Source: Puniceicoccaceae bacterium
Lineage (GTDB): Bacteria; Verrucomicrobiota; Verrucomicrobiia; Opitutales; JAFGAQ01
Direction of reading: 5' to 3'
Assembly: GCA_028285755.1 (NCBI GenBank)
Contig: JANQOQ010000004.1
Span: forward strand, 62,001 to 126,000
Length of the DNA: 64,000 nt
Of this stretch, positions 1 to 64,000 are shown piece after piece (the stretch's first letter is position 1; the number at the start of each line of letters is the position of its first letter). The notes beneath the pieces are model-generated. The model saw only the letters and a program-made list of their open reading frames with translations. It searched no databases and was not told the DNA's origin. The translations under genes and the position numbers were made by a program.

Positions 1-2280
1 AGGGATTTCTACAGTATTGGCAGGGATTGAAAAGCCGGGAGTATTTCCGGTAGGATCGAATACGAATATGTCAAACCCTTCGTAGCCGGTATTCATAGGC
101 CCGGTGACAACCACATTCGCACGCACACCCAGATCCTCAGTGATGTTGTAGCTCACGAGAGACACAAACTGATGCTCTGGATTGCCCGGATATTTAAACT
201 CGTCATCAGGATTCGGGGCACTGGGGAATGTAGGTGTAATATACAGACCACCGGTTTCATTTGCACGATCCGCAGTATAACCCGTTGCAAAGAAACCAAG
301 CGTTCGCACTGCATCGATAAATGAGTAACCAAATGTTGCATAAAGCTTGGGGCTTGGCTGATAATTTAGCTCAAACTCAAATGCATTCAGTTGCACGACA
401 TCACGAGTTCCGTTTTGGTTTCTCTCAACGAATTCACGATCTACAATCGCCGTACCGATAAAGAGCTTATTCTCAACCAGCTGAAACTTCGCGCCTACCT
501 CATGCAGCAGGCTTTCCTGAGGTTCTGCAAAATTGGCAACGTCGAAACGTCCTCCTGTGTCAGCGGGGGTCGATTGGCTGTAACCATAAGTGTAATAAAG
601 ATTCATGTAGTCAGTCGCCTTGTAGGTAATGCTACCGCTGTAGTTCTCAAGCAGTACAGTGTCCTGCAACTTGAAGCCCTGCTCGTTGGCATCATCAAAA
701 TCACCGTCTTCATTGAAGTCGAAACGACCGGTTGCCCCTACAATCGGGTGAACTTCTTCTGCATCCACAACGTCAAAACCGGCTCCAAGATCAATAATGA
801 AGTTCTCAATCGCTTTGACGCTGAATTGAACAAAGGGGCCAAAGATAGTTCCTGTAGAATGCCCACCGGTTCCTCCATAATACCAGCGATCCAAAATACC
901 ATGAGGCTCTTCATCCGGAACGTAAGGGTCACCATTATTGACAAACCCAAGATCAGGGACGCGGCGATTATTACCCTCAATTGGGCGCGTCAAATCCCAG
1001 AAGTTTACAGGCTCATTGAAGAAGTGATTTACAGACCACACATCCTCATAGCGGTAGCGCAGACCTGCACTCACGTCGTAATCTTCCTTCTCAACCACGA
1101 TCATTGCACGTGTGTCAAAGCTCCAGTTATCACGTAGAAGCTCAGAATAATGATAAGAGCTGAAAGTGCTACGATCGATCCATTGGAAATAGGAATTGGT
1201 TTCGATGTAAACGTCATCACTCAAGGTGAAAGTCTGGATAGCTTGCGCCCAAAAGTTTCTACCGTATGAATCATCACCCGGAGCCAAAAGGCGTATGCTA
1301 CGATCTAATTCTACAGGATTATCCAGATCGAGAGGGACGATGGTTGCAAAACCCGCACCTCCAAATACAGAAGCCATGTCAACGCCGGGAACTGCTCCTG
1401 GTATAAACACGCCAACTCCATCTCCCAACCGTGAGATGTAGTCGAAGTATTCCGCATCGGTCCCAATGTTGGGAATGTAAAGACCATCATCGATCAACTG
1501 CTGAGTAGGGCGATTCATTCCCCAGTTTTCTGTGTAGTCAGCCACGAAGAATTCTGCAGCGACAAAGAGTTCATAGCGGTCGCTGGGGCGATAGGTCATC
1601 GCACCATAAATAGCCTGAGTCTTCTTTTTGCCAAATTGATAATATCCTTCTGTGTCCTCACCGGAATAGGAAACGCGATATGCCAGCGTGTCACTGATCG
1701 GCGCACTGTAATCCACCTGCCAGAATCGAGTATCGTAAGAACCAATGGTTGCCGATATAACACCGCGCGCCTGGTCGAAGTAAGGACGCTTTGTGATCAA
1801 GTCTGCGAAACCACCAAGATAATTAGAAGTGCCAAAAATCGGACCTGCAGGGCCCTTAACAATGTTTACTGACTCAACCGCGTTAAAGTTGATGGGCAAT
1901 CCGTTACCATTACTGGTTAAGCCTTTACGGATGCCGTTTACGAAAAGGTCTGCCTCCTGACCACGGAGATTCGGTGTAGTCGGTGCGCCAAAGTTACTTG
2001 CAGTATATGAAGACGAGGTTAAGCGCGCAAAGTCACGTGGAGTTTTGATGCTGATCGCATCCAGCTGCTCACGCGAAATGATCGTTACATTACGCGGGGT
2101 TTCGAGGATGCTTCGGTCGGTACCAAATACCGAGTTGAAGGGTCTGGTAGTAGGCAGGATACTCTCTTCCACCGGCACCTCTTCCGAGATAAATGCTTCG
2201 AGTTCCTGTGGTGCCTGGGCATGCAGCCCATTATTTAGGACGCAGATAGCAAGCGTCATAAATGCAATCAGTTTTTTCAT
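1..2280 (-). CDS. TonB-dependent outer-membrane receptor, 3' end beyond window
   Basis: The frame is open for 760 codons from the ATG at 2280 to the window edge, so the C-terminus of the barrel is missing. It starts with a Sec signal (MKKLIAFM..., ending around LHAQ), followed by a short acidic segment containing ELEAFISEE and SILETPR. A plug domain follows (VNIVKGPAGPIFG at about residues 145-160), then the start of a beta barrel rich in aromatic residues. The family imports scarce nutrients across the outer membrane using TonB energy. The genes that follow on the opposite side of the promoter handle adenine, adenosine and purine bases, so a nucleoside or purine substrate is likely (inference). 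The N-terminus closely resembles that of the receptor at 32688-35285, so the two are paralogues. A strong sigma-54-like promoter lies upstream. Confidence 0.9.
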   Translation of the reverse strand, partial: MKKLIAFMTLAICVLNNGLHAQAPQELEAFISEEVPVEESILPTTRPFNSVFGTDRSILETPRNVTIISREQLDAISIKTPRDFARLTSSSYTASNFGAPTTPNLRGQEADLFVNGIRKGLTSNGNGLPINFNAVESVNIVKGPAGPIFGTSNYLGGFADLITKRPYFDQARGVISATIGSYDTRFWQVDYSAPISDTLAYRVSYSGEDTEGYYQFGKKKTQAIYGAMTYRPSDRYELFVAAEFFVADYTENWGMNRPTQQLIDDGLYIPNIGTDAEYFDYISRLGDGVGVFIPGAVPGVDMASVFGGAGFATIVPLDLDNPVELDRSIRLLAPGDDSYGRNFWAQAIQTFTLSDDVYIETNSYFQWIDRSTFSSYHYSELLRDNWSFDTRAMIVVEKEDYDVSAGLRYRYEDVWSVNHFFNEPVNFWDLTRPIEGNNRRVPDLGFVNNGDPYVPDEEPHGILDRWYYGGTGGHSTGTIFGPFVQFSVKAIENFIIDLGAGFDVVDAEEVHPIVGATGRFDFNEDGDFDDANEQGFKLQDTVLLENYSGSITYKATDYMNLYYTYGYSQSTPADTGGRFDVANFAEPQESLLHEVGAKFQLVENKLFIGTAIVDREFVERNQNGTRDVVQLNAFEFELNYQPSPKLYATFGYSFIDAVRTLGFFATGYTADRANETGGLYITPTFPSAPNPDDEFKYPGNPEHQFVSLVSYNITEDLGVRANVVVTGPMNTGYEGFDIFVFDPTGNTPGFSIPANTVEIP

Positions 2281-2346
2281 GTTCATTAGTTGATAGTTTT
2301 CGAGTTAATTAAAAATCTTCTGAACCTTCAGATTGCAGCGGTTTGA

Positions 2347-2362
2347 TGCATCAAGCGTGCCA
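2347..2362 (-). promoter_or_regulatory. Candidate sigma-54 promoter of the first TonB receptor
   Basis: The minus strand reads TGGCACGCTTGATGCA. It matches the -24/-12 consensus TGGCAYR-N4-TTGCW at all but one position, with the required 12-base step from GG to GC. Predicted transcription start is near 2336, giving a leader of about 56 bases. The -12 box lies inside a perfect 12-base palindrome (TTGATGCATCAA, 2343-2354), and a CTAAC-N4-GTTAG inverted repeat sits just upstream (2377-2390); either could be an operator. Confidence 0.6.
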
Positions 2363-2421
2363 CAGTAGTAGATTTACTAACCTTTGTTAGAATTGTTCAA
2401 AAAAATGCTACAAATCAGGCT

Positions 2422-4218
2422 TTAATCAGAAAACAGGGTCTGTTTTTTCATCTCAGGTACCAGCACCAAACCTTTGTCGGTCAACCGTATTTCGGGGATT
2501 ACCGAAAGGGGTAACAAATTGAAGCCCATGTAGGGCAATGTGCATCCCGCTTCATTCCAGGCTTTCTTCATGGCTGTGACCTCTACTGCAACCTCTCCTG
2601 CACGCTTATCCGACATTAGGCCGGCAATGGGTAATGGCACGGCCGCTTTCACCTCCCCATTGGCAACGACGACTACCCCACCCTGGTGCTTACGAATGGT
2701 TTCAATGGCCAGCTGCATATCGGCTTCGTTGAGACCGGCAACTACCACATTATGCGCGTCGTGGCCTACGCTGCTGGCGACAGCACCTTCCTTCAGCTTA
2801 AAATTCTGCAAAAACCCATAGCCGATTTCGCCATTCTTCCCGTAACGCTCAATAACCGTAAGATAACAACAGTCATTTGCTTCAAGAAAAGCATCCCAGT
2901 TCTCACTTCCTGCCTTGAAATGTGCGGTCGTGTGCAACGTAACGATGCCTGGTAGTTCGGTGCGCAACAGATGCACGGTGCAGTCATTGGCCGGAAGATC
3001 AGGAGTCAATTTCAGCGATTCGGGCATCGTGACCGTTTCGTAAGCCGGTTTTGGATAGACATAACGCTCGTTTGCTAACTGATTTTCAAGTAATGAGGTA
3101 ATCTTCTTATCTTCAACGACCAGCTCCCCACCATACCAGGTATTCTGGACTTCGAGTTCATCATTGAGCAGGACGATATCCGCGCGTCTACCGGAACCAA
3201 GCCCGCCGAATTCTCCATCCTGATGATAACGCGTAGCCCCATGCAAGCTCCCCATGCTCCAGGCAGTTGCCGGTGCAATACCTGCCGCCTGTGCCTGGCG
3301 GGTCACCCAATCCAGCCCGAACATAAAAAGGTCGTCTGCGTCCCGGTCATCCGTGCAAACACAAACCCGTTTCGGTGAGTCTCCATATTGAGTAACCGCC
3401 CGAATTGCTAAAGGCAGACTGTGCCAGGGGGTAGTCGGTGGCCCACCCCGCAGAAATACCCACATGCCGGCTTCAAGGAAATCGTTCGCTATATCCGGGT
3501 CAATGGCTTCATGGGTATCGGTTACCCCACTCGCAGCATAAGCAGCTACAAATTCACGTCCATAGATATGCCCACATATGACCTTGTCTCGCTTGAGTGA
3601 TTCCGCGATGAGGCCGTGGCTGCGCTCATCACCCATACAAACCGGCACGAAATCCATCTTTTCACCCAGGGCCAGAATTTCAGGCCATTTTTCAAAGAGT
3701 GCTGCTGCTTTTTCAGGCGTCAGGTCGCCTCCGCAGGTCTCGAGTCCGGGATGGGTTGCTGGAATCGCACTGGGCAAGGTAAGGAAAATATTTAGGGGAG
3801 CCATACGCGCATCTTCGAGCATCCACTCGATGCCATCCGTATCGCACACGTTCCCAATCTCGTGACTATCGCAAAAAATCGTAGTTGTGCCATTGAGAAG
3901 CGCAGCCTCCGCGTAGGCACAGGCGGACATCATGCTGCTCTCGATGTGGATGTGGGGATCCACCAAGCCCGGTGCTACAATCCCTCTATTCGCGTTGTAT
4001 TTTTTCCCTGAACTCCCTGTGAAGCTACCTGCAGGCTGAATCGCTGCAATGCGCCCTCCGGACACCCATACTTCCTTATCCAGCAGGATTTTCTCGGTAT
4101 AGGTATTGAGCACGCGGGAATCCGTAATGACAAGATCAGGCTCGGTAGTGCCATTCGCGACGGCGGCCAGCTGCCGCGTGAGTTCCCAAAGGGGTTTAAC
4201 GCTAAATCGGGTGATCAT
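2422..4218 (-). CDS. ade: Adenine deaminase
   Basis: This 598-residue protein has the usual length of microbial adenine deaminase, a metal-dependent amidohydrolase that converts adenine to hypoxanthine and ammonia in the cytoplasm. The HxH metal site is at about residues 89-91 ([12 protein letters not shown]), followed by the family segment DSHEIGNV. The C-terminal half carries the family block SVGHDAHN. It begins 5 bases after the stop of the adenosine deaminase-like gene, and with the AzgA-type permease it forms a three-gene leftward operon. It would act on adenine brought in by the permease, feeding hypoxanthine to the phosphoribosyltransferase at 9422 and releasing ammonia. The family assignment is firm. 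Confidence 0.95.
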
Positions 4219-4223
4219 AGGTA

Positions 4224-5783
4224 TTAGATTTTCAGTTTCAGGTAGTTCTTTCCGTAGCCATAGGTTTCGGCATTTACTTCAGCGAGACGACTCTGCCAGG
4301 ATACATTTTTAAAGCTCTCTTCAAACACTTCCATATCCGCCTCATACGATGCAGTGAGTGCCTCTTTTTCCAGATGGTTAAGGAAAGAGAATTGGATACT
4401 GTTGTGTGCCATTCGGGTCATTTCTGTCCAGGAAAGGTTAAACAGTGAAACACCTAGCATATACTCATCAGTCATATTGGATGACCACATACCACGATCA
4501 TCGGTATTAAAGCATACCGGTATACCCTGCCGCAGATAAATGGGAAACGGATGTTTTTTCGGATCCGGTACGTACTTGAGCAGATGGTTGGAAATCAGAT
4601 TGATCTCGATCAAGTGTTGTGCCGCGCGCATATGCTGCATGGTTTTGAAGTCCTGAATCAAATTACATCCGTGACCAATACGGCTCGCACCTAGTCTTAG
4701 AGTGTCAAAGATATAACTATCCGGTGCTTCACTCTCCCCTGCGTGAATGGAAATACCGATATCCGGGTAAATCCGCAACATTTCATCGTAGACTTCAGTA
4801 AATCTTGCCGGATAACCCATGGCATCGTCCTCACGGCCGGCCATATTAATACCCCGCCAGAGCTCACGATTTGCGTCGAGAAACGCATATTGTTTGCGCA
4901 CATTGTCCAAAGCATCGGGTGCGAACCGCAAAACCACCGTTTGAAAACGTATCATTACGCCGGTTGCAAGCGCATCAGGCTGGTTAAGGCGATTCAGTAT
5001 AAAAGCATCGTATTCTTCAGGAGTCATCGTGGTACCATCAGGTCGACGTTTGCCCCAGGGACCGCTCATTATCTCAATGTATCGAATGCCCTCGGCACCG
5101 TACATTTCCATGTTTTCAACCATCAGGTTGCCGATCACTGTAGCATCCGAAAGGAGAGAACCCAGACGTGGCCAGTGATACTCAAAAAATTCATCCCGGC
5201 CCTCACTGATACTGTCAAGAACCACTGAAGACTTCCAGGATTTCTTTTCAGTTTCACTTAAGGATTCCAGAGGTTTAAAATCTCCCTGAAGGTCGCTGCT
5301 CAGCTCATTGTAAAGTTGCTCATGGACAGTCATCCAACGAATCGTGTTTGGCCCGGACCACTGTTGCAGAGATTCTGGTAGAGTGTAATTCGTCACCTTA
5401 AAGCGGGTATAAAAGGTCTGTCCGCCATTCCTGGATTTATCAGTTGCAATGCGATACCACATATCCGGCAGCATCGAGCCCCCCATATGGTGGTGGAGAT
5501 CACCGCCCTTAGGCATCGCATAGAGAAAGCGATAGAGGTCCTCAGGTGTGCCCTCCTTTTTGATTGTCTCGTATATATTCGCGATCCCACTAGTGCGTTT
5601 CGTTGCAGCTTTGAAGAATGCCTTTTTATTCGCGGAAACGGGCTTACCCGCTTTATCGAGTGGCTGGGATACCTGAGCTTCTGCGGTGCTTTTACCCAGG
5701 ATTGCACCTGCGAGTGCGGAAAACGCTCCGGTCTTTAAGAAAGAGCGACGGTTAAATCGGGAATGCGAGGATTCGTTATGCAT
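4224..5783 (-). CDS. Tat-exported adenosine deaminase-like enzyme
   Basis: The protein is 519 residues, longer than cytosolic adenosine deaminase (about 330-350). It opens with a twin-arginine signal (NRRSFLK at about residues 11-17, then an AGAILG hydrophobic stretch), so it is probably folded in the cytoplasm and exported to the periplasm. Adenosine/AMP deaminase family motifs are present in order: [11 protein letters not shown] at about 93-103 (metal HxH), a HAGES segment, GASRIGHG and FNTDDRGM. The layout resembles the secreted ADGF/CECR1-type deaminases. Expected reaction is adenosine (or a related nucleoside) to inosine plus ammonia. It lies 12 bases downstream of the permease gene and 5 bases before ade. 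Periplasmic location fits the exported nucleosidases in this cluster. Exact substrate is inferred. Confidence 0.88.
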
Positions 5784-5795
5784 GGCAGGATTCGA

Positions 5796-7112
5796 TTATC
5801 GGGTTGCGTAGTAAAGGATGAATAAAAGGGCCACGACATAGGTGAGTATTGGCACTTGTTTATATTTCCCTCCACATAGCGTGATGAAGAGCCAAATAAC
5901 CAAACCGAGGCCTATCCCTTCGGTAATACTAAACGTAAGCGGGATCATGAGCATCGTGATAACAGAGCCGGTCATCTCTGCCATATTGTCAAAATCCAGA
6001 TCGCGCAGACCCTGTGCCATAAACACACCCACCATGACAAGTGCAGGCGTAGTCGCAACTGCGGGCACAGCCCCAATGATCGGTGCAAAAAACAATGCGA
6101 GCAGGAAACACGCGCCAACGGTCACTGCAGTCAGCCCCGTACGGCCGCCGGACTCAATACCCGCTGCTGACTCCACATAAGAGGTGGTCGTCGAAGTTCC
6201 CAGGAATGCACCCGTCGATGTCGCAATTGCATCGGCAGTGAGCGCTTTGCCCATCTTGGGCATTTTGCCTTTTGCGTTCATCATATTGGTGCGGCGCCCC
6301 AGGCCGATTAAAGTCCCTAGCGAGTCAAAAAGATCGAGCATTAGCAGTGTGATGAGCACCGAGAGGGTCTCCATCGAGAAATGGGTAAATGGATAGAAGA
6401 GATCGAGCTTAGCAAACGTCGGCTCCATTGACGGCGGTGCCGAAACAAAACCGGTAAACTGCGTAATCATTCCCCCCTCACCATTTGGCACTACCAGGCC
6501 GATCAGGGTGACGCCGATAATCGCCAATAAAATAGCCCCAGGTATTCTCCAGAATGTGAGCACCGAAATCGCGATAATACCCACCAAAACGAGAATCGAT
6601 GTGGGTGAGGTGATGTCACCCACAGTCACCAGAGTAGCTTCGTCATTCATAACGATTCCCACGTTCTTCAGGCCAATGAACGCGATGAAAAAGCCAATAC
6701 CTGTCTGAATACCTATCTTGATCCCATTGGGTAGCGCTTCGGCAATTTTACTCCGCAAGCCCGTCACGGAGAGTATGAGAAAGAGAATACCGTTCCAGAA
6801 AGTCAGAGAGAGTGCAGCCTGCCAGGAAAGCCCCATGCCCAGCACGATCACAAAGGCAAAATACGCATTGGTCCCCATACCGGGAGCCAGTGCAATTGGG
6901 TAGTTGGTCAACGCTGCAATCAGAAAGCAGCCAATTGCTGCAGCAACTGCGGTTACGGTGATCAGGGAGTCCTTGGGAAGACCGGCAACTTCCAGGATAT
7001 TGGGATTAACCGCCAGGATGTAAGCCATCGCAGCAAAGGTTGTTAGCCCCGCGATGAGCTCCTTGCTGATTGTGGTATTATTTTCGCTTAATTTAAACAA
7101 CTTTTCGATCAT
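5796..7112 (-). CDS. AzgA/PbuG-type purine base permease (NCS2 superfamily)
   Basis: This is a 438-residue multi-spanning membrane protein of the AzgA-like group, which imports hypoxanthine, guanine and adenine with protons. Diagnostic segments are ELIAGLTTFAAMAYILAVNP near the start, GMGTNAYFAF, and GTSTTTSYVESAAGIESGGR in the middle. I chose the ATG at 7112 (MIEKLFKL); an in-frame TTG at 7121 adds three residues. It is the first gene of the operon with the Tat deaminase and adenine deaminase. A good sigma-54-like site lies at 7140-7155, and the divergent neighbour is an exported NUP-family protein. Its role would be to bring the bases released outside the membrane into the cytoplasm. Confidence 0.92.
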   Translation of the reverse strand: MIEKLFKLSENNTTISKELIAGLTTFAAMAYILAVNPNILEVAGLPKDSLITVTAVAAAIGCFLIAALTNYPIALAPGMGTNAYFAFVIVLGMGLSWQAALSLTFWNGILFLILSVTGLRSKIAEALPNGIKIGIQTGIGFFIAFIGLKNVGIVMNDEATLVTVGDITSPTSILVLVGIIAISVLTFWRIPGAILLAIIGVTLIGLVVPNGEGGMITQFTGFVSAPPSMEPTFAKLDLFYPFTHFSMETLSVLITLLMLDLFDSLGTLIGLGRRTNMMNAKGKMPKMGKALTADAIATSTGAFLGTSTTTSYVESAAGIESGGRTGLTAVTVGACFLLALFFAPIIGAVPAVATTPALVMVGVFMAQGLRDLDFDNMAEMTGSVITMLMIPLTFSITEGIGLGLVIWLFITLCGGKYKQVPILTYVVALLFILYYATR

Positions 7113-7139
7113 AGCAGTCAATAGATTGAGGGCAACTTG

Positions 7140-7155
7140 AGCAGGAATAGTGCCA
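7140..7155 (-). promoter_or_regulatory. Candidate sigma-54 promoter of the permease/deaminase operon
   Basis: The minus strand reads TGGCACTATTCCTGCT. The -24 box TGGCAC is perfect, the -12 box CTGCT keeps the essential GC, and GG-to-GC spacing is exactly 12. Predicted start is near 7129, about 17 bases ahead of the ATG at 7112. It sits back to back with a weaker site for the divergent gene, so that the two TGGCAC boxes form an inverted repeat GTGCCA-N10-TGGCAC. Confidence 0.55.
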
Positions 7156-7165
7156 CCAGTCTATT

Positions 7166-7181
7166 TGGCACGAATTGTGTT
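7166..7181 (+). promoter_or_regulatory. Weak sigma-54-like site ahead of the NUP gene
   Basis: The plus strand reads TGGCACGAATTGTGTT. The -24 half is perfect, but the -12 half has GTGT where TTGC is expected, so the normally essential GC is GT. The spacing would put the transcript start at about 7192, one base before the ATG at 7193, like the other sites in this window. It may be a weak promoter, or it may only provide the second arm of an operator. Confidence 0.25.
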
Positions 7182-7192
7182 CTAATGGAATC

Positions 7193-8236
7193 ATGAAATC
7201 GACTACACTCACACTTTTTATACTCTGTATTCTATCCCCCCTATTTATGACCCAAGCAGCGATCCCCATAAAAGTTGCCGTATTGGCCATGTATGAAATT
7301 GATGAACCCACGGGCGATGTTCCCGGTGAGCTGCAATTCTGGGTAGAGCGGCTGCCCGGCCTACAGGAGGTGGAATTCCCTATGGGCCGAAAACCTATCT
7401 ATTACAACGATGAGGGTGTCTTGGTAACCCTTACCGGCGGTGGTCTTACTCATGCTGCGACTACCGTAACTGCACTGGGATTAGATGAGCGCTTTGATTT
7501 TACAAAAACCTACTGGATCATCGCAGGCATTGCAGGCGCTGACCCTGAGGATGCATCCCTCGGGACCGGTGCATGGGCGACCTGGGTGGTGGACGGTGAT
7601 CTCATGAAAGAGATCGACGGGCGCGAAATCCCCGAAAATTGGCCCTATGGAATGATTCCGCTCGGTGCGAAAGAGCCCAACCAGTTCGACGATGGGTGGT
7701 CGGTGGACAATATCGTTTTCAAGCTCAACGAATCGCTGGTCGAGTGGGCGTATCAACTTACTAAGAACTTTCCGGTGTCCGATGCCCCAGAACTGGCAGA
7801 ATTTCGCGAGCAATTCACCGGATTCCCCAACGCACAAAAGCCACCCATGGTGATCAAGGGGGACTCTCTTGCCTCCAGTACCTATTGGCATGGTGGGCTT
7901 ATGAACCAATGGGCGAATGACTGGGTGAAGCACTACAGCAATGGCGAAGGCAACTTTGTAATGACCAATATGGAGGACACGGGCACACTCACAGCACTGC
8001 GCAGGCTATCAAGAGTGGGCAAGGTGGATATGGAGCGCGTACTCGTGCTCCGCACTGCCAGTAATTTCTCCCGCCAGCCCGAGGGTGCCTCCGTTGCCTG
8101 GAGTACTACCGCACCCTACCCGCTGGGCGGACGGCCCGCACTTGAAGCTGCCTATCAGCTCGGTCGCCGGGTCGTGGATACGTTGCTTGCCGGTTGGGAA
8201 GAATACGAGGTGATTCTACCCAGTTATGAGGATTGA
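7193..8236 (+). CDS. Exported NUP-family protein (purine nucleoside permease/nucleosidase)
   Basis: This 347-residue protein belongs to the family named after fungal purine nucleoside permease (NUP), whose fold is that of nucleoside phosphorylases. It has a clear Sec signal (MKSTTLTLFILCILSPLFM, cut near AQAA) and no further membrane segments, so it is most likely a soluble periplasmic enzyme rather than a permease. Family segments include VAVLAMYEI, GGGLTHAATT, IAGIAGADP and TNMEDTGTL. I start it at the ATG at 7193; an in-frame TTG at 7175 would spoil the signal peptide. It is divergent from the purine base permease. Expected role is splitting purine nucleosides outside the inner membrane, which is inference from fold and location. 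Its stop overlaps the convergent YhhQ-type gene by 13 bases. Confidence 0.85.
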   Translation: MKSTTLTLFILCILSPLFMTQAAIPIKVAVLAMYEIDEPTGDVPGELQFWVERLPGLQEVEFPMGRKPIYYNDEGVLVTLTGGGLTHAATTVTALGLDERFDFTKTYWIIAGIAGADPEDASLGTGAWATWVVDGDLMKEIDGREIPENWPYGMIPLGAKEPNQFDDGWSVDNIVFKLNESLVEWAYQLTKNFPVSDAPELAEFREQFTGFPNAQKPPMVIKGDSLASSTYWHGGLMNQWANDWVKHYSNGEGNFVMTNMEDTGTLTALRRLSRVGKVDMERVLVLRTASNFSRQPEGASVAWSTTAPYPLGGRPALEAAYQLGRRVVDTLLAGWEEYEVILPSYED

Positions 8237-8892
8237 TCCTCTGCTTTCGCAGGCTCCTGCTTGAGCCAGTAGACCAGCAGATAAACAAAGGGTGTGTCGA
8301 CAATGGCTACAGCGACCTTCAGCAGCCAATAGCCAAAGACTACGCCCGGTATCTGCGCCCAGGGGATAATGCCGCCAAAGGCGATCACCGTAAATACCGT
8401 GGTATCGATGAGCTGGGAGCCCATCGTTGATAGGTTGTTACGCAGCCAGAACATCTTCTCACCGGTTATATTTCGCCAGAAGTGGAACGCCCATAAGTCA
8501 TGAAACTGTGCAGTCAGATAAGCGACCATCGAAGCCAATAGTATGCGCGGCACTGCGCCGAGCACGGCGTTGAAGCTGTCATTATAGGCCGGATCCACAA
8601 CATCCGCAATCGGGAGCTGGACGACGACGAAGGTCATAAAAACCACCAGTGCATTTGCAAAGAACCCAAGCCAGACGACTGTCGTTGCGCGCGCTTTGCC
8701 AAATACCTCCGCTACAGCATCGGTTATAGGGAATGTGAGTGCGTATGCAACAATCCCGGATGAGAATGCAACCGTAATGCCAAATAAGTGAAACTGTGCG
8801 AGCTTGGTGCTCAGCACATTGAGGATCGATACCCCCGCAATAAACACCGTCAGCAATACCCAGAACTTCTGCTCCCTCTCCCAATCTTTCAT
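8224..8892 (-). CDS. YhhQ/VUT-family membrane transporter
   Basis: A 222-residue membrane protein with about six hydrophobic segments, of the YhhQ family (queuosine precursor transporter/vitamin uptake). Family features are the ITDAVAEVFGKARA segment after the second membrane span and the DTTVFTVIAFGG segment near the C-terminus. Characterised members import 7-deazapurine queuosine precursors such as preQ0 and preQ1. Here it sits among purine genes with no queuosine biosynthesis genes nearby, so it may import a purine or deazapurine for salvage; this is inference. It lies 61 bases downstream of the cupin gene on the same strand. I looked for a preQ1 riboswitch in that gap and did not find one. 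Confidence 0.85.
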   Translation of the reverse strand: MKDWEREQKFWVLLTVFIAGVSILNVLSTKLAQFHLFGITVAFSSGIVAYALTFPITDAVAEVFGKARATTVVWLGFFANALVVFMTFVVVQLPIADVVDPAYNDSFNAVLGAVPRILLASMVAYLTAQFHDLWAFHFWRNITGEKMFWLRNNLSTMGSQLIDTTVFTVIAFGGIIPWAQIPGVVFGYWLLKVAVAIVDTPFVYLLVYWLKQEPAKAEDQSS

Positions 8893-8953
8893 GGCCGAGG
8901 GTTAGACCATGAATCATTCCAATCTATTAAATGAGCGAAATTAGCTCTCTAGC

Positions 8954-9316
8954 TCAATCCACAAACACCTGATCCTCGGGCGTCCAGGCGGGGACGCAGG
9001 TGACGAGCATTTTGAGAGGTTGGTCGGTATGGTTGGTGATGGTGTGACGCTCCCTGGGAAGGATCACAACGGCATCTCCCGCTTTGAGCAGCTGCTTACT
9101 ATCGCCGATTTCCATTTCACCCTCACCTTCCATGATAAAATAGTGCTCCTCCAATACAATATGGTAATGCGGCTGCACCTGCACACCGGGTGGGATCACG
9201 ATATCCGCCATGCTGATCGTCTTGGCACGGGAGTTGGAGGGCGATACCCATTCGCGCACCACGGCCTTGTCCGGCGCGATGAACTCTGGAGTTTCATTGA
9301 GATTATTCACTTCCAT
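8954..9316 (-). CDS. Small cupin-domain protein
   Basis: This is a single-domain cupin of 120 residues. The first cupin motif is seen as QPHYHIVLEEHYFIMEGEGE (about residues 52-71), with two histidines and a glutamate in metal-binding positions. The second motif appears as LPRERHTITN, supplying another histidine. Such small proteins bind a metal and may be isomerases, dioxygenases or sensory domains, so no function can be assigned. It has no signal peptide. It is divergent from the phosphoribosyltransferase gene at 9422 and upstream of the YhhQ-type transporter, with which it may be cotranscribed. Confidence 0.8.
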   Translation of the reverse strand: MEVNNLNETPEFIAPDKAVVREWVSPSNSRAKTISMADIVIPPGVQVQPHYHIVLEEHYFIMEGEGEMEIGDSKQLLKAGDAVVILPRERHTITNHTDQPLKMLVTCVPAWTPEDQVFVD

Positions 9317-9393
9317 AAGTAACGGATAGCATGAATATTCCGAAAATTAGCAATCTGATAAAGCGCGTATAATTCACAGGCGTGACTTTTATT

Positions 9394-9409
9394 TGGTGCA
9401 TCTTTTGCT
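9394..9409 (+). promoter_or_regulatory. Possible sigma-54 promoter of the phosphoribosyltransferase gene
   Basis: The plus strand reads TGGTGCATCTTTTGCT. The -12 box is perfect and GG-to-GC spacing is 12, but the -24 box is TGGTGC rather than TGGCAC. The predicted start is about 9420, two bases before the ATG. A TATAAT (9409-9414) overlaps its end and is a rival sigma-70 reading, although no good -35 box stands at 17 bases from it. Either way the transcript would be nearly leaderless. Confidence 0.35.
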
Positions 9410-9421
9410 ATAATAGCGCGC

Positions 9422-9976
9422 ATGCATCCCGTACCGGACAATTTTAAGCTCATACACGATATCGATTCCATCCAGAAACATATTGGACATTTGGTGGAGG
9501 ACATTACACCCTGGGCCCGCGAGGTGCTCGATACTACGGGCAAACCGGTGCTGGCACTTTGCGTATTGCGCGGAGGTGTGCTCTTCTTTTCAGATTTGCT
9601 GAAGGCGATGCCCATTTCCATTGAGCCCTGCTTCTGTCGCTGCCGTAGCTATTCCTCCGAGGAAAATGCCACACAACTCGACACGATCTCCACGCATTAT
9701 CTGGAGACTGACTTCAAAGACCGCGATGTGCTCATCATTGACGATATCTGCGACTCAGGTAAATCCCTGCGCCACCTCACCGAGGATATCATGACCCACC
9801 AGGGCGCAAAGTCTGTAAAGACCGTTACCTTTATCTTTCGGGATCGGCCGGATTCTGTCTATAAACCCGACTGGCACGCACTCACTTATGGGGGAGATGA
9901 GTGGTTTGTTGGTTACGGTATGGAGGATAAAAACCTCTACATGAACCACCCCCACATCCACATCATTGAGAAATAG
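9422..9976 (+). CDS. hpt: Hypoxanthine-type phosphoribosyltransferase
   Basis: This 184-residue cytoplasmic enzyme transfers the phosphoribosyl group of PRPP to hypoxanthine or guanine. The PRPP-binding motif is VLIIDDICDSGKSL at about residues 103-116, and the pyrophosphate-binding segment LCVLRGGVLFF is at about 42-52. The length is typical for HPRT. It is followed after 15 bases by the exported nucleosidase gene, with which it probably forms an operon. Together they make a simple salvage route: nucleoside split outside, base imported, nucleotide formed inside. There is no clear Shine-Dalgarno sequence; the promoter signals sit almost on top of the start codon. A sister base specificity such as xanthine cannot be excluded. 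Confidence 0.88.
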   Translation: MHPVPDNFKLIHDIDSIQKHIGHLVEDITPWAREVLDTTGKPVLALCVLRGGVLFFSDLLKAMPISIEPCFCRCRSYSSEENATQLDTISTHYLETDFKDRDVLIIDDICDSGKSLRHLTEDIMTHQGAKSVKTVTFIFRDRPDSVYKPDWHALTYGGDEWFVGYGMEDKNLYMNHPHIHIIEK

Positions 9977-9991
9977 AATTTATAAAGAGCT

Positions 9992-10990
9992 ATGAAACAC
10001 ACCTACGTATTACTTACCTTATGGATCGCCAGTGCTGTTGCGCTGGTTGCAAGCCCCTGGGGGCCACGCACTTTTGATGTCGATAACGAATGGACGGCCA
10101 TTGTCGCTGCCTACGCGCCTGAGATTCGGGCCATCGACGAAGCGATGGAAAAACACCCGGATGCAGAGATTACCGAGGAGATTTTCATCAAGGGTGTACG
10201 CTACCAGCTTGGCACTTACAAGGGTGAGCCGGTCGTTATCTTTACAACCGGCGTGAGCGTGCCAAACGCAGCCATGACCATGCAGATGGCTCTCGACTAC
10301 TTCCCGATCGAACGCGTAATCATGATGGGTATTGCCGGTAGCATTAACCCGGTTTTTAAGCCCGGTGATATTGCTGTGCCAGAACGTTGGTATTTTCACG
10401 ACGAGTCTGTCTACATCAACCCGGACCCCGATAACCCCGGTGAGTGGATTAAACCGGATTACTTTGTAGCGACCCGTGAACGATTCAAGGCACGCGAGAA
10501 AGTGGATCCTCACGCGCCGCGCTATGAAAACTTCGGCTTCATTTTCCCCGATGAAATGGCGATCGTAAAAGAAGGTTGGGACACCCCCCAACAAATGCCC
10601 TATTTCACAGCTACTCCTAAGCTTATCGAGCTTACTAAAAAGGCTCTGGATAGCATCGATCCCATCAAGATGCCTTCGGGTAATCCGATCACCATCGAAG
10701 TAGGCGGCAACGGAGTTACCGGTTCCGTATTTCTCGACAACGCAGAATATCGCAACTGGCTTCAACGAGTTTACAAAGCTCAAGTGACTGAGATGGAATC
10801 GGCCGCTGTTGGGCAGGTATGCTTCGTGAATGAGGTGGACTGGGTGATCATTCGCTCTGTGAGCGACCTCGCGGGCGGTCAGCACGGGAAGAACTCGGAA
10901 AACGTATTCGATGCGATCGCATCCGGGACAGGCACTAAGCTGATGCTCGGCTTGCTGGATCAGGTGGTCGAATATTACTACGGCGAATAA
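9992..10990 (+). CDS. Exported nucleosidase/phosphorylase of the PNP/MTAN superfamily
   Basis: This 332-residue protein has a Sec signal (MKHTYVLLTLWIASAVALVA) and a PNP_UDP_1 domain. Diagnostic segments are VIMMGIAGSINPVFKPGDI (about residues 109-127), EMESAAVGQVC with the ribose-contacting MES, and RSVSDLAGG with the base-binding aspartate. Cytoplasmic members such as 5'-methylthioadenosine/S-adenosylhomocysteine nucleosidase are about 230 residues, so this one has about 80 extra residues, including the signal and an insert rich in Pro and Asp after position 140. It probably hydrolyses or phosphorolyses nucleosides in the periplasm. The start is backed by AAAGAGC a few bases upstream. Its stop overlaps the convergent SIS gene by 13 bases. 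Exact substrate unknown. Confidence 0.87.
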   Translation: MKHTYVLLTLWIASAVALVASPWGPRTFDVDNEWTAIVAAYAPEIRAIDEAMEKHPDAEITEEIFIKGVRYQLGTYKGEPVVIFTTGVSVPNAAMTMQMALDYFPIERVIMMGIAGSINPVFKPGDIAVPERWYFHDESVYINPDPDNPGEWIKPDYFVATRERFKAREKVDPHAPRYENFGFIFPDEMAIVKEGWDTPQQMPYFTATPKLIELTKKALDSIDPIKMPSGNPITIEVGGNGVTGSVFLDNAEYRNWLQRVYKAQVTEMESAAVGQVCFVNEVDWVIIRSVSDLAGGQHGKNSENVFDAIASGTGTKLMLGLLDQVVEYYYGE

Positions 10991-12024
10991 GGGCTTGAGA
11001 GGTGGTAGGCCTCTCCATCCTGGCCCTTACCAGGCCACTGGATTTGGGAGTGCGCTACCATCGGCATCGCCCGGCGCAATACCTCATTTAGAAACAGCTC
11101 AAAATACAGAATCGAAAATGGGGCAGGAAGTGGTGACTCAATCACGGTGTACGCACTACCGAGGCGCGCAAACAAGGGACACACTTCGTTAATCAATGAA
11201 CGCTCAGTATCCGTATTCCCACTGAATATCCATTGGTGTACCGGTGATGCTATATTCTGCTGGAAAGGCCCGTGTGCAAACTGTAGGAGCTCCCGACAAA
11301 CCGGTTGTGAAGCAAATACACCCTCAACACGCTTGTAAGCTAGATTTTGCACATAATTAGAGACCTCTCCGGTGAAATTGTATTCGACTCCCTGGATGAA
11401 TTGTTTCGCATAGATTTGCCAGTTATCCTCATTAATCACTGCCAAACTATTTTCAATGGATTCAATATGCTTTGAATCGAATTTCTGTGCTGAAGGGTTA
11501 TCCTGATTGATCCATTGATAGGCTCCGAGATAACCACAAAGTGGTCCTACGAAACGCAGCAAGATTGTATATTCATCACGTTCAGGTAGCAGAATTACTG
11601 AGTTTTTGGCCTCTAACTCCCTGTATATTTCCAGGGCATCCTGCTTGTCTGCAGCTTCCAGGGATAATATGTCGGCTGCGGTAAAGAGGATCGTTTCTTT
11701 GAAAAGATGGCGTTGCTGGAGAGCAATGCGGGCATTGGATGACATGCCCTGAGTAAATAGTATCAGGGAAGTATCCGCATAAGCTTCTTTTTCGAGTGGA
11801 GCATAAAAGGCAGTGGTTGGCAGGAATTGAGCACTCCCGGGCTTCCGGCTATTTGCCAGCTCTACGAGGTAGCGAGCGTGGGCTTCGGAGCTGCCTAAAC
11901 CTGTAATTACCAGCGGCGTATCAGGGATGGAAGGGTTCGCTACCGGATTCTCTATAAGTTCCAGCAGGCGAGCTCTGGCCAACGCAATGCGTTCTTCAAC
12001 AATATCAAATCCCGAATCCTGCAT
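10978..12024 (-). CDS. SIS-domain protein (sugar isomerase fold), role unknown
   Basis: The protein is 348 residues. The first part looks like a SIS domain: GLGSSEAHARYLVELAN (about residues 44-60) followed by LILFTQGMSSNAR (about 92-104), the two phosphosugar-binding segments seen in GlmS-type isomerases. There is no glutamine amidotransferase domain, so it is not full GlmS. The second half is weakly conserved, and I could not place its catalytic residues. It is the last gene of a tight three-gene operon with RidA and a tandem GTP cyclohydrolase II-like protein (17-base gap). A phosphosugar released by opening a ribosylated ring would be a logical substrate, but that is speculation. Confidence 0.7.
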   Translation of the reverse strand: MQDSGFDIVEERIALARARLLELIENPVANPSIPDTPLVITGLGSSEAHARYLVELANSRKPGSAQFLPTTAFYAPLEKEAYADTSLILFTQGMSSNARIALQQRHLFKETILFTAADILSLEAADKQDALEIYRELEAKNSVILLPERDEYTILLRFVGPLCGYLGAYQWINQDNPSAQKFDSKHIESIENSLAVINEDNWQIYAKQFIQGVEYNFTGEVSNYVQNLAYKRVEGVFASQPVCRELLQFAHGPFQQNIASPVHQWIFSGNTDTERSLINEVCPLFARLGSAYTVIESPLPAPFSILYFELFLNEVLRRAMPMVAHSQIQWPGKGQDGEAYHLSSPYSP

Positions 12025-12041
12025 ATTACCTGCAACGGTAT

Positions 12042-13640
12042 TTATTGCGACATGGATTGCTCAAGGAAAATCCAGTTCACCACATCTAACTGGTGGTGAT
12101 CAATGGCCTGAGCATATTCCTTTTTGGTGACGAGGCTGTTCGGCGAGTTCATAACCATTTGGATCTTATTGCTCGGCAGGTGTGCACGCAGTACCGAAAA
12201 CAGACTTTCATAGTCCCGGTTATCAAACTCAATTCCCAGTTTGTTATAAGACTCACGGCTGCTGTAACTGTGTTTTTGCTGAAGCATCATCTGGTCGATT
12301 GCCATTGCTCCGAATCCCGCTCCGCGACCATCCTGATATACGAGCATGATCGCACCACAGCCATATTGCACGATGTTTTGAAGCGCTGCACGATACTTGG
12401 CTTTGTTATCGTCTGATTTAACCGGGAAACGATTTAAAATGGATTCACTCTGCACGCGAACGACCGGCACGTCGAAAAACTCAGGCTTACCGTAAACCAA
12501 AACCACCACGTCGTGACCGCTCACAATATCATAATATACATGCACCCGAAACCAGTATGGCAGATATTGGAGTTTACCCAAGGGATTCTCCGGTTGGCCT
12601 TTCAATAGCTCAGCCAATGCACCCTGATTCACCTTGAGCATCATGCGATGCTTGCGCAATGAAGTTAATTGCTCGATCACATTACCCTCGCCGATCTCAT
12701 CCTCGTTGATCTCATTATTCGGGAAGTATTGATTCGAGTCCTGCACACTCATCACCACTTGCCCATCCACAGGTCGGATCGGCAGGAAATAACTGGCCAT
12801 GTATATATATCGCTGGGCACTTTCCAGCACACGTGGCTTAAAGGGGATGACCGGTTCTGGTGTCTGAACACTCTGCAGACCACTGATCTGCGGGCGATCC
12901 AGGAAGTGGCCCGACTCCGCCTTCGACTGCAGATAGGCCAGATTGAAGGGACCTGGATCAAATTCGAGCTTCTCGGTGCGAATCACCTCCAGGCCGTTGT
13001 TTCTCATAGCATCCACCTTATCCGGATTGTTCGTCAGGAGAATCCAACCCGCGTTGATATCAAGAATCTTGACGATTTCCATCACATTCCGGTATTGGCG
13101 ATAGTCCTTCTTGAGACCAAGCATCTTGTAAGCCTGAAAAGTAGAAATGGTATCCTGGCTGGCTTGCACGAGCATTCGGTCACGCGCTTTCGCAGCGTAC
13201 CCGACCCCTCGGCCTTCCTGCAAAAGATAAAAGAGTACGCCCTGCCCTTCTTCTGATATCTTCTTCATAGCGCCTTCGAGCTGCTGCACACAATCACAGT
13301 CACAACCCCTGAGCGTCTCACTGGTTACACAACTGGAGTGCATGCGGGTATGGAGCTCCCGCGCCCGTTTGTAATCACCAAAAGTCATCGCAAGGATGTA
13401 ACCCTTGTGTATGATATCCTGAAAAATGAATGCCTTGAAGCTTCCAAAGCGTGTCGGCACCTCGGTTTCAGCTAGAAAGACGGTCGTGCCAAAAGTCGCG
13501 CGGGAATCAACATCATTGGCATCATGCCTCATCGCCTCTTCGCTGTATTCCTGCAGCTTATCGTAAACTACATTGAGCACTTCGGGCTCTTCATGGCCCT
13601 GTGCTTGGTCTTTGTTTTGAATGTCCGTTTTAATTTCCAT
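12042..13640 (-). CDS. Tandem GTP cyclohydrolase II-like protein
   Basis: This 532-residue protein holds two RibA-like units. The first (about 60-235) keeps most features of GTP cyclohydrolase II: RMHSSC with Cys104, a CDCDC cluster (113-117) for zinc, EGRGVG at 142-147 and LLTNNPDKV. By alignment to E. coli RibA, however, the catalytic tyrosine (KIRAYALQD) is replaced by Arg155 in KARDRMLVQ. The second unit (about 390-525) keeps YQDGRGAGFG but has lost all zinc cysteines, so it is probably structural. True RibA has about 200 residues. It lacks the DHBP synthase of RibBA. It overlaps RidA by 11 bases. A ring-opening role on a nucleotide or nucleobase is likely; the fungal uracil-catabolism protein Urc1 is a known relative, so riboflavin synthesis should not be assumed. 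Confidence 0.8.
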   Translation of the reverse strand: MEIKTDIQNKDQAQGHEEPEVLNVVYDKLQEYSEEAMRHDANDVDSRATFGTTVFLAETEVPTRFGSFKAFIFQDIIHKGYILAMTFGDYKRARELHTRMHSSCVTSETLRGCDCDCVQQLEGAMKKISEEGQGVLFYLLQEGRGVGYAAKARDRMLVQASQDTISTFQAYKMLGLKKDYRQYRNVMEIVKILDINAGWILLTNNPDKVDAMRNNGLEVIRTEKLEFDPGPFNLAYLQSKAESGHFLDRPQISGLQSVQTPEPVIPFKPRVLESAQRYIYMASYFLPIRPVDGQVVMSVQDSNQYFPNNEINEDEIGEGNVIEQLTSLRKHRMMLKVNQGALAELLKGQPENPLGKLQYLPYWFRVHVYYDIVSGHDVVVLVYGKPEFFDVPVVRVQSESILNRFPVKSDDNKAKYRAALQNIVQYGCGAIMLVYQDGRGAGFGAMAIDQMMLQQKHSYSSRESYNKLGIEFDNRDYESLFSVLRAHLPSNKIQMVMNSPNSLVTKKEYAQAIDHHQLDVVNWIFLEQSMSQ

Positions 13641-14097
13641 CGAGTTCTACCGTTACCTGAATTTCTACGGTCGCATTGACCGGGAGGCCGGCCACGGCAA
13701 TCGCCGCACGAGCATGTTTCCCCTTTTCGCCGAATACCTTGGCAAAGATCGCACTTGCCCCATTGATCACCTTCGGCGGTGAATCAAAGCCGGATACCGC
13801 ATTCACATAGCCTCCCATATAAACGATCTGCTTGACGCGCTCGAGGCTTCCAGCAGCAAGTTTAATCACCGAAAGCACATTCAGCGCGCAAATCTCAGCA
13901 GCTTTGTAACCACTTTCAATGGTCTGCTCCGCTCCGACCTGTCCCTGGTGAGTCATCTTGCCATTGAAAGTTGAGATGACGCCTGCCAGGTAGAGCATAT
14001 TGCCGACCTGTTTATACGGCAGATAATCACCTCCGGGAGCGGGTGGCTCTGGGAGTTCCAGCCCAAGCTCTTTAAGTTTGCTTTCGTAAATATCCAT
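13630..14097 (-). CDS. ridA: RidA/YjgF-family enamine/imine deaminase-like protein
   Basis: The protein is 155 residues, slightly longer than the classical 125-130-residue RidA because of an N-terminal helix, as in the YjgF-like subfamily often annotated TdcF/YjgH-like. Typical segments are GNMLYLAGVIS (about 32-42), EQTIESGYKAAEICALNVLS and VNATVEIQVTVE at the end. RidA proteins hydrolyse reactive enamine/imine intermediates; RutC of the pyrimidine pathway is a pathway-specific relative. It is the first gene of the RidA, cyclohydrolase-like and SIS operon, and overlaps the second by 11 bases. That suggests it clears an unstable aminoacrylate-like product made by its partner (inference). A sigma-54-like site lies just upstream. 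Confidence 0.88.
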   Translation of the reverse strand: MDIYESKLKELGLELPEPPAPGGDYLPYKQVGNMLYLAGVISTFNGKMTHQGQVGAEQTIESGYKAAEICALNVLSVIKLAAGSLERVKQIVYMGGYVNAVSGFDSPPKVINGASAIFAKVFGEKGKHARAAIAVAGLPVNATVEIQVTVELDGN

Positions 14098-14114
14098 AAG
14101 GGTTGGTCGTTTGA

Positions 14115-14130
14115 AGCATAATTGTCGCCA
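14115..14130 (-). promoter_or_regulatory. Candidate sigma-54 promoter of the RidA/cyclohydrolase operon
   Basis: The minus strand reads TGGCGACAATTATGCT. TGGC and TGC are intact and GG-to-GC spacing is exactly 12; the two bases after TGGC deviate from consensus. The predicted start near 14104 leaves only about seven bases before the ATG at 14097, in line with the short leaders of the other sigma-54-like sites here. Confidence 0.4.
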
Positions 14131-14171
14131 ATTTCTATTGAGATATCAAATGCGTTTTCTATTTAATACTG

Positions 14172-15476
14172 ATGATGGCTGAGCGCAAACTACTATACCG
14201 ATCTCTGAAATCGTGGAGAGATGTAGCTGTAAACGATAAAAACCGGTGGGAGAAGGACATCCGCGCATTGCAGAGCATCATTCTAAAGGATAAACTTTAC
14301 GCCAAAGCGATTGTTTCGCTGACAGAGCCAAAATCAATCGAGAACTCCACGGATTCATCACTCTTAGGAGTCCCCTATTTATTAAAGGATTTATTTGACG
14401 TAGCAGGAATACCCACAACTGCCTCTTCAACCTTTCTAAGGGATGAGCGCGGCATTCCCTCGGACGACTCTGCGGTCTATCAATGGTTATCAAAGGCAGC
14501 TGCTGCATATATCGGTAAAACCCACCTCAATGAGTTTGCTTATGGTCTGGACGGCGTGAATCCCCACTTCGGAACGGTGCCCAACCCTAACGTTCCTGAT
14601 CGCCTTGCAGGAGGTTCCAGCAGTGGCTCGGCCTATGCGGTAGCCAAAGGCTGGGTGCCTTTTGCAGTAGGGACCGATACGGGTGGCTCGATTCGCGTGC
14701 CGTCGGCATTTTGCGGCCTCTTTGGCTTTCGCCTGACAACTAATCATCCGCTGAGCACTGAAGGTTGTTTCCCTCTGGCACCGAGTTATGATACCGCAGG
14801 CTGGTTTACACGCACTGCTGGGGATATGCTCGTGCTAATATCTAATTTGGGTGACCCCAAAATTGAAAAAAGCCCCAAGGGCCTACACATAATCGAAGCT
14901 TACTTCGGCTTAAACCCAGAGATATATAACAGTGCTATTAGTTTTAGTTCGAAACTTGCCGACAAAGCAGACAAAAATCGAATCGGTGAATGGCAAAGTG
15001 TTACTCAGGGAGCTGTATCTGCGTTCAACGTTTTACAAAGCAGTGAAGCCTACGAGGTACATAAGGACTGGCTTCAAAAAAATAAAGCACACTACGATCC
15101 CGCTACGTGGGCTCGTATCATGAGAGCAGAAAGCTGGACTACTGAAGACCAAGAGCACGCTTATGCCAAACACCAAGAGCTCAATACCTTCTTTGACAAA
15201 TACTTCTCAGAACACGATTACCTAATCATCCCTGCAACACCTGCACCTGCCCCTTTGATTTCCGAAGGTATGCCGGATGGCTTTCGCAGCCGTTTACTCG
15301 CACTGACTGCACCTGCAAGTATAACGGGTTTACCGGTTCTATCCATTCCCATTCATTTAAGCTCAGGCTTTACTTCTGGTTTGCAAATACTGCTGCCAAG
15401 GGATATCGAGAAAGCAGTTTCTATTGCTAAATCCATCTTAACGCATAAAAGCGTTGCTGGAACTTCTTACATGTAA
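14172..15476 (+). CDS. Amidase signature family hydrolase
   Basis: A 434-residue amidase-signature enzyme that hydrolyses a C-N amide bond. The Ser-cisSer-Lys machinery is visible: the lysine in LLKDLFDVAG (about residues 72-81), the glycine/serine-rich GGSSSGSAYAVAKG at about 147-160, and the nucleophile serine in GTDTGGSIRVPS at about 167-178. No signal peptide, so it is cytoplasmic. The family includes GatA, allophanate hydrolase and many catabolic amidases; length and the absence of gatB/gatC argue against GatA. It overlaps the following exported DUF2141 gene by one base (TAATG). Substrate unknown; the nitrogen-scavenging neighbourhood makes a small amide plausible. A second ATG three bases downstream is an equally good start. 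Confidence 0.88.
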   Translation: MMAERKLLYRSLKSWRDVAVNDKNRWEKDIRALQSIILKDKLYAKAIVSLTEPKSIENSTDSSLLGVPYLLKDLFDVAGIPTTASSTFLRDERGIPSDDSAVYQWLSKAAAAYIGKTHLNEFAYGLDGVNPHFGTVPNPNVPDRLAGGSSSGSAYAVAKGWVPFAVGTDTGGSIRVPSAFCGLFGFRLTTNHPLSTEGCFPLAPSYDTAGWFTRTAGDMLVLISNLGDPKIEKSPKGLHIIEAYFGLNPEIYNSAISFSSKLADKADKNRIGEWQSVTQGAVSAFNVLQSSEAYEVHKDWLQKNKAHYDPATWARIMRAESWTTEDQEHAYAKHQELNTFFDKYFSEHDYLIIPATPAPAPLISEGMPDGFRSRLLALTAPASITGLPVLSIPIHLSSGFTSGLQILLPRDIEKAVSIAKSILTHKSVAGTSYM

Positions 15477-15916
15477 TGAAAAGTATTAAGCACATCATAA
15501 GGATATTTCTATTGATTGGCTTATATCAGATCTCGCAGTCCAACGCCTCTGCGTCATGGCTCGAAGTCATAGTAAAGGGTGCAGAGCCAGAGATCGGCCA
15601 AATTGAAGTCTCTCTATTTAACAGTGAAGGCAACTTCCTGAAAGAGCCCCTAATAAAGCGATTTATGCCCGTAAATGCAGAGGGCCAGGCTATCTTTAGG
15701 TTTGATTCTCTGGAGCCCGGACAATATGCCGTCAGCACCGTTTACGACAAAAACATGGATGGCATACTGAATACTGGTTTTATGCGCATACCGAAAGAAC
15801 CGTATGGATTTTCCAATAATGCCAAAGGCCTCTTTGGACCCCCCAGTTTTGAAAAAGCCGCATTTCAAATAGATGAACTGACTATAATCACTATAAATTT
15901 AACTAAAGCCAAATAG
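15476..15916 (+). CDS. Exported DUF2141-family protein
   Basis: This 146-residue protein has a Sec signal (hydrophobic IIRIFLLIGLYQIS, cut near SNASA) and a DUF2141 domain. The family pattern is seen as GQIEVSLFNSEGNFL, FDSLEPGQYAVSTVYDKNMDG (the conserved 'G-Y-A-V--HD-N-DG' core) and EPYGFSNNAKGLFGPPSFEKA. The fold is probably a beta sandwich, and members are envelope proteins of unknown function. The D-K-N-M-D-G stretch could bind calcium. The ATG overlaps the amidase stop codon (TAATG), so the two genes are translationally coupled, and the next gene follows after 3 bases. Confidence 0.85.
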   Translation: MKSIKHIIRIFLLIGLYQISQSNASASWLEVIVKGAEPEIGQIEVSLFNSEGNFLKEPLIKRFMPVNAEGQAIFRFDSLEPGQYAVSTVYDKNMDGILNTGFMRIPKEPYGFSNNAKGLFGPPSFEKAAFQIDELTIITINLTKAK

Positions 15917-15919
15917 CTT

Positions 15920-16591
15920 ATGTTCGACCAACCCAGTGTTTTTAATCGTACGGAATATGACAGTCATGGCTCTGCCATATCGGCAAACATGTATAACCTT
16001 TATATCGGCCTGGTGCTACTTTGGGGCTTCTTCGTGAATTACCTGATGGTTAAGTATATCCCGGTCGAAAGCCTGCTACAGATTAACTGGATTTTATTTA
16101 TCATCGGCTATATGGCCTGTGCATTCCTGGGAATTTTTATTTACAGCCGCTCGACTAATCCGAATGTCAGTTTTCTTGGCTATAACCTCGTGGTCCTCCC
16201 ATTTGGGCTCGTAGTCAATATAGCCGTGCATCAATACGATCCTGCGATCGTGCTGGAGGCCATCCAGGTCACGGGTCTTGTAACAGCCCTGATGATGCTA
16301 TTGGGAACGATTTACCCCAAATTTTTCTTTAAAATCGCCCCCGCCCTGACGATTGCCCTGATCTGCGTGATTATTGTGGAGCTCGTGCTTTGGTTCTTTT
16401 TTGGATCAAACCCAGAGATTATGGATTGGCTTGTGGTCGTCATCTTTTGCGGGTATATTGGTTACGATTGGGCACGTGCCAACCAAATACCCAAAACACT
16501 CGATAACGCAGTGGACAGCGCGGCTGCCCTTTATATGGATATCATTATCCTATTCCTGCGTATTCTGAGTATTTTGGGCCGGCGACGCTAA
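15920..16591 (+). CDS. Bax inhibitor-1/YccA-family membrane protein
   Basis: A 223-residue membrane protein with about seven hydrophobic segments, the size and layout of the Bax inhibitor-1 family (YccA/YbhL type). The family's C-terminal signature with two acidic residues is seen as YDWARANQIPKTLDNAVDSAAALYMDIIILFLRIL. Characterised bacterial members are pH-sensitive calcium leak channels or modulators of FtsH. It follows the DUF2141 gene by 3 bases and ends one base before the convergent DUF1566 gene. Function in this setting unknown. Confidence 0.85.
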   Translation: MFDQPSVFNRTEYDSHGSAISANMYNLYIGLVLLWGFFVNYLMVKYIPVESLLQINWILFIIGYMACAFLGIFIYSRSTNPNVSFLGYNLVVLPFGLVVNIAVHQYDPAIVLEAIQVTGLVTALMMLLGTIYPKFFFKIAPALTIALICVIIVELVLWFFFGSNPEIMDWLVVVIFCGYIGYDWARANQIPKTLDNAVDSAAALYMDIIILFLRILSILGRRR

Positions 16592-16592
16592 T

Positions 16593-17969
16593 TTAGATAT
16601 AGCGGACAAGTCTCACGTGGTTAAAAATCCTTACGGCGTCTCCCTGGGGTCCAAACCCGGTTGGGTAGTCATCCGGGTCCCCTACTTTCGGATCACTGCG
16701 TTGGCAGCCCGCGCCATGCACGTCCTGCCAGATTCCATTAAAGTAGCCCAATCCGCGTCCAAAGGGAATGTAACAGGCTCCCTGAGCACTACGGGTGCTA
16801 TTGTGAGTGGTGGATGACCAGAAGTATGGGTAGTCCACTTCTCCCCCCTCATTAATAATCGTGGAGGTCAGGAAGATTGGATCGATTGCAGCTGAGCCCG
16901 TTGCCCCCGGGGCTCTTGTGTAATCCACAATACTTTGCAACTCCTTCGCATTGGGCAGTCGCCAGTCACTGTATCCCGCAAGCTCAAAGCCTTCCGCATA
17001 ACTGAGCGCTGCTTCCCAATTCATACCCCCCGCACTGTCTGCCTGCATCCACATAAGCCCGGTTGCCTGATCGGTAATCGTGCCGTCCCCGTTATCCACA
17101 TAGGCATTCTGCCCATAGGCTTCATTGCCACGAACGTAGATCACAAAGTAAGTCTTATTGGTTGTCGGGTATCCTTTTATGCGACCATCCGCGAAATTTA
17201 CGCCAAACATCAGGTTACCCCCACCAAAGGTGCTGTCCCCCACATCCAGAGTTGAAGTTGCCCACTGCGAGTCGATGAGCCGCTCACCCGCACTTTCATC
17301 CCCGTAGGAGAAGTTGAAGTAGTTAGTATTCATGAAGGGAGCAACATCTTCAATTGTATCATTGCCCGTTCCAAAATCGATACCGTAGAACATGATCAGC
17401 GAATAGAGCTCTTTCACCGTTGGGAGCCGCCAGTCATCATACCCCGCCAGCGCGAAACTCTCCGCACCGTCCACCGCCTGCTGGTAAGTCATTTTAGCAC
17501 CTGGGTCCTGCTGCCACATCAGGCCTGTAACCAAGTCCGTAACGGTGCCATCTCCATTATCCGTATACTGCGGTTGATTGCCCAGGTAATGGGCATCCTG
17601 TCCATAAAAGGCCGTTCCATCCGCGGGTTCCGGGAGCTCTGCATTATCATCATAATAAGCCGTTTGACCTGTATCCACAATTGCGTAGCTAACCTCAGTT
17701 GTGCTTGGCACCTCATCCTGTAGGTTCGGATCATCGACAGGTTGATTCGTCGTTTGCCCGCTTGAAGATATTAAAACCGTGTCCGTATTATTTTGAGAGT
17801 TGGTTGCGATCAACTGACCATCAACAATCTGGATACTCAGCCAGGCATCCTGATCGAGCGAATACAGCCAGTTGGAATCTTCCAGATAGTACCAGCCCTG
17901 ATTTGCATTGCAGAACAATGAAGTTATGCAATATGCGAGCGCCGCGATTAGAGTGTTTGCCTTATTCAT
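16593..17969 (-). CDS. Exported DUF1566 (Lcl-type) protein with two repeats
   Basis: The start is the ATG at 17969 (MNKANTLIAALAYC), backed by AAGGAAA upstream; an earlier in-frame codon at 18080 would overlap the previous gene. The 458-residue product has a Sec signal and two copies of the DUF1566 domain, each with DNGDGT-TD--TGLMW followed by the AGY-DWRLP--KEL block. The C-terminal part has a WSSTTHNS segment, typical of the sulfatase-modifying/C-lectin-like fold used for surface recognition. An N-terminal stretch of about 90 residues has a tryptophan-rich motif (NQGWYYLEDSNWLYS). It is probably a surface or periplasmic protein. It follows the EF-hand gene by 31 bases in one operon. Confidence 0.85.
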   Translation of the reverse strand: MNKANTLIAALAYCITSLFCNANQGWYYLEDSNWLYSLDQDAWLSIQIVDGQLIATNSQNNTDTVLISSSGQTTNQPVDDPNLQDEVPSTTEVSYAIVDTGQTAYYDDNAELPEPADGTAFYGQDAHYLGNQPQYTDNGDGTVTDLVTGLMWQQDPGAKMTYQQAVDGAESFALAGYDDWRLPTVKELYSLIMFYGIDFGTGNDTIEDVAPFMNTNYFNFSYGDESAGERLIDSQWATSTLDVGDSTFGGGNLMFGVNFADGRIKGYPTTNKTYFVIYVRGNEAYGQNAYVDNGDGTITDQATGLMWMQADSAGGMNWEAALSYAEGFELAGYSDWRLPNAKELQSIVDYTRAPGATGSAAIDPIFLTSTIINEGGEVDYPYFWSSTTHNSTRSAQGACYIPFGRGLGYFNGIWQDVHGAGCQRSDPKVGDPDDYPTGFGPQGDAVRIFNHVRLVRYI

Positions 17970-18000
17970 GGGTAACTTTTCCTTTCCAAATTTTAAGTAT

Positions 18001-18477
18001 TTACTGTATGCGTGGCCTGCGACCATGGGTATTGGGGCCGCTAGGTCTGCCAGAATGTTTGATGAATCTATAGAGCTCACCCGGGTTCAGTGCTTTATCT
18101 CCATCCTCATCAAAATGCTCAATAATTCGCTCAGCATGTTCCCCGAGTTGTGCAGGATTTTGCTCCGGTTTTCGAAAGTCCCTACCCTCATGCTTTACCT
18201 GGCGCGCCTCTGCGATATTCACAGGTTGATGCGTCGGGCGGGGATGTACATTTAGAGGACCCCGTATCTCATTAAAGTCTTCCAGCACTTCGGTAAATTC
18301 TTCCGCACTCAGAATGGAATCTGCGTCGTGATCGTAGTTTTCAAATGCAAAGTCGACCAACGCCTCGATCATAGGATTGCTATTACGAGGTAGATCGTTC
18401 GCACTGACTGAATAGGCGAAAACAGGTGGTGTAAGTGCCACCGTAAAACATAAGGGTTTAAGTATGCTCTTTTTCAT
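18001..18477 (-). CDS. Exported EF-hand calcium-binding protein
   Basis: This 158-residue protein has a Sec signal (MKKSILKPLCFTVALTPPVFA). Two EF-hand loops are visible: DHDADSILSAEE (about residues 49-60) and DEDGDKALNPGE (about 122-133), both with acidic residues at the calcium-ligand positions. The spacer between them is basic and proline-rich. It precedes the DUF1566 gene by 31 bases. A calcium sensor or calcium-stabilised envelope protein is likely; no specific function can be named. Confidence 0.82.
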   Translation of the reverse strand: MKKSILKPLCFTVALTPPVFAYSVSANDLPRNSNPMIEALVDFAFENYDHDADSILSAEEFTEVLEDFNEIRGPLNVHPRPTHQPVNIAEARQVKHEGRDFRKPEQNPAQLGEHAERIIEHFDEDGDKALNPGELYRFIKHSGRPSGPNTHGRRPRIQ

Positions 18478-18588
18478 GACTGCTACTGGTTCAAAGTTAG
18501 TTTTATTGAAGCCAGCTTAACGCAGTCAGATGAATATTACGGTGAGCCTAACATGACACTTTTGTCATTTACAAAAAAAAGATGGATT

Positions 18589-19518
18589 TTAATCAAAGAT
18601 AGCCAATGGCAGATAACCCGTAATCGTCGTCTCCGGTTGATTCACGAGTTGGCTGACTTTGAGGTCGAGCACGACACTGCATAAAACGTAGGCCTGCTCT
18701 GCACTCAACCCGAGCTTTTGTCCTAAATAGTCGATTGCACGGCGCACCACTTGCTGGCATGCCACCCGGGGATCGGGGTTGGACTCGATGAATGCCTGCC
18801 AGGGCTTCGTCAGGTAGCGCGGGGGCACTAAAGTAGGCGGAACCACGGCTGCCGGCGGCTTGAAACCCACATCCTTCAAAAGCTCGATCTCAAAGGTTAC
18901 CGTCATGGGCGCCTCCATACCGTTGATGGATACTTCCCCATCTCCCTGAGCGCCATGGCAATCCCCTGAGCAAAGACCCGCGCCAGGAATCAATACCGGC
19001 AGGTAGAGCTCTGCTCCCGCAATCAGGTGCTTCACATCCATGTTGCCCCCCCAAACTCCGGGAGGACGTGTGCGGAACTCTCCCTCCTCAGCACGTTGCA
19101 CGCCGATAATTCCGCAGAAGGGGTGTAAATCCAGGGTAACCCCGGGCATTGACTTCGTTTGCTTCTCCTCTAGCACCCAATGATGCAGGAAGTGCTCTTT
19201 AAAGTCTTCAGGTAATAACCCAAGCCCGGGTATAATACTCGTCCATGCCCACCCTTCATGCTGATACTCCAATATCTTGATTTTGAGCTGGTCGCCGGGC
19301 ACAGCCCCGGCAATGGCCACAGGTCCCGTCAAAGAATGGATACGCGTTTTATCAATCTGGCTGAACTCCCCGGCGCTCATCCCGGGTTTTACCTGACCAT
19401 CCGAGGCATCCTTCATTTTAAGGGTTATGCGCTCACCCGATTCAATGGTTATCTGAGGTTCGTAGGTATTATCCCAACGATTGTAAGTAAGCGTACGGTC
19501 GAGAAAGTGTTCTTTCAT
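18589..19518 (-). CDS. Acetamidase/formamidase (FmdA/AmdA family)
   Basis: The 309-residue enzyme belongs to the FmdA_AmdA family, which hydrolyses formamide or acetamide to ammonia and the acid. The family signature is SGDCHGAQGDGEV at about residues 190-202, with HPFCGIIGV and GGNMDVKHL upstream. It is the last gene of the leftward arm of the catabolic cluster, and its ATG overlaps the creatininase stop (TAATG). As a terminal enzyme it would release ammonia from a one- or two-carbon amide produced when a ring is opened; formate-yielding steps are typical of purine-like and imidazole-like ring opening (inference). Confidence 0.92.
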   Translation of the reverse strand: MKEHFLDRTLTYNRWDNTYEPQITIESGERITLKMKDASDGQVKPGMSAGEFSQIDKTRIHSLTGPVAIAGAVPGDQLKIKILEYQHEGWAWTSIIPGLGLLPEDFKEHFLHHWVLEEKQTKSMPGVTLDLHPFCGIIGVQRAEEGEFRTRPPGVWGGNMDVKHLIAGAELYLPVLIPGAGLCSGDCHGAQGDGEVSINGMEAPMTVTFEIELLKDVGFKPPAAVVPPTLVPPRYLTKPWQAFIESNPDPRVACQQVVRRAIDYLGQKLGLSAEQAYVLCSVVLDLKVSQLVNQPETTITGYLPLAIFD

Positions 19519-20303
19519 TACTTGGAAATCTGTTTGTAGAATTCAGCGATCGCAATTGCCAGGCTTTTCCCGCCGGTTTGCAACCATTTCTCCCCATCTT
19601 CGGCATTTCCCAGAGTTGCATTGCCTACAACCCCGGTCGTTGAAAGATCCGAGCACATCCACGAAAAAATCGCGGGCGCGTCCTCGGGCTCCAATTCACC
19701 CGGGTCATTGACCCAGTCCGGGTATTCATTGGGTGCAAGCTCCATTTCAACGAGATCCGGCGTGAGCGCGAGAAGCCAGGAAGTCTCCGCCTGATTTGCA
19801 TGGAAACCATATGCCGCTTCCAGGGGATCCAGCTTCATTTCACAATTCATGCGCAAAACACCAGTAAACATACCGAACGTCGCATGAATTTCACGTAAAG
19901 TGGACCTTACGACCTGAATATTACCCCCGTGGGTATTAATAACGAGAAGACTGCGAAATCCCCAATCGCTCAACTGCCGGCCGATCACCAAGAGCTGACG
20001 ATACATCACCTTTTTATCAATCATCAGTGAACCGGGGAAGCCCGTATGCTCATTACTTTTCCCGACGATAATCGAGGGACCCACCAGGCAGGGAATTTCA
20101 TCAGGCAGATGCGGCATAGCGGTTTCCAACCAGGCCTGAGCCATCATGGCATCGACCCCCACTGGCAATTGAGGCCCGTGCTGCTCGATAGCACCCGTAG
20201 TTATCACAATGGGAGTATGTTCCTTATTGGGCAGGGCCTGGATTTGCTCAAGCGTATAGGCCCCGATCCAGCGCTTACGATAGTTGGGATGTTCGATACT
20301 CAT
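19518..20303 (-). CDS. Creatininase-family amidohydrolase, metal site intact
   Basis: A 261-residue member of the creatininase family, which opens cyclic amides or removes formyl groups using two metals. Metal ligands are present: Glu40 and His42 in AIEQHG, Asp51, His125 in NTHGGN, and Glu173 in HANQAETS. Family members include creatinine amidohydrolase, the FAPy deformylase ArfB and a dehydro-inosose hydrolase, so the substrate is not fixed by homology. It overlaps the upstream creatininase-like gene by 4 bases (ATGA) and the downstream formamidase by 1. It is likely the catalytic subunit of a pair with its divergent neighbour. Confidence 0.9.
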   Translation of the reverse strand: MSIEHPNYRKRWIGAYTLEQIQALPNKEHTPIVITTGAIEQHGPQLPVGVDAMMAQAWLETAMPHLPDEIPCLVGPSIIVGKSNEHTGFPGSLMIDKKVMYRQLLVIGRQLSDWGFRSLLVINTHGGNIQVVRSTLREIHATFGMFTGVLRMNCEMKLDPLEAAYGFHANQAETSWLLALTPDLVEMELAPNEYPDWVNDPGELEPEDAPAIFSWMCSDLSTTGVVGNATLGNAEDGEKWLQTGGKSLAIAIAEFYKQISK

Positions 20304-21037
20304 GGCCTTACCCCCTTTGGTTTAACCTCTATCGGAGCTTTGTTATAGATTTCCTGCGATAGCCGTATGAAATGATCGACCGCATCATCAAGCACTTCCT
20401 TCCCATCAAGGCCACTACCCCCAATGGGCTCTTTAACGTTCACATTCCAGTTCTGCAAAATCCCCGGGTGTTGAGTATTTGATTGGGATTCTGTGGATTG
20501 AGCTGGCGCTTCCCCAAATAGATGGCGTAGCACAGCATTGAGGCGGGCCCGATCCGCATCCGGATGGAAATTAAGTTGAAGCCCGCTCAGGTTCACACAA
20601 AACATTTGCAAATCCAGGGCAATTCTTAGGTCACGCCCTGTCGCATCAATGATATCTTCCATCCAGGGATTCGCATTAATAAAGACAATTTTCCTAAATC
20701 CCGAGGCTGCAATAGACTTACCCAAATCATGAAGGTAATCGTATGCCAGATCCAGGTTCACCGGAAAGGCCGTGCGCATATGCGGACCAGCAACCAATGA
20801 AGCAGGTGGCAGATATAACCAGGAAAGCTCGGTTGGTTTACGCTCCGAAGCCGCTTTCAACAACGACATGACCAGAACTTCTTCAGCATCCAGCGGGAAA
20901 CCCATACCCCAATCTGTCATACTGATTGTTGGCACATAAATCAGTGTTTTCTCTTTGTTTTCCCAGGAGTCGAACTGCGGCCATCGGTAATTAGGCCAAA
21001 ACGCATCCGGGTGTTGAATCGCTATGGAAGCTCTCAT
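20300..21037 (-). CDS. Creatininase homologue lacking metal ligands (probable pseudoenzyme)
   Basis: This 245-residue protein aligns along its length with the creatininase-like product of the next gene but has lost the active site. The EQHG motif is TDWG at residues 41-44, the metal aspartate region is altered, and NTHGGN is NANPWM at 121-126, so the metal histidine is Asn123. The hydrophobic core strands, for example GFRKIVFINAN, are kept. It is coupled by 4-base ATGA overlaps on both sides, to the amidohydrolase upstream and to the intact creatininase downstream, so equal production is likely. A regulatory or structural subunit of a mixed complex is a reasonable inference. Independent catalysis by another mechanism is possible. 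Confidence 0.72.
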   Translation of the reverse strand: MRASIAIQHPDAFWPNYRWPQFDSWENKEKTLIYVPTISMTDWGMGFPLDAEEVLVMSLLKAASERKPTELSWLYLPPASLVAGPHMRTAFPVNLDLAYDYLHDLGKSIAASGFRKIVFINANPWMEDIIDATGRDLRIALDLQMFCVNLSGLQLNFHPDADRARLNAVLRHLFGEAPAQSTESQSNTQHPGILQNWNVNVKEPIGGSGLDGKEVLDDAVDHFIRLSQEIYNKAPIEVKPKGVRP

Positions 21038-22254
21038 ATTTTAAATCGATCGTTTATAAAGATAGGCTTGCCCTCACGATAGGTGGCGAGTACTTCGCAG
21101 GGGGTCACCCGTGTGCAAATGCTGGCCAGCAGGTGACGGGTCGCTCTGAGGTGCGGAACAGTAAAGTCAAGCAATGTGAAATTAGCTGGTAAACCTTCTT
21201 CCAGGTAACCGGGGAAGCGATCGCCCAGCACCTTGCCAACATTGGATGTTGCCATTTTGAGAATCACTTCCGGCTCTGGATCGACGGCATTGCCATACTG
21301 ACTCTCTGTAATTTTGTAGGTATAATCCAGCTCAGCGAACATATTGGGTGAGTTGAGCATGCCGTTATCTGTACCCAGGAGCAAATTTACCCCTGCATCG
21401 ATGAGCTTCGCAATCGGTGGAATTGGTAAGCCCAAATTTGCATTCGCACGGGGATTCAGTACTGCGGTCACTTCATGATCCACCAGCATCTGAATCTCCT
21501 CATCATTAGCGACAGTCAGGTGAATAATGATGTGCGGATCGAGCAGATCGATTGCCCGCTCAAGATCTCCGCGGCCTGTGATTTCCAGGCTTACATCACG
21601 ATATCCATCGTTTTCCAGACAATGGATTGCCCGCATCTTTCCCATTTCCCGGGTTACTTTTTTGATTTTCAGCCAGGAGGCATCCGTGAGATCATTCATC
21701 GTGCTTTCACTGAACCCATCAGCAACTGCGAGCATTTCTTGTAACTCTGCAACAGCGTTCTCTGGAAGGGATTTCACATTTGCCCGCAATTCCTCATTGG
21801 TAAAGGGAGGATCCTTGAGCTGACCCAGGATAACGGAATCTACCCCACTCTGCCGGGAAGCCTCTCTCAAAATCTGAGAACCGATCACTCCCATTTCCCG
21901 AAAATCGATGTGAGCACTGGTTCCCGATTGAGCCATGTAGTCCAAGTGTGCTTTGACGTGAGGTAAAATGGATTCTCCCCGCTTAGAAAGTTCCCGGTAT
22001 TTATAACCGTTCGGCCTGAAAAAGCCCTCTTCCAGGGTCATACCCGTAGCCCCATCCGGCAGGCAACTGTCGCCCATGTGGGTATGCGAATTGCACATTG
22101 AAGGCATGACCACCACTGCACCTTCATCGATCTGTATCACCGGATCTTCCAGTTTTATTTCCTGGATCTTACTGTTCTCCCAAACGAACCGACTACAAAA
22201 GTGAGGTTTTAGCTCGCTACCATGCAGCACTATACAATCTTCAATCGTAGGCAT
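21034..22254 (-). CDS. ATZ/TRZ-type amidohydrolase (deaminase-like)
   Basis: The 406-residue protein is a metal-dependent amidohydrolase of the group that includes guanine, 8-oxoguanine and S-adenosylhomocysteine deaminases and s-triazine hydrolases. The HxH motif is NSHTHMGDS at about residues 56-64, later metal histidines are in AIHCLEND and IIHLTV, and the catalytic aspartate is in LLGTDNGML. It would deaminate or dechlorinate-type hydrolyse a nitrogen heterocycle in the cytoplasm. It sits between a DUF2165 membrane protein (14-base gap) and the creatininase pair (4-base overlap). It is the second ring-directed amidohydrolase in this operon, the other being cytosine-deaminase-like, which suggests two successive deamination steps. 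Confidence 0.85.
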   Translation of the reverse strand: MPTIEDCIVLHGSELKPHFCSRFVWENSKIQEIKLEDPVIQIDEGAVVVMPSMCNSHTHMGDSCLPDGATGMTLEEGFFRPNGYKYRELSKRGESILPHVKAHLDYMAQSGTSAHIDFREMGVIGSQILREASRQSGVDSVILGQLKDPPFTNEELRANVKSLPENAVAELQEMLAVADGFSESTMNDLTDASWLKIKKVTREMGKMRAIHCLENDGYRDVSLEITGRGDLERAIDLLDPHIIIHLTVANDEEIQMLVDHEVTAVLNPRANANLGLPIPPIAKLIDAGVNLLLGTDNGMLNSPNMFAELDYTYKITESQYGNAVDPEPEVILKMATSNVGKVLGDRFPGYLEEGLPANFTLLDFTVPHLRATRHLLASICTRVTPCEVLATYREGKPIFINDRFKI

Positions 22255-22268
22255 AGAAGGAAGGTAAT

Positions 22269-22775
22269 TTATGCTTCGGAGCTCTCAAGCTCGTCATCCT
22301 TCATGAAGATGAATATAAGAATGATGCCCATGACCACAAACATACGGTGCGCAGCATCCTGACCATTCCACTCTTCCGACTGCCACATCAGAAACCACTC
22401 GGCCCCTACCGTTAGAAATGCGATATACCATTGAAGCAAGCTCACCGTATGCCCAAACAGAGTAAAGGATTTTGCCTTTTGCCAGACTGCTGCAGCTGCA
22501 CTGCGTGCCTTGAATAACTTCCATGTGCCGATGCCGATGATCACACATGCAACCGCTTCCCAAATAATGATACCGGCATAGAAGAGATGATGGATTACCG
22601 GTGAGTCAACTGCCCGCCACATGGCTGCGTTGCCTTCAAACGTGGTGGTCATCCCCAGGACATTTTCAACAAAAAGCAGGTTAGACCCGTAATCCGTGAT
22701 ATTATTAAAGACTACCAATAGCAGGAAAAAAGCGGATGCTGCCGAGAGTAAGATTTTGCTATACCGTATAAGCAT
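22269..22775 (-). CDS. DUF2165-family small membrane protein
   Basis: A 168-residue inner-membrane protein with four predicted spans and the DUF2165 pattern: NITDYGSNLLFVENVLGMTT early and QWYIAFLTVGAEWFLMWQSEEWNGQ in the second half. The function of the family is unknown. The start coincides with the predicted transcription start of a strong sigma-54-like site at 22786-22801, so this gene seems to head its own transcription unit (DUF2165, amidohydrolase, creatininase pair, formamidase) within the larger leftward arm. Confidence 0.82.
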   Translation of the reverse strand: MLIRYSKILLSAASAFFLLLVVFNNITDYGSNLLFVENVLGMTTTFEGNAAMWRAVDSPVIHHLFYAGIIIWEAVACVIIGIGTWKLFKARSAAAAVWQKAKSFTLFGHTVSLLQWYIAFLTVGAEWFLMWQSEEWNGQDAAHRMFVVMGIILIFIFMKDDELESSEA

Positions 22776-22785
22776 ACGGCCTAAA

Positions 22786-22801
22786 AGCAGTTAGCTTGCC
22801 A
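22786..22801 (-). promoter_or_regulatory. Candidate internal sigma-54 promoter ahead of DUF2165
   Basis: The minus strand reads TGGCAAGCTAACTGCT. TGGCA and TGC are intact and GG-to-GC spacing is 12. It shares TGGCAAG with the site at 25997-26012. The -12 C is at 22787, so the transcript should start at about 22775, exactly the A of the ATG. The gap also holds the hairpin at 22834-22853. Confidence 0.6.
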
Positions 22802-22833
22802 AGACACCGTTTGAGCACTAATGTGAGCAGAGC

Positions 22834-22853
22834 AGGGAGTGTTAACACTCCCT
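22834..22853. other. Perfect 20-base palindrome after the cytosine-deaminase-like gene
   Basis: AGGGAGTGTTAACACTCCCT is self-complementary over its full length. As RNA it gives an 8-pair, GC-rich stem with a UUAA loop. It overlaps the TAG stop of the upstream gene (22852-22854) and lies 33 bases ahead of the internal sigma-54-like site. No U-run follows on either strand, so it is not a standard terminator. It may be an mRNA 3'-end stabiliser, a weak terminator or an operator. Confidence 0.6.
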
Positions 22854-24144
22854 AACTGAATAATGAATCCAGCTCCCGATAATCCGGCAGCTCAGGATTG
22901 CTGATATGCCCGCCCCGGATTATCTGCGGTTTCTGACTGGGTCGGCTCAACAATTCACTCCAATCTCTCGCCTGAAACAAAACAAAGTCCGCTTGGGTTC
23001 CCGTTTTGATCCTCCTATGCTTTTCAAGCCCCATAATGTCGGCAGCTGCCAAACCCACCATCGCTGCTGCGTTACTGTATTGAGTATCCAGGTGACCAAT
23101 GCGTATCAGCTGAACCATGACCTCGAATGGATTCAAATCACCGTAAGCATAAAAAGCATCCCGCACATTATCAGATGCCGCTGCTACCGGTATGCCCATC
23201 GCTAACATCTCCTGCACCAGGGTGATACCACGCCAATGTGGGGTGTGACGTGACTCTGCAGGAAGTCGCCGGTCCTGAAGATATAAATTACAAAGGGGCA
23301 AAGTTATGATCCGGATACCCGCTTGTTTAACAAGCTCAAGCGTCCTTTGGGCTTCCTCCCAGGGTTGGACTGCCAGGCTACAGCAATGCCCGCAGGTCAC
23401 CGGATATTCAAACTGGTTGCGCAAGACAGCCTCAGCAACTGCTTTTAGGCAGGCAGCTCCCGGATCTCCACTTTCATCCACATGCAAATCGATACCTACA
23501 CCCGCTTCACTTGCCATTGCCAATAACCGATCGAGCTGCTTGTCGAGCTCGGGATTGATCAAGGGCATCCCACCCAGGCAGGTTGCCCCATATTTAAGCG
23601 GTATATCCACAAATTCCTGACCATTGGGCTCGCTGTATTGATCTACCCCGCATAGGCTGACCAGTTGCAGCTCGATTTTGCCCTTCCAGGCCTCGCGAAG
23701 CCTGGAAAGGGTTGCAAAGCTGATTTCTGATTCGGCACCCCAGGTATCCACATGAGTGCGAATCGCTCCCACCCCGTGTGCCCAGGCACAGCGCATTGTA
23801 AAATCGGCACGCGCATACATTTCCTCCTCGGTCCAGTTAGCCTTGTCAGCCCCCAAAGTTTCGAGCGCGTCCTGGAATGTGTGATTTGGATTGGGAGCAC
23901 GGTTCCAGGTATGGCTTTTATCCAAATGCACATGGCTATCGACCCATGCAGGAAACAACATGCCACCGCGACAGTCGATTTCAGATTCCCATCCGAGAGT
24001 ATTGGGCTGCTCGCCGGTCTGCGCTATGCTGCTCACGAGGCCATCCTCAATCAATAGGTCAAAAGATATGAGCCCATTGATCTGATAATCCTGGATAACC
24101 AACTGCCCGGGAATGCGAGCGTCTCGAATGAGTGTCTTTGCCAT
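22852..24144 (-). CDS. Cytosine-deaminase-like amidohydrolase (CodA family)
   Basis: The 430-residue protein matches the CodA/AtzC group in length and motifs. Metal and substrate residues appear in order: HVHLDKS at about residues 70-76, IRTHVDTW, DLHVDES, GHCCSL and SDNVRDAFYAYGDLNPFEVM near the end, the last closely resembling the catalytic Asp region of CodA. The family deaminates cytosine, isocytosine or creatinine, or hydrolyses isopropylammelide; the K after HVHLD is seen in several catabolic relatives. It starts 3 bases after the binding-protein gene, consistent with uptake and processing of the same molecule. A cytosine- or creatinine-like ring is the best guess, not proven. Confidence 0.88.
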   Translation of the reverse strand: MAKTLIRDARIPGQLVIQDYQINGLISFDLLIEDGLVSSIAQTGEQPNTLGWESEIDCRGGMLFPAWVDSHVHLDKSHTWNRAPNPNHTFQDALETLGADKANWTEEEMYARADFTMRCAWAHGVGAIRTHVDTWGAESEISFATLSRLREAWKGKIELQLVSLCGVDQYSEPNGQEFVDIPLKYGATCLGGMPLINPELDKQLDRLLAMASEAGVGIDLHVDESGDPGAACLKAVAEAVLRNQFEYPVTCGHCCSLAVQPWEEAQRTLELVKQAGIRIITLPLCNLYLQDRRLPAESRHTPHWRGITLVQEMLAMGIPVAAASDNVRDAFYAYGDLNPFEVMVQLIRIGHLDTQYSNAAAMVGLAAADIMGLEKHRRIKTGTQADFVLFQARDWSELLSRPSQKPQIIRGGHISNPELPDYRELDSLFS

Positions 24145-24147
24145 GCC

Positions 24148-25101
24148 CTACTCTTTAAAGCTCAACAGCTTATCCAGATCAGCCCCTTTGTCCAACACTC
24201 CATGCTTTAAGTAGAGGCTTTGCATATTATTCCAGACCTCAGGATCTACGGGGTTCATTACCGTTCCGTTGGGTCTAACGAGCTTCTCTATTTCCTTCAT
24301 CGAAGCCAATAGGTAATCTGCTGAAAACTCAGTGCCGTATCGCTCATGGATAAGCGCTACGGTCTCCTCCATATTGTCCATTGCGTAAATCCACCCCTGG
24401 CGACTGGCCTCTAGAAAAGCCCTAACTTTGTCAGGTTTCTGATTGACGATTTCAGCTGTTGTAAAGAATACCTGAGAGTAAGTGTCATAGCCATAGTCTT
24501 TCGCCAGCAAAACCCCGGCCTGGTTATTCGTTTTCAGCTGAAGGCGCACAAATTCATCGATCACATAGCATTGCATGGCATCGATCTCACCATCGATCAA
24601 TACATCCAGGCTGTAATTTATGGTTGGCAATGTAAAGTTTGCCAAATTCAGCCCATTCTTTGCACCAACCAGCGCAAGTATCTTTTCCCCATCCGGATGA
24701 ATACCCACACTGCGCCCTTCCAAATCCTTAATCGTCGTGATGCCACTTGATTTTAAATACATCCAGCCCATGGGATTTGCCTGGAACATGGCACCTACCA
24801 CCCGAAAAGGCGCACCTTCAATATAGGCTCGCATGATGATATTGCTCTCTGCACTTCCAAAAACCAGCCCCTCTTCAGCGAGGACTGCATCCACAGTCTT
24901 TTGATTGGGGTCCGCCTTACGAATGTCTACCTTGAAACCGGCATCGCCATAATAACCCTGAGCATCCGCCTGGTAAATACCCGCAAATTGGGCATTATAA
25001 ACCCAATCCAGCTGCATGACCACCGGCGTGAGTTTCTCTTTAGCAATCGAGAGTACCGGTAAGACCCAAAAAAAACCGAAAAAGGCAAAGTAGTATCTCA
25101 T
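24148..25101 (-). CDS. ABC-type NMT1/THI5-like periplasmic binding protein
   Basis: A 317-residue exported protein (Sec signal, about residues 1-19) of the NMT1/THI5-like family that binds thiamine-pyrimidine, nitrate/taurine-type or similar small ligands. Typical features are QLDWVYNAQFAGIYQADAQG near the start, SAESNIIMRAYIEGAPFRVV and DLEGRSVGIHPDG. The first part resembles ThiY-type pyrimidine binders. There is no lipobox, so it is soluble. No permease or ATPase lies in this arm; those are in the divergent arm at 29124-30748, which encodes a second binding protein of the same family. Two binding proteins therefore probably share one importer. Confidence 0.88.
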   Translation of the reverse strand: MRYYFAFFGFFWVLPVLSIAKEKLTPVVMQLDWVYNAQFAGIYQADAQGYYGDAGFKVDIRKADPNQKTVDAVLAEEGLVFGSAESNIIMRAYIEGAPFRVVGAMFQANPMGWMYLKSSGITTIKDLEGRSVGIHPDGEKILALVGAKNGLNLANFTLPTINYSLDVLIDGEIDAMQCYVIDEFVRLQLKTNNQAGVLLAKDYGYDTYSQVFFTTAEIVNQKPDKVRAFLEASRQGWIYAMDNMEETVALIHERYGTEFSADYLLASMKEIEKLVRPNGTVMNPVDPEVWNNMQSLYLKHGVLDKGADLDKLLSFKE

Positions 25102-25102
25102 A

Positions 25103-25921
25103 TTACTTTTTCAGCGTCGCTATAAAATACTCCTGCTCAGCCGCAGCTACCAAAGCCCGAAAAGACTCTACGCCTGAGAACTCCTTTTGTCTCACCCTTT
25201 TAAAAGGCACCTGGAATTCCAAAACATCCGCATCAAAGGGATAAGGGTCCAGACGGTAAGTGTTATTCCCTTCCGGATAGCAAGTCACTTCCTTTAATTC
25301 GCCCGATGTGGTTACCTGAGCGTGCCTGAGTTTAATTTCTGTCGGAAACTGAACACATACCGTCAGCGAAAGACTGTCGCAGCATTGCAGGAATTTAAAG
25401 TTTTGATCCAAAATGGCTTCTGAGGTGAATTCCCCAGAACCTTCCTTTTCTTTGGATACTTCGATAAGCTCTTTCTGGCGATTGAGCTGCCCGTCAATAA
25501 AGGCACTGTGCAGCTTGGTTTGTTCGGCGTCCAACGTGCTTAGATCGGCCTGCTCTGTAAGTAAGTTTACCGTGTGCATTGATATAAGCGTTGCAGAATA
25601 CGGCAGCGCGTCTGCAACAGCTTCAGTGGCGTTTCCGCGTACCTGCAAGTATTCTTCCAGGTCAATTTCCTCAAAGGCGTCGTAAGTGCCTACGAGCTCC
25701 TTTGAAAACGCACTGGGCAGACCCTCTCGGGTGATCTCCGGCTCTGCATCTCGGGGCACCCAAGCGTCATCGTGCTTGGCAACGCCTTCTCGTACGAGTG
25801 AGAAAGGCTCCGGTTTCACAAAAAGATCATTTCCCCAATGGTCTGCAAATGCGCCTGCGAGCTGCGCATGATCCTGGTGATTGAGCAATAACCAACCGTC
25901 TTCTGTTTCAATTCTTACCAT
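25103..25921 (-). CDS. DUF3891-family protein
   Basis: This 272-residue cytoplasmic protein has the family hallmark near its start: GWLLLNHQDHAQLAGAFADHWG (see about residues 9-30), then KHDDAW with a His-Asp pair, and SMHTVNLL in the middle. The HD-like histidines and aspartates suggest a metal-dependent, possibly hydrolytic, all-helical domain, but no biochemical function is known to me. It is the first gene of the leftward arm and ends one base before the binding-protein gene. The start codon follows the predicted sigma-54 transcript start by about one base, so translation is probably from a leaderless mRNA. Confidence 0.82.
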   Translation of the reverse strand: MVRIETEDGWLLLNHQDHAQLAGAFADHWGNDLFVKPEPFSLVREGVAKHDDAWVPRDAEPEITREGLPSAFSKELVGTYDAFEEIDLEEYLQVRGNATEAVADALPYSATLISMHTVNLLTEQADLSTLDAEQTKLHSAFIDGQLNRQKELIEVSKEKEGSGEFTSEAILDQNFKFLQCCDSLSLTVCVQFPTEIKLRHAQVTTSGELKEVTCYPEGNNTYRLDPYPFDADVLEFQVPFKRVRQKEFSGVESFRALVAAAEQEYFIATLKK

Positions 25922-25932
25922 GTATCAACATC

Positions 25933-25948
25933 AGCAACGGCAGTGCCA
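25933..25948 (-). promoter_or_regulatory. Candidate sigma-54 promoter of the leftward catabolic arm
   Basis: The minus strand reads TGGCACTGCCGTTGCT. Both boxes match consensus (TGGCAY and TTGCW), with one deviation at the seventh base, and GG-to-GC spacing is 12. The -12 C is at 25934, so the transcript should begin near 25922, next to the ATG at 25921. It faces away from a second strong site 48 bases to the right. Confidence 0.65.
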
Positions 25949-25996
25949 AATGGAAAATTGACGAATTTCTGCGCTTATTTTTTAGCTAAACTCAAC

Positions 25997-26012
25997 TGGC
26001 AAGAGGCTTGCT
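25997..26012 (+). promoter_or_regulatory. Candidate sigma-54 promoter of the rightward catabolic arm
   Basis: The plus strand reads TGGCAAGAGGCTTGCT. It differs from TGGCAYR-N4-TTGCW at one position, and spacing is exact. Predicted start is about 26023, one base before the ATG at 26024. With the site at 25933-25948 it forms a compact divergent sigma-54 control region. Confidence 0.65.
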
Positions 26013-26023
26013 TATGGGGGGCA

Positions 26024-27436
26024 ATGAAAAAAATAGAAGAATCCACTTTGGCGGATTTTGTGGAAGCTGTGGAAAGCATCGGAGCCAAAGTTATCACTGA
26101 AGACAACAAACTTGCGAAAATGTCTAAGGACTTTTACTGGTATTCGCCGGTTCTAAAGCGTTTACTGGAAGATAAGATCGCGGACATCGCTGTGCGCCCG
26201 AAAACCATTGATGAGCTTAAAAAAGTGGTCGGCTTTGCAGCAAAGTATTCGCTGCCCATTGTTATTCGCGGAGGCGCAACCGGAAATTACGGGCAAGTCA
26301 TTCCTATTCACGGGGGCCTCGTAATCGACACGAATGCGCTCACTAAGTTTGAAATTACCGAAGATGGAGTCGTTCGCGGCGAGCCCGGAGCGCGTATCGG
26401 TGCTATTGAAAAAGAAGCCCGTATGAAAGGCTGGGAAATGCGCTGCATCCCCTCTACTTTTGTCATATCTTCGCTAGCGGGCTTTCTGAGCGGAGGTTCG
26501 GGAGGCATAGGCTCAATCACTTATGGGGGAATCACATCCAACGATAATGTGAAATCGCTTACCCTTTTAACCGCTGAACCCGAGCCGAAGATAATTAAGC
26601 TCGAAGAGTCCGATTGTCTGACTGCCCTGCACACTTATGGAACGACCGGCATCGTCATCGAAGTCGAGATGCGTCTTGGGCCTGTGGTTCCCTACGAGGA
26701 GCTCATAATTATGCATGAGGATTGGGACACTCTGTTGGACTGGACCGACGGCATCGCGCGCGATGACAGCATTACCAAACGTCTCGTCACCATGTTCCAA
26801 AAGGAAATTCCGCCCTATTTTACCGCCATTGAGAAACATATTGGCGAAAATCCCGGCCACACGACCTTCCTTATTGTAGATAAGGCGCAATCTGAAGATA
26901 TCATAAAGTCCGCCGAATCAATCGGAGCTGTTATAAAGTACCGTAACGTCCTGCCTAATCCGCTCAAGCCCCCTTACATTACGGATTACACCTGGAATCA
27001 CACCACGCTGATGGCGCTCAAGGTGGACCCAAACATCACCTATCTGCAGGTGGGCTTTGCAAACCATTTTCGGGAACAGGTAAAAATGCTTTGGGAGAAA
27101 TTTCCCGGCGAAATCCTGTTCCATTTTGAATGGGTCAAGAGCAACTCCAAGATGGAGGATAAATCCTTTGAACAACGCAAACTCGAAGGCAGCAATGTCG
27201 TGGTAGGCAGCATCCCGCTCATTCATTTTAAGAGTGAAGAACGTCTACAGGAAATCATCGATTACAGTAATGAAATCGGCGTACCGGTGGCAAATCCACA
27301 TACCTACGTCCTCGAAGAAGGGGGGACTCATCCGGACATTGATGAGAAGGTAGCCCTCCGCGATAAAGTAGACCCCCAGGGATTACTCAATCCAGGGAAA
27401 ATGAAGAGTGCCCGTTGTAATCCTTTTGCCGCATAA
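26024..27436 (+). CDS. FAD-linked oxidase (GlcD/VAO fold)
   Basis: The 470-residue protein has the PCMH-type FAD-binding domain at its N-terminus: IAVRPKTIDELKKVV, then VIRGGATGNYGQVIP (about residues 84-98) contacting the FAD phosphate, and the GGSGGIGSITYGGI stretch. The cap domain follows, and the tail DPQGLLNPGKM is characteristic of the GlcD/D-2-hydroxyacid dehydrogenase group. I start at the ATG at 26024, preceded by a G-run; a longer frame from 25943 would run through the promoter. No signal peptide or CxxC was seen, so it is a soluble cytoplasmic flavoenzyme. It is first in an operon with a CocE-type hydrolase and an ABC importer. Substrate could be a hydroxyacid or the nitrogen compound itself. 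Confidence 0.88.
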   Translation: MKKIEESTLADFVEAVESIGAKVITEDNKLAKMSKDFYWYSPVLKRLLEDKIADIAVRPKTIDELKKVVGFAAKYSLPIVIRGGATGNYGQVIPIHGGLVIDTNALTKFEITEDGVVRGEPGARIGAIEKEARMKGWEMRCIPSTFVISSLAGFLSGGSGGIGSITYGGITSNDNVKSLTLLTAEPEPKIIKLEESDCLTALHTYGTTGIVIEVEMRLGPVVPYEELIIMHEDWDTLLDWTDGIARDDSITKRLVTMFQKEIPPYFTAIEKHIGENPGHTTFLIVDKAQSEDIIKSAESIGAVIKYRNVLPNPLKPPYITDYTWNHTTLMALKVDPNITYLQVGFANHFREQVKMLWEKFPGEILFHFEWVKSNSKMEDKSFEQRKLEGSNVVVGSIPLIHFKSEERLQEIIDYSNEIGVPVANPHTYVLEEGGTHPDIDEKVALRDKVDPQGLLNPGKMKSARCNPFAA

Positions 27437-27445
27437 AAACCGCTT

Positions 27446-29137
27446 ATGAATCTGGCTTCACTCGAAAACGCTATACCGGGTATTCACATCGAAACGGATG
27501 TGAAAGTGCCTATGCGTGATGGAGTGAAGCTGGCAGCCGATATCTACCGTCCCGAGTCCGAAACAACACTGCCCGTACTGCTGATGCGTCAGCCCTATGG
27601 CCGGGATATTGCATCGACGGTAGTCTACGCCCAGCCCATTTGGTTTGCGAAACAAGGTTACATCGTGGTGATCCAGGATGTGCGAGGCCGTGGAGATTCA
27701 GAGGGAGAGTTTTACCCTTTTCGTAATGAAACGCAAGACGGCTTCGATACGATCGAATGGGTGAGTCACCTGGAAGGTTCAAATGGTAAAGTGGGGATGT
27801 ATGGCTTCTCTTATCAGGCATCCACTCAGCTCTATGCAGCTCTGAGTGGGCATCCGGCACTAAAGGCGATAGCACCCCATATGACTGCTTTTGATTTATA
27901 CAGCGGATGGTTCTATCGGGCGGGTATGTTGCAACTGAACACAACCCTTGGCTGGGGGAATCAGATGCTGCGGGAGAATGTGAAACGCAGCGGACCCGGG
28001 GATTTATACAAAGCTCTTGAAAAATCCTGGGCCAATACAAATGCACTTACAAAGGCCTTTCCGATTTCGGAAGTGCAACCCCTAACAGACGAACGCGGAC
28101 CGACCTTTGTGAAAGACTGGTTGGAGCATGATGAATATGACGAATACTGGGAACAGTTCGATTTACTCAAGCAGCTCGATAAACTGGATATCCCTATGTT
28201 TCACCTCAGTGGTTGGTATGACTACTACCACCGGGGAAGCATAGCCGGGTATGAGGCCATGGCGGCTACTCACAAAAATCAATTGCTTTACGTAGGACCC
28301 TGGGTGCACATTCCCTGGGGTGACAATCTCTGTGGATGGAATTTCGGAGATTCTGCCAAAGTCGATATCAATGCCATAATGATCCGGTGGTTTGACCGGT
28401 GGCTCAAGGGTATAGATTCTGACACACCCATTGAAGGTGTGCACTATTTCTCAATGGGAGACAATCAATGGCATCATTATTCATCTTTGAGCGCCGACTC
28501 AGTTGCTGAAAAGACTTACTACCTGGGATCCCAGGGGAATGCTAACAGCCGCTTTGGAGATGGATTTTTAAGCGATGATCCGGAAGAGGAAGGTACGGAT
28601 ACCTATAACTACGATCCTGAAGTGCCGGTCCTCGCACCGGGTGGCGGTTTTGACGGAAGCCTCATCTGGGGGCCAAGCGATCTCAGGCAGAGTCAGTCAG
28701 GCAATAATCTATTGGTTTACACCAGCCAACCGTTGAGCAGTGAGATGAAAATAAGGGGTAAGCCGCAGTTGGAGCTTTTGGTGAGTTCTTCTGCAAGCAA
28801 TACCCTATTTGTAGCGAGACTCAGTGCTGTTCAAAGCAGCGGATCGGTTCGATTTTTGTGTCTGGGGGTGATCCAACTCAATGAAGGCGCAATCATGGGG
28901 GATGGTAAAACGCAAATCACGATCGAGCTCGATATGATCGCCTACACCTTTTCTCCGGATGAGTGTATTCGTTTAGATATCAGTAGCTCCGCATTTCCAC
29001 TGCTTGCGAGGCATCCGAACGGCCCATTGTCAGCAAATAAGCTAAACGGTCCTGAAGATTTTGACCGTGCTGTGCAGATCATCCACTACGACCTGGCTGC
29101 GCCATCCACACTAAAACTTTGTTATGTCGATTCATAA
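27446..29137 (+). CDS. CocE/NonD-family alpha/beta hydrolase
   Basis: A 563-residue enzyme of the X-Pro dipeptidyl-peptidase S15/CocE family. The N-terminal domain has VPMRDGVKLAADIYRP, then VIQDVRGRGDSEGEFYPF, and the nucleophile elbow GMYGFSYQAS at about residues 115-124 (Ser in G-F-S-Y). The C-terminal jelly-roll begins at LVYTSQPLSSEMKIRGKP. Family members cleave esters or amides of bulky acyl groups (cocaine esterase, cephalosporin acylase, nonactin hydrolase). There is no signal peptide. It starts 9 bases after the FAD oxidase and overlaps the ABC ATPase by 14 bases. It may remove a side chain from the imported compound (inference). Confidence 0.9.
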   Translation: MNLASLENAIPGIHIETDVKVPMRDGVKLAADIYRPESETTLPVLLMRQPYGRDIASTVVYAQPIWFAKQGYIVVIQDVRGRGDSEGEFYPFRNETQDGFDTIEWVSHLEGSNGKVGMYGFSYQASTQLYAALSGHPALKAIAPHMTAFDLYSGWFYRAGMLQLNTTLGWGNQMLRENVKRSGPGDLYKALEKSWANTNALTKAFPISEVQPLTDERGPTFVKDWLEHDEYDEYWEQFDLLKQLDKLDIPMFHLSGWYDYYHRGSIAGYEAMAATHKNQLLYVGPWVHIPWGDNLCGWNFGDSAKVDINAIMIRWFDRWLKGIDSDTPIEGVHYFSMGDNQWHHYSSLSADSVAEKTYYLGSQGNANSRFGDGFLSDDPEEEGTDTYNYDPEVPVLAPGGGFDGSLIWGPSDLRQSQSGNNLLVYTSQPLSSEMKIRGKPQLELLVSSSASNTLFVARLSAVQSSGSVRFLCLGVIQLNEGAIMGDGKTQITIELDMIAYTFSPDECIRLDISSSAFPLLARHPNGPLSANKLNGPEDFDRAVQIIHYDLAAPSTLKLCYVDS

Positions 29138-29912
29138 AAATCCACCATCCATACCCAGTGTCCTGTTCGAAGGCGTTCAAAAACGCTTTGGTAAAGGGCC
29201 GATCGTATTGGATAATATCAACGCATCTTTCCCACGCGGTAGTTTTGTGAGCTTCATTGGTCCCAGTGGATGCGGCAAATCCACTTTCCTAAAGCTGATT
29301 GCAGGACTGATTGATCCCACAGAAGGTAAAATAGAAGTGGAAGGCATGACGCCTGCAAATGCTCGCGAAGATCTGTTCTTTGTATTTCAGGATGCCAATT
29401 TGCTGCCCTGGCTGCGTGTCCGGGAAAATGTAGAGCTTCCCATGAAGATTCGCGGAGAATCCAAGAAAAGGATGCACGAGCAAGCCGAGAAGATGACCGA
29501 GCTGGTCGGCCTCAAAGACTCCTTGCGCAAGTATCCCTGGCAACTCTCCGGAGGCATGAAAATGCGGGTATCCATTGCACGAGCATTGAGTATCAAGCCC
29601 CACATCATGCTTCTCGATGAACCCTTTGGCGCACTCGATGAGATGACACGCGATAAGCTCAATGAGGATCTCTTGAAAATTCGTGAGGTCGACCCCTTTA
29701 CAGCCTTTTTTGTTACCCACTCTGTATCTGAAGCGGTATTCCTGTCCTCCCATATAGTGGTGCTTTCCAGCCATCCGGGGCGTATCGCAGAGATCATAGA
29801 AGTACCGTTTGATTATCCCAGAAGCGCAGAGATTCGAGAGTCCCAAAAATACCTGGAAATTCTGGCGCATACTGCCCACTCACTGCGTAGTGTAAAGGAG
29901 GAAGCAGCATGA
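29124..29912 (+). CDS. ABC transporter ATPase (SsuB/TauB/ThiZ-like)
   Basis: A 262-residue nucleotide-binding subunit. Walker A is GPSGCGKST (about residues 44-52), the Q-loop is FVFQDANLLPW, the signature is LSGGM rather than LSGGQ, and Walker B is IMLLDEPFGALD, followed by the H-loop FVTHSV. This fits the nitrate/sulfonate/thiamine-pyrimidine group of importers, which pairs with NMT1/THI5-type binding proteins as found here. The start overlaps the CocE stop by 14 bases, and the stop overlaps the permease start by 4 (ATGA). It energises uptake through the permease at 29909. Confidence 0.93.
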   Translation: MSIHKNPPSIPSVLFEGVQKRFGKGPIVLDNINASFPRGSFVSFIGPSGCGKSTFLKLIAGLIDPTEGKIEVEGMTPANAREDLFFVFQDANLLPWLRVRENVELPMKIRGESKKRMHEQAEKMTELVGLKDSLRKYPWQLSGGMKMRVSIARALSIKPHIMLLDEPFGALDEMTRDKLNEDLLKIREVDPFTAFFVTHSVSEAVFLSSHIVVLSSHPGRIAEIIEVPFDYPRSAEIRESQKYLEILAHTAHSLRSVKEEAA

Positions 29913-30748
29913 AGTATCTGAATAAGTCTCTCGCAGTTATTTTGCCGGTATTAGTCGGACTACTGTTTATCAGCATTGTTTATTTCATTGGTGGCAATAT
30001 AGAAGCCGAAAATCAGGAGGCCGGCCTCACTGAATCCCAGGCGAGTGGTATCCGCCGGATCATGCTACCCTACCCGGGTGAAGTTTTTACCGCTTTTAAG
30101 GAAGAATCAGCGATTATTCTCAATGGAGCCCGAAGCACATTAACCGCAGCGGTTCTTGGGTTTGTTTCTGCTGTAATCGGGGGTTACTTCATTGCACTCA
30201 TCATGTCTCCCTCTCGCTACCTTAAACAAAGCATATACCCCTGGGTCATGGTCCTGCAAATGACACCGATCGTAATTCTTGCACCCATTTTGTCCGTTTG
30301 GCTGAAAGAACCGCCGATGGGGCCCATTATTATGGTCACCTTTCTGATAGGATTTTTTCCCGTTTTGGCAAACTCGATGATGGGGCTGACTTCTGTTGAT
30401 AAAAACCTGGTCGACCTCTTTGAAGTATGTTCTGCCACCCGGATGCAGGAGTTAATCCATCTGCGTATTCCCAATTCGGTGCCATATCTGCTCACCGGCA
30501 TGAAAATAGCAGGAACGCTCGCACCTATCGGAGCGATTACCGGAGACATTTTCGTAGGTTCTGCGGATGCGGACCCCGGTCTGGGCTATTTGACAATACT
30601 CTTTAAACAAAGCGCCAAAACCCCGGCCTTATTTGCAACTGCGGGTACCGCATGCATCATGGGCTTCTTGTTTGTAGGCGTGGTAAATTTCATTCATTGG
30701 TATCTGCTGAAGAACTGGCATGATAGTATGGTAAACAAAAATAAATAG
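29909..30748 (+). CDS. ABC transporter permease (SsuC/TauC/ThiX-like)
   Basis: This 279-residue inner-membrane protein has about six spans and the BPD_transp_1 domain. The cytoplasmic coupling loop is seen around EVCSATRMQELIHLRIPNSVP (about residues 172-192), in the place of the EAA motif. A periplasmic stretch follows the first span (about residues 28-50). It overlaps the ATPase gene by 4 bases and is followed after 4 bases by the unusual binding protein/cytochrome lipoprotein. It would also serve the binding protein encoded at 24148. Confidence 0.92.
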   Translation: MKYLNKSLAVILPVLVGLLFISIVYFIGGNIEAENQEAGLTESQASGIRRIMLPYPGEVFTAFKEESAIILNGARSTLTAAVLGFVSAVIGGYFIALIMSPSRYLKQSIYPWVMVLQMTPIVILAPILSVWLKEPPMGPIIMVTFLIGFFPVLANSMMGLTSVDKNLVDLFEVCSATRMQELIHLRIPNSVPYLLTGMKIAGTLAPIGAITGDIFVGSADADPGLGYLTILFKQSAKTPALFATAGTACIMGFLFVGVVNFIHWYLLKNWHDSMVNKNK

Positions 30749-30752
30749 GAAG

Positions 30753-32534
30753 ATGCACAATATATATAAACACGTCTTACTTTGGGGAACGCTCGCTCTG
30801 ACACTCTGCACATTTTGGGTCGGCTGCGGTGGGGGAGCCGGCAGTGATGAATCGGAGGGTAAATTGTTTAAAATACGCATGCAGACGGACTGGTATGCCC
30901 AGGCAGAACACGGTGGCTTCTATCAGGCACTGGTTAATGGATACTATGAAGAAGAGGGGCTGGATGTCGAAATCATGCAAGGGGGGCCTAATACCACCCA
31001 AATTGAAAATGTAGCACTCGGAGTATTGAATTTCAGCATTGGACGCTCTGATGAAGTGCTCCTGCAGGCCAACCGCGAAGTTCCTATTGTAATTGTAGGG
31101 GCATTCATGCAGAAAGATCCTCAGGCGATCATGGCCCATAAATCCAGCGGTATCACCGAATTTGCAGATCTTGATGGTAAGGCGATCATGGCCATCCCCG
31201 GCAGCAATTGGATTGAGCTGCTAAAGCGTAAATTCTCTGTTGATTTCGGAGTCGTTCCCCTGGATTACGGCATGGATCGATTCTTAACTGACAAGAATTT
31301 TATCCAACAAATTTTCCTAACCAATGAGCCCTATTATGTGATGAAGGAAGGCGCAGACCCCGTCGTCTTGCCACTGTATGAGACCGGATTTGCTCCGTAC
31401 CGTGTATGGTATGCACGTAAAGACTTTGTTCTGAGAAATCCAGAAGTAGTTCGCGCATTCTCAAGAGCGACGATACGCGGATGGCAATCTTACATGACCG
31501 GGGATCGCACCAAGGCTAACGCTATGATCGAGAGTCAAAACCCGCGGATGGAAGATGAATTTATGAACTACAGCCATTCCCAAATGCTCAAGTATCAGCT
31601 CATTGATGGGTATGACGGTGATTGGGATACGGTGGGGGAAGTCGATCCGGCCCGGATACAGGAGCAGATCGATCAGCTAACGAGCATCGGGGTTATAGAC
31701 GAAGGATTAAGTGTGGACACGGTATTTATTTCAAGTGCAGTCCCGGAAGTCTTAAAAAAAAACAAGCCAGTTACTGAAGAAGCCGCAGGAGAGGATTCAT
31801 TGATCGTTCAATCCCTGGTAGGCGGCAATGAGGAAAGGAGCATCATTGAATATGAGACCCTGATTAATCACCCAGATATCAAAATATTCAATGACTACCT
31901 GGAAGACTCGGAAACCAAGCTTGAGCTGACTGGGCTATACCTGAAAGACTTCCTGGATTTTATTGGGCAGGACCCTGAATCCGTTGTCACCCTGGCAAAC
32001 TGCACTGATCTTTATCAGGCCAATTACGACCCGGACATCCTGGAAGCCTGTAAACCCTACATTGTATTGGAAGTTGAAGGCATTCCTACTCATCAATGGG
32101 CTGCAAATCGGGGAAACCCTGAATGGGGGCCCTATGTCATACTTGTGGAGGATGACAGCTCGCTCATTGATAAACCCAATAAGAAGCCCTGGGGAGTTAA
32201 CGAGTTGATCATTACCGATTTGGATAGCGGATTATGGCCGGATGCGATGTTGGCACTTAATGAGCAAAGTGAGATAATTGAATATGGACGCGCGCTTTAC
32301 GAAGGCTCATGCATCAATTGCCACGCCATCAACGACCCGCTAGGTGGCACACTTTCCAATCGAAATATCCAGATTATTGCCGTTCATGCAAAGTTCAATC
32401 GTCCATATTTTGAGGATGCTCTTATTAGGGCAAAAGAGCTGCTTCCTACTGCTGAAAAAATGCCTATATACTCTCATTACACCGATAAAGAGAAGGAAGC
32501 ATTGGTGGCATATTTATCTCAAATTAGTCAGTAG
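30753..32534 (+). CDS. Lipoprotein fusing NMT1-like binding protein, Moco-like domain and cytochrome c
   Basis: This 593-residue protein joins parts that are normally separate. A lipoprotein signal ends at WVGC (Cys near residue 27). Residues about 40-330 form an NMT1/THI5-type substrate-binding domain (MQTDWYAQAEHGGFYQALVNGYY, IGRSDEVLLQ). Residues about 380-500 (LTGLYLKDFLDFIG to KKPWGVNELIITDL) resemble the beta-rich fold of molybdopterin-binding oxidoreductase domains, though I cannot show that cofactor residues are kept. The last 80 residues are a class I cytochrome c with CINCH at 520-524 and a likely axial methionine in KMPIYSHY. It follows the permease by 4 bases with a good AGGAAG site. 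A membrane-tethered redox step at the point of substrate capture is the simplest reading (inference). Confidence 0.83.
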   Translation: MHNIYKHVLLWGTLALTLCTFWVGCGGGAGSDESEGKLFKIRMQTDWYAQAEHGGFYQALVNGYYEEEGLDVEIMQGGPNTTQIENVALGVLNFSIGRSDEVLLQANREVPIVIVGAFMQKDPQAIMAHKSSGITEFADLDGKAIMAIPGSNWIELLKRKFSVDFGVVPLDYGMDRFLTDKNFIQQIFLTNEPYYVMKEGADPVVLPLYETGFAPYRVWYARKDFVLRNPEVVRAFSRATIRGWQSYMTGDRTKANAMIESQNPRMEDEFMNYSHSQMLKYQLIDGYDGDWDTVGEVDPARIQEQIDQLTSIGVIDEGLSVDTVFISSAVPEVLKKNKPVTEEAAGEDSLIVQSLVGGNEERSIIEYETLINHPDIKIFNDYLEDSETKLELTGLYLKDFLDFIGQDPESVVTLANCTDLYQANYDPDILEACKPYIVLEVEGIPTHQWAANRGNPEWGPYVILVEDDSSLIDKPNKKPWGVNELIITDLDSGLWPDAMLALNEQSEIIEYGRALYEGSCINCHAINDPLGGTLSNRNIQIIAVHAKFNRPYFEDALIRAKELLPTAEKMPIYSHYTDKEKEALVAYLSQISQ

Positions 32535-32627
32535 TTGATCTATTGAGATTAACAATCCAGTCTTTGGCCTATTAATTTACAAAAAAAGCTGGATTAGACC
32601 CATTAATATGCAGACTTGAGGCACTTG

Positions 32628-32643
32628 TGGCATATTCTATGCA
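32628..32643 (+). promoter_or_regulatory. Candidate sigma-54 promoter of the second TonB receptor
   Basis: The plus strand reads TGGCATATTCTATGCA. It matches TGGCAYR-N4-TTGCW at all but one position with exact spacing, and it shares the unusual ATGCA -12 box with the promoter of the paralogous receptor at 2347-2362. Predicted start is about 32654, with a 34-base leader and a GGAAG ribosome site at 32676-32680. An AATCCAG...CTGGATT inverted repeat (32554-32560 and 32589-32595) lies upstream and could be an activator site. Confidence 0.6.
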
Positions 32644-32687
32644 TAATGTGCCCCCAACTATTACTAATGACTATTGGAAGAATCATT

Positions 32688-35285
32688 ATGAAAAGGGGAT
32701 TACACTATAAATTACTGGCATTATGCCTCGGTGCATTTATCTGCATATCAACCATTGCGCAGGACGCACCCATTGCCGAGTTGGAAGCCTTCATCTCAGA
32801 GGAAACCTCTGCTGAAGATACTGACTCGTTACTACCTACTGAACGCAGCATTGATTCTGTCTTTTTTGCTGACATGTCGATCCTTGAGACTCCGCGCTCG
32901 GTATTGACGATCAGCCCGGAGACTATGAAGCAGTTCCAGATCAAGAACTTCGATGATCTGGCAAAAATCGGTGCGGGAACCGAGCGTGTCAACTTCTACG
33001 GTATTGCCGGTGCTCCGGTGATTCGCGGTTGGCAGGGCGGCACTTACTTCAACGGAATGCAACGTGCCTTCCAACGAAATGAAATGCCCACTTCATTCGG
33101 TTCTTTGGATGCGCTGAATATCATTAAAGGTCCGGCACCAGCACAGTATTCACCTTCACACGTCGGGGGTTACGCAAATATGATTCCAAAGTCACCTTAC
33201 TTCGATGAGTTTCGCGGTTCTGTGAAGCTGGAAGTGGGCTCGTGGAGTTACTTCAATGTGCAGGCAGACGTGGGTGAACCTACCTTGATCTTTGGCCTGC
33301 CTTCTGCGTATCGTATCTCAATTACTGCACAGCAGTCTGAATCTTTCTACGATCGTATCAATAATGATTACTTCTCTATCTATGGTGCCATTAAAACGCG
33401 TGTAAGTGACACCATTCGTATCTTTACCGGTGCTGAGTATTTCCAGTTTAAATCCAATGAAAATGCGGGCTGGAACCGTCCTTCTCAGAACCTGATTGAT
33501 AATGGCGAATACGTAATTGGTGAGCCGCTTAGCTTAGTCCGCGCAAGTAACGGAGGGGTTGCCGAGCGGGGTATCATTGATGGGTTGACCTTTGATTTCG
33601 GCGGCATACCCGCTGAAAACCGTCCCCTTTTCCGCGCGCTGGTAGTTCCTGAGGCTGTTGTAGACACTTCAGGTATTAGTGATGATCTAAAATCACTGCT
33701 TGTGGATATGTCGGACTCAGCGACACGTGATCTTGTATATACTGGTACACCCGACGATATCGCACGCACGACTTCCGGTTATGTTTACACACCTGAGTAC
33801 TTTCAGGCAGGCGGAACCGTGTTTACGACTCCTATTGACGCAAGCACGGTCCTCTCTGACGATGCAGACTTTGCGGACTCCTTGGACTTCATCTACTTCT
33901 TCGATATTATTGGTACACCGAGCGAGGACTTTACCTGGACCAACAAATTCTTCTTCGAGTATCTGGAAACCCGTAAATTGTCATCCTACGGTTACGGTTT
34001 TGACAGTGACCAAATGGTTATCGCAGATCGTCTGATTTTCACCAATGATCTCGAACTCGGCGGCATCCAGGTAGATCTCGGCTATGGCGCAGAACTTCGC
34101 TACAGTGAGGCGCTACAGCTTCAGGATTTCTGGACTGAACCATTTGCCCGTCGTGACATCTCAACCGGATTCATAAGTGCTAATTCGGTAATTTTAGCAG
34201 GCCCTCAGGTCGATCCCAATACGGGTAACAATTACTGGGGTGGCGGATTTGGCGCAGGTGGCCCGGGCGGCCATGCTGCTAAGTCAGAGCTCCTTCAGGG
34301 AGGACTCTTTGCTTACGGTGACGTAGAATTCAGTGATATGTTTTCTGTATTGTTTGGTCTTCGCCAGGAGTTTGCTGATTACGAGACAGTGGTACCCGAT
34401 CAACCCACTGACATTGCAGATGCTGAAGTGGAGGGTGACATCGACTTCTTTAACTGGAGCATTAACCCAGTGCTGAAACTTACGGATGAGGTCTCTCTTT
34501 ACGGTGCATACCAGGAAGCGACTACGATAGTGCCCACACAAGGGGGTGCGATTCTGGGTGACGGCAACTTCGGGGATGCTGAACTCATCGAGTATGGTGC
34601 TAAGTTTTCTTTGATCGAGGATACCCTCTTCGCGAGTGTTGCTTACTACGAGTGGGAGCAAACCAGCTTCTCAGATCGTGAAGCCACTTCCGACCAGTTT
34701 GAGTCAGAAGGTTTCGAAGTAGAAATGACCTGGAAACCCACCGATAGTTTCACACTGATCGCATCCTTTGATGATCGTGAAACCAAGAAAGTATCTGATC
34801 TGAATTTCCGTACCGTGCCCTTCTCTTTGATGGATCCGACCGGTGCGGGTAACGAAGAGATAGGTATAGCACTTGAGTCCGGCATCCTTGGCAGTCAATT
34901 TTCTGCTGCAGTCGGTGGGTTTACACCCGAAGGAGGAAGCCCTTCAGGTAACCCGGATCAGATCGTTCCCGGATTTCCTGAGACTACTCTCAAGCTATTC
35001 GGTATCTACGAATTTGACAACGGTTTTGGCGTGTCCGGGGGTGCAAGCTTCCGCAGCGACTACTATCACAACTACGACCGCACACTCCTCATCGATGAGA
35101 GCACGATCGTAAATGCGAACATATTCTACAAAGCCGAAAAGTATGAAGTGATCATCTCCGTAGAAAATCTTACCGGAGAAGACTACTTCGTAGGGTCAGA
35201 CCCTGAGTTTGCAGCAAACACACTCATAACCAAGGCACCGGATGAGCCGGAGTTCCGCCTGACTTTCACCTATTTCTTCGATTAA
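32688..35285 (+). CDS. TonB-dependent outer-membrane receptor
   Basis: The 865-residue product starts at the ATG at 32688 (MKRGLHYKLLALC...), with GGAAG upstream; an upstream in-frame TTG lies inside the promoter region. After the Sec signal comes the acidic segment ELEAFISEE...LLPTERSI and SILETPR, nearly the same as in the receptor at 1-2280. The plug has ALNIIKGPAPAQYSPS and the barrel ends in FRLTFTYFFD with the C-terminal aromatic residue required for outer-membrane insertion. It closes the rightward catabolic arm and would import that arm's substrate. A strong bidirectional terminator follows. Confidence 0.93.
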   Translation: MKRGLHYKLLALCLGAFICISTIAQDAPIAELEAFISEETSAEDTDSLLPTERSIDSVFFADMSILETPRSVLTISPETMKQFQIKNFDDLAKIGAGTERVNFYGIAGAPVIRGWQGGTYFNGMQRAFQRNEMPTSFGSLDALNIIKGPAPAQYSPSHVGGYANMIPKSPYFDEFRGSVKLEVGSWSYFNVQADVGEPTLIFGLPSAYRISITAQQSESFYDRINNDYFSIYGAIKTRVSDTIRIFTGAEYFQFKSNENAGWNRPSQNLIDNGEYVIGEPLSLVRASNGGVAERGIIDGLTFDFGGIPAENRPLFRALVVPEAVVDTSGISDDLKSLLVDMSDSATRDLVYTGTPDDIARTTSGYVYTPEYFQAGGTVFTTPIDASTVLSDDADFADSLDFIYFFDIIGTPSEDFTWTNKFFFEYLETRKLSSYGYGFDSDQMVIADRLIFTNDLELGGIQVDLGYGAELRYSEALQLQDFWTEPFARRDISTGFISANSVILAGPQVDPNTGNNYWGGGFGAGGPGGHAAKSELLQGGLFAYGDVEFSDMFSVLFGLRQEFADYETVVPDQPTDIADAEVEGDIDFFNWSINPVLKLTDEVSLYGAYQEATTIVPTQGGAILGDGNFGDAELIEYGAKFSLIEDTLFASVAYYEWEQTSFSDREATSDQFESEGFEVEMTWKPTDSFTLIASFDDRETKKVSDLNFRTVPFSLMDPTGAGNEEIGIALESGILGSQFSAAVGGFTPEGGSPSGNPDQIVPGFPETTLKLFGIYEFDNGFGVSGGASFRSDYYHNYDRTLLIDESTIVNANIFYKAEKYEVIISVENLTGEDYFVGSDPEFAANTLITKAPDEPEFRLTFTYFFD

Positions 35286-35319
35286 TATAGCACTCAGGAA
35301 AAATACTTCCGCTAAAACA

Positions 35320-35345
35320 AAAGCCCTGCTTAATTGCAGGGCTTT
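35320..35345. terminator. Bidirectional Rho-independent terminator
   Basis: Stem AAAGCCCTGC (35320-35329), six-base loop, and GCAGGGCTTT (35336-35345), flanked by A-rich sequence on the left and a T-run on the right. It lies 35 bases after the receptor stop and before the end of the convergent FAH gene, so it can end transcription from both sides. Confidence 0.9.
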
Positions 35346-35385
35346 TTTTAATGTCTCTATAAAAAGTTAGAATATGAGAGGTGCG

Positions 35386-36090
35386 CTATGCTTCCAAAAC
35401 CACAGAACGTTTTAGCTGGCCTATACTCTCAATGCTAACTACTACGTCATCGCCCTCCTGCAAATAGACGGGAGGTTTTTTAGAATGCCCTACTCCGCCC
35501 GGGGTTCCGGTCAAGATGACGGTCCCAGACAAAAGCGTGGTGCTGCCTGATAGAAACACAATGATCTCCGGGATACCGAATATCAAATCTGAAAGTCTGC
35601 CCTGCTGACGTAGCTCCCCGTTAACATGGGTCGTAAGGCTGAGCGATTTAGGATCCGGGATAGAATCGGCACTAACAAGCTCAGGACCCAGGGGAGTAAA
35701 CGTATCGAAACCCTTACCTTTGGTAAATTGTCCACCCCCAAGTTCAAACTGCCAGTCACGTGCAGTTACATCGATAGACGCCGTGTAGCCTGCAACGTAA
35801 CTCATGGCATTCTCCAGCGTAGCGTTCTTACAGGTTTGCCCGATAATAACTGCCAGTTCCCCCTCATAGTCCACCTTGGCACTGGAGAGACCCGTGGGTA
35901 TCTCAATAGGTTCGCCTGCAACTGTGGCGGAAACAGAGGGCTTAGAGAAGAGCAACGGTCGCTTAGGGATCTCCAGCCCAATGGACTCTGCATAACTGCG
36001 ATAGTTCAACCCTATCCCATAGATCGCAGGAATACGCAGATCACCCAGACTTTTGAGCGGCAGTTGAGATTCAAAGTAGTCCCGGCTCAT
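35386..36090 (-). CDS. Fumarylacetoacetate hydrolase-family protein
   Basis: This 234-residue protein has the FAH fold. The metal-binding segment is DYEGELAVIIG at about residues 71-81, followed by ASIDVTARDWQ, KGFDTFTPLGP and TGTPGGVG near the end, as in YcgM-type acylpyruvate hydrolases, 2-hydroxyhepta-diene-dioate isomerases and oxaloacetate decarboxylases. Its ATG overlaps the stop of the TPR gene by one base (TAATG), so it is the last gene of the TonB2-type operon, which is unusual for a metabolic enzyme. It might act on the carbon skeleton of an imported compound or be a housekeeping detoxifier; the substrate is unknown. Confidence 0.88.
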   Translation of the reverse strand: MSRDYFESQLPLKSLGDLRIPAIYGIGLNYRSYAESIGLEIPKRPLLFSKPSVSATVAGEPIEIPTGLSSAKVDYEGELAVIIGQTCKNATLENAMSYVAGYTASIDVTARDWQFELGGGQFTKGKGFDTFTPLGPELVSADSIPDPKSLSLTTHVNGELRQQGRLSDLIFGIPEIIVFLSGSTTLLSGTVILTGTPGGVGHSKKPPVYLQEGDDVVVSIESIGQLKRSVVLEA

Positions 36091-37463
36091 TATCGACCCA
36101 GGACACGCTCAAGCTGAGAGATGTAGTCGCTGATGAAGCGCTGATCATCAATGGATCGCGCCTGCTTCAAATACTCGAGTGCATTTGCGTATTCACGCTG
36201 GCTGACAAACAAACGGGCAAGCGCAATGCAGGCCTTCCATTCAAACTCATCCACCTTAACGGCGGCCTCGTAGGCAAATTGCGCAGCAACAATATCGCCC
36301 CGCTCCCGGTAAAAATCTCCCAAAGTAAGTTGTGCTTCCCCATTGAGTGGATCACGGTCAACGACCTCTTCCAAAATAGCAAAGGCCTCATCCGAGTTTC
36401 CCTGTGCAAGTGCAACCCGTGCCTGCAAAGTCAGCACATCGAGTTGCTCATCCGGGCTGGCCGCAGATAAATCACTCTCAGAGAGAGTTGAGAGCAACTC
36501 GCCGGATTCGTCAACCGAACCACGGGCAAGCAGGCTTTGCGAGAGTTGAAGCACCTTTTCCAAAGTCATTGTGCCTGTCTTAAAGGCATCCTGATAAGCG
36601 ACAACCGCAAGCTCGGCCATCCCCTCATTCAGATATAGATCTCCGAGTAATGTAAGACTCGCCGTGGTAGCCTGCCCCATGTCTCTCAATACTTCCAAAT
36701 TAGCGATCGCGTCTTCATATTGGCTCAGCAGCAGAAATGAATTGGCCTGCTGCGTCCAAAGGTTGGCCTCGTTTGGACGTTGTTTCAACATATCGTTAAT
36801 ATACGCGATGACCTGTTCGTTTTGATTGGACTGCACTAGAGCATTGAGTTTACCAAACTGCCAGTCACGGCTATCCGGCTGATACATAAGCGCATTGCGG
36901 TACGCATCAAGAGCAATTTCGGGATAACCCATGCTCAAATACGAATAGCCGATCAATCCGAAGAGGCCCCCATTGCCCCCTCCTATTTCCAGGGCTTTTA
37001 CCAGGTATTCGATTCCACTCTCAAAGTCGGAGCGTTGAACGTAGGCCAGCCCTAAATTCTGGTATGCCCGATAAAAGTTGGGAAATTTGCGAATCGCAGT
37101 TAAGTAATACTGGGTAGCGCGTGAGATATTTCCATCCTGCAAGTAAAGTGAGCCGAGCGTATAGTCCAACGCGGCACTGTACGGAGTGCCTTCTTCATCT
37201 TGAGGATTCTGGCTAATATAAGCTTCTATCTGGCTAATGGCCGAACGTCGGTTACGTTCCATGCTGGGTGCAACCGCTGAGAATAATTCTGCCTCCGGTT
37301 GCGTGATCTGCGGATTGATGGATAAATCAAACCCGTAGGAACCTATGAATCGTTCCACGAATTCTGGATTATCAAAGCTGTTCTCTGTGAGAGGATATGG
37401 TGCCTCCAGAGCTACTAACTGAGTAGATATGGATAACAGTGCGATTCCAATAGTTTTTCTCAT
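36090..37463 (-). CDS. TPR-repeat protein of the TonB2-type operon
   Basis: The 457-residue protein starts at the ATG at 37463 (MRKTIGIALLSIS); a longer frame from 37565 would overlap tonB by 95 bases. A Sec signal precedes a series of about ten TPR units, for example ALDYTLGSLYLQDGNISRATQYYLTAIRKFP, AYQNLGLAYVQRSDFESGIEYLVKALEIGGG. Repeats such as AQLTLGDFYRERGDIVAAQFAYEAAVKVD lie near the end. In Vibrio and relatives, TonB2 operons end with a periplasmic TPR protein of this kind, thought to stabilise the transduction complex. It lies 7 bases after tonB. Confidence 0.9.
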   Translation of the reverse strand: MRKTIGIALLSISTQLVALEAPYPLTENSFDNPEFVERFIGSYGFDLSINPQITQPEAELFSAVAPSMERNRRSAISQIEAYISQNPQDEEGTPYSAALDYTLGSLYLQDGNISRATQYYLTAIRKFPNFYRAYQNLGLAYVQRSDFESGIEYLVKALEIGGGNGGLFGLIGYSYLSMGYPEIALDAYRNALMYQPDSRDWQFGKLNALVQSNQNEQVIAYINDMLKQRPNEANLWTQQANSFLLLSQYEDAIANLEVLRDMGQATTASLTLLGDLYLNEGMAELAVVAYQDAFKTGTMTLEKVLQLSQSLLARGSVDESGELLSTLSESDLSAASPDEQLDVLTLQARVALAQGNSDEAFAILEEVVDRDPLNGEAQLTLGDFYRERGDIVAAQFAYEAAVKVDEFEWKACIALARLFVSQREYANALEYLKQARSIDDQRFISDYISQLERVLGR

Positions 37464-37470
37464 AATAAAA

Positions 37471-38145
37471 TTAAGCATTAAATCCGAATGGGAGCACATA
37501 ACGTGCATTAACAGCTTCGCCGTTCTTTTTAGGAGGAGTCCATTTCCATTGTTCGACTGCCTCAATGGCAGGTCGGTTTAACTCCCGGTCCGATGTTTCT
37601 AAAATTTGAATGACTTCAGTATTTCCTTGCTCGTCAATTTTGATTTCAATACGCAGGCGACCGTCAATACGTTCACGTTTAAATCGTGTGGGAACTAACA
37701 TTGCAACTTGCTTTAGTGGTCTCGGTAATTCATCCAAATCCTTAACGTCGAAGAGCTGGATGTCTTCCATTGCGTCCGGCTGCACGGCAAAGCCGCCAAA
37801 GCCAAATCCTCCGCCCATGGCATCTCCAATACCGGCCTCCAGGGCGACTTCCAGCTGCGAAAAATTAAGCATCGGTGGAGGGGGTTGGATTTCAGGCGGT
37901 GTTTCCTGCTCTTCAATTTCCTCCGGCGGCTCTTCTACTTCTGGCGGAGGGGGCGGTGGAGGCGGCGCCACTTCTACGGAACGTATTTCGGGTCCACCAT
38001 CCGTTAATGCGGTAATAAATTGGGTAAAGGGGATCGCAAATAAGATAATTCCTGTCGTAGCCGTTGCATAAAAAACGATACGAAACAAGCCACCACCACT
38101 CCGCGGCTGCTTATAAAAGGGTATCTTTTCCGGATCAGGACTCAT
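37471..38145 (-). CDS. tonB: TonB2-type energy transducer
   Basis: A 224-residue protein with one N-terminal membrane span (about residues 20-45, IVFYATATTGIILFAIPF), then a proline-rich periplasmic stretch (eight prolines, then EEPPEEIEEQ and PPEIQPPPP), a glycine-rich segment (GGGFGFGGF), and the C-terminal TonB domain (about residues 140-224, RLRIEIKIDEQGNTEVIQIL to VEQWKWTPPKKNG). The linker has acidic residues in place of the usual Pro-Lys repeats, as in short TonB2 proteins. It would power all three receptors in the window. Gap to exbD is 5 bases. Confidence 0.93.
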   Translation of the reverse strand: MSPDPEKIPFYKQPRSGGGLFRIVFYATATTGIILFAIPFTQFITALTDGGPEIRSVEVAPPPPPPPPEVEEPPEEIEEQETPPEIQPPPPMLNFSQLEVALEAGIGDAMGGGFGFGGFAVQPDAMEDIQLFDVKDLDELPRPLKQVAMLVPTRFKRERIDGRLRIEIKIDEQGNTEVIQILETSDRELNRPAIEAVEQWKWTPPKKNGEAVNARYVLPFGFNA

Positions 38146-38150
38146 GCTAA

Positions 38151-38555
38151 TCAGGTGTCAGTGGATATGTTTACTGCAGAAGCGCCCGCAAGTTTTGCTT
38201 CGTCGATCACACGTACCAGCAGCTCCGTGCGGACGGATTTGTCAGCCTGAATGATAACGGGCATATCCTCTTGCTGAGTTAAGCGGCGTACCGTGGAGCG
38301 CACTCCCGTAGGCCCTATTTCACGACCTCCATAAATTACTTTTCCTTCAGCCGTAATAGCGATCAGAATACTGTTCTTTTCCAGGTCGATGGCACTGGCT
38401 GCCTGAGGTTTGCTGACCTCTACGCCCGTTTCCTCTACGAAGACCGTAGTCACGATGAAGAAGATCAAAAGGATGAATACCATATCAATGAGAGGCGAGA
38501 TATTGATGTCCTCAGATTCGCCTTCATTGGATGAAAATCGTCGTTTAATTGCCAT
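38151..38555 (-). CDS. exbD: ExbD-type proton-channel subunit
   Basis: The 134-residue protein has a single span near residues 18-40 ([23 protein letters not shown]), with the conserved aspartate in [12 protein letters not shown] that carries the proton. A periplasmic domain follows, ending [19 protein letters not shown], typical of ExbD/TolR. The length is standard. It is 3 bases downstream of exbB. Confidence 0.94.
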
Positions 38556-38558
38556 AAA

Positions 38559-39170
38559 TTATGCGTTTTTAGTTTTCTTGGATTCCAGTTCCTGGAATCT
38601 TCGCAGCGTGAAGATTTCGATGTGCATGATAAAGTTTTCAAGCCATTGCTGCTTCTTGCGCAGGTTACTCAGCATGATGTAGCCGGGAATTGCGAGTATG
38701 AGCCCGGTCTGCGTGGTGATGAGTGCTTCGGAGATACCCCCGGCCACTACATCCACCGCTTGGCCGGTGCTGTTGGCAAGGCCACGAAAAGTCGCCAGCA
38801 TCCCAACGACTGTTCCCAGCAGCCCCATCAAAGGTGCTGTAGATACCAATATGGCCGAATAACGCATCCGCGATGAAATGCGGATGAGATGGGAGGCGCG
38901 GATCTCATCCACCCGGCTGCGTATATCATTGGAGGATTGGACGCCGTCCTGCACGTAGTGCACGATCTTTCCCAGCTCTCCTTTTGCATCTTCAGGCCGC
39001 TCAATCCAGTGCTCCCATTCATTAGGATCAGACTTTGCATAATCATGCTTGCTGAAATACACATAGAGCTCGAAAATGCCAAAATACATGACAAAGGAAA
39101 GGAGAGCGAGGGGGATCATTAAATACCCACCGGCACTCCAAATATTCCAAACCTGTTCTAGTACTTCCAA
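38559..39170 (-). CDS. exbB: ExbB-type proton-channel subunit
   Basis: This 203-residue protein has three spans and the MotA/TolQ/ExbB domain. Conserved stretches are LVSTAPLMGLLGTVVGMLATF (about residues 107-127) and GGISEALITTQTGLILAIPGY (about 143-163). The only plausible start is a TTG at 39170, preceded by GAGGATTCAGG; the first internal ATG would delete the first membrane span. It follows the TtpC-like gene by 18 bases. Confidence 0.92.
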   Translation of the reverse strand: MEVLEQVWNIWSAGGYLMIPLALLSFVMYFGIFELYVYFSKHDYAKSDPNEWEHWIERPEDAKGELGKIVHYVQDGVQSSNDIRSRVDEIRASHLIRISSRMRYSAILVSTAPLMGLLGTVVGMLATFRGLANSTGQAVDVVAGGISEALITTQTGLILAIPGYIMLSNLRKKQQWLENFIMHIEIFTLRRFQELESKKTKNA

Positions 39171-39188
39171 CCTGAATCCTCGCTCGTG

Positions 39189-40556
39189 TTACTTGCTGTT
39201 TGCAAACAAACCGTTGATGAAGCTCATCGAAATCTTCTCAAGATTTGCCAAAGTACTCTTTGCCTGGCGACTGAGAATCGCGTAGGCAATCAGGGATGGA
39301 ATCGCCACAATCAGCCCAAACTCGGTGGTGATCAATGCCTCCGAGATACCCCCAGAAAGTTGCTTCGCGTCCCCGGTTCCGAAAATGGTAATCAACTTAA
39401 AGGTATTGATCATACCCGTAACAGTACCCAGAAGTCCCAATAGCGGGGAAACAGCCGCAGTCACCTGAATGAAAGGCAGCAGGCGCTCCAGCTTGGGCTG
39501 CAAGGTTACGATATTCTCGATCATCATTTCTTCCAGGATTTCCTTCGGCTGATCGGAGCCTTCTACACCATTTACGATCAAGTCATTTGCCGGTGTGGGC
39601 AGCGCACGTGCCTTGGCGAGTGCTTCATCTTTATTGCCCGCCTTCAAATCAGCAATAATGGGGCGAATATCCACATTTTTGCCAATCGTCATACGGGAAT
39701 TTTCGATAAATTTAAAGATGGAGAGTGTAGTGGCTACGAAAGCGAAGCCCAGTATCGGAAAGATCCAGATTCCCCCTTTTGCAATGTGTTCGGTGAGCGA
39801 CTCCTCGGTCTGTTGAATTGCCATCGCACGTCCCAGGGTTGAGTCTACAGGCAGTGTGCCTGTTCCGCTTCCTATGACCTCATCGATATTGCTTTGAAAT
39901 CCATCAAGCGCATACAGTACTGGCACATCTGTCTCTCCCTTGATCAGCATACCGCCCTGCCCTTGTCCGCTAAAGAATGCCGTGGGACCATACAAAATAA
40001 CCTGACCGTTGAGCAATTGCCCATCACTGACTGCCTGTCCATCGAGTATGGCTGCGCCTACGTTTTCATCTACATGATCAATCCCATCCTGAAGGGCCGC
40101 CAGGAGAACTTCCCACTTATCATTTTGCGTAAGGCTGGGATCATCAACCGATGAGAAGGCACTCGCCAGCGTATCCAAATATTTAGGAAGCTCAGCCGGA
40201 TGTAAGCGGGACTCCAGTGAGGATAAATACTCAACCATGAGATTATTCAGATAATCTACCTCGTCCTGGCGGGCCTTAATATCTGCTTCCAGCGAATTCA
40301 GGTCCAGTGATGAACTGTCGCGCAACCGAGCCGCGCGGTTTGCCTCCAGGCGCAGTTTTTCCACCGATTGCTGGAGCTCACGCAACCGGGTTGCCATCGG
40401 GATTTTTTCCTCTGCAATGGTATTACGCTGCTCACTCAGTATTTGAGTAGCCTCCTCGAGATCCGTCTGCACGTCCTGGATCATACCGTTGATGGATTGC
40501 CCCATAAGACTCACCGACGCCGAAAAAATAGTAGTTATCGCAATTATGTGCTTCAT
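39189..40556 (-). CDS. TtpC-like long ExbB homologue
   Basis: The 455-residue protein carries a Sec signal (MKHIIAITTIFSASVSLMG), a long periplasmic region with coiled-coil character (about residues 25-130, for example LRELQQSVEKLRLEANRAARLRDSS), and a C-terminal MotA/TolQ/ExbB domain (about residues 265-445). The latter has ILEEMMIENIVTLQPKLERLLPFI and AAVSPLLGLLGTVTGMINTF, then GGISEALITTEFGLIVAIPSL. This is the layout of TtpC, the extra component needed by TonB2 systems in Vibrio. It starts 18 bases after the DUF3450 gene ends and precedes exbB. Confidence 0.92.
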   Translation of the reverse strand: MKHIIAITTIFSASVSLMGQSINGMIQDVQTDLEEATQILSEQRNTIAEEKIPMATRLRELQQSVEKLRLEANRAARLRDSSSLDLNSLEADIKARQDEVDYLNNLMVEYLSSLESRLHPAELPKYLDTLASAFSSVDDPSLTQNDKWEVLLAALQDGIDHVDENVGAAILDGQAVSDGQLLNGQVILYGPTAFFSGQGQGGMLIKGETDVPVLYALDGFQSNIDEVIGSGTGTLPVDSTLGRAMAIQQTEESLTEHIAKGGIWIFPILGFAFVATTLSIFKFIENSRMTIGKNVDIRPIIADLKAGNKDEALAKARALPTPANDLIVNGVEGSDQPKEILEEMMIENIVTLQPKLERLLPFIQVTAAVSPLLGLLGTVTGMINTFKLITIFGTGDAKQLSGGISEALITTEFGLIVAIPSLIAYAILSRQAKSTLANLEKISMSFINGLFANSK

Positions 40557-40574
40557 ATTAAAATACTCTTAGCG

Positions 40575-41330
40575 TTATTTGATCTGCACCGGTACGGGTG
40601 TGAAACCTGCCTCATCAATGCCCTGATATACCTCAATCGCGTTTACAATGTCGGAACGATTCTCCTGAGACTCGATCCATTCCCATCCATCCGCATTGGG
40701 TAACCCATAGCCCGCTGATGCACCGCTCGCGTCTGCATAGATTGCTCCGCCCAGCCCGAAGTAAAGGGTTTTCACTTCAACCGTTGCCCCCCCACTCTCA
40801 CGGAGCTCGGTTATGACCGTGATACCGGAGTTAAATTTATCTGCCTGAGATAATATCCCCACAATGGATTGTAGACGTTGGCTCGACGGTAGATTGCCCG
40901 GCTCTTCTTCAGTAGGTATGCGATTGTACAAAGGCTCTACGGTTTGTTGCAAAGGTTCAGGAAAGCGCGCATAGAGGGCTCTCACTTGTTCTTCCAGTCC
41001 CGGAAGTGATTCCTCAAGAGTGCTGGAAGCTTGGAGAAGCTTACTTCGCTGGTCTTCCAGAGTCGTGCGCTTTTCATCCGCAGTTGAAAGGAATTCCTCG
41101 TTTTCCTCGATACGTGCGGTCAAATCGACCTCTTCCTGCTCAAGCACCTTGAGCATATCGGAAATTACCGCTTTCTCGACTTTCCACTCGGCAGCTTCCT
41201 CGCTTGTAATCTTCTTAACGGCAACCCATTCCTTGAATATCGCGCGGAGTTCATCCGGTGTTTCAGCGATTACGCTCTTGACCCCTATCGCAATCAATAT
41301 CAAAAACCCAAAACTTAAATTCAATTTCAT
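40575..41330 (-). CDS. DUF3450-family periplasmic protein (TonB2 operon)
   Basis: A 251-residue exported protein (Sec signal MKLNLSFGFLILIAIGVKSVIA) dominated by a coiled coil (about residues 45-115, LKVLEQEEVDLTARIEENEEFLSTADEKRTTLEDQ and onward in the sequence). The C-terminal part has the family pattern LYFGLGGAIYADASGASAGYG and GWEWIESQENRSDIVNAIEVYQG. DUF3450 genes stand directly ahead of ttpC in TonB2 operons of other bacteria, and this is the first gene of the operon. Specific role unknown, presumably part of the periplasmic transduction assembly. Confidence 0.88.
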   Translation of the reverse strand: MKLNLSFGFLILIAIGVKSVIAETPDELRAIFKEWVAVKKITSEEAAEWKVEKAVISDMLKVLEQEEVDLTARIEENEEFLSTADEKRTTLEDQRSKLLQASSTLEESLPGLEEQVRALYARFPEPLQQTVEPLYNRIPTEEEPGNLPSSQRLQSIVGILSQADKFNSGITVITELRESGGATVEVKTLYFGLGGAIYADASGASAGYGLPNADGWEWIESQENRSDIVNAIEVYQGIDEAGFTPVPVQIK

Positions 41331-41415
41331 ATCAGTATTAGAAAAGCAACTAGCGGATTTTATACCAGTTCAATATTAGCTAGCATTATTACACGAATAA
41401 CAGAAGCGCAAGTCT

Positions 41416-42438
41416 ATGAATTGGCTCAAACAAAACAGTCTCGTCCTCTCCATCATTCTCGCCGTTGTCATGGGCTGGTTGACACCTGAATGGGGAGCTA
41501 AGAACGGGCATCTCCAAAGCCAAATACTGATTAAAGTGGGAGTGGTGCTTATATTTATAGCCCAGGGCCTGAGCTTATCCACACGTGCTATGATTGAGGG
41601 GATAAAATTTTGGCCTCTGCATCTTTTTACCCAATTTTGGATATTTTTAGGCATTCCCTTAATTGCATTGGGAGGACTCGCGCTTTCAGGTGACTTACTG
41701 AGTGAAGGTTTAAAAATGGGGCTCTTCTTTCTGGCAATCCTGCCTACCACGGTTTCGTCAGCAGTGGCCCTGGTGGGTCAGGCAGAGGGTAATGTAGCCG
41801 GTTCGGTATTCAATACGGTCTTTGCGAATTTGGCCGCCATATTCATTCTGCCCGCATGGCTGCTTTGGTATCAGACGAATCTGACAGGGACCCAGATAGA
41901 CATCTGGCCGATTTTGATTCAACTCATTTTTCTGCTCCTCTTACCATTCCTGATCGGGCATTTGGCAAGGCCCTTGGTCGCCAAGTATGATAAGAAAATA
42001 AAGGCGTTCACAAAACCTATGAATCAGTGGATCATTGCGTTTATGGTGTATGCAGCTTTTGCGACAAGCTTCAGAGACCAGGTATGGGCGGAGGTAGGCA
42101 CTCAAACCGCTCTGAGCGGAGCAATGGTCGGTATCTGCTTATTGCTGAGTGCCTCGGTCACCATCGCCGTAGTCGCACGCTGGGCATTCAAAGCGTATGT
42201 CAATCGGGTGACCGCCTTTTTTACAGGTAGCCAGAAATCCCTCGCAGTCGGAATCCCCTATGCGGCCGCGTTTTTCACAACCGTGCCGGAAGGCGTGCAC
42301 TCAAGTTTCACGCAGAGTGTGATTATCCTGCCCCTGCTATTTTATCATCCCCTGCAGTTATTGCTCGGGAGTCTGGTGATCCGCTTTCGGAATACCGCAT
42401 TTGGCGCGCCTACCACTTCCACTCAGCCCCAACCGTGA
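41416..42438 (+). CDS. Bile acid:sodium symporter-like carrier (SBF-like)
   Basis: This 340-residue membrane protein has about ten spans. The SBF-like/Rch1 family hallmarks are ILPTTVSSAVALVGQAEGNVAGSVFNTVFANL (about residues 110-141) and FFTGSQKSLAVGIPYAAAFF near the C-terminal end. Members transport organic anions with sodium or help calcium handling; the substrate here is unknown. The ATG at 41416 follows an unremarkable divergent region shared with the TonB2 operon. Its 3' end overlaps the convergent receptor gene by 29 bases. Confidence 0.9.
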   Translation: MNWLKQNSLVLSIILAVVMGWLTPEWGAKNGHLQSQILIKVGVVLIFIAQGLSLSTRAMIEGIKFWPLHLFTQFWIFLGIPLIALGGLALSGDLLSEGLKMGLFFLAILPTTVSSAVALVGQAEGNVAGSVFNTVFANLAAIFILPAWLLWYQTNLTGTQIDIWPILIQLIFLLLLPFLIGHLARPLVAKYDKKIKAFTKPMNQWIIAFMVYAAFATSFRDQVWAEVGTQTALSGAMVGICLLLSASVTIAVVARWAFKAYVNRVTAFFTGSQKSLAVGIPYAAAFFTTVPEGVHSSFTQSVIILPLLFYHPLQLLLGSLVIRFRNTAFGAPTTSTQPQP

Positions 42439-44359
42439 GTGAAATTCCCGGCATAGGATAACCGGGGCGATACTCGTAACTTTGGTTAAGAAGATTTTCA
42501 CCAAAGAGGTAGAGCTCTATGAGCGATGCATTTTGTAACTCAAAGGCATAAGCAATGCGCGCATTGAGCAGTTGGTAGCTATCGATTTCTTGCTGGGGAG
42601 CGCCGAAACGGGGATTGATCACCGTTTGCTCACTGATTGACTGTAGATCCGCTGAAAAATTCCACCCGTCACGCTCATAACTCAGGCCAACGATGCCGGT
42701 CCATTCCGGAGTATTGGGGCGTTCAGTATCTGAATCCAGCAATGTCAGGCCAAAGAACATTGCGAGATTTTCTTTGCGGTAATGCAACAGTGCTTCTGCA
42801 CCCTGTATCTGATAATCGCCCTGATTAAATATGACGCCCGCAGGGGGTGGCGCGACGAGCGTAATCGCGTTTTCAACCTGATCATTAAAGAGACTGAAAT
42901 CCAGAGTGAGGCTTTGATTTATATGCCATTTGGTTCCGATTTCAGCATGTTGGATCGACTCCGCCTCAAGAGTTCTCCAGTCCTCAGCTACTCTCCAGGG
43001 TGGTGGGCGGCGCCCGAAAACGCTCACGTAGACACCCGGATAGTTATAGGATTGTGCCAGGTATACGTAATACTCCACTGACTCTTTTTGGTAAATCAGG
43101 CTCAATTGACCGGCAACTTCACCATCAAAAACCGAGTGATCAAAATAGCGCACGCCCCCCGACAGCTTCACCGTATCAGGCGAGCCACTGGGCTGCCACG
43201 TCTTTTCAAAGCCCACGGATGGCGAAAATAGCTCAAACTGGATTTCTTCGAATATGTTTAGCGGACCGCGTTGGAAATCCTCTTCTACACTTCCCCCGTA
43301 GCGGTCCCAGTTCAAACTTGCGGTCAAAGTCCAATCGTTCTCAAGTATTTTGGAAAGGCGGGATTTGATGCCATAGTTGTCATATTGAGTCAGGGTTTCC
43401 AACTGCTGAGCAGGAAATGGAGGTGGCGGCGGTATATGCCACTGACGCCAATCTCCCGTGCCATCTTCATAGTGAAATTTGATGTCGCCGAACACATCGT
43501 CACCCAGGTATTCAATTTTTCCGAGATAAAAGCGATTGCGTGTCTCATAGCGTTCGGTGATGGGTATGGTTACGCCGACCGGCTCAGGATCATGCGCCCA
43601 GCTGTCAGTAAGGCTCACTAGAAACGAGCTACTCCAGGCATCATTCCACGCATAGCCCACGTTTGCATAGAGCGCGTCGACTCTACCATCCGCATTTTCC
43701 CGATGACCATCGCTTTGGCTTCGTGATCCGGATACCAATGCAGACAATCCGTCTGCCTGGTAGCTGATGATGCCTCTTGCCTGAAAAGTCTCATGGTGCC
43801 CATAGCTCGTCTCCAGCTCACCGCGTAAGCCTTCTCCGAGAGCTGTCCGCGGCGTCAGATTAACCGCACCAAAGCCCATATTGCCAATCTCGATCGGTTG
43901 TGGGCTTTTGAAGACCTCCACACTTTGCGCCAGATCGATTGAGAGAGTATCAATGAGTGGATGTGTCCACACACCTACAAACAAGGGCACGCCATCAATC
44001 AGCGTGGAGATATCCGCTCCAGGCCTGCCTGAGCCATGCCCACGAATAAATACACCACCCCCATCACTGCCTCCATAAGCCCCAACAGGATTGTATCGCG
44101 AAATGGTCACGCCGGGGATTCTGCGAATGGCTGAAGTAAGATCCTGGGCATTAATCGTATCTAAAATAGTAGGAGACACCACGCTGATTCTACCGTTACT
44201 GCGCAGTTCACTTTCTTCGACAACGGGGAAAGAAACCGCAGTTACAGGGTCCAGCTCTATAATTTCTTGTGCGTGAGCACTTGTAATTATCAACAATATG
44301 GCAATAAAGTATGAAAGACTTACGCCTTTTTTAGGTAGTTTGTTTTTTTCTAGGCACAT
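42410..44359 (-). CDS. TonB-dependent outer-membrane receptor (BtuB/FecA-like size)
   Basis: The 649-residue product starts at the ATG at 44359 (MCLEKNKLPKKGVS...); an earlier codon at 44413 would reach into the divergent gene. It has a Sec signal (ILLIITSAHA), a plug with AIRRIPGVTISRYNP and FIRGHGSGRPGADISTLIDG, and a barrel ending LTVGAEWKW with a C-terminal aromatic. It is shorter than, and not closely related at the N-terminus to, the two receptors of the catabolic clusters. It is divergent, across 42 bases, from an S-component-like membrane protein and a phosphoribosyltransferase, which hints at a nucleobase or vitamin-like substrate. Confidence 0.92.
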   Translation of the reverse strand: MCLEKNKLPKKGVSLSYFIAILLIITSAHAQEIIELDPVTAVSFPVVEESELRSNGRISVVSPTILDTINAQDLTSAIRRIPGVTISRYNPVGAYGGSDGGGVFIRGHGSGRPGADISTLIDGVPLFVGVWTHPLIDTLSIDLAQSVEVFKSPQPIEIGNMGFGAVNLTPRTALGEGLRGELETSYGHHETFQARGIISYQADGLSALVSGSRSQSDGHRENADGRVDALYANVGYAWNDAWSSSFLVSLTDSWAHDPEPVGVTIPITERYETRNRFYLGKIEYLGDDVFGDIKFHYEDGTGDWRQWHIPPPPPFPAQQLETLTQYDNYGIKSRLSKILENDWTLTASLNWDRYGGSVEEDFQRGPLNIFEEIQFELFSPSVGFEKTWQPSGSPDTVKLSGGVRYFDHSVFDGEVAGQLSLIYQKESVEYYVYLAQSYNYPGVYVSVFGRRPPPWRVAEDWRTLEAESIQHAEIGTKWHINQSLTLDFSLFNDQVENAITLVAPPPAGVIFNQGDYQIQGAEALLHYRKENLAMFFGLTLLDSDTERPNTPEWTGIVGLSYERDGWNFSADLQSISEQTVINPRFGAPQQEIDSYQLLNARIAYAFELQNASLIELYLFGENLLNQSYEYRPGYPMPGISLTVGAEWKW

Positions 44360-44401
44360 AAGTAAATACTGGGTAAAGTCAGCATTCTCAAAAAAGCAAG
44401 C

Positions 44402-44953
44402 ATGGTTGCACAAAGTTCAACTCCTTCTTCAAAATCCGATTTTCTGCAAGGCATTTCGGAAATAGGCATAGTAATAGGGCTTACGATGCTGCTGCCGTTT
44501 CTGGTGCACTTCATTCCTTCCTGGGATGATTCCCCGATTGGCGGCAAGCTTTTGCCCATTTTCTACGCGCCATTGATTGCCGCGATCACGCGCAAATTGC
44601 ATGTATCCTTGATCGCCTCTCTGCTATCCCCCTGGATCAACTATTTGATATTCGGAGCTCCGGCACTACCCATCGCATGGATGCTGTTCGCACAACTCAT
44701 GCCCTTTGCCTTCATCGCTTACTGGATGCACCGCAAACTGGGTAGTAATTACTTTAATGGAGTTGTCGCCTATTTGGTAAGTAAACCGCTGATTGCCCTA
44801 TTGTTTTTTGCACTCCCGCAGACGATGGGCAATATGAACCTGCAATACCACCTTATACAGGCGACTCTGCACGCCTGGCCTGGCCTAATTATAATAGCCT
44901 TGATCAGCCGCTTTGCTGAGCGTTTGTTTCATCCCCCTGCAGGCCACGCTTAA
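44402..44953 (+). CDS. Putative ECF-type S component (vitamin/nucleobase-binding membrane protein)
   Basis: This 183-residue protein has about six hydrophobic segments and resembles substrate-binding S components of ECF importers in size and in the segment LLPIFYAPLIAAITRKLHVSLIASLLSPWINYLIFG (about residues 48-83). ECF ATPase and T-component genes are not in the window. Its stop overlaps the phosphoribosyltransferase ATG (TAATG). The gene order receptor, S component, PRTase suggests an uptake-and-trapping route in which the imported base is made into a nucleotide. The family call is from topology and a short motif only. Confidence 0.6.
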   Translation: MVAQSSTPSSKSDFLQGISEIGIVIGLTMLLPFLVHFIPSWDDSPIGGKLLPIFYAPLIAAITRKLHVSLIASLLSPWINYLIFGAPALPIAWMLFAQLMPFAFIAYWMHRKLGSNYFNGVVAYLVSKPLIALLFFALPQTMGNMNLQYHLIQATLHAWPGLIIIALISRFAERLFHPPAGHA

Positions 44954-45369
44954 TGAGTGATAAACTGAAACTCAGCTATGAAGCCATTGTTGAGCGCTTT
45001 GATTCGGTAGAGCTACCCGATGTCGATGCCATCGTGGGCATCCAAACGGGAGGCAGAATCCCTGCTGCACTTTGTGCATATCGCCTGAAAAAGCCCCTTT
45101 TCATGCTACCCATCAACTATCGTAACCCCGACAACAGCCCAAAATTTGAAGCACCCAAGGTTTTAGGTGACGATCTTGAAATACCCGATGCAGATTTGTC
45201 CATACTACTCGTGGATGATGTATCGGTAACCGGCAGCACCTTTCGTACGGCAAAAGCCCTTCTCAATCAAAAGGACTCACAGATTACGACCTTTGCGCTC
45301 AAAGGAAACGCGCATATTTGTCTGTTCCCCGAGGTAGCGGGATGTGTCGATTGGCCCTGGAACGGCTAA
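44953..45369 (+). CDS. Purine-type phosphoribosyltransferase (Gpt-like)
   Basis: A 138-residue type I PRTase. The PRPP motif is LLVDDVSVTGST at about residues 80-91, the pyrophosphate loop is VGIQTGGRIPA near residue 28-38, and the C-terminus ends in VDWPWN, which resembles the base-contacting (Y/W)PW motif of xanthine-guanine phosphoribosyltransferases. It is translationally coupled to the S-component-like gene. It would trap an imported purine or purine analogue as its nucleotide. The exact base is unknown. Confidence 0.78.
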   Translation: MSDKLKLSYEAIVERFDSVELPDVDAIVGIQTGGRIPAALCAYRLKKPLFMLPINYRNPDNSPKFEAPKVLGDDLEIPDADLSILLVDDVSVTGSTFRTAKALLNQKDSQITTFALKGNAHICLFPEVAGCVDWPWNG

Positions 45370-45456
45370 TTTGCTGTATAATCATCCGCTTTCAGGGGGA
45401 TTCGGTTGAAAAAATGCTCACAACAGGCATAACAATAAACGAATCTCAATAGTATC

Positions 45457-46446
45457 ATGGACAGAAGACACTTTATACGCTCCCTACTCGCTGCAACCAG
45501 TGCAACTGGTTTTTTAGGCACCTCATTCGCCGGTTCTCATTCATCTAAATCTGACAAGTTGGGCAAACTCCTGCCCATACGCCCCCTGGGTAAAACCGGG
45601 GACTCCATCACCATCATGGGCTTGGGTGGCTACCACATGGCGATCGGCAGTGAAAAAGAGTCTCAGACAATTATAGAGGCTGCTCTGGAGGAAGGCATTC
45701 GTTTTTTTGATCAGGCGGTAAAATATCACCGCGGACGAGCAGAGGATATTTATGGTAAATTTCTCATACCCAAGTATCGCGAACATATTTACCTGATGAG
45801 TAAGTGCGATACGCGCGATCCTCAGATTCCGGCAGCACAACAACTTGAGGATTCCCTGCGACGGATGAAAACAGATTACCTCGATATGTGGTTGGTCCAC
45901 ACCATTATTGATAAGGCCGATGCGGAATACCGCGTGAAGGAGATGCTTGAAGTCGCTGAAAAGGCAAAGCAGGATGGGAAAATCCGCCACTTTGGGTTTT
46001 CGGGTCATAAGGCAACCGAAGCCCACTTGGCTGCACTGGAAATGACTAAGAAGGAGCCCGTGGATACTGTATTGATGCCTATCAGCCCGAGTGATTTTGT
46101 TTCGCGCGACAGTTTTATCGTCAATGTCCTACCCAAGCTCGTTGAACAGCAGATTGGACCCTTAGCCATGAAAACCATGAATTCCGGACGCTTTGCACAG
46201 GAATTTGAGGGCAAACGTATAACACCTGAGCGACTTAGCATCGAAGAACACCAGTGGTTTAGCCTGTCATTACCGGTAACATCCTGGGTGAGTGGCATGA
46301 CCAACGTTGATGAAGTCCGTCAAAATGCCGACATAGCACGCCGCTATACCAAACTCAGTGAGGAGGATCGCCTGGCAATCGCAGACAAGATTTCGGATAT
46401 GGCGGATATCGCTCAGCTTCAGCCCTACCGTCAGTGGAATACCTGA
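45457..46446 (+). CDS. Tat-exported aldo/keto reductase
   Basis: The 329-residue protein starts with a twin-arginine signal (DRRHFIRS, then a hydrophobic stretch to SFAGS) and has an aldo/keto reductase domain. Catalytic residues appear to be the aspartate in RFFDQAVKY, the tyrosine of VKYHRG, the lysine of YLMSKCD and the histidine of MWLVHTI. Exported aldo/keto reductases with this signal are common in planctomycetes and verrucomicrobia; because NADPH is normally absent from the periplasm, how they are supplied is an open matter. It is flanked by separate transcription units. Confidence 0.88.
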   Translation: MDRRHFIRSLLAATSATGFLGTSFAGSHSSKSDKLGKLLPIRPLGKTGDSITIMGLGGYHMAIGSEKESQTIIEAALEEGIRFFDQAVKYHRGRAEDIYGKFLIPKYREHIYLMSKCDTRDPQIPAAQQLEDSLRRMKTDYLDMWLVHTIIDKADAEYRVKEMLEVAEKAKQDGKIRHFGFSGHKATEAHLAALEMTKKEPVDTVLMPISPSDFVSRDSFIVNVLPKLVEQQIGPLAMKTMNSGRFAQEFEGKRITPERLSIEEHQWFSLSLPVTSWVSGMTNVDEVRQNADIARRYTKLSEEDRLAIADKISDMADIAQLQPYRQWNT

Positions 46447-46525
46447 TCGGGCTCCATAGTTACGGATAGAGTTCCATTGACTCTAAAGTCATACTGATAA
46501 ATGCTAAGGACGTTACCTTAACATT

Positions 46526-47380
46526 ATGTCAAAATATATTGGTTTTATTGGTCTTGGCGCCATGGGTTTCCACATGGCCTGTAATATTTCTAAACATTAC
46601 CCGGTTTGTGTGTACGATGTAGATGCGAGCCGATCTGAACAGATTCCCAATGCAAAAGTGGCAGGCGATGTTGCTGAAGTGGCCCAAAATGCTGAAAAAA
46701 TCTTTTTGTCGCTCCCCAAAACTGAAATCGTTAAGGCGGTCATTCTAGGAAAAGACGGATTAGCTGATCATCTACAACCCGGTTCTCTCATAATTGATAC
46801 AAGCACGACCGCCCCACAGGCGAGTATAGCCATCGCAACTGAACTTGCAAACAAGCATATTGACTTCATGGATGCCCCTGTGAGTGGTGGTCCCCAAGGT
46901 GCAGAAGCTGCAAATCTGGCGATCATGGTCGGAGGCAAACAAATGGTTTTTGACCAGAACTTAGATTTACTCAATTGCATGGGTTCTTCAGTGAAGCGGA
47001 TGGGTGAAGTAGGAGCCGGGGGAATCACCAAATTGGTCAATAATATGATCGTTGGTGCGGCTTTTTCATCGATCGCTGAAGGATTTGCCCTGGGTATACA
47101 ATTGGGATTAGATCCTGCTCAACTTTACGAGGCCATCAAGGGGGGATGGGCGGGTTCGCCGGTACTGGATGTAATTGCCCCCAACATAGCGATTAATAAC
47201 TACGATACAGCCAATACGATCAATCTGGCGGCTAAAGATCTGGGATATGCATGCGCGCTCGCAGGTGAAAATAGTATAGAAGTACCGGTAGCCACCACAG
47301 TTAATCGACTTTTGCAAGAGGCTTTGCAGCAAGGGTTAGGCGAAAAAGGCCAACAAGCTATGATTAAGCTGTGGTTGTAA
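46526..47380 (+). CDS. Beta-hydroxyacid dehydrogenase (HIBADH/GlxR family)
   Basis: A 284-residue NAD(P)-dependent oxidoreductase. The Rossmann motif is GFIGLGAMGFHMA at residues 6-18, the substrate-binding segment is DAPVSGGPQGAEAANLAIMVGG (about residues 115-136), and the catalytic lysine is in GGITKLVNNM at about 168-177. The family includes 3-hydroxyisobutyrate dehydrogenase and tartronate semialdehyde reductase. The latter removes the end product of allantoin breakdown, so a link to purine nitrogen use is conceivable but not shown. An AT-rich hairpin with a T-run follows. Confidence 0.9.
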   Translation: MSKYIGFIGLGAMGFHMACNISKHYPVCVYDVDASRSEQIPNAKVAGDVAEVAQNAEKIFLSLPKTEIVKAVILGKDGLADHLQPGSLIIDTSTTAPQASIAIATELANKHIDFMDAPVSGGPQGAEAANLAIMVGGKQMVFDQNLDLLNCMGSSVKRMGEVGAGGITKLVNNMIVGAAFSSIAEGFALGIQLGLDPAQLYEAIKGGWAGSPVLDVIAPNIAINNYDTANTINLAAKDLGYACALAGENSIEVPVATTVNRLLQEALQQGLGEKGQQAMIKLWL

Positions 47381-47419
47381 AGAAGTGGCATAGTATTACA
47401 GAAAATTAATGCAATTATT

Positions 47420-47447
47420 AAAAAAACTTACGGCGTAATCTTTTTTT
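47420..47447 (+). terminator. Probable terminator after the dehydrogenase gene
   Basis: Seven A (47420-47426), then a TTAC-GGC-GTAA hairpin (47428-47438), then seven T (47441-47447). The A and T runs can extend the stem across a small internal mismatch. It is weak in GC but well placed, 40 bases after the stop. Confidence 0.5.
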
Positions 47448-47478
47448 AATTTTATTTTCACTTCCAGTAAATCTCAGT

Positions 47479-47522
47479 CTTCGTTCTGCCGATATTCGGG
47501 CTGATTACGAATTAGAACGAAG
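47479..47522 (+). promoter_or_regulatory. Inverted repeat just ahead of the chemoreceptor start
   Basis: CTTCGTTCT (47479-47487) and AGAACGAAG (47514-47522) are perfect 9-base complements, 26 bases apart. The right arm ends two bases before the ATG at 47525 and covers the place where a ribosome site would be. If transcribed it could hide the start; as DNA it could be an operator. Confidence 0.5.
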
Positions 47523-47524
47523 TT

Positions 47525-49651
47525 ATGAAAATTAGTGAAATATCCCTACGAGCGAAGCTTATTATTACCGGTATCGGTCTGCCGCTCATGCTAGCCTGTT
47601 TATTTTTTATACTCTATTACTTTGATAGTAAACAAAAAGCCATCGATACGATGGTCGATAAAGCCGAAGCCATTTGCCTGACTGCAGAATCCGTCCGAGA
47701 CACCATGGAACGCAAATGGGAAATGGGTGTCCTGAATGTTGAACTTCTCAGAGAATGGGGGGAAGCGGGCGAAATGGAAAAGGTCATCGACTCTATCCCC
47801 GTGGTGAATGCGTGGCAGGCAGCAATGAGACGTTCCGAAGAAGGAAACTACATCTTTAAAGTTCCCAAATTCAAACCCCGTAATCCGGATAACGAGCCGG
47901 ATGAATTAGAGGCACGTGCACTTAACTACCTGAAAGCCGAGGCAGCTAAACCCGAGGGAAAAGAGGATTATCACGAAATCGATAAATCGATGAATGCCGT
48001 TAGATACTTTCGACCCGTTAAACTAAGTAAAAATTGCCTTCTCTGCCATGGCGATAAGCAAAATTCCCAGGAATTATGGGGAAACTCAGAAGGCCTTGAT
48101 ATTACCGGAGGCGAAATGGAAGGCTGGGATGTCGGCGAGATCCACGGCGCATTTGAGGTCATCCAATACCTGGACGACAGTGATGAAGAACGCATGGCCA
48201 ACATGGCCATCTCAGGGGGAACCACCCTATTGCTATTTAGCGGAATGGCGCTCATCTATGTTTGGTTTGCCAATTTCCTGACACGCCCTATTACCATACT
48301 CAGCGAAAAGATGAAGCAAATCGCAGATGGCAACCTTACGGTTAAGTCCGATATAGTACAAAAGGATGCAGTAGGCACTCTTTCTGATTCGATGAATCAT
48401 ACTACTGACCAGCTGGATGAGCTGGTTAGCACCATCCGTGTGGACTCAACTAGTGTGATAACGATTTCGGATGCGCTCAACAATATGGCGAAAATCATTG
48501 AGGAAGGTAATCAGCGCATGATCAATGACAGTAAGCAGGTTGCAGAATCCGGTGAGATGCTCTACGAAAACGTCAACACCATGGCATCATCGGCCGAGGA
48601 GTTCTCCGCAAGCGCAAATACGATTGCTGCTTCATTGGAAGAGATGAATGCCTCCGTTAACGAGATTTCAAAAAATTGTATTGAAGAGGCCAGGGTTGCC
48701 CGAGATGCAAACGAACGTGCTCAAAACACCCGTAAGGTTATTGAAAAATTGGGTAATTCGGCACAGGAAATCAATCAAATCATAGAAGTCATCAATGGCA
48801 TTGCCGAGCAAACCAATTTACTTGCTCTCAACGCAACCATAGAAGCGGCCAGTGCCGGAGAAGCAGGGAAGGGATTTGCTGTCGTTGCCAATGAAGTGAA
48901 GGAACTTGCCAAACAAAGTGCCGATGCAACTGAAAAAATTGCCCAACAAATCAATCAGATTCAGGGGGCAACCTCCCAAAGTGTTGAGGAAATTGTGAGC
49001 ATTACTGAAACCATCGAAAATATTCATGAGATCGCCAATACAATCAGTAGCGCAGTCGAAGAACAATCTGCAACCGTGAGTGAAGTCACCCAGACTGTGA
49101 ATGCATTTTCCCAGGCAACGGATGAAATGTCAGGCTCAATCCAAAGTACTGCAGATCAGGCAGAAGTCGTTTCCAATAATATTCAAAATATTAGCAAAGG
49201 CATCATGAATGCCCAGTTCTGCAATCGTCAGAATCGCTCAATCTCTCAAAAACTGGATCAGGTCGCCCAGGCGATGTCTACAAATGTCGAAAGCTTCACA
49301 TTAAAGGATGCACCGTTTGATATTAAGCGCATCAAAGAGCAGCATTTAAAGTGGTTCGGGCATATTTTGGATGGCATTAGCAATCCTCAGTTACTCCAGG
49401 ATACCGTAGTTTCAAAGCCCACCGAGTGCGAATTTGGCAAGTGGTTCTATGGGGATGGTAGTAAACTGGCCGAGTTGCCTGTCTACAAGGAATTAGAGTC
49501 CATCCACAATGATGTTCACAAAATCGTAGGAGAATTAGTAGAGATTTGTAAGAAGGGGGATATGGAGGCAGCCTTGCCGAAGATGGAATCATTCAATCAG
49601 GCATGGCAATCACTCTTTGTTAAGCTCGATGAGCTCTACTTAAGCAAATAA
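47525..49651 (+). CDS. Methyl-accepting chemotaxis protein with haem-type and zinc-type sensor domains
   Basis: This 708-residue chemoreceptor has a first membrane span (about residues 12-30), a periplasmic DUF3365/Tll0287-like domain containing CLLCH at 171-175 (a c-type haem motif), a second span (about 232-252) and a HAMP domain. The signalling hairpin includes [39 protein letters not shown] in order around residues 420-460. The C-terminus is a CZB zinc-binding domain: HLKWFGHI, then [11 protein letters not shown] and a HNDVHKI segment supply His-Cys-His-type ligands. It probably senses redox state or gas at the periplasmic face and zinc or hypochlorous acid in the cytoplasm (family knowledge). 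No other chemotaxis genes are nearby. Confidence 0.92.
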
Positions 49652-49679
49652 CAGACGTAGGTAATTCTCTAGCAAGCAA

Positions 49680-49787
49680 TTACAAAAGATTACCTACAAC
49701 GGTCATTGTGAGAATGATTTTGATAAGCCCGAACACAATCACTATCGCAATGACCCAGAACAGAGGGGATTTAAGCCACTTACTCAT
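49680..49787 (-). CDS. Possible 35-residue membrane peptide
   Basis: A short frame in the gap between the chemoreceptor and the metzincin-like gene encodes MSKWLKSPLFWVIAIVIVF followed by GLIKIILTMTVVGNLL. It has a basic N-terminus and one strong membrane span, the usual make-up of small bacterial membrane proteins. No clear ribosome site precedes it; TATAAT lies 13-18 bases before the ATG on its strand, so any mRNA would be nearly leaderless. Only its composition and the lack of a rival frame support it. Confidence 0.4.
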   Translation of the reverse strand: MSKWLKSPLFWVIAIVIVFGLIKIILTMTVVGNLL

Positions 49788-49944
49788 AGTGTTAATGTAT
49801 TATAAATCGGCGCTGATTCAATTCCATTTTCTCTGAAAAGAGACGAAACTTTGAATCTGAATGCTCTAATGATGCATATGCATGAAATAATAATGGGTAT
49901 TATGCGTTATATTTTTAGAATGCTTTTGTAACGACCCTTTAAAC

Positions 49945-52212
49945 ATGCTGAAAAATATACCGTGCAACTTCACTGCTTACCTTATCCCATGCTTATCGGT
50001 ATTTGCAAATTTCAGCTTAAGCGGTAAACCGGAAGTCAATGTTACCCATGAAAACTGTAGCAAGCCTTGTTGCATGGCGGACTTTACAAGCGTTGATACC
50101 TTCATCCCTCCCCGCCGAACCGTAAGTGCACAAGCCAACAATCCGCCAAGCACCGACTTATTTAACACTGCCTTTCGCAATGTGCCTGAAGCCGCCAAAA
50201 CGGCCATCATCTATGCGTTGGATCTATGGGATGACCATATATCATCCCCAGTTCCGATTGATATATCATTTACCTGGAGAGAATTTGATAATGAGGGAGG
50301 AGGGAGAACCTTGGCATCCGCTTCACCCGGTACCTTTTTAAATGACCTGCCCGCTTTCCCACAGGCAAACGTCTTTTACCCCATTGCGTTGGCAGATCGT
50401 TTCCTGCGCCAGTCGCAATTTTCAAACCGTTATGATATCCGTGTGAATTTAGGAGCGGATATCCCCTGGTATTTCGGTATCGATGGCAATTGCCCGCCTT
50501 CCCAATTTGATCTCGTATCCGTCGTATTGCATGAAGTCGGTCACGGTTTGGGAATCATCGATACTGCTAATCCGCTAACACCTCCCGGTAGTGAGCCGGA
50601 AGATGCGACTCGAGCATCGATCGGTTTTGTTGGCGGCGATCCATTCCCCTATGACACATTGCTCACAGTCAATACCGGTGAGAAACTCTTGAATAACCCC
50701 GCTTTCCCCAATCTCTCCGAGAGCCTGCTTACTGTACTTACCGATGGTGATCTCTTTTTAACGGGGCCAGTATTAACGACTCTCAACTTAACCCAGAATG
50801 CGGTCGTCTACACACCTTCTGAATATGATTCCGGCTCCAGCATCGCCCATCTGGATGAAAACACGTATCGTCCCGGTAATGAGAATTCCCTGATGACCCC
50901 ATTCCTGAGCAGAGGTGAGGTTGTGCACGATCCTGGGCCCATCATCCTCGCTGCCCTTGCAGATATGGGATGGCAGCATACCTGGTTTATCCACGAAAAC
51001 ATACGGGATATCGAAGATATTGAAACGCCTATCGTTATTACTACGGGCATTGAGTCCGATAATACTGCGCTTAACGAGCTGCAGCCCATAATCCACTATC
51101 GCATGCCCAATGTCGCGGGAAACCCCTTCCAGAGTATGCAAATGGTGTTTAATAATGAGAGCAGGCAATTCGAAGCGACTCTGCCCGCACCCATAGATTC
51201 AACCACCCTTGGGTATCGCTTTGAGGTCGAAGATTCTGTCGGTCGCGTATTCACATTTCCTCGCGAGGATACGGCGCTGCTTTTCAATGCCAGGATAGGG
51301 TTTACCGATATCCAGGACCCAATCATCAACCACACAACTGACTCATTCATATTCTCTTACATCAACGAATACATTATAGAAGTCGAAGTCACCGATAATG
51401 TCGGCATTGAGAGTGTAGTGCTCGATTGGAATCTCGATGGGGGCGCGGAAAGAGCCAACATCATGGAATCTGTTGGCAATAATCGTTATAGGGTAAAGCT
51501 GGAGTTTCCCAATAGTCTGGCAGGCTTTAATCAATTTAACTACCGCTTTGTGGTTACCGATAGTTCCGGCAACTCCAATGTAGCCAACGCCCCTATAACG
51601 GGCTTTTTTCAGATACCTATCGAAGCCATCTTTCCAGCTGTTATTGATTATCAGAACGATTTCGACCAAGGAGATGTTGAGATAATTTCCGAAGGAATGG
51701 GAATCTCAACCCCCAATGGATTTGATTCTGCGAACCTGGGCACCCCCCACCCCTATGCAAGCCCCGAACAAAGCGAAGCCTTTTTTGAATACACCGCCGT
51801 ACTTCGCAAGCCGATCATCGTGCAGCCCAATACCGCCATTCGCTTCAATGAAATCGTACTCGTCGAACCAGGCGAAGACGGAACACTCTTTGGTGACTTC
51901 GATTTTTGGGACTTTGTGGTTGTCGAAGCGACAAGTAATGGAGGGCAGACCTGGTTTCCCCTGACCGATGGCTGGGACTCCCGGGACAACCCCATCTGGC
52001 AAAATCGTTATAACTCGAATCTCGTAAGCAATAATTCCCGTGCAGTCGGCACACCATTGATTTTTAGGCAGCGGACAATCTCTCTCTCCCAAACGGTTAA
52101 TGTCGAACCGGGCGATTTCATCATCATTCGCTTTCGACTTTTCTCGGATCCTTTTGCAAATGGTTGGGGCTGGGCGATTGATAACCTGGAAATCAGCAGC
52201 ACCGGTTTTTAG
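49945..52212 (+). CDS. Secreted metzincin-like metallopeptidase
   Basis: The 755-residue protein starts with a weakly predicted signal (hydrophobic YLIPCLSVFANFSLS). The zinc motif is HEVGHGLGIID at about residues 196-206, that is HExxHxxGxxD with aspartate as the third ligand, as in snapalysin-type enzymes. A methionine turn is probably NSLMTPF at about 314-320. The C-terminal half has two beta-sandwich-like regions (about 385-540), with a final module of MAM-like appearance (FWDFVVVEATSNGGQTWFPL; WGWAIDNLEI) used for carbohydrate or protein binding. It would be exported and degrade extracellular protein. It is flanked by AT-rich sequence, and no operon partner is evident. Confidence 0.8.
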   Translation: MLKNIPCNFTAYLIPCLSVFANFSLSGKPEVNVTHENCSKPCCMADFTSVDTFIPPRRTVSAQANNPPSTDLFNTAFRNVPEAAKTAIIYALDLWDDHISSPVPIDISFTWREFDNEGGGRTLASASPGTFLNDLPAFPQANVFYPIALADRFLRQSQFSNRYDIRVNLGADIPWYFGIDGNCPPSQFDLVSVVLHEVGHGLGIIDTANPLTPPGSEPEDATRASIGFVGGDPFPYDTLLTVNTGEKLLNNPAFPNLSESLLTVLTDGDLFLTGPVLTTLNLTQNAVVYTPSEYDSGSSIAHLDENTYRPGNENSLMTPFLSRGEVVHDPGPIILAALADMGWQHTWFIHENIRDIEDIETPIVITTGIESDNTALNELQPIIHYRMPNVAGNPFQSMQMVFNNESRQFEATLPAPIDSTTLGYRFEVEDSVGRVFTFPREDTALLFNARIGFTDIQDPIINHTTDSFIFSYINEYIIEVEVTDNVGIESVVLDWNLDGGAERANIMESVGNNRYRVKLEFPNSLAGFNQFNYRFVVTDSSGNSNVANAPITGFFQIPIEAIFPAVIDYQNDFDQGDVEIISEGMGISTPNGFDSANLGTPHPYASPEQSEAFFEYTAVLRKPIIVQPNTAIRFNEIVLVEPGEDGTLFGDFDFWDFVVVEATSNGGQTWFPLTDGWDSRDNPIWQNRYNSNLVSNNSRAVGTPLIFRQRTISLSQTVNVEPGDFIIIRFRLFSDPFANGWGWAIDNLEISSTGF

Positions 52213-52294
52213 ACAAGATTCCGCTATTTTCAGCGCTTTACTTTACAAAATATTCTATTGTAAACACATTATGATGTGATAACTTTGAGCCGTT

Positions 52295-52738
52295 ATGACT
52301 CTTGAGATCGTTATTCGTTACCTTCACTTCTTGGGTTTATTTGCCTTTTTCGCCAGCTTGGTGGCCGAACATTTACTCCTATCCAAGCAGAACACACGCG
52401 CTGAATTAAAACGTATCAGTGTTATCGACGCCGTATATGGACTGGCGGCACTAACCGTCCTGGCGACTGGCTTACTCTTGTGGTTTTCGGTCGGTAAACC
52501 CGCTGAATTTTATAGTAAAAATGCCGTTTTCCACACGAAAGTCTTAATCTTTATTATCATCGTTATCCTGTCCTTGTATCCCACGTTTTTCTATATTCGT
52601 GAATCCAAGGGAAATCCCGAGGAACTGGTAGATATCCCCAAGAAGGTGATCATACTCGTGCGCATCGAATTGTTGCTGATCTGCGCAATGCCTTTGCTCG
52701 CGACCTTGATGTCACGAGGAATCGGATATTTTGGTTAA
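52295..52738 (+). CDS. DUF2214-family membrane protein
   Basis: A 147-residue integral membrane protein with four spans. The DUF2214 pattern is visible as RYLHFLGLFAFFASLVAEHLLL at the start, the GLLLWFSVGKPAEFYSKN segment and a HTKVLIFIIIVILSLYPTF segment with the conserved histidine-lysine. The family has no established function. It is convergent with, and overlaps by 27 bases, the zinc-ribbon membrane protein gene. Confidence 0.85.
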   Translation: MTLEIVIRYLHFLGLFAFFASLVAEHLLLSKQNTRAELKRISVIDAVYGLAALTVLATGLLLWFSVGKPAEFYSKNAVFHTKVLIFIIIVILSLYPTFFYIRESKGNPEELVDIPKKVIILVRIELLLICAMPLLATLMSRGIGYFG

Positions 52739-53104
52739 ACCGATTGAGCTCCGCTTCTTATAGACCCACCCGCAATTAGGACATTTCTCTGCATTGGGCG
52801 GCATCTCATAGTGGCATGCGATGCACTCATTCTTGCGGATCACGATCTGCTTGTTTGTCTTTTTATCGATTGAGGGCCTTAACCAGAACCACCACGCATT
52901 GGATAATGGCCATATAAAGAAAGTAGTCATCATGACGGTCATGTAGGGGTTCATACCCCGACGAACGGCATCGCGATAGATGTAAAGCTGATTCCAGGCA
53001 TAAAGTCCCAAAAAACCGATCGTTATGAGCTTCACATAACTTTCCTCGTTCAACAACCTGACTTCTGCATTTTGCAGTAGAAGCAATCCAAAATCACTCA
53101 TCAT
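52712..53104 (-). CDS. Membrane protein with C-terminal zinc ribbon
   Basis: The 130-residue protein has two hydrophobic segments (about residues 25-42 and 55-75) and a C-terminal zinc ribbon, CIACHYEMPPNAEKCPNCGW at about residues 94-113, with two CxxC pairs. It has no assigned function. Its ATG overlaps the stop of the PRPP-synthetase-like gene (TAATG), so the two are translationally coupled. A second ATG three bases downstream is equally possible. Confidence 0.75.
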   Translation of the reverse strand: MMSDFGLLLLQNAEVRLLNEESYVKLITIGFLGLYAWNQLYIYRDAVRRGMNPYMTVMMTTFFIWPLSNAWWFWLRPSIDKKTNKQIVIRKNECIACHYEMPPNAEKCPNCGWVYKKRSSIGLTKISDSS

Positions 53105-54282
53105 TAATTATACATGCTAACGTTTGGCACCCAACGTTGATTCTTCGAAGACATATCCACGGCATAGGGTGAATCTCCATAATTAAGATACTCAAGTTCC
53201 AGAATATTGCAAAGCGCCTTTGCGATCCACTTCTCAATCTTCAATACCACCATTTTCTTACGGAGCCGACCCTGCACATCCCGGTTTAAGATCGTGGGGA
53301 TGGTGTTAAGCGTCAGGATCTCGTCAATGGCTGTAGAAGCCATGCTCGCCCGCCCCTCATCACTGGCGTGAAAGTGCGTAAGTGCAAACACGGTCTTCCC
53401 GGGATTTACCGCTTTGAGAAGCTCACATGACTTTACTACGGTTGACCCGGTCCGCACCATATCGTCAAACAATACGATATCGTGACCTTTGATTTCTTCA
53501 AAACCGGAAACACTCTCAGGGTGCAAAGTTATGTCTACCTGGCGCTCTCCCGTTCGCTCCTTGTCCAATAAAATGAATTTCGCTTTCTGTAGTCCGAATC
53601 GATTGTATATTTCCTGGACAAATTCACGGGCTCCTTTGTCCGGTGCACAGAGTGCAAGGCCATCCCCATCTCGCCCAAATTTCACAATATCCGATCTCAA
53701 GACATAATCGACATATAGCTCATAGGGGATGAGATTATAGTATTCGTTCTCAAAAATCCGGTTAAACTCAATCGATACCGAGTGAGAGTGGTTATGAACG
53801 GTGACCACCTTGTCCACCCCTGAAACTTTCAACAGTTGTGCATAGAGGCGTGAGGTAAAGGGCTGCCCGTCAAATTTCTTTAGGTCCTTTTCATTTCTAT
53901 CAAAATCGGTCTCACCGTAATCCATACGCGGTCCCCGATCCTGCGCACTGTAGAAAAGATCCGGTTCCACAAGTATCACTTCAGCGGCACCGTTTTCCTT
54001 CGCAGAACGCGCGATCATCAGATTACGCATTGCAAGGCTCTGGCGACTGTTTACACGATTACTCGTGCTGACGATAATGACCGTTTTGCCATCCAGCTTA
54101 TTGCCTACATTGTCGAAATCAGATTCATCTGATATAAAACGCGGGCAAAACTCAGAATTAGCAAAATTCTTAAGACTAATGATGTCGGCGATATCCACGG
54201 CTTGCCGCATTGCATGGGCTACATCAATAGTGAAGGGATCGTCCGACGAATTACCGACTATTAAAATATCTCTAGTACTCAA
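53104..54282 (-). CDS. Divergent ribose-phosphate pyrophosphokinase homologue
   Basis: A 392-residue member of the PRPP synthetase family, about 75 residues longer than the standard enzyme. The fold is recognised from GKTVIIVSTSNRVN, EPDLFYSAQDR (the family's Y-x-x-Q/R-D-R), the loop KERTGERQ and the PRPP motif FDDMVRTGSTV. The normally conserved DLH catalytic segment is VHNHS, and the C-terminus has an extra block of about 60 residues (KIEKWIAKAL to VPNVSMYN). The only start that keeps the first beta strand (ILIVGNSS) is a TTG at 54282. It lies 81 bases after nuoN and may be a second PRPP synthetase or a PRPP-binding regulator. PRPP is the co-substrate of both PRTases in the window. Confidence 0.82.
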   Translation of the reverse strand: MSTRDILIVGNSSDDPFTIDVAHAMRQAVDIADIISLKNFANSEFCPRFISDESDFDNVGNKLDGKTVIIVSTSNRVNSRQSLAMRNLMIARSAKENGAAEVILVEPDLFYSAQDRGPRMDYGETDFDRNEKDLKKFDGQPFTSRLYAQLLKVSGVDKVVTVHNHSHSVSIEFNRIFENEYYNLIPYELYVDYVLRSDIVKFGRDGDGLALCAPDKGAREFVQEIYNRFGLQKAKFILLDKERTGERQVDITLHPESVSGFEEIKGHDIVLFDDMVRTGSTVVKSCELLKAVNPGKTVFALTHFHASDEGRASMASTAIDEILTLNTIPTILNRDVQGRLRKKMVVLKIEKWIAKALCNILELEYLNYGDSPYAVDMSSKNQRWVPNVSMYN

Positions 54283-54363
54283 AATCGTTTAAATTAAAAC
54301 AATTTGAGTAATTCATCTTCTGCGGGTTGTCCAATCCAATCGGATTCCACACACTGTTTTTGC

Positions 54364-55923
54364 TTAAAACAGGCTCCAGCTACTAATCAAATTGGAGGGG
54401 AAAAAACCGAGCCAAATGATTGAGAGCCCCAGGGCTGCCAGTAACGTAGCATCTACCCATTTAGGAGCAGCAAATATCTTTTTAGAATTGGCATTATCCA
54501 ATTCTTCATCCCCGAGAGCCGTATCCTGATGAAAAGCCTCCCGAATCCATTTGAAGTAATAATAGATCGAAATCACGACGCTTACAACTGCAGTTCCAAG
54601 AAGTAGATACATCTCACTTTGAAATGCAGCCATAAACAGCCCCAGCTTTGCAATGAAACCACTTAAAGGAGGTATACCCGCTAGGGACCCTACCCCTATG
54701 GCCAGGACTCCGGCCTGGAACGGACGCGTCTGGTATAGGCCGGTGTAATCATACATATCCTGATCTTCATCCTCATCACCGGAGATTACCGACATAATAC
54801 CGAATGTCACAAATGAACCTAACAAATAGATGAACAGGTAAAATAGAATCGCACCGGAAATCCAAAAAACGCCATCGCCCCGTATATAGATGAGTGCGGC
54901 TATCATCAGGAACCCCGCATGGGAAACACCCGACATGCCCAGCATGCGTTTCAGATTGGTATAACCAACGGCAGTTATGTTACCGTATATCAGACTTGCA
55001 ATCGTCACGATTGATAAGATGGGGACTACAAATTCACCCATAGGGCTGAAAGCTCCGTTTTCCTTAAAAAGCAGTAATAAAGCTGCAACGCCGGCAGCCT
55101 TTGAGCTCACCGCGAGCAAGGAAGTCGTAGGCGTAGGCGCACCCTGATATACATCCGGAATCCATATCTGAAAAGGTACGAGCCCAATCTTAAACGCGAG
55201 CGATGCGAGAATCGCCAGTACTGCAAACTTGGTAATTATATTATCCGCATTAGCCTCCAGGAACGTAGCAGCGTTCGAAAATAATAGAGGGTCTCCAGAT
55301 GCTCCCTCCAATTGAAGGTTTCCGCCAATGCCATAAAGCAGCGCCAGACCGAGCATCAGTATTGCGGTGCTGGTTCCCCCGATAATTAAATATTTGATAC
55401 CCGCTTCGAGTGAAAAATTGCTCCTGCGCGAATAGGCCACGAGCACGTAAAAACCGATCGTGATCGTTTCCAGTGCCACGAAGAACGTAACAAAGTGGTT
55501 GCTGAGCGTCAGCAGCATCATTGCTGCTGTGACAATGTTAGCAACCGCGTAGAACTCGGTGCGGACTAGCTGCTGCTTGCGAAAGTATATGCCTGCAATC
55601 CAGAACATCATTAGGTTTGCCAAAACGAAGAATGGGCGATACCAGGCAGCATCGCCACCAATTTGAATCAACCCTCCAAAATAGGTGCCTACCGGATATA
55701 GCGATGAATCTCCGGCCAGATGTACCCAGAGATCCGCTAAAAGGCATCCTAACAGGCCAACATTGATGATTACTCCGGTTCTAACTACCCACTGATTTAA
55801 CCTAGCGGGAATGAGCACATCCAACAGCAACAATACGAGTGCACTGACCGCCAGCGTCATTTCCGGCCAGAGTCTCAGCCACTCATTCGTGGATGCAATA
55901 TTCTGTAAAGTCTCAATATCCAT
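54364..55923 (-). CDS. nuoN: NADH-quinone oxidoreductase subunit N
   Basis: A 519-residue antiporter-like membrane subunit of complex I with about 14 spans. Recognised from ETITIGFYVLVAYSRRSNFSLEAGIKYLIIG and the conserved lysine-bearing LPFQIWIPDVYQGAPTPTTSLLAVSSKAAG-type block (here GLVPFQIWIPDVYQ). It is the last nuo gene, 17 bases after nuoM. It is one of three proton-pumping subunits and completes the membrane arm. Confidence 0.95.
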   Translation of the reverse strand: MDIETLQNIASTNEWLRLWPEMTLAVSALVLLLLDVLIPARLNQWVVRTGVIINVGLLGCLLADLWVHLAGDSSLYPVGTYFGGLIQIGGDAAWYRPFFVLANLMMFWIAGIYFRKQQLVRTEFYAVANIVTAAMMLLTLSNHFVTFFVALETITIGFYVLVAYSRRSNFSLEAGIKYLIIGGTSTAILMLGLALLYGIGGNLQLEGASGDPLLFSNAATFLEANADNIITKFAVLAILASLAFKIGLVPFQIWIPDVYQGAPTPTTSLLAVSSKAAGVAALLLLFKENGAFSPMGEFVVPILSIVTIASLIYGNITAVGYTNLKRMLGMSGVSHAGFLMIAALIYIRGDGVFWISGAILFYLFIYLLGSFVTFGIMSVISGDEDEDQDMYDYTGLYQTRPFQAGVLAIGVGSLAGIPPLSGFIAKLGLFMAAFQSEMYLLLGTAVVSVVISIYYYFKWIREAFHQDTALGDEELDNANSKKIFAAPKWVDATLLAALGLSIIWLGFFPSNLISSWSLF

Positions 55924-55940
55924 GGAATCGGTCGTTTGCT

Positions 55941-57530
55941 TTAGTGTTCGTGCGTTTCCGTTGTTTGCGTAGTATCCTGGAGCAAGATATCCGCAGGTTG
56001 TGCGGTCAGGGATGCTTCAATTTGCTCATAGGCTTCACCGGCAAGAATATGCTGAGTGACTGCAAGATTAATTCCATCACCTGCCATGCGCGGCATCAGG
56101 CCCAGAATTAATAGTGCTAGCAACAAAAGTATACCGGGAGAGCGTTCTACCCAGTTGATGTCCTTAACCGGAAACTCATCCTTGATCTTATCATAGGCCT
56201 CGGTCCTGTCGCCGAATGCAATCGCCTTAACTGCGCGCAACCCATAGATCGCGGAAATGATAATGCCCAACAGCGCCAGGGCTAAGACAAGGGGGCTGAC
56301 TTCCCACAGTCCCAGGAAAATCGTAAATTCTCCCCAGAAGTTGGCAAATCCGGGTAGGCCTACACTCGCCATCATTGCTGCGATGAGAAAACCCGCGAGA
56401 ATAGGCGCATCTTTACCAAGACCTCCCATTTCATCCATGTAGAACGTGCGGGTGCGATTCTGGATGAGGACTGAAAGATTAAACAACAACGCTATCGATA
56501 GGCCGTGCGCTACCATCAGGAATACAGCCCCACTCACGCCAATCGCATTCAGCGAAGCAATCCCAAGAAAAGCATATCCCATGTGCATCACGGAACCATA
56601 GGAGATCATATCCTTCAAGTGCTTCTGCGCCATCGTCACCAAGCCAATGATAATGATGTTACCCAGGGCCAGCCACATGAGTGCGGTGGACCACGCAAAG
56701 CTGCCTTCACCCAAGAGTGGTAGTCCGACCTGGATGAGCGCATAAAGCCCAAATTTCTTTAGCACCCCGGCATGCAACATCGATACAGATGTCGGCGCCG
56801 CAGAATATCCACGCGGAGCCCAGGAGTGAAAAGGAAATAGGGAAACCAGGATACCCAAACCAAACATCAGCAAGCCAAACAGACTTTCCTGCATTGCGGA
56901 TTGGATGGAATTCTCCGAAAGGTAATTACTCAGCGAAATCAGATCAAACGACCCTACCCCACTGCTGGCATAAATACCGACCAGACCCACAAGCGAAAGC
57001 ATCGCTCCCAATGTCAGGTAAATCGTCATTTCCATCGCGGCAGGCCGCTTATTGGGGCCGCCCCAGATCGCGATCATAATAAACGCGGGAATCAGAGCGA
57101 TCTCGTGAAAAAAGTAGATGTAGAAGATATCATAAGTAACGAATATCCCCATGAGCCCACCCTGCATGACCAGTAGTAAGACCAGGTAGGTCCGCATTCT
57201 CTCGGCTACTGAAGTAACAGCGGTAATCCCAGCCGCTATACCCACAATTCCCGCGAGTAATACGAGTGGGGCCGAGATACCATTTACTCCAAGTTTCAGT
57301 GAGATCCCATAAGTGGAGAGCCCTGTATCTATCTCGCTTAAAAACAGGAAACTACCGGTATTGGCACGTGCATACTCGCAAAAAATGATAGCTCCCAAAA
57401 TTGCCGGTATTCCAAATCCAATGAGGCCCAGTATCTTGAATAGCCTTTCGGGTAGGCTTTTGGGCAACGCCATAAGAAGGGCTGCTAAGACCCAGGGGGC
57501 TAAAATGCTTAAATATAATAAATTAGACAT
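55941..57530 (-). CDS. nuoM: NADH-quinone oxidoreductase subunit M
   Basis: A 529-residue antiporter-like subunit. Conserved pieces are FFHEIALIPAFIMIAIWGG (with the functional glutamate), LFPFHSWAPRGYSAAPTSVSMLHAGVLKKFG-type block (PFHSWAPRGYSAAPTS) and HGLSIALLFNLS. A histidine-rich end (TTETHEH) is present. It follows nuoL by 20 bases and precedes nuoN by 17. Confidence 0.95.
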   Translation of the reverse strand: MSNLLYLSILAPWVLAALLMALPKSLPERLFKILGLIGFGIPAILGAIIFCEYARANTGSFLFLSEIDTGLSTYGISLKLGVNGISAPLVLLAGIVGIAAGITAVTSVAERMRTYLVLLLVMQGGLMGIFVTYDIFYIYFFHEIALIPAFIMIAIWGGPNKRPAAMEMTIYLTLGAMLSLVGLVGIYASSGVGSFDLISLSNYLSENSIQSAMQESLFGLLMFGLGILVSLFPFHSWAPRGYSAAPTSVSMLHAGVLKKFGLYALIQVGLPLLGEGSFAWSTALMWLALGNIIIIGLVTMAQKHLKDMISYGSVMHMGYAFLGIASLNAIGVSGAVFLMVAHGLSIALLFNLSVLIQNRTRTFYMDEMGGLGKDAPILAGFLIAAMMASVGLPGFANFWGEFTIFLGLWEVSPLVLALALLGIIISAIYGLRAVKAIAFGDRTEAYDKIKDEFPVKDINWVERSPGILLLLALLILGLMPRMAGDGINLAVTQHILAGEAYEQIEASLTAQPADILLQDTTQTTETHEH

Positions 57531-57550
57531 GCTTAATCGTTACTCCCCTA

Positions 57551-59407
57551 TCATTTTGCAAAGCCAAATACGACCGCCCCGCACAGGATCAGCCCTACCG
57601 CAAACCAATAAACATAGTGATGCACGCTGCCTGTAGTTAGCATGCGAACGATCAACCCCAATAAACCCACTCCTCCGGCAGAGCCGCGCATTCCCAGACC
57701 CCCAATAACCGCAAGATCAATGAGAGAAATTGCGTTCGCGATGGGTTGCTGAATGCGATTTACATAGAAAGCGTAAATCTCGTCAAACCAGAGTCGGGCA
57801 TTGATGAATTTGAAGACTGCAGGCAACTTGTCTTCCAGGAAATCCTTCTCTGCATTTGCGCGATACAAAAGGGCCGCTAGAATATAGCCTACCACTGCAA
57901 CTGCTATGGATATGATGGGCAACCACATCTTCATGGCTCCTTCCGGATGCGGAATGCTGCCATGCAGTGCGGGAACCAAACCTGCCGGATAGATAAACTG
58001 ATAACCCGCTAAAAGGGCAAATACGGATAGAATTATGAGAGGCAAGGTCATGACCCAACTGGTTTCCTTCGCCTCGGCAACATAGTCGGTTTTCGGAGTA
58101 CCGAGGAACACCTTAATCCAAAGTCGCGTCATGTAAAAGGCAGTCACACCTGCACCGATCAGTAAGATGTAGAAGATTGCGGCGTTTTCTTCCTGCGCTA
58201 CCGCAAGGATGCTTTCCTTGCTCCAGAAACCTGATAAAAGCGGGAAACCTGTTAAGGCAAGATAACCAATTGAAAAAGTCACAAATGTAATTGGCATCCG
58301 CGCAGCAAGACCGCCCATCTTAAAAATGTTCTGCTCGTGGTGGGTCGCATGAATAATAGACCCGGCACCCAGGAATAATAGCGCTTTAAAGAAAGCATGA
58401 GTCGTCAGATGAAAAAGTGCTGCCCCTACCCCATAGTTAGTATCGCCGTGTGCTGCAATGGTGCCGATCGCAAATGCAGCCACCATATAACCGAGCTGCG
58501 AGAGTGTTGAATAGGCGAGAATCTTCTTAATATCATTCTGTGTGATGGCACTGATTCCTGCGAAAATAGCCGTAATCGCACCCACCCATGCAATGATGTC
58601 CAGTGCTTCCACAGAAAAGATGAAAAATACCCGGCACATCAGGAATACCCCTGCTGCGACCATCGTCGCCGCGTGGATGAGCGCGGAGACCGGTGTGGGA
58701 CCTTCCATGGCATCCGGCAGCCAGACGTGCAATGGCATTTGTGCAGATTTCCCAAGCACCCCGCAGAACAGCAAAAGACCAATGCCTGTCACCAAAGTAT
58801 CCGCCTGCGCTTCCAAAGCTACCAAATCAACCGTGCCATACTGCCACCAACACCAGATGATGCCGATCAGAAATCCGAAATCTCCGATACGATTGACGAT
58901 GAAAGCCTTATTCGCTGCTTTACCCGCAGAGTCCTTAAACTGGTAATGCCCGATCAGCATGTAGGAGCAAAAACCCACAAGCTCCCAGAAAAAGAACATC
59001 ATGATCAAATTGCTCGAGAGCACGATGCCTGTCATCGAAAACATGAACAACGAAAGCGCCCCGAAAAAACGCGCGCGACTCTCATCATGTTCCGAGTATT
59101 CTACAGCAAACAAATGGATTAGAAATCCCACGAAAGTCACTACAAACAAAAGCACCGCACTCGTAGAATTCAGGTAGTATCCCAGTGTGATATTCAGGCT
59201 CCCGAAGGTTAGCCAGGTGATCTCACGGTGCACAGGCTCAACATTCCAGGTGGTAATCGCTATAAAAGCAATTGCAGCGCAGGCCATTGATGAAAAGACC
59301 GATATGCCCACCGCAATTTTGTGCAATTTCCTGAAAAAGAATGTGATGAGTGCTGCCGAAATCAGTGGCAGAACCAAAAGTAAAACGATTTGATAATCAG
59401 CAACCAT
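57551..59407 (-). CDS. nuoL: NADH-quinone oxidoreductase subunit L
   Basis: The 618-residue largest antiporter-like subunit. Typical segments are FFFWELVGFCSYMLIGHYQ, PLHVWLPDAMEGPTPVSALIHAATMVAAGV-type block (LHVWLPDAMEGPTPVS) and HATHHEQNIFKMGGL. The C-terminal amphipathic piston helix and final span are present. Gap to nuoK is 16 bases. Confidence 0.95.
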   Translation of the reverse strand: MVADYQIVLLLVLPLISAALITFFFRKLHKIAVGISVFSSMACAAIAFIAITTWNVEPVHREITWLTFGSLNITLGYYLNSTSAVLLFVVTFVGFLIHLFAVEYSEHDESRARFFGALSLFMFSMTGIVLSSNLIMMFFFWELVGFCSYMLIGHYQFKDSAGKAANKAFIVNRIGDFGFLIGIIWCWWQYGTVDLVALEAQADTLVTGIGLLLFCGVLGKSAQMPLHVWLPDAMEGPTPVSALIHAATMVAAGVFLMCRVFFIFSVEALDIIAWVGAITAIFAGISAITQNDIKKILAYSTLSQLGYMVAAFAIGTIAAHGDTNYGVGAALFHLTTHAFFKALLFLGAGSIIHATHHEQNIFKMGGLAARMPITFVTFSIGYLALTGFPLLSGFWSKESILAVAQEENAAIFYILLIGAGVTAFYMTRLWIKVFLGTPKTDYVAEAKETSWVMTLPLIILSVFALLAGYQFIYPAGLVPALHGSIPHPEGAMKMWLPIISIAVAVVGYILAALLYRANAEKDFLEDKLPAVFKFINARLWFDEIYAFYVNRIQQPIANAISLIDLAVIGGLGMRGSAGGVGLLGLIVRMLTTGSVHHYVYWFAVGLILCGAVVFGFAK

Positions 59408-59423
59408 AAACCAGTAAATTTCC

Positions 59424-59723
59424 TCAGTTCTTCATTTCAGTGAAGGCATCCACCTGTACCGTATCCTTTCGTTTAAAGAGGGCCACGACAATCGCCAGCC
59501 CCACGGCCACCTCAGCAGCAGCAACCGTTATGGCGAAGAACACAAATAGATTTCCGTCTAAATTCAGATTATAGCGTGAAAATGCCACGAAGAGCAGATT
59601 CACGGCATTGAGCATCAGCTCAAGGCACATTAGCATGACCAAGGTATTGCGCCTGAGCAATACGCCAAACATTCCGATGGAGAACAAAATCCCGGCAACG
59701 ACTAGGTAGTGACTCATTAACAT
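59424..59723 (-). CDS. nuoK: NADH-quinone oxidoreductase subunit K
   Basis: A 99-residue three-span subunit with the conserved membrane glutamates in [13 protein letters not shown] (about residues 32-44) and [16 protein letters not shown] (about 68-83), which form the proton path. The start could also be the third codon (a second ATG). It lies 5 bases after nuoJ. Confidence 0.95.
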
Positions 59724-59728
59724 GGCGC

Positions 59729-60301
59729 TTACTCCGATGCGTTTTCCTTAACCTTAAGCATCGCCTGAGAGCGTGCATGCAGGTCTTTACTGAGGTGGAT
59801 CACGCCCACCATCGCCGCTAATAGTAAGAATCCCATTACCTGAATGGGCAGCATATACTTTCCGTAAAGTCCAAACCCGTAACTCTTTGCTGAGCCATCA
59901 AACGGTATAGCTCCCTCTGCGGCAAGTGTCTCCGCATCTTCGAGTGCCGGCATGGGTTGATTCAGCTCCGGGCTCATTGCCATCATCACAAACCCAACCG
60001 TCAGCATAAGAAATGCAATGGCGGCGGCTATCAATGAAGGGATGTCCCGCTTCCGCTTTGTCTCAGCAGGCGCATTAATCAACATAATGATAAAGATGAA
60101 AAGCACCATGATGGCCCCGGCATAAACTAACACTTGGAGAGCAGCCATAAAGTAGGAGCCTAACAATGCAAATAATCCTGCAGTACCGATCAGGCATAGT
60201 ATCATATACATGGCGCCATTGACCGGGTTTTTAGATACCGGAACCATGAGACCCGAGATCAAGGTCAATGCACTCAGGAAATAGAATAGGAAATCTTGCA
60301 T
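59729..60301 (-). CDS. nuoJ: NADH-quinone oxidoreductase subunit J
   Basis: A 190-residue membrane subunit with five spans. The tyrosine- and glycine-rich third span is seen as [20 protein letters not shown] (about residues 54-73), as in all NuoJ proteins. It follows nuoI by 27 bases. Confidence 0.94.
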
Positions 60302-60328
60302 GTTTGTCGTAAGATGTGCTCTTAGAGA

Positions 60329-60877
60329 TTAGTGGTGTGGATTGCCAGAAACTTCTGCTTCTTTTTTCTTCTTCCACTTGAAGTGCTCATCCTCTCGCAC
60401 CCCACCAATATCGTAGAGTTTTTCTTTGTTAAATACGAGTTCCTCGCGGCTCAAGCCATTGATACTGTAGTTATCCTGCAGAAAGATCGCCTCCTCCGGG
60501 CAAACCTCTTCGCAGAGCCCGCAGTAAATGCAACGCAGCATATCGATGTCGAACTCCTCAGGCGCCTTCTCCACATTGGCATGTTCACTGTCTTCGGGAA
60601 TGGAGCCCGGGATGATGCTGATCGCCTTGGGCGGGCAAACAAACTCACAGAGCTGGCAAGATACACACTTCTCGCGGCCATCGGGATCTTTCACAAGTGC
60701 CGGTTGCCCACGATAACCCTCCGGTATCGGGGGTTTTACTTCCGGGTATTCCATGGTCACCTTCTTGCGAAACATGTTTTTGAAGGTGATTCCCAGACCG
60801 CTGACGATCTGCGGCATATAGGTCTTCTCCGCTAAGGTGAGCGGCTTACGTTCCATTACTCTAGATTGTGCAGGCAT
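60329..60877 (-). CDS. nuoI: NADH-quinone oxidoreductase subunit I
   Basis: A 182-residue ferredoxin-like subunit that carries two [4Fe-4S] clusters, N6a and N6b. The two motifs are CVSCQLCEFVCP (about residues 71-82) and CIYCGLCEEVCP (about 115-126). It connects the hydrophilic arm to the quinone site. It lies 10 bases after nuoH. Confidence 0.95.
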   Translation of the reverse strand: MPAQSRVMERKPLTLAEKTYMPQIVSGLGITFKNMFRKKVTMEYPEVKPPIPEGYRGQPALVKDPDGREKCVSCQLCEFVCPPKAISIIPGSIPEDSEHANVEKAPEEFDIDMLRCIYCGLCEEVCPEEAIFLQDNYSINGLSREELVFNKEKLYDIGGVREDEHFKWKKKKEAEVSGNPHH

Positions 60878-60887
60878 GACTATTAAA

Positions 60888-61997
60888 TTATGATGCGGTG
60901 GGAGTAATGATCGCCAGGAAGATCATCACAACGACCAGATTAACGATTGCGAGTGGGAGCAGGATCTTCCATCCCAGGTGCATTACCTGGTCAAAACGGA
61001 AGCGCGGCAATGTCCAACGCACCCAGATAAACAAAAAGATGAGCGCTGCTGTTTTAATAATAAACCATAGAGTCGAGAGCACTGCCCCGAGGATTCCCGC
61101 AGGCCAGGGATCAGCAAGCATCGGTAAGAAGTTAAAGCCACCCAGGAAGAGCACGACAAATAAAGCCGAACCGAATACGATGTGCGCGTATTCACCGATA
61201 AAGAACATCCCGAATTTGAATGCTCCATATTCAGTATGAAATCCACCCACCAGATCCGTTTCGGATTCTGCCATATCAAAGGGTGCCCGATTGGTCTCCG
61301 CAAAAAGTGTAATCAAAAAGAGCAGTGCAGTGAAGGGCATCAGGTAGACAAACCAATGGCTCTCCTGAAATGAAACAATACCCGTAAGGCCAAGTGCCAC
61401 ATCGGAACCCGGAGCATTCGCCCAAAGGAACACAGGCACAATTGCCAGACCCAGAGCCAACTCGTAGGAAATCATCTGCGCACTCGCACGGATGCCACCC
61501 AGGAATGGATATTTGCTGTTCGCAGCCCAGCCTGCCAATACTGTGCCATATACACCCAACGAAGATGACGCCAAAATGACTAAAATACCGATGTCAACGT
61601 TAGCCAGAATCAGCGGTGCTGTAACACCTTCCGCATTCGTATAGGTGCCAAACGGTAATACTGCGACTGCAATGAGCGATGGCAATATGACGACGATCGG
61701 TGCCAGATTATAGTAAAATTTCTTAACATGACCGGGAACCGTTTCCTCTTTGAATAGAAACTTGATACCATCTGCCAAGAGCTGGAAAAGGCCGAGTCGC
61801 GTAATTGCACGCCCAATTATGGGGATGCTGCCTATCAGCGGGAGTGTGGTGCGATTGGGCCCAAGGCGCCCCTGGATGAAGCCACACACTTTGCGCTCAG
61901 CAAGCACGGACATGCCCGCCATAGTCATCAGGCTAAAGATCACAGTGAGCCCGAGCCCTGCTTTTACCAGTAAATCTATCCAGTCTGATTGAGTCAT
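60888..61997 (-). CDS. nuoH: NADH-quinone oxidoreductase subunit H
   Basis: A 369-residue membrane subunit that forms much of the quinone cavity. Family blocks are ERKVCGFIQGRLGPNR near residue 31-46, FAETNRAPFDMAESETDLVGGFHTEYG-type block (ETNRAPFDMAESE) and WTLPRFRFDQVMHLGWK near the end. It begins one base after the stop of nuoG. Confidence 0.95.
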   Translation of the reverse strand: MTQSDWIDLLVKAGLGLTVIFSLMTMAGMSVLAERKVCGFIQGRLGPNRTTLPLIGSIPIIGRAITRLGLFQLLADGIKFLFKEETVPGHVKKFYYNLAPIVVILPSLIAVAVLPFGTYTNAEGVTAPLILANVDIGILVILASSSLGVYGTVLAGWAANSKYPFLGGIRASAQMISYELALGLAIVPVFLWANAPGSDVALGLTGIVSFQESHWFVYLMPFTALLFLITLFAETNRAPFDMAESETDLVGGFHTEYGAFKFGMFFIGEYAHIVFGSALFVVLFLGGFNFLPMLADPWPAGILGAVLSTLWFIIKTAALIFLFIWVRWTLPRFRFDQVMHLGWKILLPLAIVNLVVVMIFLAIITPTAS

Positions 61998-61998
61998 T

Positions 61999-63699
61999 TT
62001 AGGCAGTTTCGGCGAGTTCTGGCTGAGCTTCGTAGTGCAAGCTGCCGGTTTCTATATAATTAAGCTGATCGAAGCGCGAGCCATCCAGCTGTACCCCTTC
62101 GTCCGGAATTCGGCTGTAGGAGAGATCCTCAAATTCTTTCACATCGCTAGAAAGCGATTCCCAGATTTTAGCCAGACTGGAACTGGCATCCTCATCTCCC
62201 AGCCCGGCTCGAAGTGAGGTAATGATAGCTGCATCACTCTTAACTCCCTGGGGGGCAGGAATGCAGGCTTCAAATTTCTGCAGGCGGAAATTTTGATTTA
62301 CGAAGCTGCCTGCTTTCTCAAACACGACCTGCGAGGGAATAACGACCTTAGCCATTTCGCTGGTCGCATTTTGCTGGCTACCTACGTAAATAATATCTAC
62401 TTGTTCCAATAAGCTCTTATCCACACCCGCCTCGATGAGGTCTTCATTAAAGACTACGAGCGTCTTCATCTCGCCCTTTTTCAGATTGCGGCCCACTACG
62501 TCTCTCTGGCGGTAAGGTAATGCCTTAGTCAACCCGGTTAAAAGCGCACCCCGCGTATTGGGAGTTGCATCCTTGGAAATCAGCAAGTCATCCCCTTCCT
62601 GAATATGGCCAACAAACATGACTGGAGCGCCATGGCTTTTGGCTAAGCTCTGTATACCCGCCATCTCTTCGACGGATGACTGCGTGTTGCCTACGATGCC
62701 AAACTTTGCTCCCTTCAGGATATCGACTGCTTTCTCAATGGCCTTCTCAGTGGTTACCACGTCTTTCTTGAACTTTGCGGCGAGCAGTCGCATTTCAGAT
62801 TCCACCAGGTTATAAAGCCTGCGACCGCTATCAGACATCCAGGTATCATTCACACCATCATTTTGCCGTGGTGTGATACGGTAAATCTTTCCTTCGCGAG
62901 CCCAGACCACGGTATTCACGCCTACACTGCTCTCCGTACAAATGCTCTTGGCCTGCTTGAGGAACCATACACGCATCTTAAAGCGGAAGTCCGTATCCGT
63001 CAAAGCACCTACCGGGCAGATATCTACAGTATTCAGCGAGTAGTTGTTTGCCAGTTCCTTACCCGGATAACAACTCAGCGTTGAATAGCTACCTCTATCG
63101 ACAAACCCGAGCACGTCATCCTTTGCGATTTCCTGGCTAAAGCGGATACAGCGGGAGCAGAGTATGCAGCGCTCATCATCGAGTGTGACGCGGGGACCGA
63201 GGCGAGTGCGCTTGGGTTTTACGTTCTTGTCCTCAATGAAGCGGCTGTAGCCTCTACCATATTCTGTAGCAAATTCCTGCAAACGGCACTCCCCGGCCTG
63301 GTCACAAATCGGACAATCCAGCGGGTGATTCACCAACAGAAACTCCATGATGCCATTCCGACAATCTTTTACCAACGGACTGTCCGTCTTGATGTGCAAA
63401 CCGGGTGAAGTATTGGAATTACACGCGATGGCTGGCTTCGGCATCCAACCGATCTTCTGCACCCCATTATCATCCAGTATCGGTTCACCCGTGGCCCGAT
63501 CCCGCATGGGTGTGCCCATTTCCACGAGGCACATGCGGCAATTCCCGGCTACAGAAAGCTTTTCATGGTAACAGTAGTGAGGAATCTCCTTCTGGGCGTA
63601 TTTTTCTACGGCCTGAATGAGATTCATACCGGGCGGGACCTCGTAGTCCTTCCCATCCACATTGATCGTGATTAACTGGTCTTTTTTATCCTCACTCAT
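61999..63699 (-). CDS. nuoG: NADH-quinone oxidoreductase subunit G, short form
   Basis: The 566-residue iron-sulphur subunit. The [2Fe-2S] N1b ligands are in CYHEKLSVAGNCRMC, the His/Cys N5 site in HPLDCPICDQAGEC, and the N4 cluster in CILCSRCIRFS plus CPVGAL. A molybdopterin-oxidoreductase-like domain follows but is much shorter than in E. coli NuoG (908 residues), as in several non-proteobacterial lineages. It starts 2 bases after the stop of nuoF. Confidence 0.94.
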   Translation of the reverse strand: MSEDKKDQLITINVDGKDYEVPPGMNLIQAVEKYAQKEIPHYCYHEKLSVAGNCRMCLVEMGTPMRDRATGEPILDDNGVQKIGWMPKPAIACNSNTSPGLHIKTDSPLVKDCRNGIMEFLLVNHPLDCPICDQAGECRLQEFATEYGRGYSRFIEDKNVKPKRTRLGPRVTLDDERCILCSRCIRFSQEIAKDDVLGFVDRGSYSTLSCYPGKELANNYSLNTVDICPVGALTDTDFRFKMRVWFLKQAKSICTESSVGVNTVVWAREGKIYRITPRQNDGVNDTWMSDSGRRLYNLVESEMRLLAAKFKKDVVTTEKAIEKAVDILKGAKFGIVGNTQSSVEEMAGIQSLAKSHGAPVMFVGHIQEGDDLLISKDATPNTRGALLTGLTKALPYRQRDVVGRNLKKGEMKTLVVFNEDLIEAGVDKSLLEQVDIIYVGSQQNATSEMAKVVIPSQVVFEKAGSFVNQNFRLQKFEACIPAPQGVKSDAAIITSLRAGLGDEDASSSLAKIWESLSSDVKEFEDLSYSRIPDEGVQLDGSRFDQLNYIETGSLHYEAQPELAETA

Positions 63700-63701
63700 A
63701 T

Positions 63702-64000
63702 TTATGCCAGGGTAAATGCTCCCATCTTACCATTTTTTCCTGCACCATTGGCTTGGGCACGGGCTTTTTCAATAAATTCATCCTTAAACTTTGCAACAAA
63801 GCTCTGCACCGGCCAGGCTGCGGCTTCCCCAAATGCGCAAATGGTGCGACCCTCGATCTGATCGGCAATGGATTTCAGCAGATCCGCATCTTCCTCACGG
63901 GCTCCTCCATTCACCATACGAGTGGTTACTTTCTTTAGCCAAAGCGCTCCCTCACGACATGGGGTGCATTGCCCACAACTTTCGTGGGCGTAGAAGGCAT
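63702..64000 (-). CDS. nuoF: NADH-quinone oxidoreductase subunit F, C-terminal part
   Basis: Only the last 99 codons are inside the window. The segment HESCGQCTPCREG contains three of the cysteines that hold the [4Fe-4S] cluster N3 of the NADH-binding subunit. The real gene starts beyond position 64000. The end of the frame (KMGAFTLA) is followed 2 bases later by nuoG. Confidence 0.93.
   Translation of the reverse strand, partial: AFYAHESCGQCTPCREGALWLKKVTTRMVNGGAREEDADLLKSIADQIEGRTICAFGEAAAWPVQSFVAKFKDEFIEKARAQANGAGKNGKMGAFTLA

Follow-up and report, generated by a model that had tools for sequence, protein, structure and literature searches.

A tandem RibA-like protein is encoded in the analysed 64,000-nucleotide stretch of Puniceicoccaceae DNA, here called the window. 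It belongs to a family that was found, among the relatives listed, only in Verrucomicrobiota and mostly in Opitutales. Across genomes this protein travels with an SIS family and a DUF3891 protein, both otherwise uncharacterised, and its gene lies in a purine-linked neighbourhood. The tandem protein probably belongs to purine catabolism. With a little more than even confidence, we predict that it is a zinc-dependent purine-nucleotide cyclohydrolase, most likely acting on GTP or ITP, and that it would catalyse the first committed step in breaking purines down without oxidation.

A Pfam search of the 532-amino-acid protein revealed two GTP_cyclohydro2 (PF00925) stretches and no further domain. 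Together with the alignment to E. coli RibA, this bore out the two-unit architecture that an earlier note had read from the DNA. The gene is the middle member of a tightly packed minus-strand trio, with a RidA gene directly upstream and a double-SIS gene directly downstream, just the two partners named in that note (Table 1). An Rfam search of window positions 1-45000 found no riboswitch or other match, and promoter and terminator scans had a yield no higher than in shuffled sequence. The structure model of the tandem protein was mediocre (pLDDT 62), and its VIA comparison aligned mainly unit 1 (residues 51-235), giving little information on unit 2.

Table 1. Position and character of the tandem gene and of associated genes in the window.
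Feature	Coordinates	Strand	Remarks
Tandem RibA-like protein	12042..13640	-	unit 1 ~aa 52-249 (zinc cysteines, D179, R181, Arg155); unit 2 ~aa 325-528 (zinc-less)
RidA-family protein (YjgF_endoribonc)	13630..14097	-	overlaps tandem gene start by 11 bases
Double-SIS protein, 348 aa	10978..12024	-	17 bases downstream of tandem gene
NCS2 / AzgA-type purine permease	5796..7121	-	PF00860; in relatives usually directly upstream of tandem gene
Hypoxanthine-type phosphoribosyltransferase	9422..9976	+	TIGR01203 95 bits, below cut-off of 150; PDB matches HGPRT/HGXPRT
Nucleoside phosphorylase/nucleosidase family protein	9992..10990	+	PF01048
NUP family purine nucleoside protein	7175..8236	+	PF06516
Adenosine deaminase-like protein	4224..5783	-	PF00962
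Adenine deaminase	2422..4218	-	TIGR01178 361.7 bits, below cut-off of 472.5
Amidase (AtzE/PRK08310-like)	14172..15476	+	divergent from tandem gene
Amidohydrolase (TRZ/ATZ, PRK07213-like)	21034..22254	-	adjoins tandem/SIS genes in L025, L032, L039, L046, L084, L088
Creatininase-like protein 2	20300..21037	-	PF02633 39 bits
Creatininase-like protein 1	19518..20303	-	PF02633 188 bits; PDB creatininases match
Formamidase/acetamidase family protein	18589..19518	-	PF03069
DUF3891 protein	25103..25921	-	invariant H15, H18, H50-D51-D52, D58, H116, D126, D182
FAH-family hydrolase	35386..36090	-	PF01557
SBF-like transporter	41416..42438	+	PF13593; near tandem gene in L025, L026, L029, L051, L070, L080

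The active site of unit 1 was compared with that of E. coli RibA (2bz0). C104, C115 and C117 align with the zinc cysteines C54, C65 and C67 of GTP cyclohydrolase II, E142 and R144 with E92 and R94, and D179 and R181 with the catalytic D126 and R128. The residue aligned with the catalytic Tyr105 is Arg155. All of these zinc, EGR, Asp and Arg residues, and R155 itself, were invariant in 93 of 93 homologous sequences. Indeed, every tandem sequence carries Arg at the position of Tyr105 (93/93), as against Tyr in each of 12 canonical RibA domains, so that the altered tyrosine proposed earlier is a fixed feature of the family. Eight class-specific swaps are fixed relative to the 12 canonical domains (S62G, I96V, L98Y, A104D, Y105R, Q108V, G111S and N118Y), seven of which fall in E. 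coli positions 96-118, between the EGR motif and Asp126. The remaining invariant positions common to canonical RibA are kept (R49, H51, Q70, Y88, K101, T149 and K154 among others), and the phosphate-binding residues of unit 1 are invariant in the 93 sequences. Since Arg155 is fixed together with seven other swaps, it is, as judged from the alignment, a maintained change. By the same measure the swaps form the pattern of an enzyme that is conserved but has changed its specificity or product, rather than of decay. Unit 2 lacks the three zinc cysteines, as had also been claimed: S, A or T replaces C54 and the C.C motif is missing. At least about 95% of the sequences retain D437, R439, D473 and R475 in this unit. 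In a tree, the two units formed separate clades. A descent of unit 2 from the zinc-less RibB-RibA fusion of the order was considered and found no support: unit 2 stands as a separate clade, and its branch is long, so that long-branch effects call for caution.

The earlier note had also raised the question of an ordinary ribA elsewhere in the genome, whose lack, along with complementation of a ribA mutant by the tandem gene, would have refuted its reading. One was found: the genome of the window encodes a canonical RibA of 210 amino acids (L001, with C, C, C, Y, D and R at the diagnostic positions), as well as a RibB-RibA fusion (L002). This bears on the possibility that the tandem protein is just a divergent form of the GTP cyclohydrolase II with which these bacteria make riboflavin, an idea that we regard as very unlikely. 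For most carriers such a role would fill an apparent gap. The sole other PF00925 gene in most sampled Opitutales, carriers and non-carriers alike, is a RibB-RibA fusion whose RibA half lacks the zinc cysteines, and lumazine synthase was present in all 17 carrier genomes checked. However, the sampled non-carriers of the order get by on the zinc-less fusion alone, and because they have the same gap, the tandem gene is not what closes it in general. The canonical RibA of the window's own genome, the fixation of Arg155 across the family and the purine catabolic character of the recurrent neighbours likewise speak against a riboflavin enzyme. A double role that includes riboflavin synthesis is conceivable in some carriers. 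The zinc-less fusion pattern was seen throughout the order (L002, L122-L129, L131, L134, L142, L146, L159-L175). As a caution for annotation, a gene labelled GTP cyclohydrolase II may have no part in making vitamin B2.

Among 387 sampled genomes of the phylum, 17 encode the tandem protein (E <= 1e-60), as full-length homologues at 51-62% identity, far beyond chance. When 84,980 species genomes were scanned, 96 relatives came up, of which the 80 listed came from Verrucomicrobiota, near relatives or unnamed bins; this pattern search favours close relatives, and distant homologues may escape it. In total, 81 distinct tandem loci were collected, 42 of them with full flanks. These 42 were searched for 16 partners from the window within 9 kb, and 40 stretches of 20 kb, picked arbitrarily from carrier genomes, served as control. 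At least one partner was present in 39/42 tandem loci, compared to 3/40 control loci. The most frequent were SIS (28/42 versus 0/40) and RidA (21/42 versus 0/40), followed by AzgA (16/42 versus 0/40), amidase (16/42 versus 1/40), DUF3891 (13/42 versus 0/40), ADA, creatininase (each 8/42 versus 0/40), HPRT-like (8/42 versus 1/40), NUP and FAH (each 7/42 versus 0/40). The tandem loci are related by descent, and p-values therefore overstate their independence. The usual operon order was AzgA, tandem RibA, SIS, and in several relatives the phosphoribosyltransferase gene lies between or beside the tandem and SIS genes. The downstream hydrolases adjoin the tandem gene in a minority of loci only. The earlier note had taken the tandem protein for a ring-opening enzyme in catabolism. 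The context supports this well, and the neighbouring AzgA, AdeC, ADA, NUP and HPRT-like proteins, with negative controls, narrow the proposal to purines.

Two further groups of genes were noted in the window. A queuosine-precursor-type transporter (Vut_1, TIGR00697; 8224-8892) lies within the purine gene region and was not recurrent in relatives. Positions 22852-32534 hold a cytosine deaminase, two NMT1/ThiY-like binding proteins, an ABC transporter, an FAD-linked oxidase and a CocE-like hydrolase. This second cluster is possibly related to nitrogen heterocycles and is rarely found near the tandem gene elsewhere.

The double-SIS protein had no match in Pfam or NCBIfam. Of 68 distinct loci with enough sequence, 45 have its gene immediately after the tandem gene on the same strand, and in about one third of the loci with enough flank it was not adjacent. 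When the 387 genomes of the phylum were searched with an SIS alignment, the family turned up in 16, and all 16 are among the 17 tandem carriers (hypergeometric p ~2e-27; by genus p ~5e-16). The SIS structure model was confident (pLDDT 93.8, pTM 0.93) and showed a double-SIS fold across the whole chain. VIA aligned 312 residues with the isomerase domain of GFAT-1 (Z 27.3, rmsd 2.9), with near-equal values for GlmS, NagB-II and related proteins, and Foldseek matched the model to FraB deglycase, BSU32610 and NagB-II. K231, E234 and H251 (in HGPFQ) were invariant in 31 SIS sequences. Judging by motif spacing, which is close, E234 and H251 may be equivalent to the catalytic Glu and His of GlmS/FraB. 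The SIS protein could be a deglycase that splits a C-N bond and returns pentose phosphate. Such an activity would suit the proposed route, because a purine nucleotide that is opened in the manner of RibA becomes a phosphoribosylamino-pyrimidine. An apparent fusion of the SIS and amidohydrolase genes in locus L084 was rejected, as the assembly has a run of N at the junction.

DUF3891 was found in 17 of the 387 genomes, among them 15 of the 17 tandem carriers (p ~5e-23), in several on other contigs. One tandem carrier (G080) lacks both the SIS protein and DUF3891. The invariant His and Asp residues (Table 1) suggest a metal site, and DUF3891 may be a metal-dependent hydrolase. A literature search on DUF3891 found no papers. 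Two genomes of the order (G360 and G363) have the protein but no tandem RibA, and it may therefore have a second context.

Taken as a whole, the cluster may encode an undescribed non-oxidative purine pathway, which we put forward tentatively as a counterpart of the URC pathway for uracil: a nucleotide would be made, its imidazole opened, the sugar phosphate recovered and the pyrimidine dismantled by hydrolases including DUF3891. The full mechanism is a similarly tentative reconstruction. Purine bases and nucleosides would be imported by AzgA and deaminated to hypoxanthine by AdeC and ADA, and the hypoxanthine-type phosphoribosyltransferase would form the nucleotide. Unit 1 would then open the imidazole ring by RibA-like chemistry with Arg181 and zinc, where Arg155 and its neighbours may alter base recognition or product, while unit 2, lacking zinc, may have a structural or regulatory part. 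Like FraB/FrlB deglycases, the dedicated SIS protein would then cut the C-N bond that joins the sugar phosphate to the aminopyrimidine, and thereby return pentose phosphate. The leftover pyrimidine would be dismantled by the amidohydrolase, creatininases, formamidase, amidase, FAH, RidA and DUF3891 proteins.

Known aerobic purine breakdown proceeds by oxidation through xanthine, urate and allantoin. In none of the 17 carriers did xanthine dehydrogenase score over the cut-off or uricase give a match, and the positive controls were matched in both searches. Xanthine dehydrogenase is rare in the order anyway, with only 15 of 132 genomes having it, and its absence from carriers is therefore weak evidence, consistent with the proposed route rather than decisive. 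Among the papers searched for a RibA-type purine route, none described one. If the proposal holds, RibA-type opening of the imidazole of a nucleotide would be a new logic of purine breakdown, and would bear on purine nitrogen recycling by Verrucomicrobiota in lakes, seas, soils and guts. It would also give functions to DUF3891 and the unnamed SIS family, which both track the tandem RibA across genomes.

The product of the tandem enzyme might differ from that of RibA. Reportedly, a Streptomyces paralogue with Met at the Tyr105 site gives a formylamino product; as Arg differs from Met, the same product cannot be assumed for the tandem protein. We consider it unlikely that the enzyme stops at the formylamino-pyrimidine and leaves removal of the formyl group to a partner from the creatininase or formamidase family. 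The key Tyr is altered, and the creatininase-like proteins of the cluster belong to a family that includes the archaeal deformylase ArfB. However, the change is to Arg rather than Met, the weak NCBIfam match to ArfB (E 5e-4, 19.9 bits) is far under the cut-off of 180, and creatininases occur near only 8 of the 42 loci.

RibA paralogues also serve natural-product and cofactor pathways, such as ToxB-type enzymes for toxoflavin, and a plasmid RibA (L152) indeed sits with toxoflavin-type partners. That the tandem protein similarly makes a purine-derived natural product or cofactor is quite unlikely, since a neighbourhood with a permease, deaminases, a phosphoribosyltransferase and many enzymes that hydrolyse amides indicates that purines are taken up and degraded, and the biosynthesis-type partners of L152 (WD40, VOC, MFS) do not recur at tandem loci. 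Separately, RibA-like genes on plasmids of Rhizobium and Eleftheria (L118:4986-5585, L154:3836-4483) lie near DUF4231 genes and have Met or Leu where RibA has Tyr105. They form one clade and are possibly another repurposed RibA system.

Among known enzymes, Urc1 of uracil breakdown is a relative from the same superfamily. No bacterial Urc1 sequence was found in the plasmids searched, and the RibA-like enzyme named UTP cyclohydrolase in the PDB (7eev/7ej3), which is presumably the Urc1 enzyme, served for comparison. The tandem model matched it (VIA Z 11.7, rmsd 6.5, 209 aligned), and a cytosine deaminase is present in the window; nonetheless, it is highly improbable that the tandem protein acts on pyrimidines in URC-type uracil breakdown, as Urc1 / UTP cyclohydrolase would. 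The profile match of the tandem protein to UTP cyclohydrolase was weak (E 6e-4, compared to 5e-37 for RibA), the conserved neighbours are purine genes, and cytosine deaminase lies near one locus only. In an ungapped reading from the EGR motif, UTP cyclohydrolase keeps the zinc cysteines and DxR and has Tyr at the position of Arg155. Urc1 / UTP cyclohydrolase is associated with a GTP_CH_N domain (PF12471) ahead of the catalytic domain; Pfam did not find this domain in the tandem protein, and it was absent from all 288 genomes of the phylum searched. The Urc1 analogy drawn in the earlier note does not explain the Arg, given the Tyr of the solved enzyme and the undetected N-terminal domain. Urc4 (DUF1688) had no match in the 17 carriers, and control genomes were likewise without a match. 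UTP cyclohydrolase differs from the tandem protein in its Tyr, its C-terminal catalytic unit, its pyrimidine substrate and its marginal sequence similarity.

The predicted purine-nucleotide cyclohydrolase is closest to RibA (2bz0, 4rl4; TIGR00505). By structure alignment, unit 1 is 32% identical to it over the domain, and it retains the zinc cysteines, EGR, the equivalents of D126/R128 and the phosphate-binding residues. In contrast to RibA, the tandem protein has two fused units with a zinc-less unit 2, Arg for Tyr105 plus seven fixed swaps, purine-catabolic neighbours and another RibA in its genome, and with 154.5 bits it does not reach the TIGR00505 equivalog cut-off of 205.85. A zinc-less RibA-like domain is shared with RibBX (6mnz), but RibBX is a fusion of RibB to this domain, whereas unit 2 forms a clade apart from the zinc-less RibB-RibA proteins of the order. 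The SIS protein resembles FraB, BSU32610/FrlB-type proteins, NagB-II and GlmS in its full-length double-SIS fold (Z up to 27), its HGP motif and the invariant Glu and His 17 residues apart. It differs from them in its sequence (~10% identity), in belonging to no Pfam or NCBIfam family and in its tie to the tandem RibA across genomes. The URC pathway of Lachancea kluyveri converts uracil to ribosylurea and 3-hydroxypropionate with Urc1 and Urc6, by way of uncharacterised steps; Urc4 releases urea, and the pathway includes a base-to-nucleotide phosphoribosyltransferase and a sugar release (PMC7530994). The proposed purine route would mirror this layout, with a base-to-nucleotide phosphoribosyltransferase, a cyclohydrolase of the RibA superfamily and a release of the sugar.

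Follow-up and report, generated by a model that had tools for sequence, protein, structure and literature searches.

The locus described here raises the question of why the binding protein of an ABC importer should carry a cytochrome c in the same chain. The initial annotation of the window (the whole stretch of 64,000 nucleotides that was analysed) had stated that binding proteins are not normally redox proteins, and this holds as a rule; to our knowledge, however, a single precedent for a fusion between a binding protein and a cytochrome is known, namely the XoxG/XoxJ fusion, or cytochrome cGJ. The binding-domain family of the present protein (NMT1-type) presumably differs from that of cGJ. 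This exception to the rule comes from Methylacidiphilum (Verrucomicrobia), in which a binding-protein-type domain and a c-type cytochrome are present in one periplasmic chain, the cytochrome accepts electrons from the methanol dehydrogenase XoxF, and XoxJ has been proposed to activate that enzyme (PMC8170126). A literature search for binding protein-cytochrome fusions or for the cytochrome family discussed below returned nothing relevant besides XoxG/J.

Domain composition and gene neighbourhood of the fusion protein

The open reading frame at positions 30753-32534 of the forward strand is one uninterrupted gene of 593 codons without an internal stop, and it encodes a predicted lipoprotein of 593 aa in which a binding protein, a sulfite oxidase (SUOX)-like domain and a cytochrome c follow one another. 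The three-part architecture in one gene claimed by the initial annotation is thus confirmed, both by this single frame and by the occurrence of the same fusion in five other genomes. At the N-terminus, a putative signal peptide can be read from the sequence (30753-30827, +), in which a hydrophobic stretch is followed by WVGC (residues 22-25), a non-canonical but plausible motif that is probably the lipobox; fused relatives carry LVAC, FTAC, VSGC or ATGC at this position. Residues ~38-335 (30864-31757, +) form an NMT1/THI5-type solute-binding domain, for which Pfam NMT1 (PF09084) matched residues 51-248 with an E-value of 1.7e-31 and 110.3 bits against a gathering cut-off of 20.5. The closest solved relatives of this domain are PDB 4nmy, an ABC extracellular solute-binding protein (E 4e-14), and PDB 3ix1, a formyl-aminopyrimidine-binding protein of the ThiY type (E 1e-12). 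The N-terminal 300 residues of the fusion protein are those that resemble the ThiY/THI5/SsuA-TauA group; the listed solved members match the binding domain only, and the domain scored below every specific NCBIfam cut-off.

At the other end of the chain, residues ~503-592 (32259-32528, +) form a mono-haem class I cytochrome c domain with matches to Pfam Cytochrom_C and Cytochrome_CBB3 (Cytochrom_C, PF00034: 24.2 bits over residues 510-591, the cut-off being 21.3). The haem-binding motif CINCH (residues 520-524; 32310-32324, +) was read from the sequence; its two Cys and its His are invariant in the alignment of relatives, as is Met570 (32460-32462, +), the probable distal haem ligand (C181, C184, H185 and M231 in the numbering of alignment A1). 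The CxxCH motif, the putative distal Met and the Pfam match together identify a class I cytochrome c, and haem is predicted to be attached at CINCH.

The gene lies within an importer operon. The ATPase gene (29124-29912, +; Pfam ABC_tran) is overlapped by the permease gene (29909-30748, +; Pfam BPD_transp_1), and the fusion gene starts 4 bp behind the latter, in agreement with the earlier claim that it lies directly behind the permease. The binding domain is therefore encoded together with an ABC permease and ATPase, as for NMT1/THI5-like binding proteins. A TonB-dependent outer-membrane receptor (32616-35285, +; Pfam Plug, TIGR01783) follows, and synteny analysis placed an orthologue of it near most of the genes that encode the module of middle domain and cytochrome c. 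Upstream of the ATPase gene, profile matches and synteny identified a CocE/NonD-family hydrolase of the same operon (27446-29137, +) and, before it, an FAD_binding_4 dehydrogenase with no evident signal peptide (25943-27436, +), which is conserved in the cluster and close to the solved protein PDB 6v42 (E 7e-85), on which no paper was found. The reverse strand carries, as judged from domain scans and synteny, a second NMT1-type binding protein without a cytochrome in a divergent operon (24148-25101, -), and a group of genes at 18589-24144 (-) for a formamidase, two creatininase-family proteins, two amidohydrolases, one of which scored above the cytosine deaminase cut-off, and a DUF2165 protein; most of this group recurs in related clusters. 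Scanning of the genes around the fusion gene revealed no quinoprotein, and the clusters that were compared gave neither a conserved periplasmic dehydrogenase nor any other evident source of electrons.

A block of purine and nucleobase genes (2422-14097 of the window) adjoins the importer cluster. Its enzymes comprise an adenine deaminase, an adenosine-deaminase-type protein, a phosphoribosyltransferase, a nucleosidase-type protein, a long GTP cyclohydrolase II-like protein and a YjgF protein, while its transport proteins comprise a xanthine/uracil-type permease, a NUP purine nucleoside permease and a Vut_1 transporter. This block could be a nucleobase ring-opening pathway. No riboswitch for thiamine or another cofactor was found in 14-40 kb of the window, and two long reading frames, at 10978-12024 (348 aa) and 49945-52212 (755 aa), gave no Pfam match at the thresholds used.

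The middle domain and the molybdenum site

The beta-rich domain that joins the two ends (residues ~346-492; 31788-32228, +) was recognised by the initial annotation as resembling the sulfite-oxidase fold. The Pfam scan of the fusion protein gave no match between NMT1 and cytochrome c, and the domain matched no Pfam oxidoreductase, not even PF00174 (Oxidored_molyb) at an E-value of 10. In a profile comparison by hhalign, 14 middle domains aligned to 15 PF00174 domains taken from related genomes with a probability of 84% and a score of 40.6, and the probability was 85% with 29 sequences and 91-93% when four proteobacterial relatives were added. In the controls, 12 unrelated decoy families reached at most 0.7%, 200 column shuffles at most 5.4% (score at most 23.2), and the reversed alignment 0.4% (reversed profile, score 15.4). 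The proteobacterial family by itself reached 1%, with too few sequences for the comparison; it added signal only when pooled. A single-sequence AlphaFold2 model of residues 340-593 had a pLDDT of 37, a value of no confidence at which no fold is readable. With probabilities of 84-93% and negative controls, the resemblance noted earlier is upheld at the level of profiles, and the sulfite-oxidase (Oxidored_molyb) fold is the probable origin of the middle domain, well supported by these comparisons though short of structural proof.

The same annotation called the middle domain Moco-like, but that it is a molybdenum cofactor (Moco) oxidoreductase is not supported, for two reasons. First, the single Cys conserved in 15 of 15 PF00174 domains, which ligates molybdenum, aligns to Asp385 of the fusion protein; in 29 related modules, the residues common at this column do not include Cys. 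Second, the host genome (97% complete) gave no match to MoaC and none to PF00174, whereas the MoaC search was positive in 11 of 14 control genomes, which suggests that the host is an organism without molybdenum cofactor. Because the Mo-ligating Cys is missing and neither MoaC nor a PF00174 protein was found in the host, it is very unlikely that the middle domain is a molybdoenzyme, and we rejected this reading. Compared with the sulfite oxidase family and with SorAB and SoxCD, the domain shows a probable fold relationship but differs in its lack of the Mo-ligating Cys and in a host without a match for Moco synthesis. Two other positions are strongly conserved among the 29 modules, Cys417 in 27 and Asp419 in all 29 (32001-32009, +). 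A molybdenum-enzyme fold appears to be in use without its molybdenum site, in a host with no sign of making the cofactor.

Distribution of the tail and its link to the importer

To follow the middle domain and cytochrome c as a unit, hereafter the tail, residues 328-593 were used as the query against 132 related genomes. The tail was found in 12 of them, and five (G064, G034, G049, G033 and G063) contain the same three-part chain, so the fusion sought elsewhere is known from six genomes of three families in total, one of these genomes being a single contig. Other members of the order make the tail as a secreted protein in its own right, about 270-330 residues long, whose gene usually lies beside those of NMT1 binding proteins and TonB receptors. 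In a larger draw, 23 of 373 genomes of the order possessed the tail, and in draws from the class and the phylum it was rare and scattered. Fused and separate forms are both present in G034, and in G033 the fused gene is closely followed by a separate copy.

In a tree built from 33 tails, including four proteobacterial outgroup rows, the six fused tails fell in one group of eleven, where they were intermixed with separate tails. The label of fused or separate requires four changes on this tree, three of them forced by well-supported branches, and a single fused clade was rejected. These data would fit repeated fusion as well as a single event followed by splits and duplications, and the occurrence of fused and split versions in related genomes provides a natural experiment on the role of the link. 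In several genomes a second, divergent tail gene occurs (L098, L099, L166:16912 and L174:18414), and these genes, in which the HKxPWG segment is absent, group in a well-supported clade of their own. At two further loci (L106:11071-15064 and L107:2666-6650), three NMT1 binding-protein genes stand in tandem and the last one is fused to a tail, an arrangement suggestive of successive duplications and a fusion inside a single operon.

The association of the tail with the importer was evaluated by co-occurrence and synteny, with counts drawn from related genomes. Of the 132 genomes, the 12 with a tail all encode a protein closely related to the binding domain, compared with 28 of the 120 without a tail (Fisher p 1.6e-7, relatedness of the genomes not being corrected for). 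Around most tails the same genes recur, those for transport encoding NMT1 binding proteins, ATPase and permease, and a TonB receptor, and the others an FAD_binding_4 dehydrogenase, a CocE/NonD hydrolase, a creatininase-family pair, amidohydrolases and DUF2165; L113 and some contig ends lack these neighbours. Two genes that occur joined in one genome and apart in another as a rule work together, which supports a tie between importer and cytochrome. Since binding proteins without a tail exist in those 28 genomes and as a paralogue in the same genome as the fusion (L115), uptake in itself does not depend on the tail. The L115 set (G000:C2:350000-369999) consists of two reading frames, then a gene for an NMT1 binding protein of 321 aa without a tail, and then a reading frame of 872 aa at the position that the TonB receptor has in the importer cluster. 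A search of genome contigs, dominated by the binding domain, returned 80 loci, nearly all proteobacterial and mostly from Caulobacterales, and no tail lay within their flanks.

More distant relatives of the tail were sought with a probe that approximated a consensus of the cytochrome family, and the sequences analysed afterwards were the real records found with it. The probe matched 15 plasmid-borne proteobacterial proteins with the same two domains (for example WP_033700637, WP_099514851 and WP_059909355), annotated, where at all, as 'cytochrome c', and their database records give no function. These proteins align to the tail over its full length (hhalign 98.6%, 230 columns) and to the middle domain alone (92.6%), and they also conserve Asp419. 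However, they have Ala in place of Cys417, and in the annotated loci that were read they are separate proteins not linked to NMT1 importers. Judged from these alignments, the tail branches off, with much divergence, from a larger family of two-domain cytochromes that is apparently uncharacterised, and is here joined to an importer, so that a family named only 'cytochrome c' in databases is now given a genomic context. Scans of viral contigs found two loci, both of the proteobacterial family.

Possible roles of the fusion

What recurs in these genomes is a physical link between the capture protein of an ABC importer and a periplasmic electron carrier, and it is probable, as far as gene content can tell, that nutrient capture and respiration are physically linked in these bacteria. 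The reading that we tentatively favour, without holding it to be probable in all its parts, is that of an importer-tethered electron-transfer protein in an uptake island for nucleobases or N-heterocycles. A membrane-anchored periplasmic protein would then tie substrate capture by the ABC importer to a small electron-transfer protein. As expected from the protein families, a nucleobase-like N-heterocycle would enter via the TonB receptor, and the NMT1 domain would take it and hand it to the permease. The middle domain would have kept the sulfite-oxidase fold without the molybdenum site and would most likely serve as a docking or ligand-contact platform beside the haem. The cytochrome c domain would take single electrons, most likely released when the captured compound or something closely derived from it is oxidised, and pass them towards one of the haem-copper oxidases. 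The host genome encodes proteins for cytochrome c assembly and has three genes for subunit I of haem-copper oxidases, so that a periplasmic cytochrome, once reduced, would be able to pass its electrons on. The content of the cluster and the neighbouring purine and nucleobase genes make an N-heterocyclic, nucleobase-like compound the natural guess for the cargo; which way the electrons flow and what donates them is likewise what we infer from this setting.

It is possible, but unlikely, that the tail would instead be the acceptor for a separate periplasmic enzyme encoded elsewhere, with the binding domain as a scaffold or assembly factor, a role like that proposed for XoxJ, rather than as the cargo carrier of the importer. 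The gene for such a donor could well be located outside the cluster, and the XoxG/XoxJ system, in which XoxF donates electrons and XoxJ is the proposed activator, offers a precedent (PMC8170126). However, the order of ABC ATPase/permease, fusion gene and TonB receptor, which is kept in relatives, is that expected of a working importer, and no quinoprotein was recognised in the cluster. The likeness to cGJ is one of architecture, a single chain that holds a binding-protein-like domain together with a cytochrome c; unlike cGJ, which works with XoxF, the present protein has an extra sulfite-oxidase-like domain and an ABC/TonB importer operon. Because this defining partner was not found among the genes scanned around it, the fusion protein is not assigned to the cGJ family.

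A bolder idea, and a doubtful one, is that the binding protein oxidises its cargo during capture. The NMT1 domain would press a redox-active N-heterocycle, such as a derivative of purine or a reduced pterin, onto the tail with its SUOX-like domain and cytochrome, and electrons would go to the respiratory chain before import; if true, this would be a respiratory, oxidising ABC importer built on a Moco-free sulfite-oxidase fold, with Cys417 and Asp419 perhaps in a new site. We consider it distinctly improbable that the cytochrome domain reduces (or oxidises) a metal bound to the imported compound, so that this is released or loaded at the binding protein. A single haem is capable of one-electron metal reduction, and siderophore receptors (TIGR01783) are what the TonB receptor resembles most, but it scored far below the cut-off for these (95 versus 223.5 bits), and the enzymes encoded nearby hydrolyse or deaminate N-heterocycles. 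Redox gating, by which the state of the haem would alter the conformation of the binding domain and so control delivery to the permease, would be permitted by the physical fusion of both domains, but with the tail a separate protein in several genomes it is very unlikely. That the middle domain oxidises the ligand with Moco and feeds the cytochrome, like a one-chain sulfite dehydrogenase, is hardly credible given the lost Cys and the host's gene content, even though the fold and the partner cytochrome recall the heterodimeric sulfite and sulfane dehydrogenases (SorAB, SoxCD), which pair with cytochrome c. Finally, the chance of a sequencing or assembly artefact is negligible, being refuted by the independent copies of the same architecture. 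As a separate observation, the substrate of the flavin dehydrogenase encoded upstream could identify the cargo of the importer.
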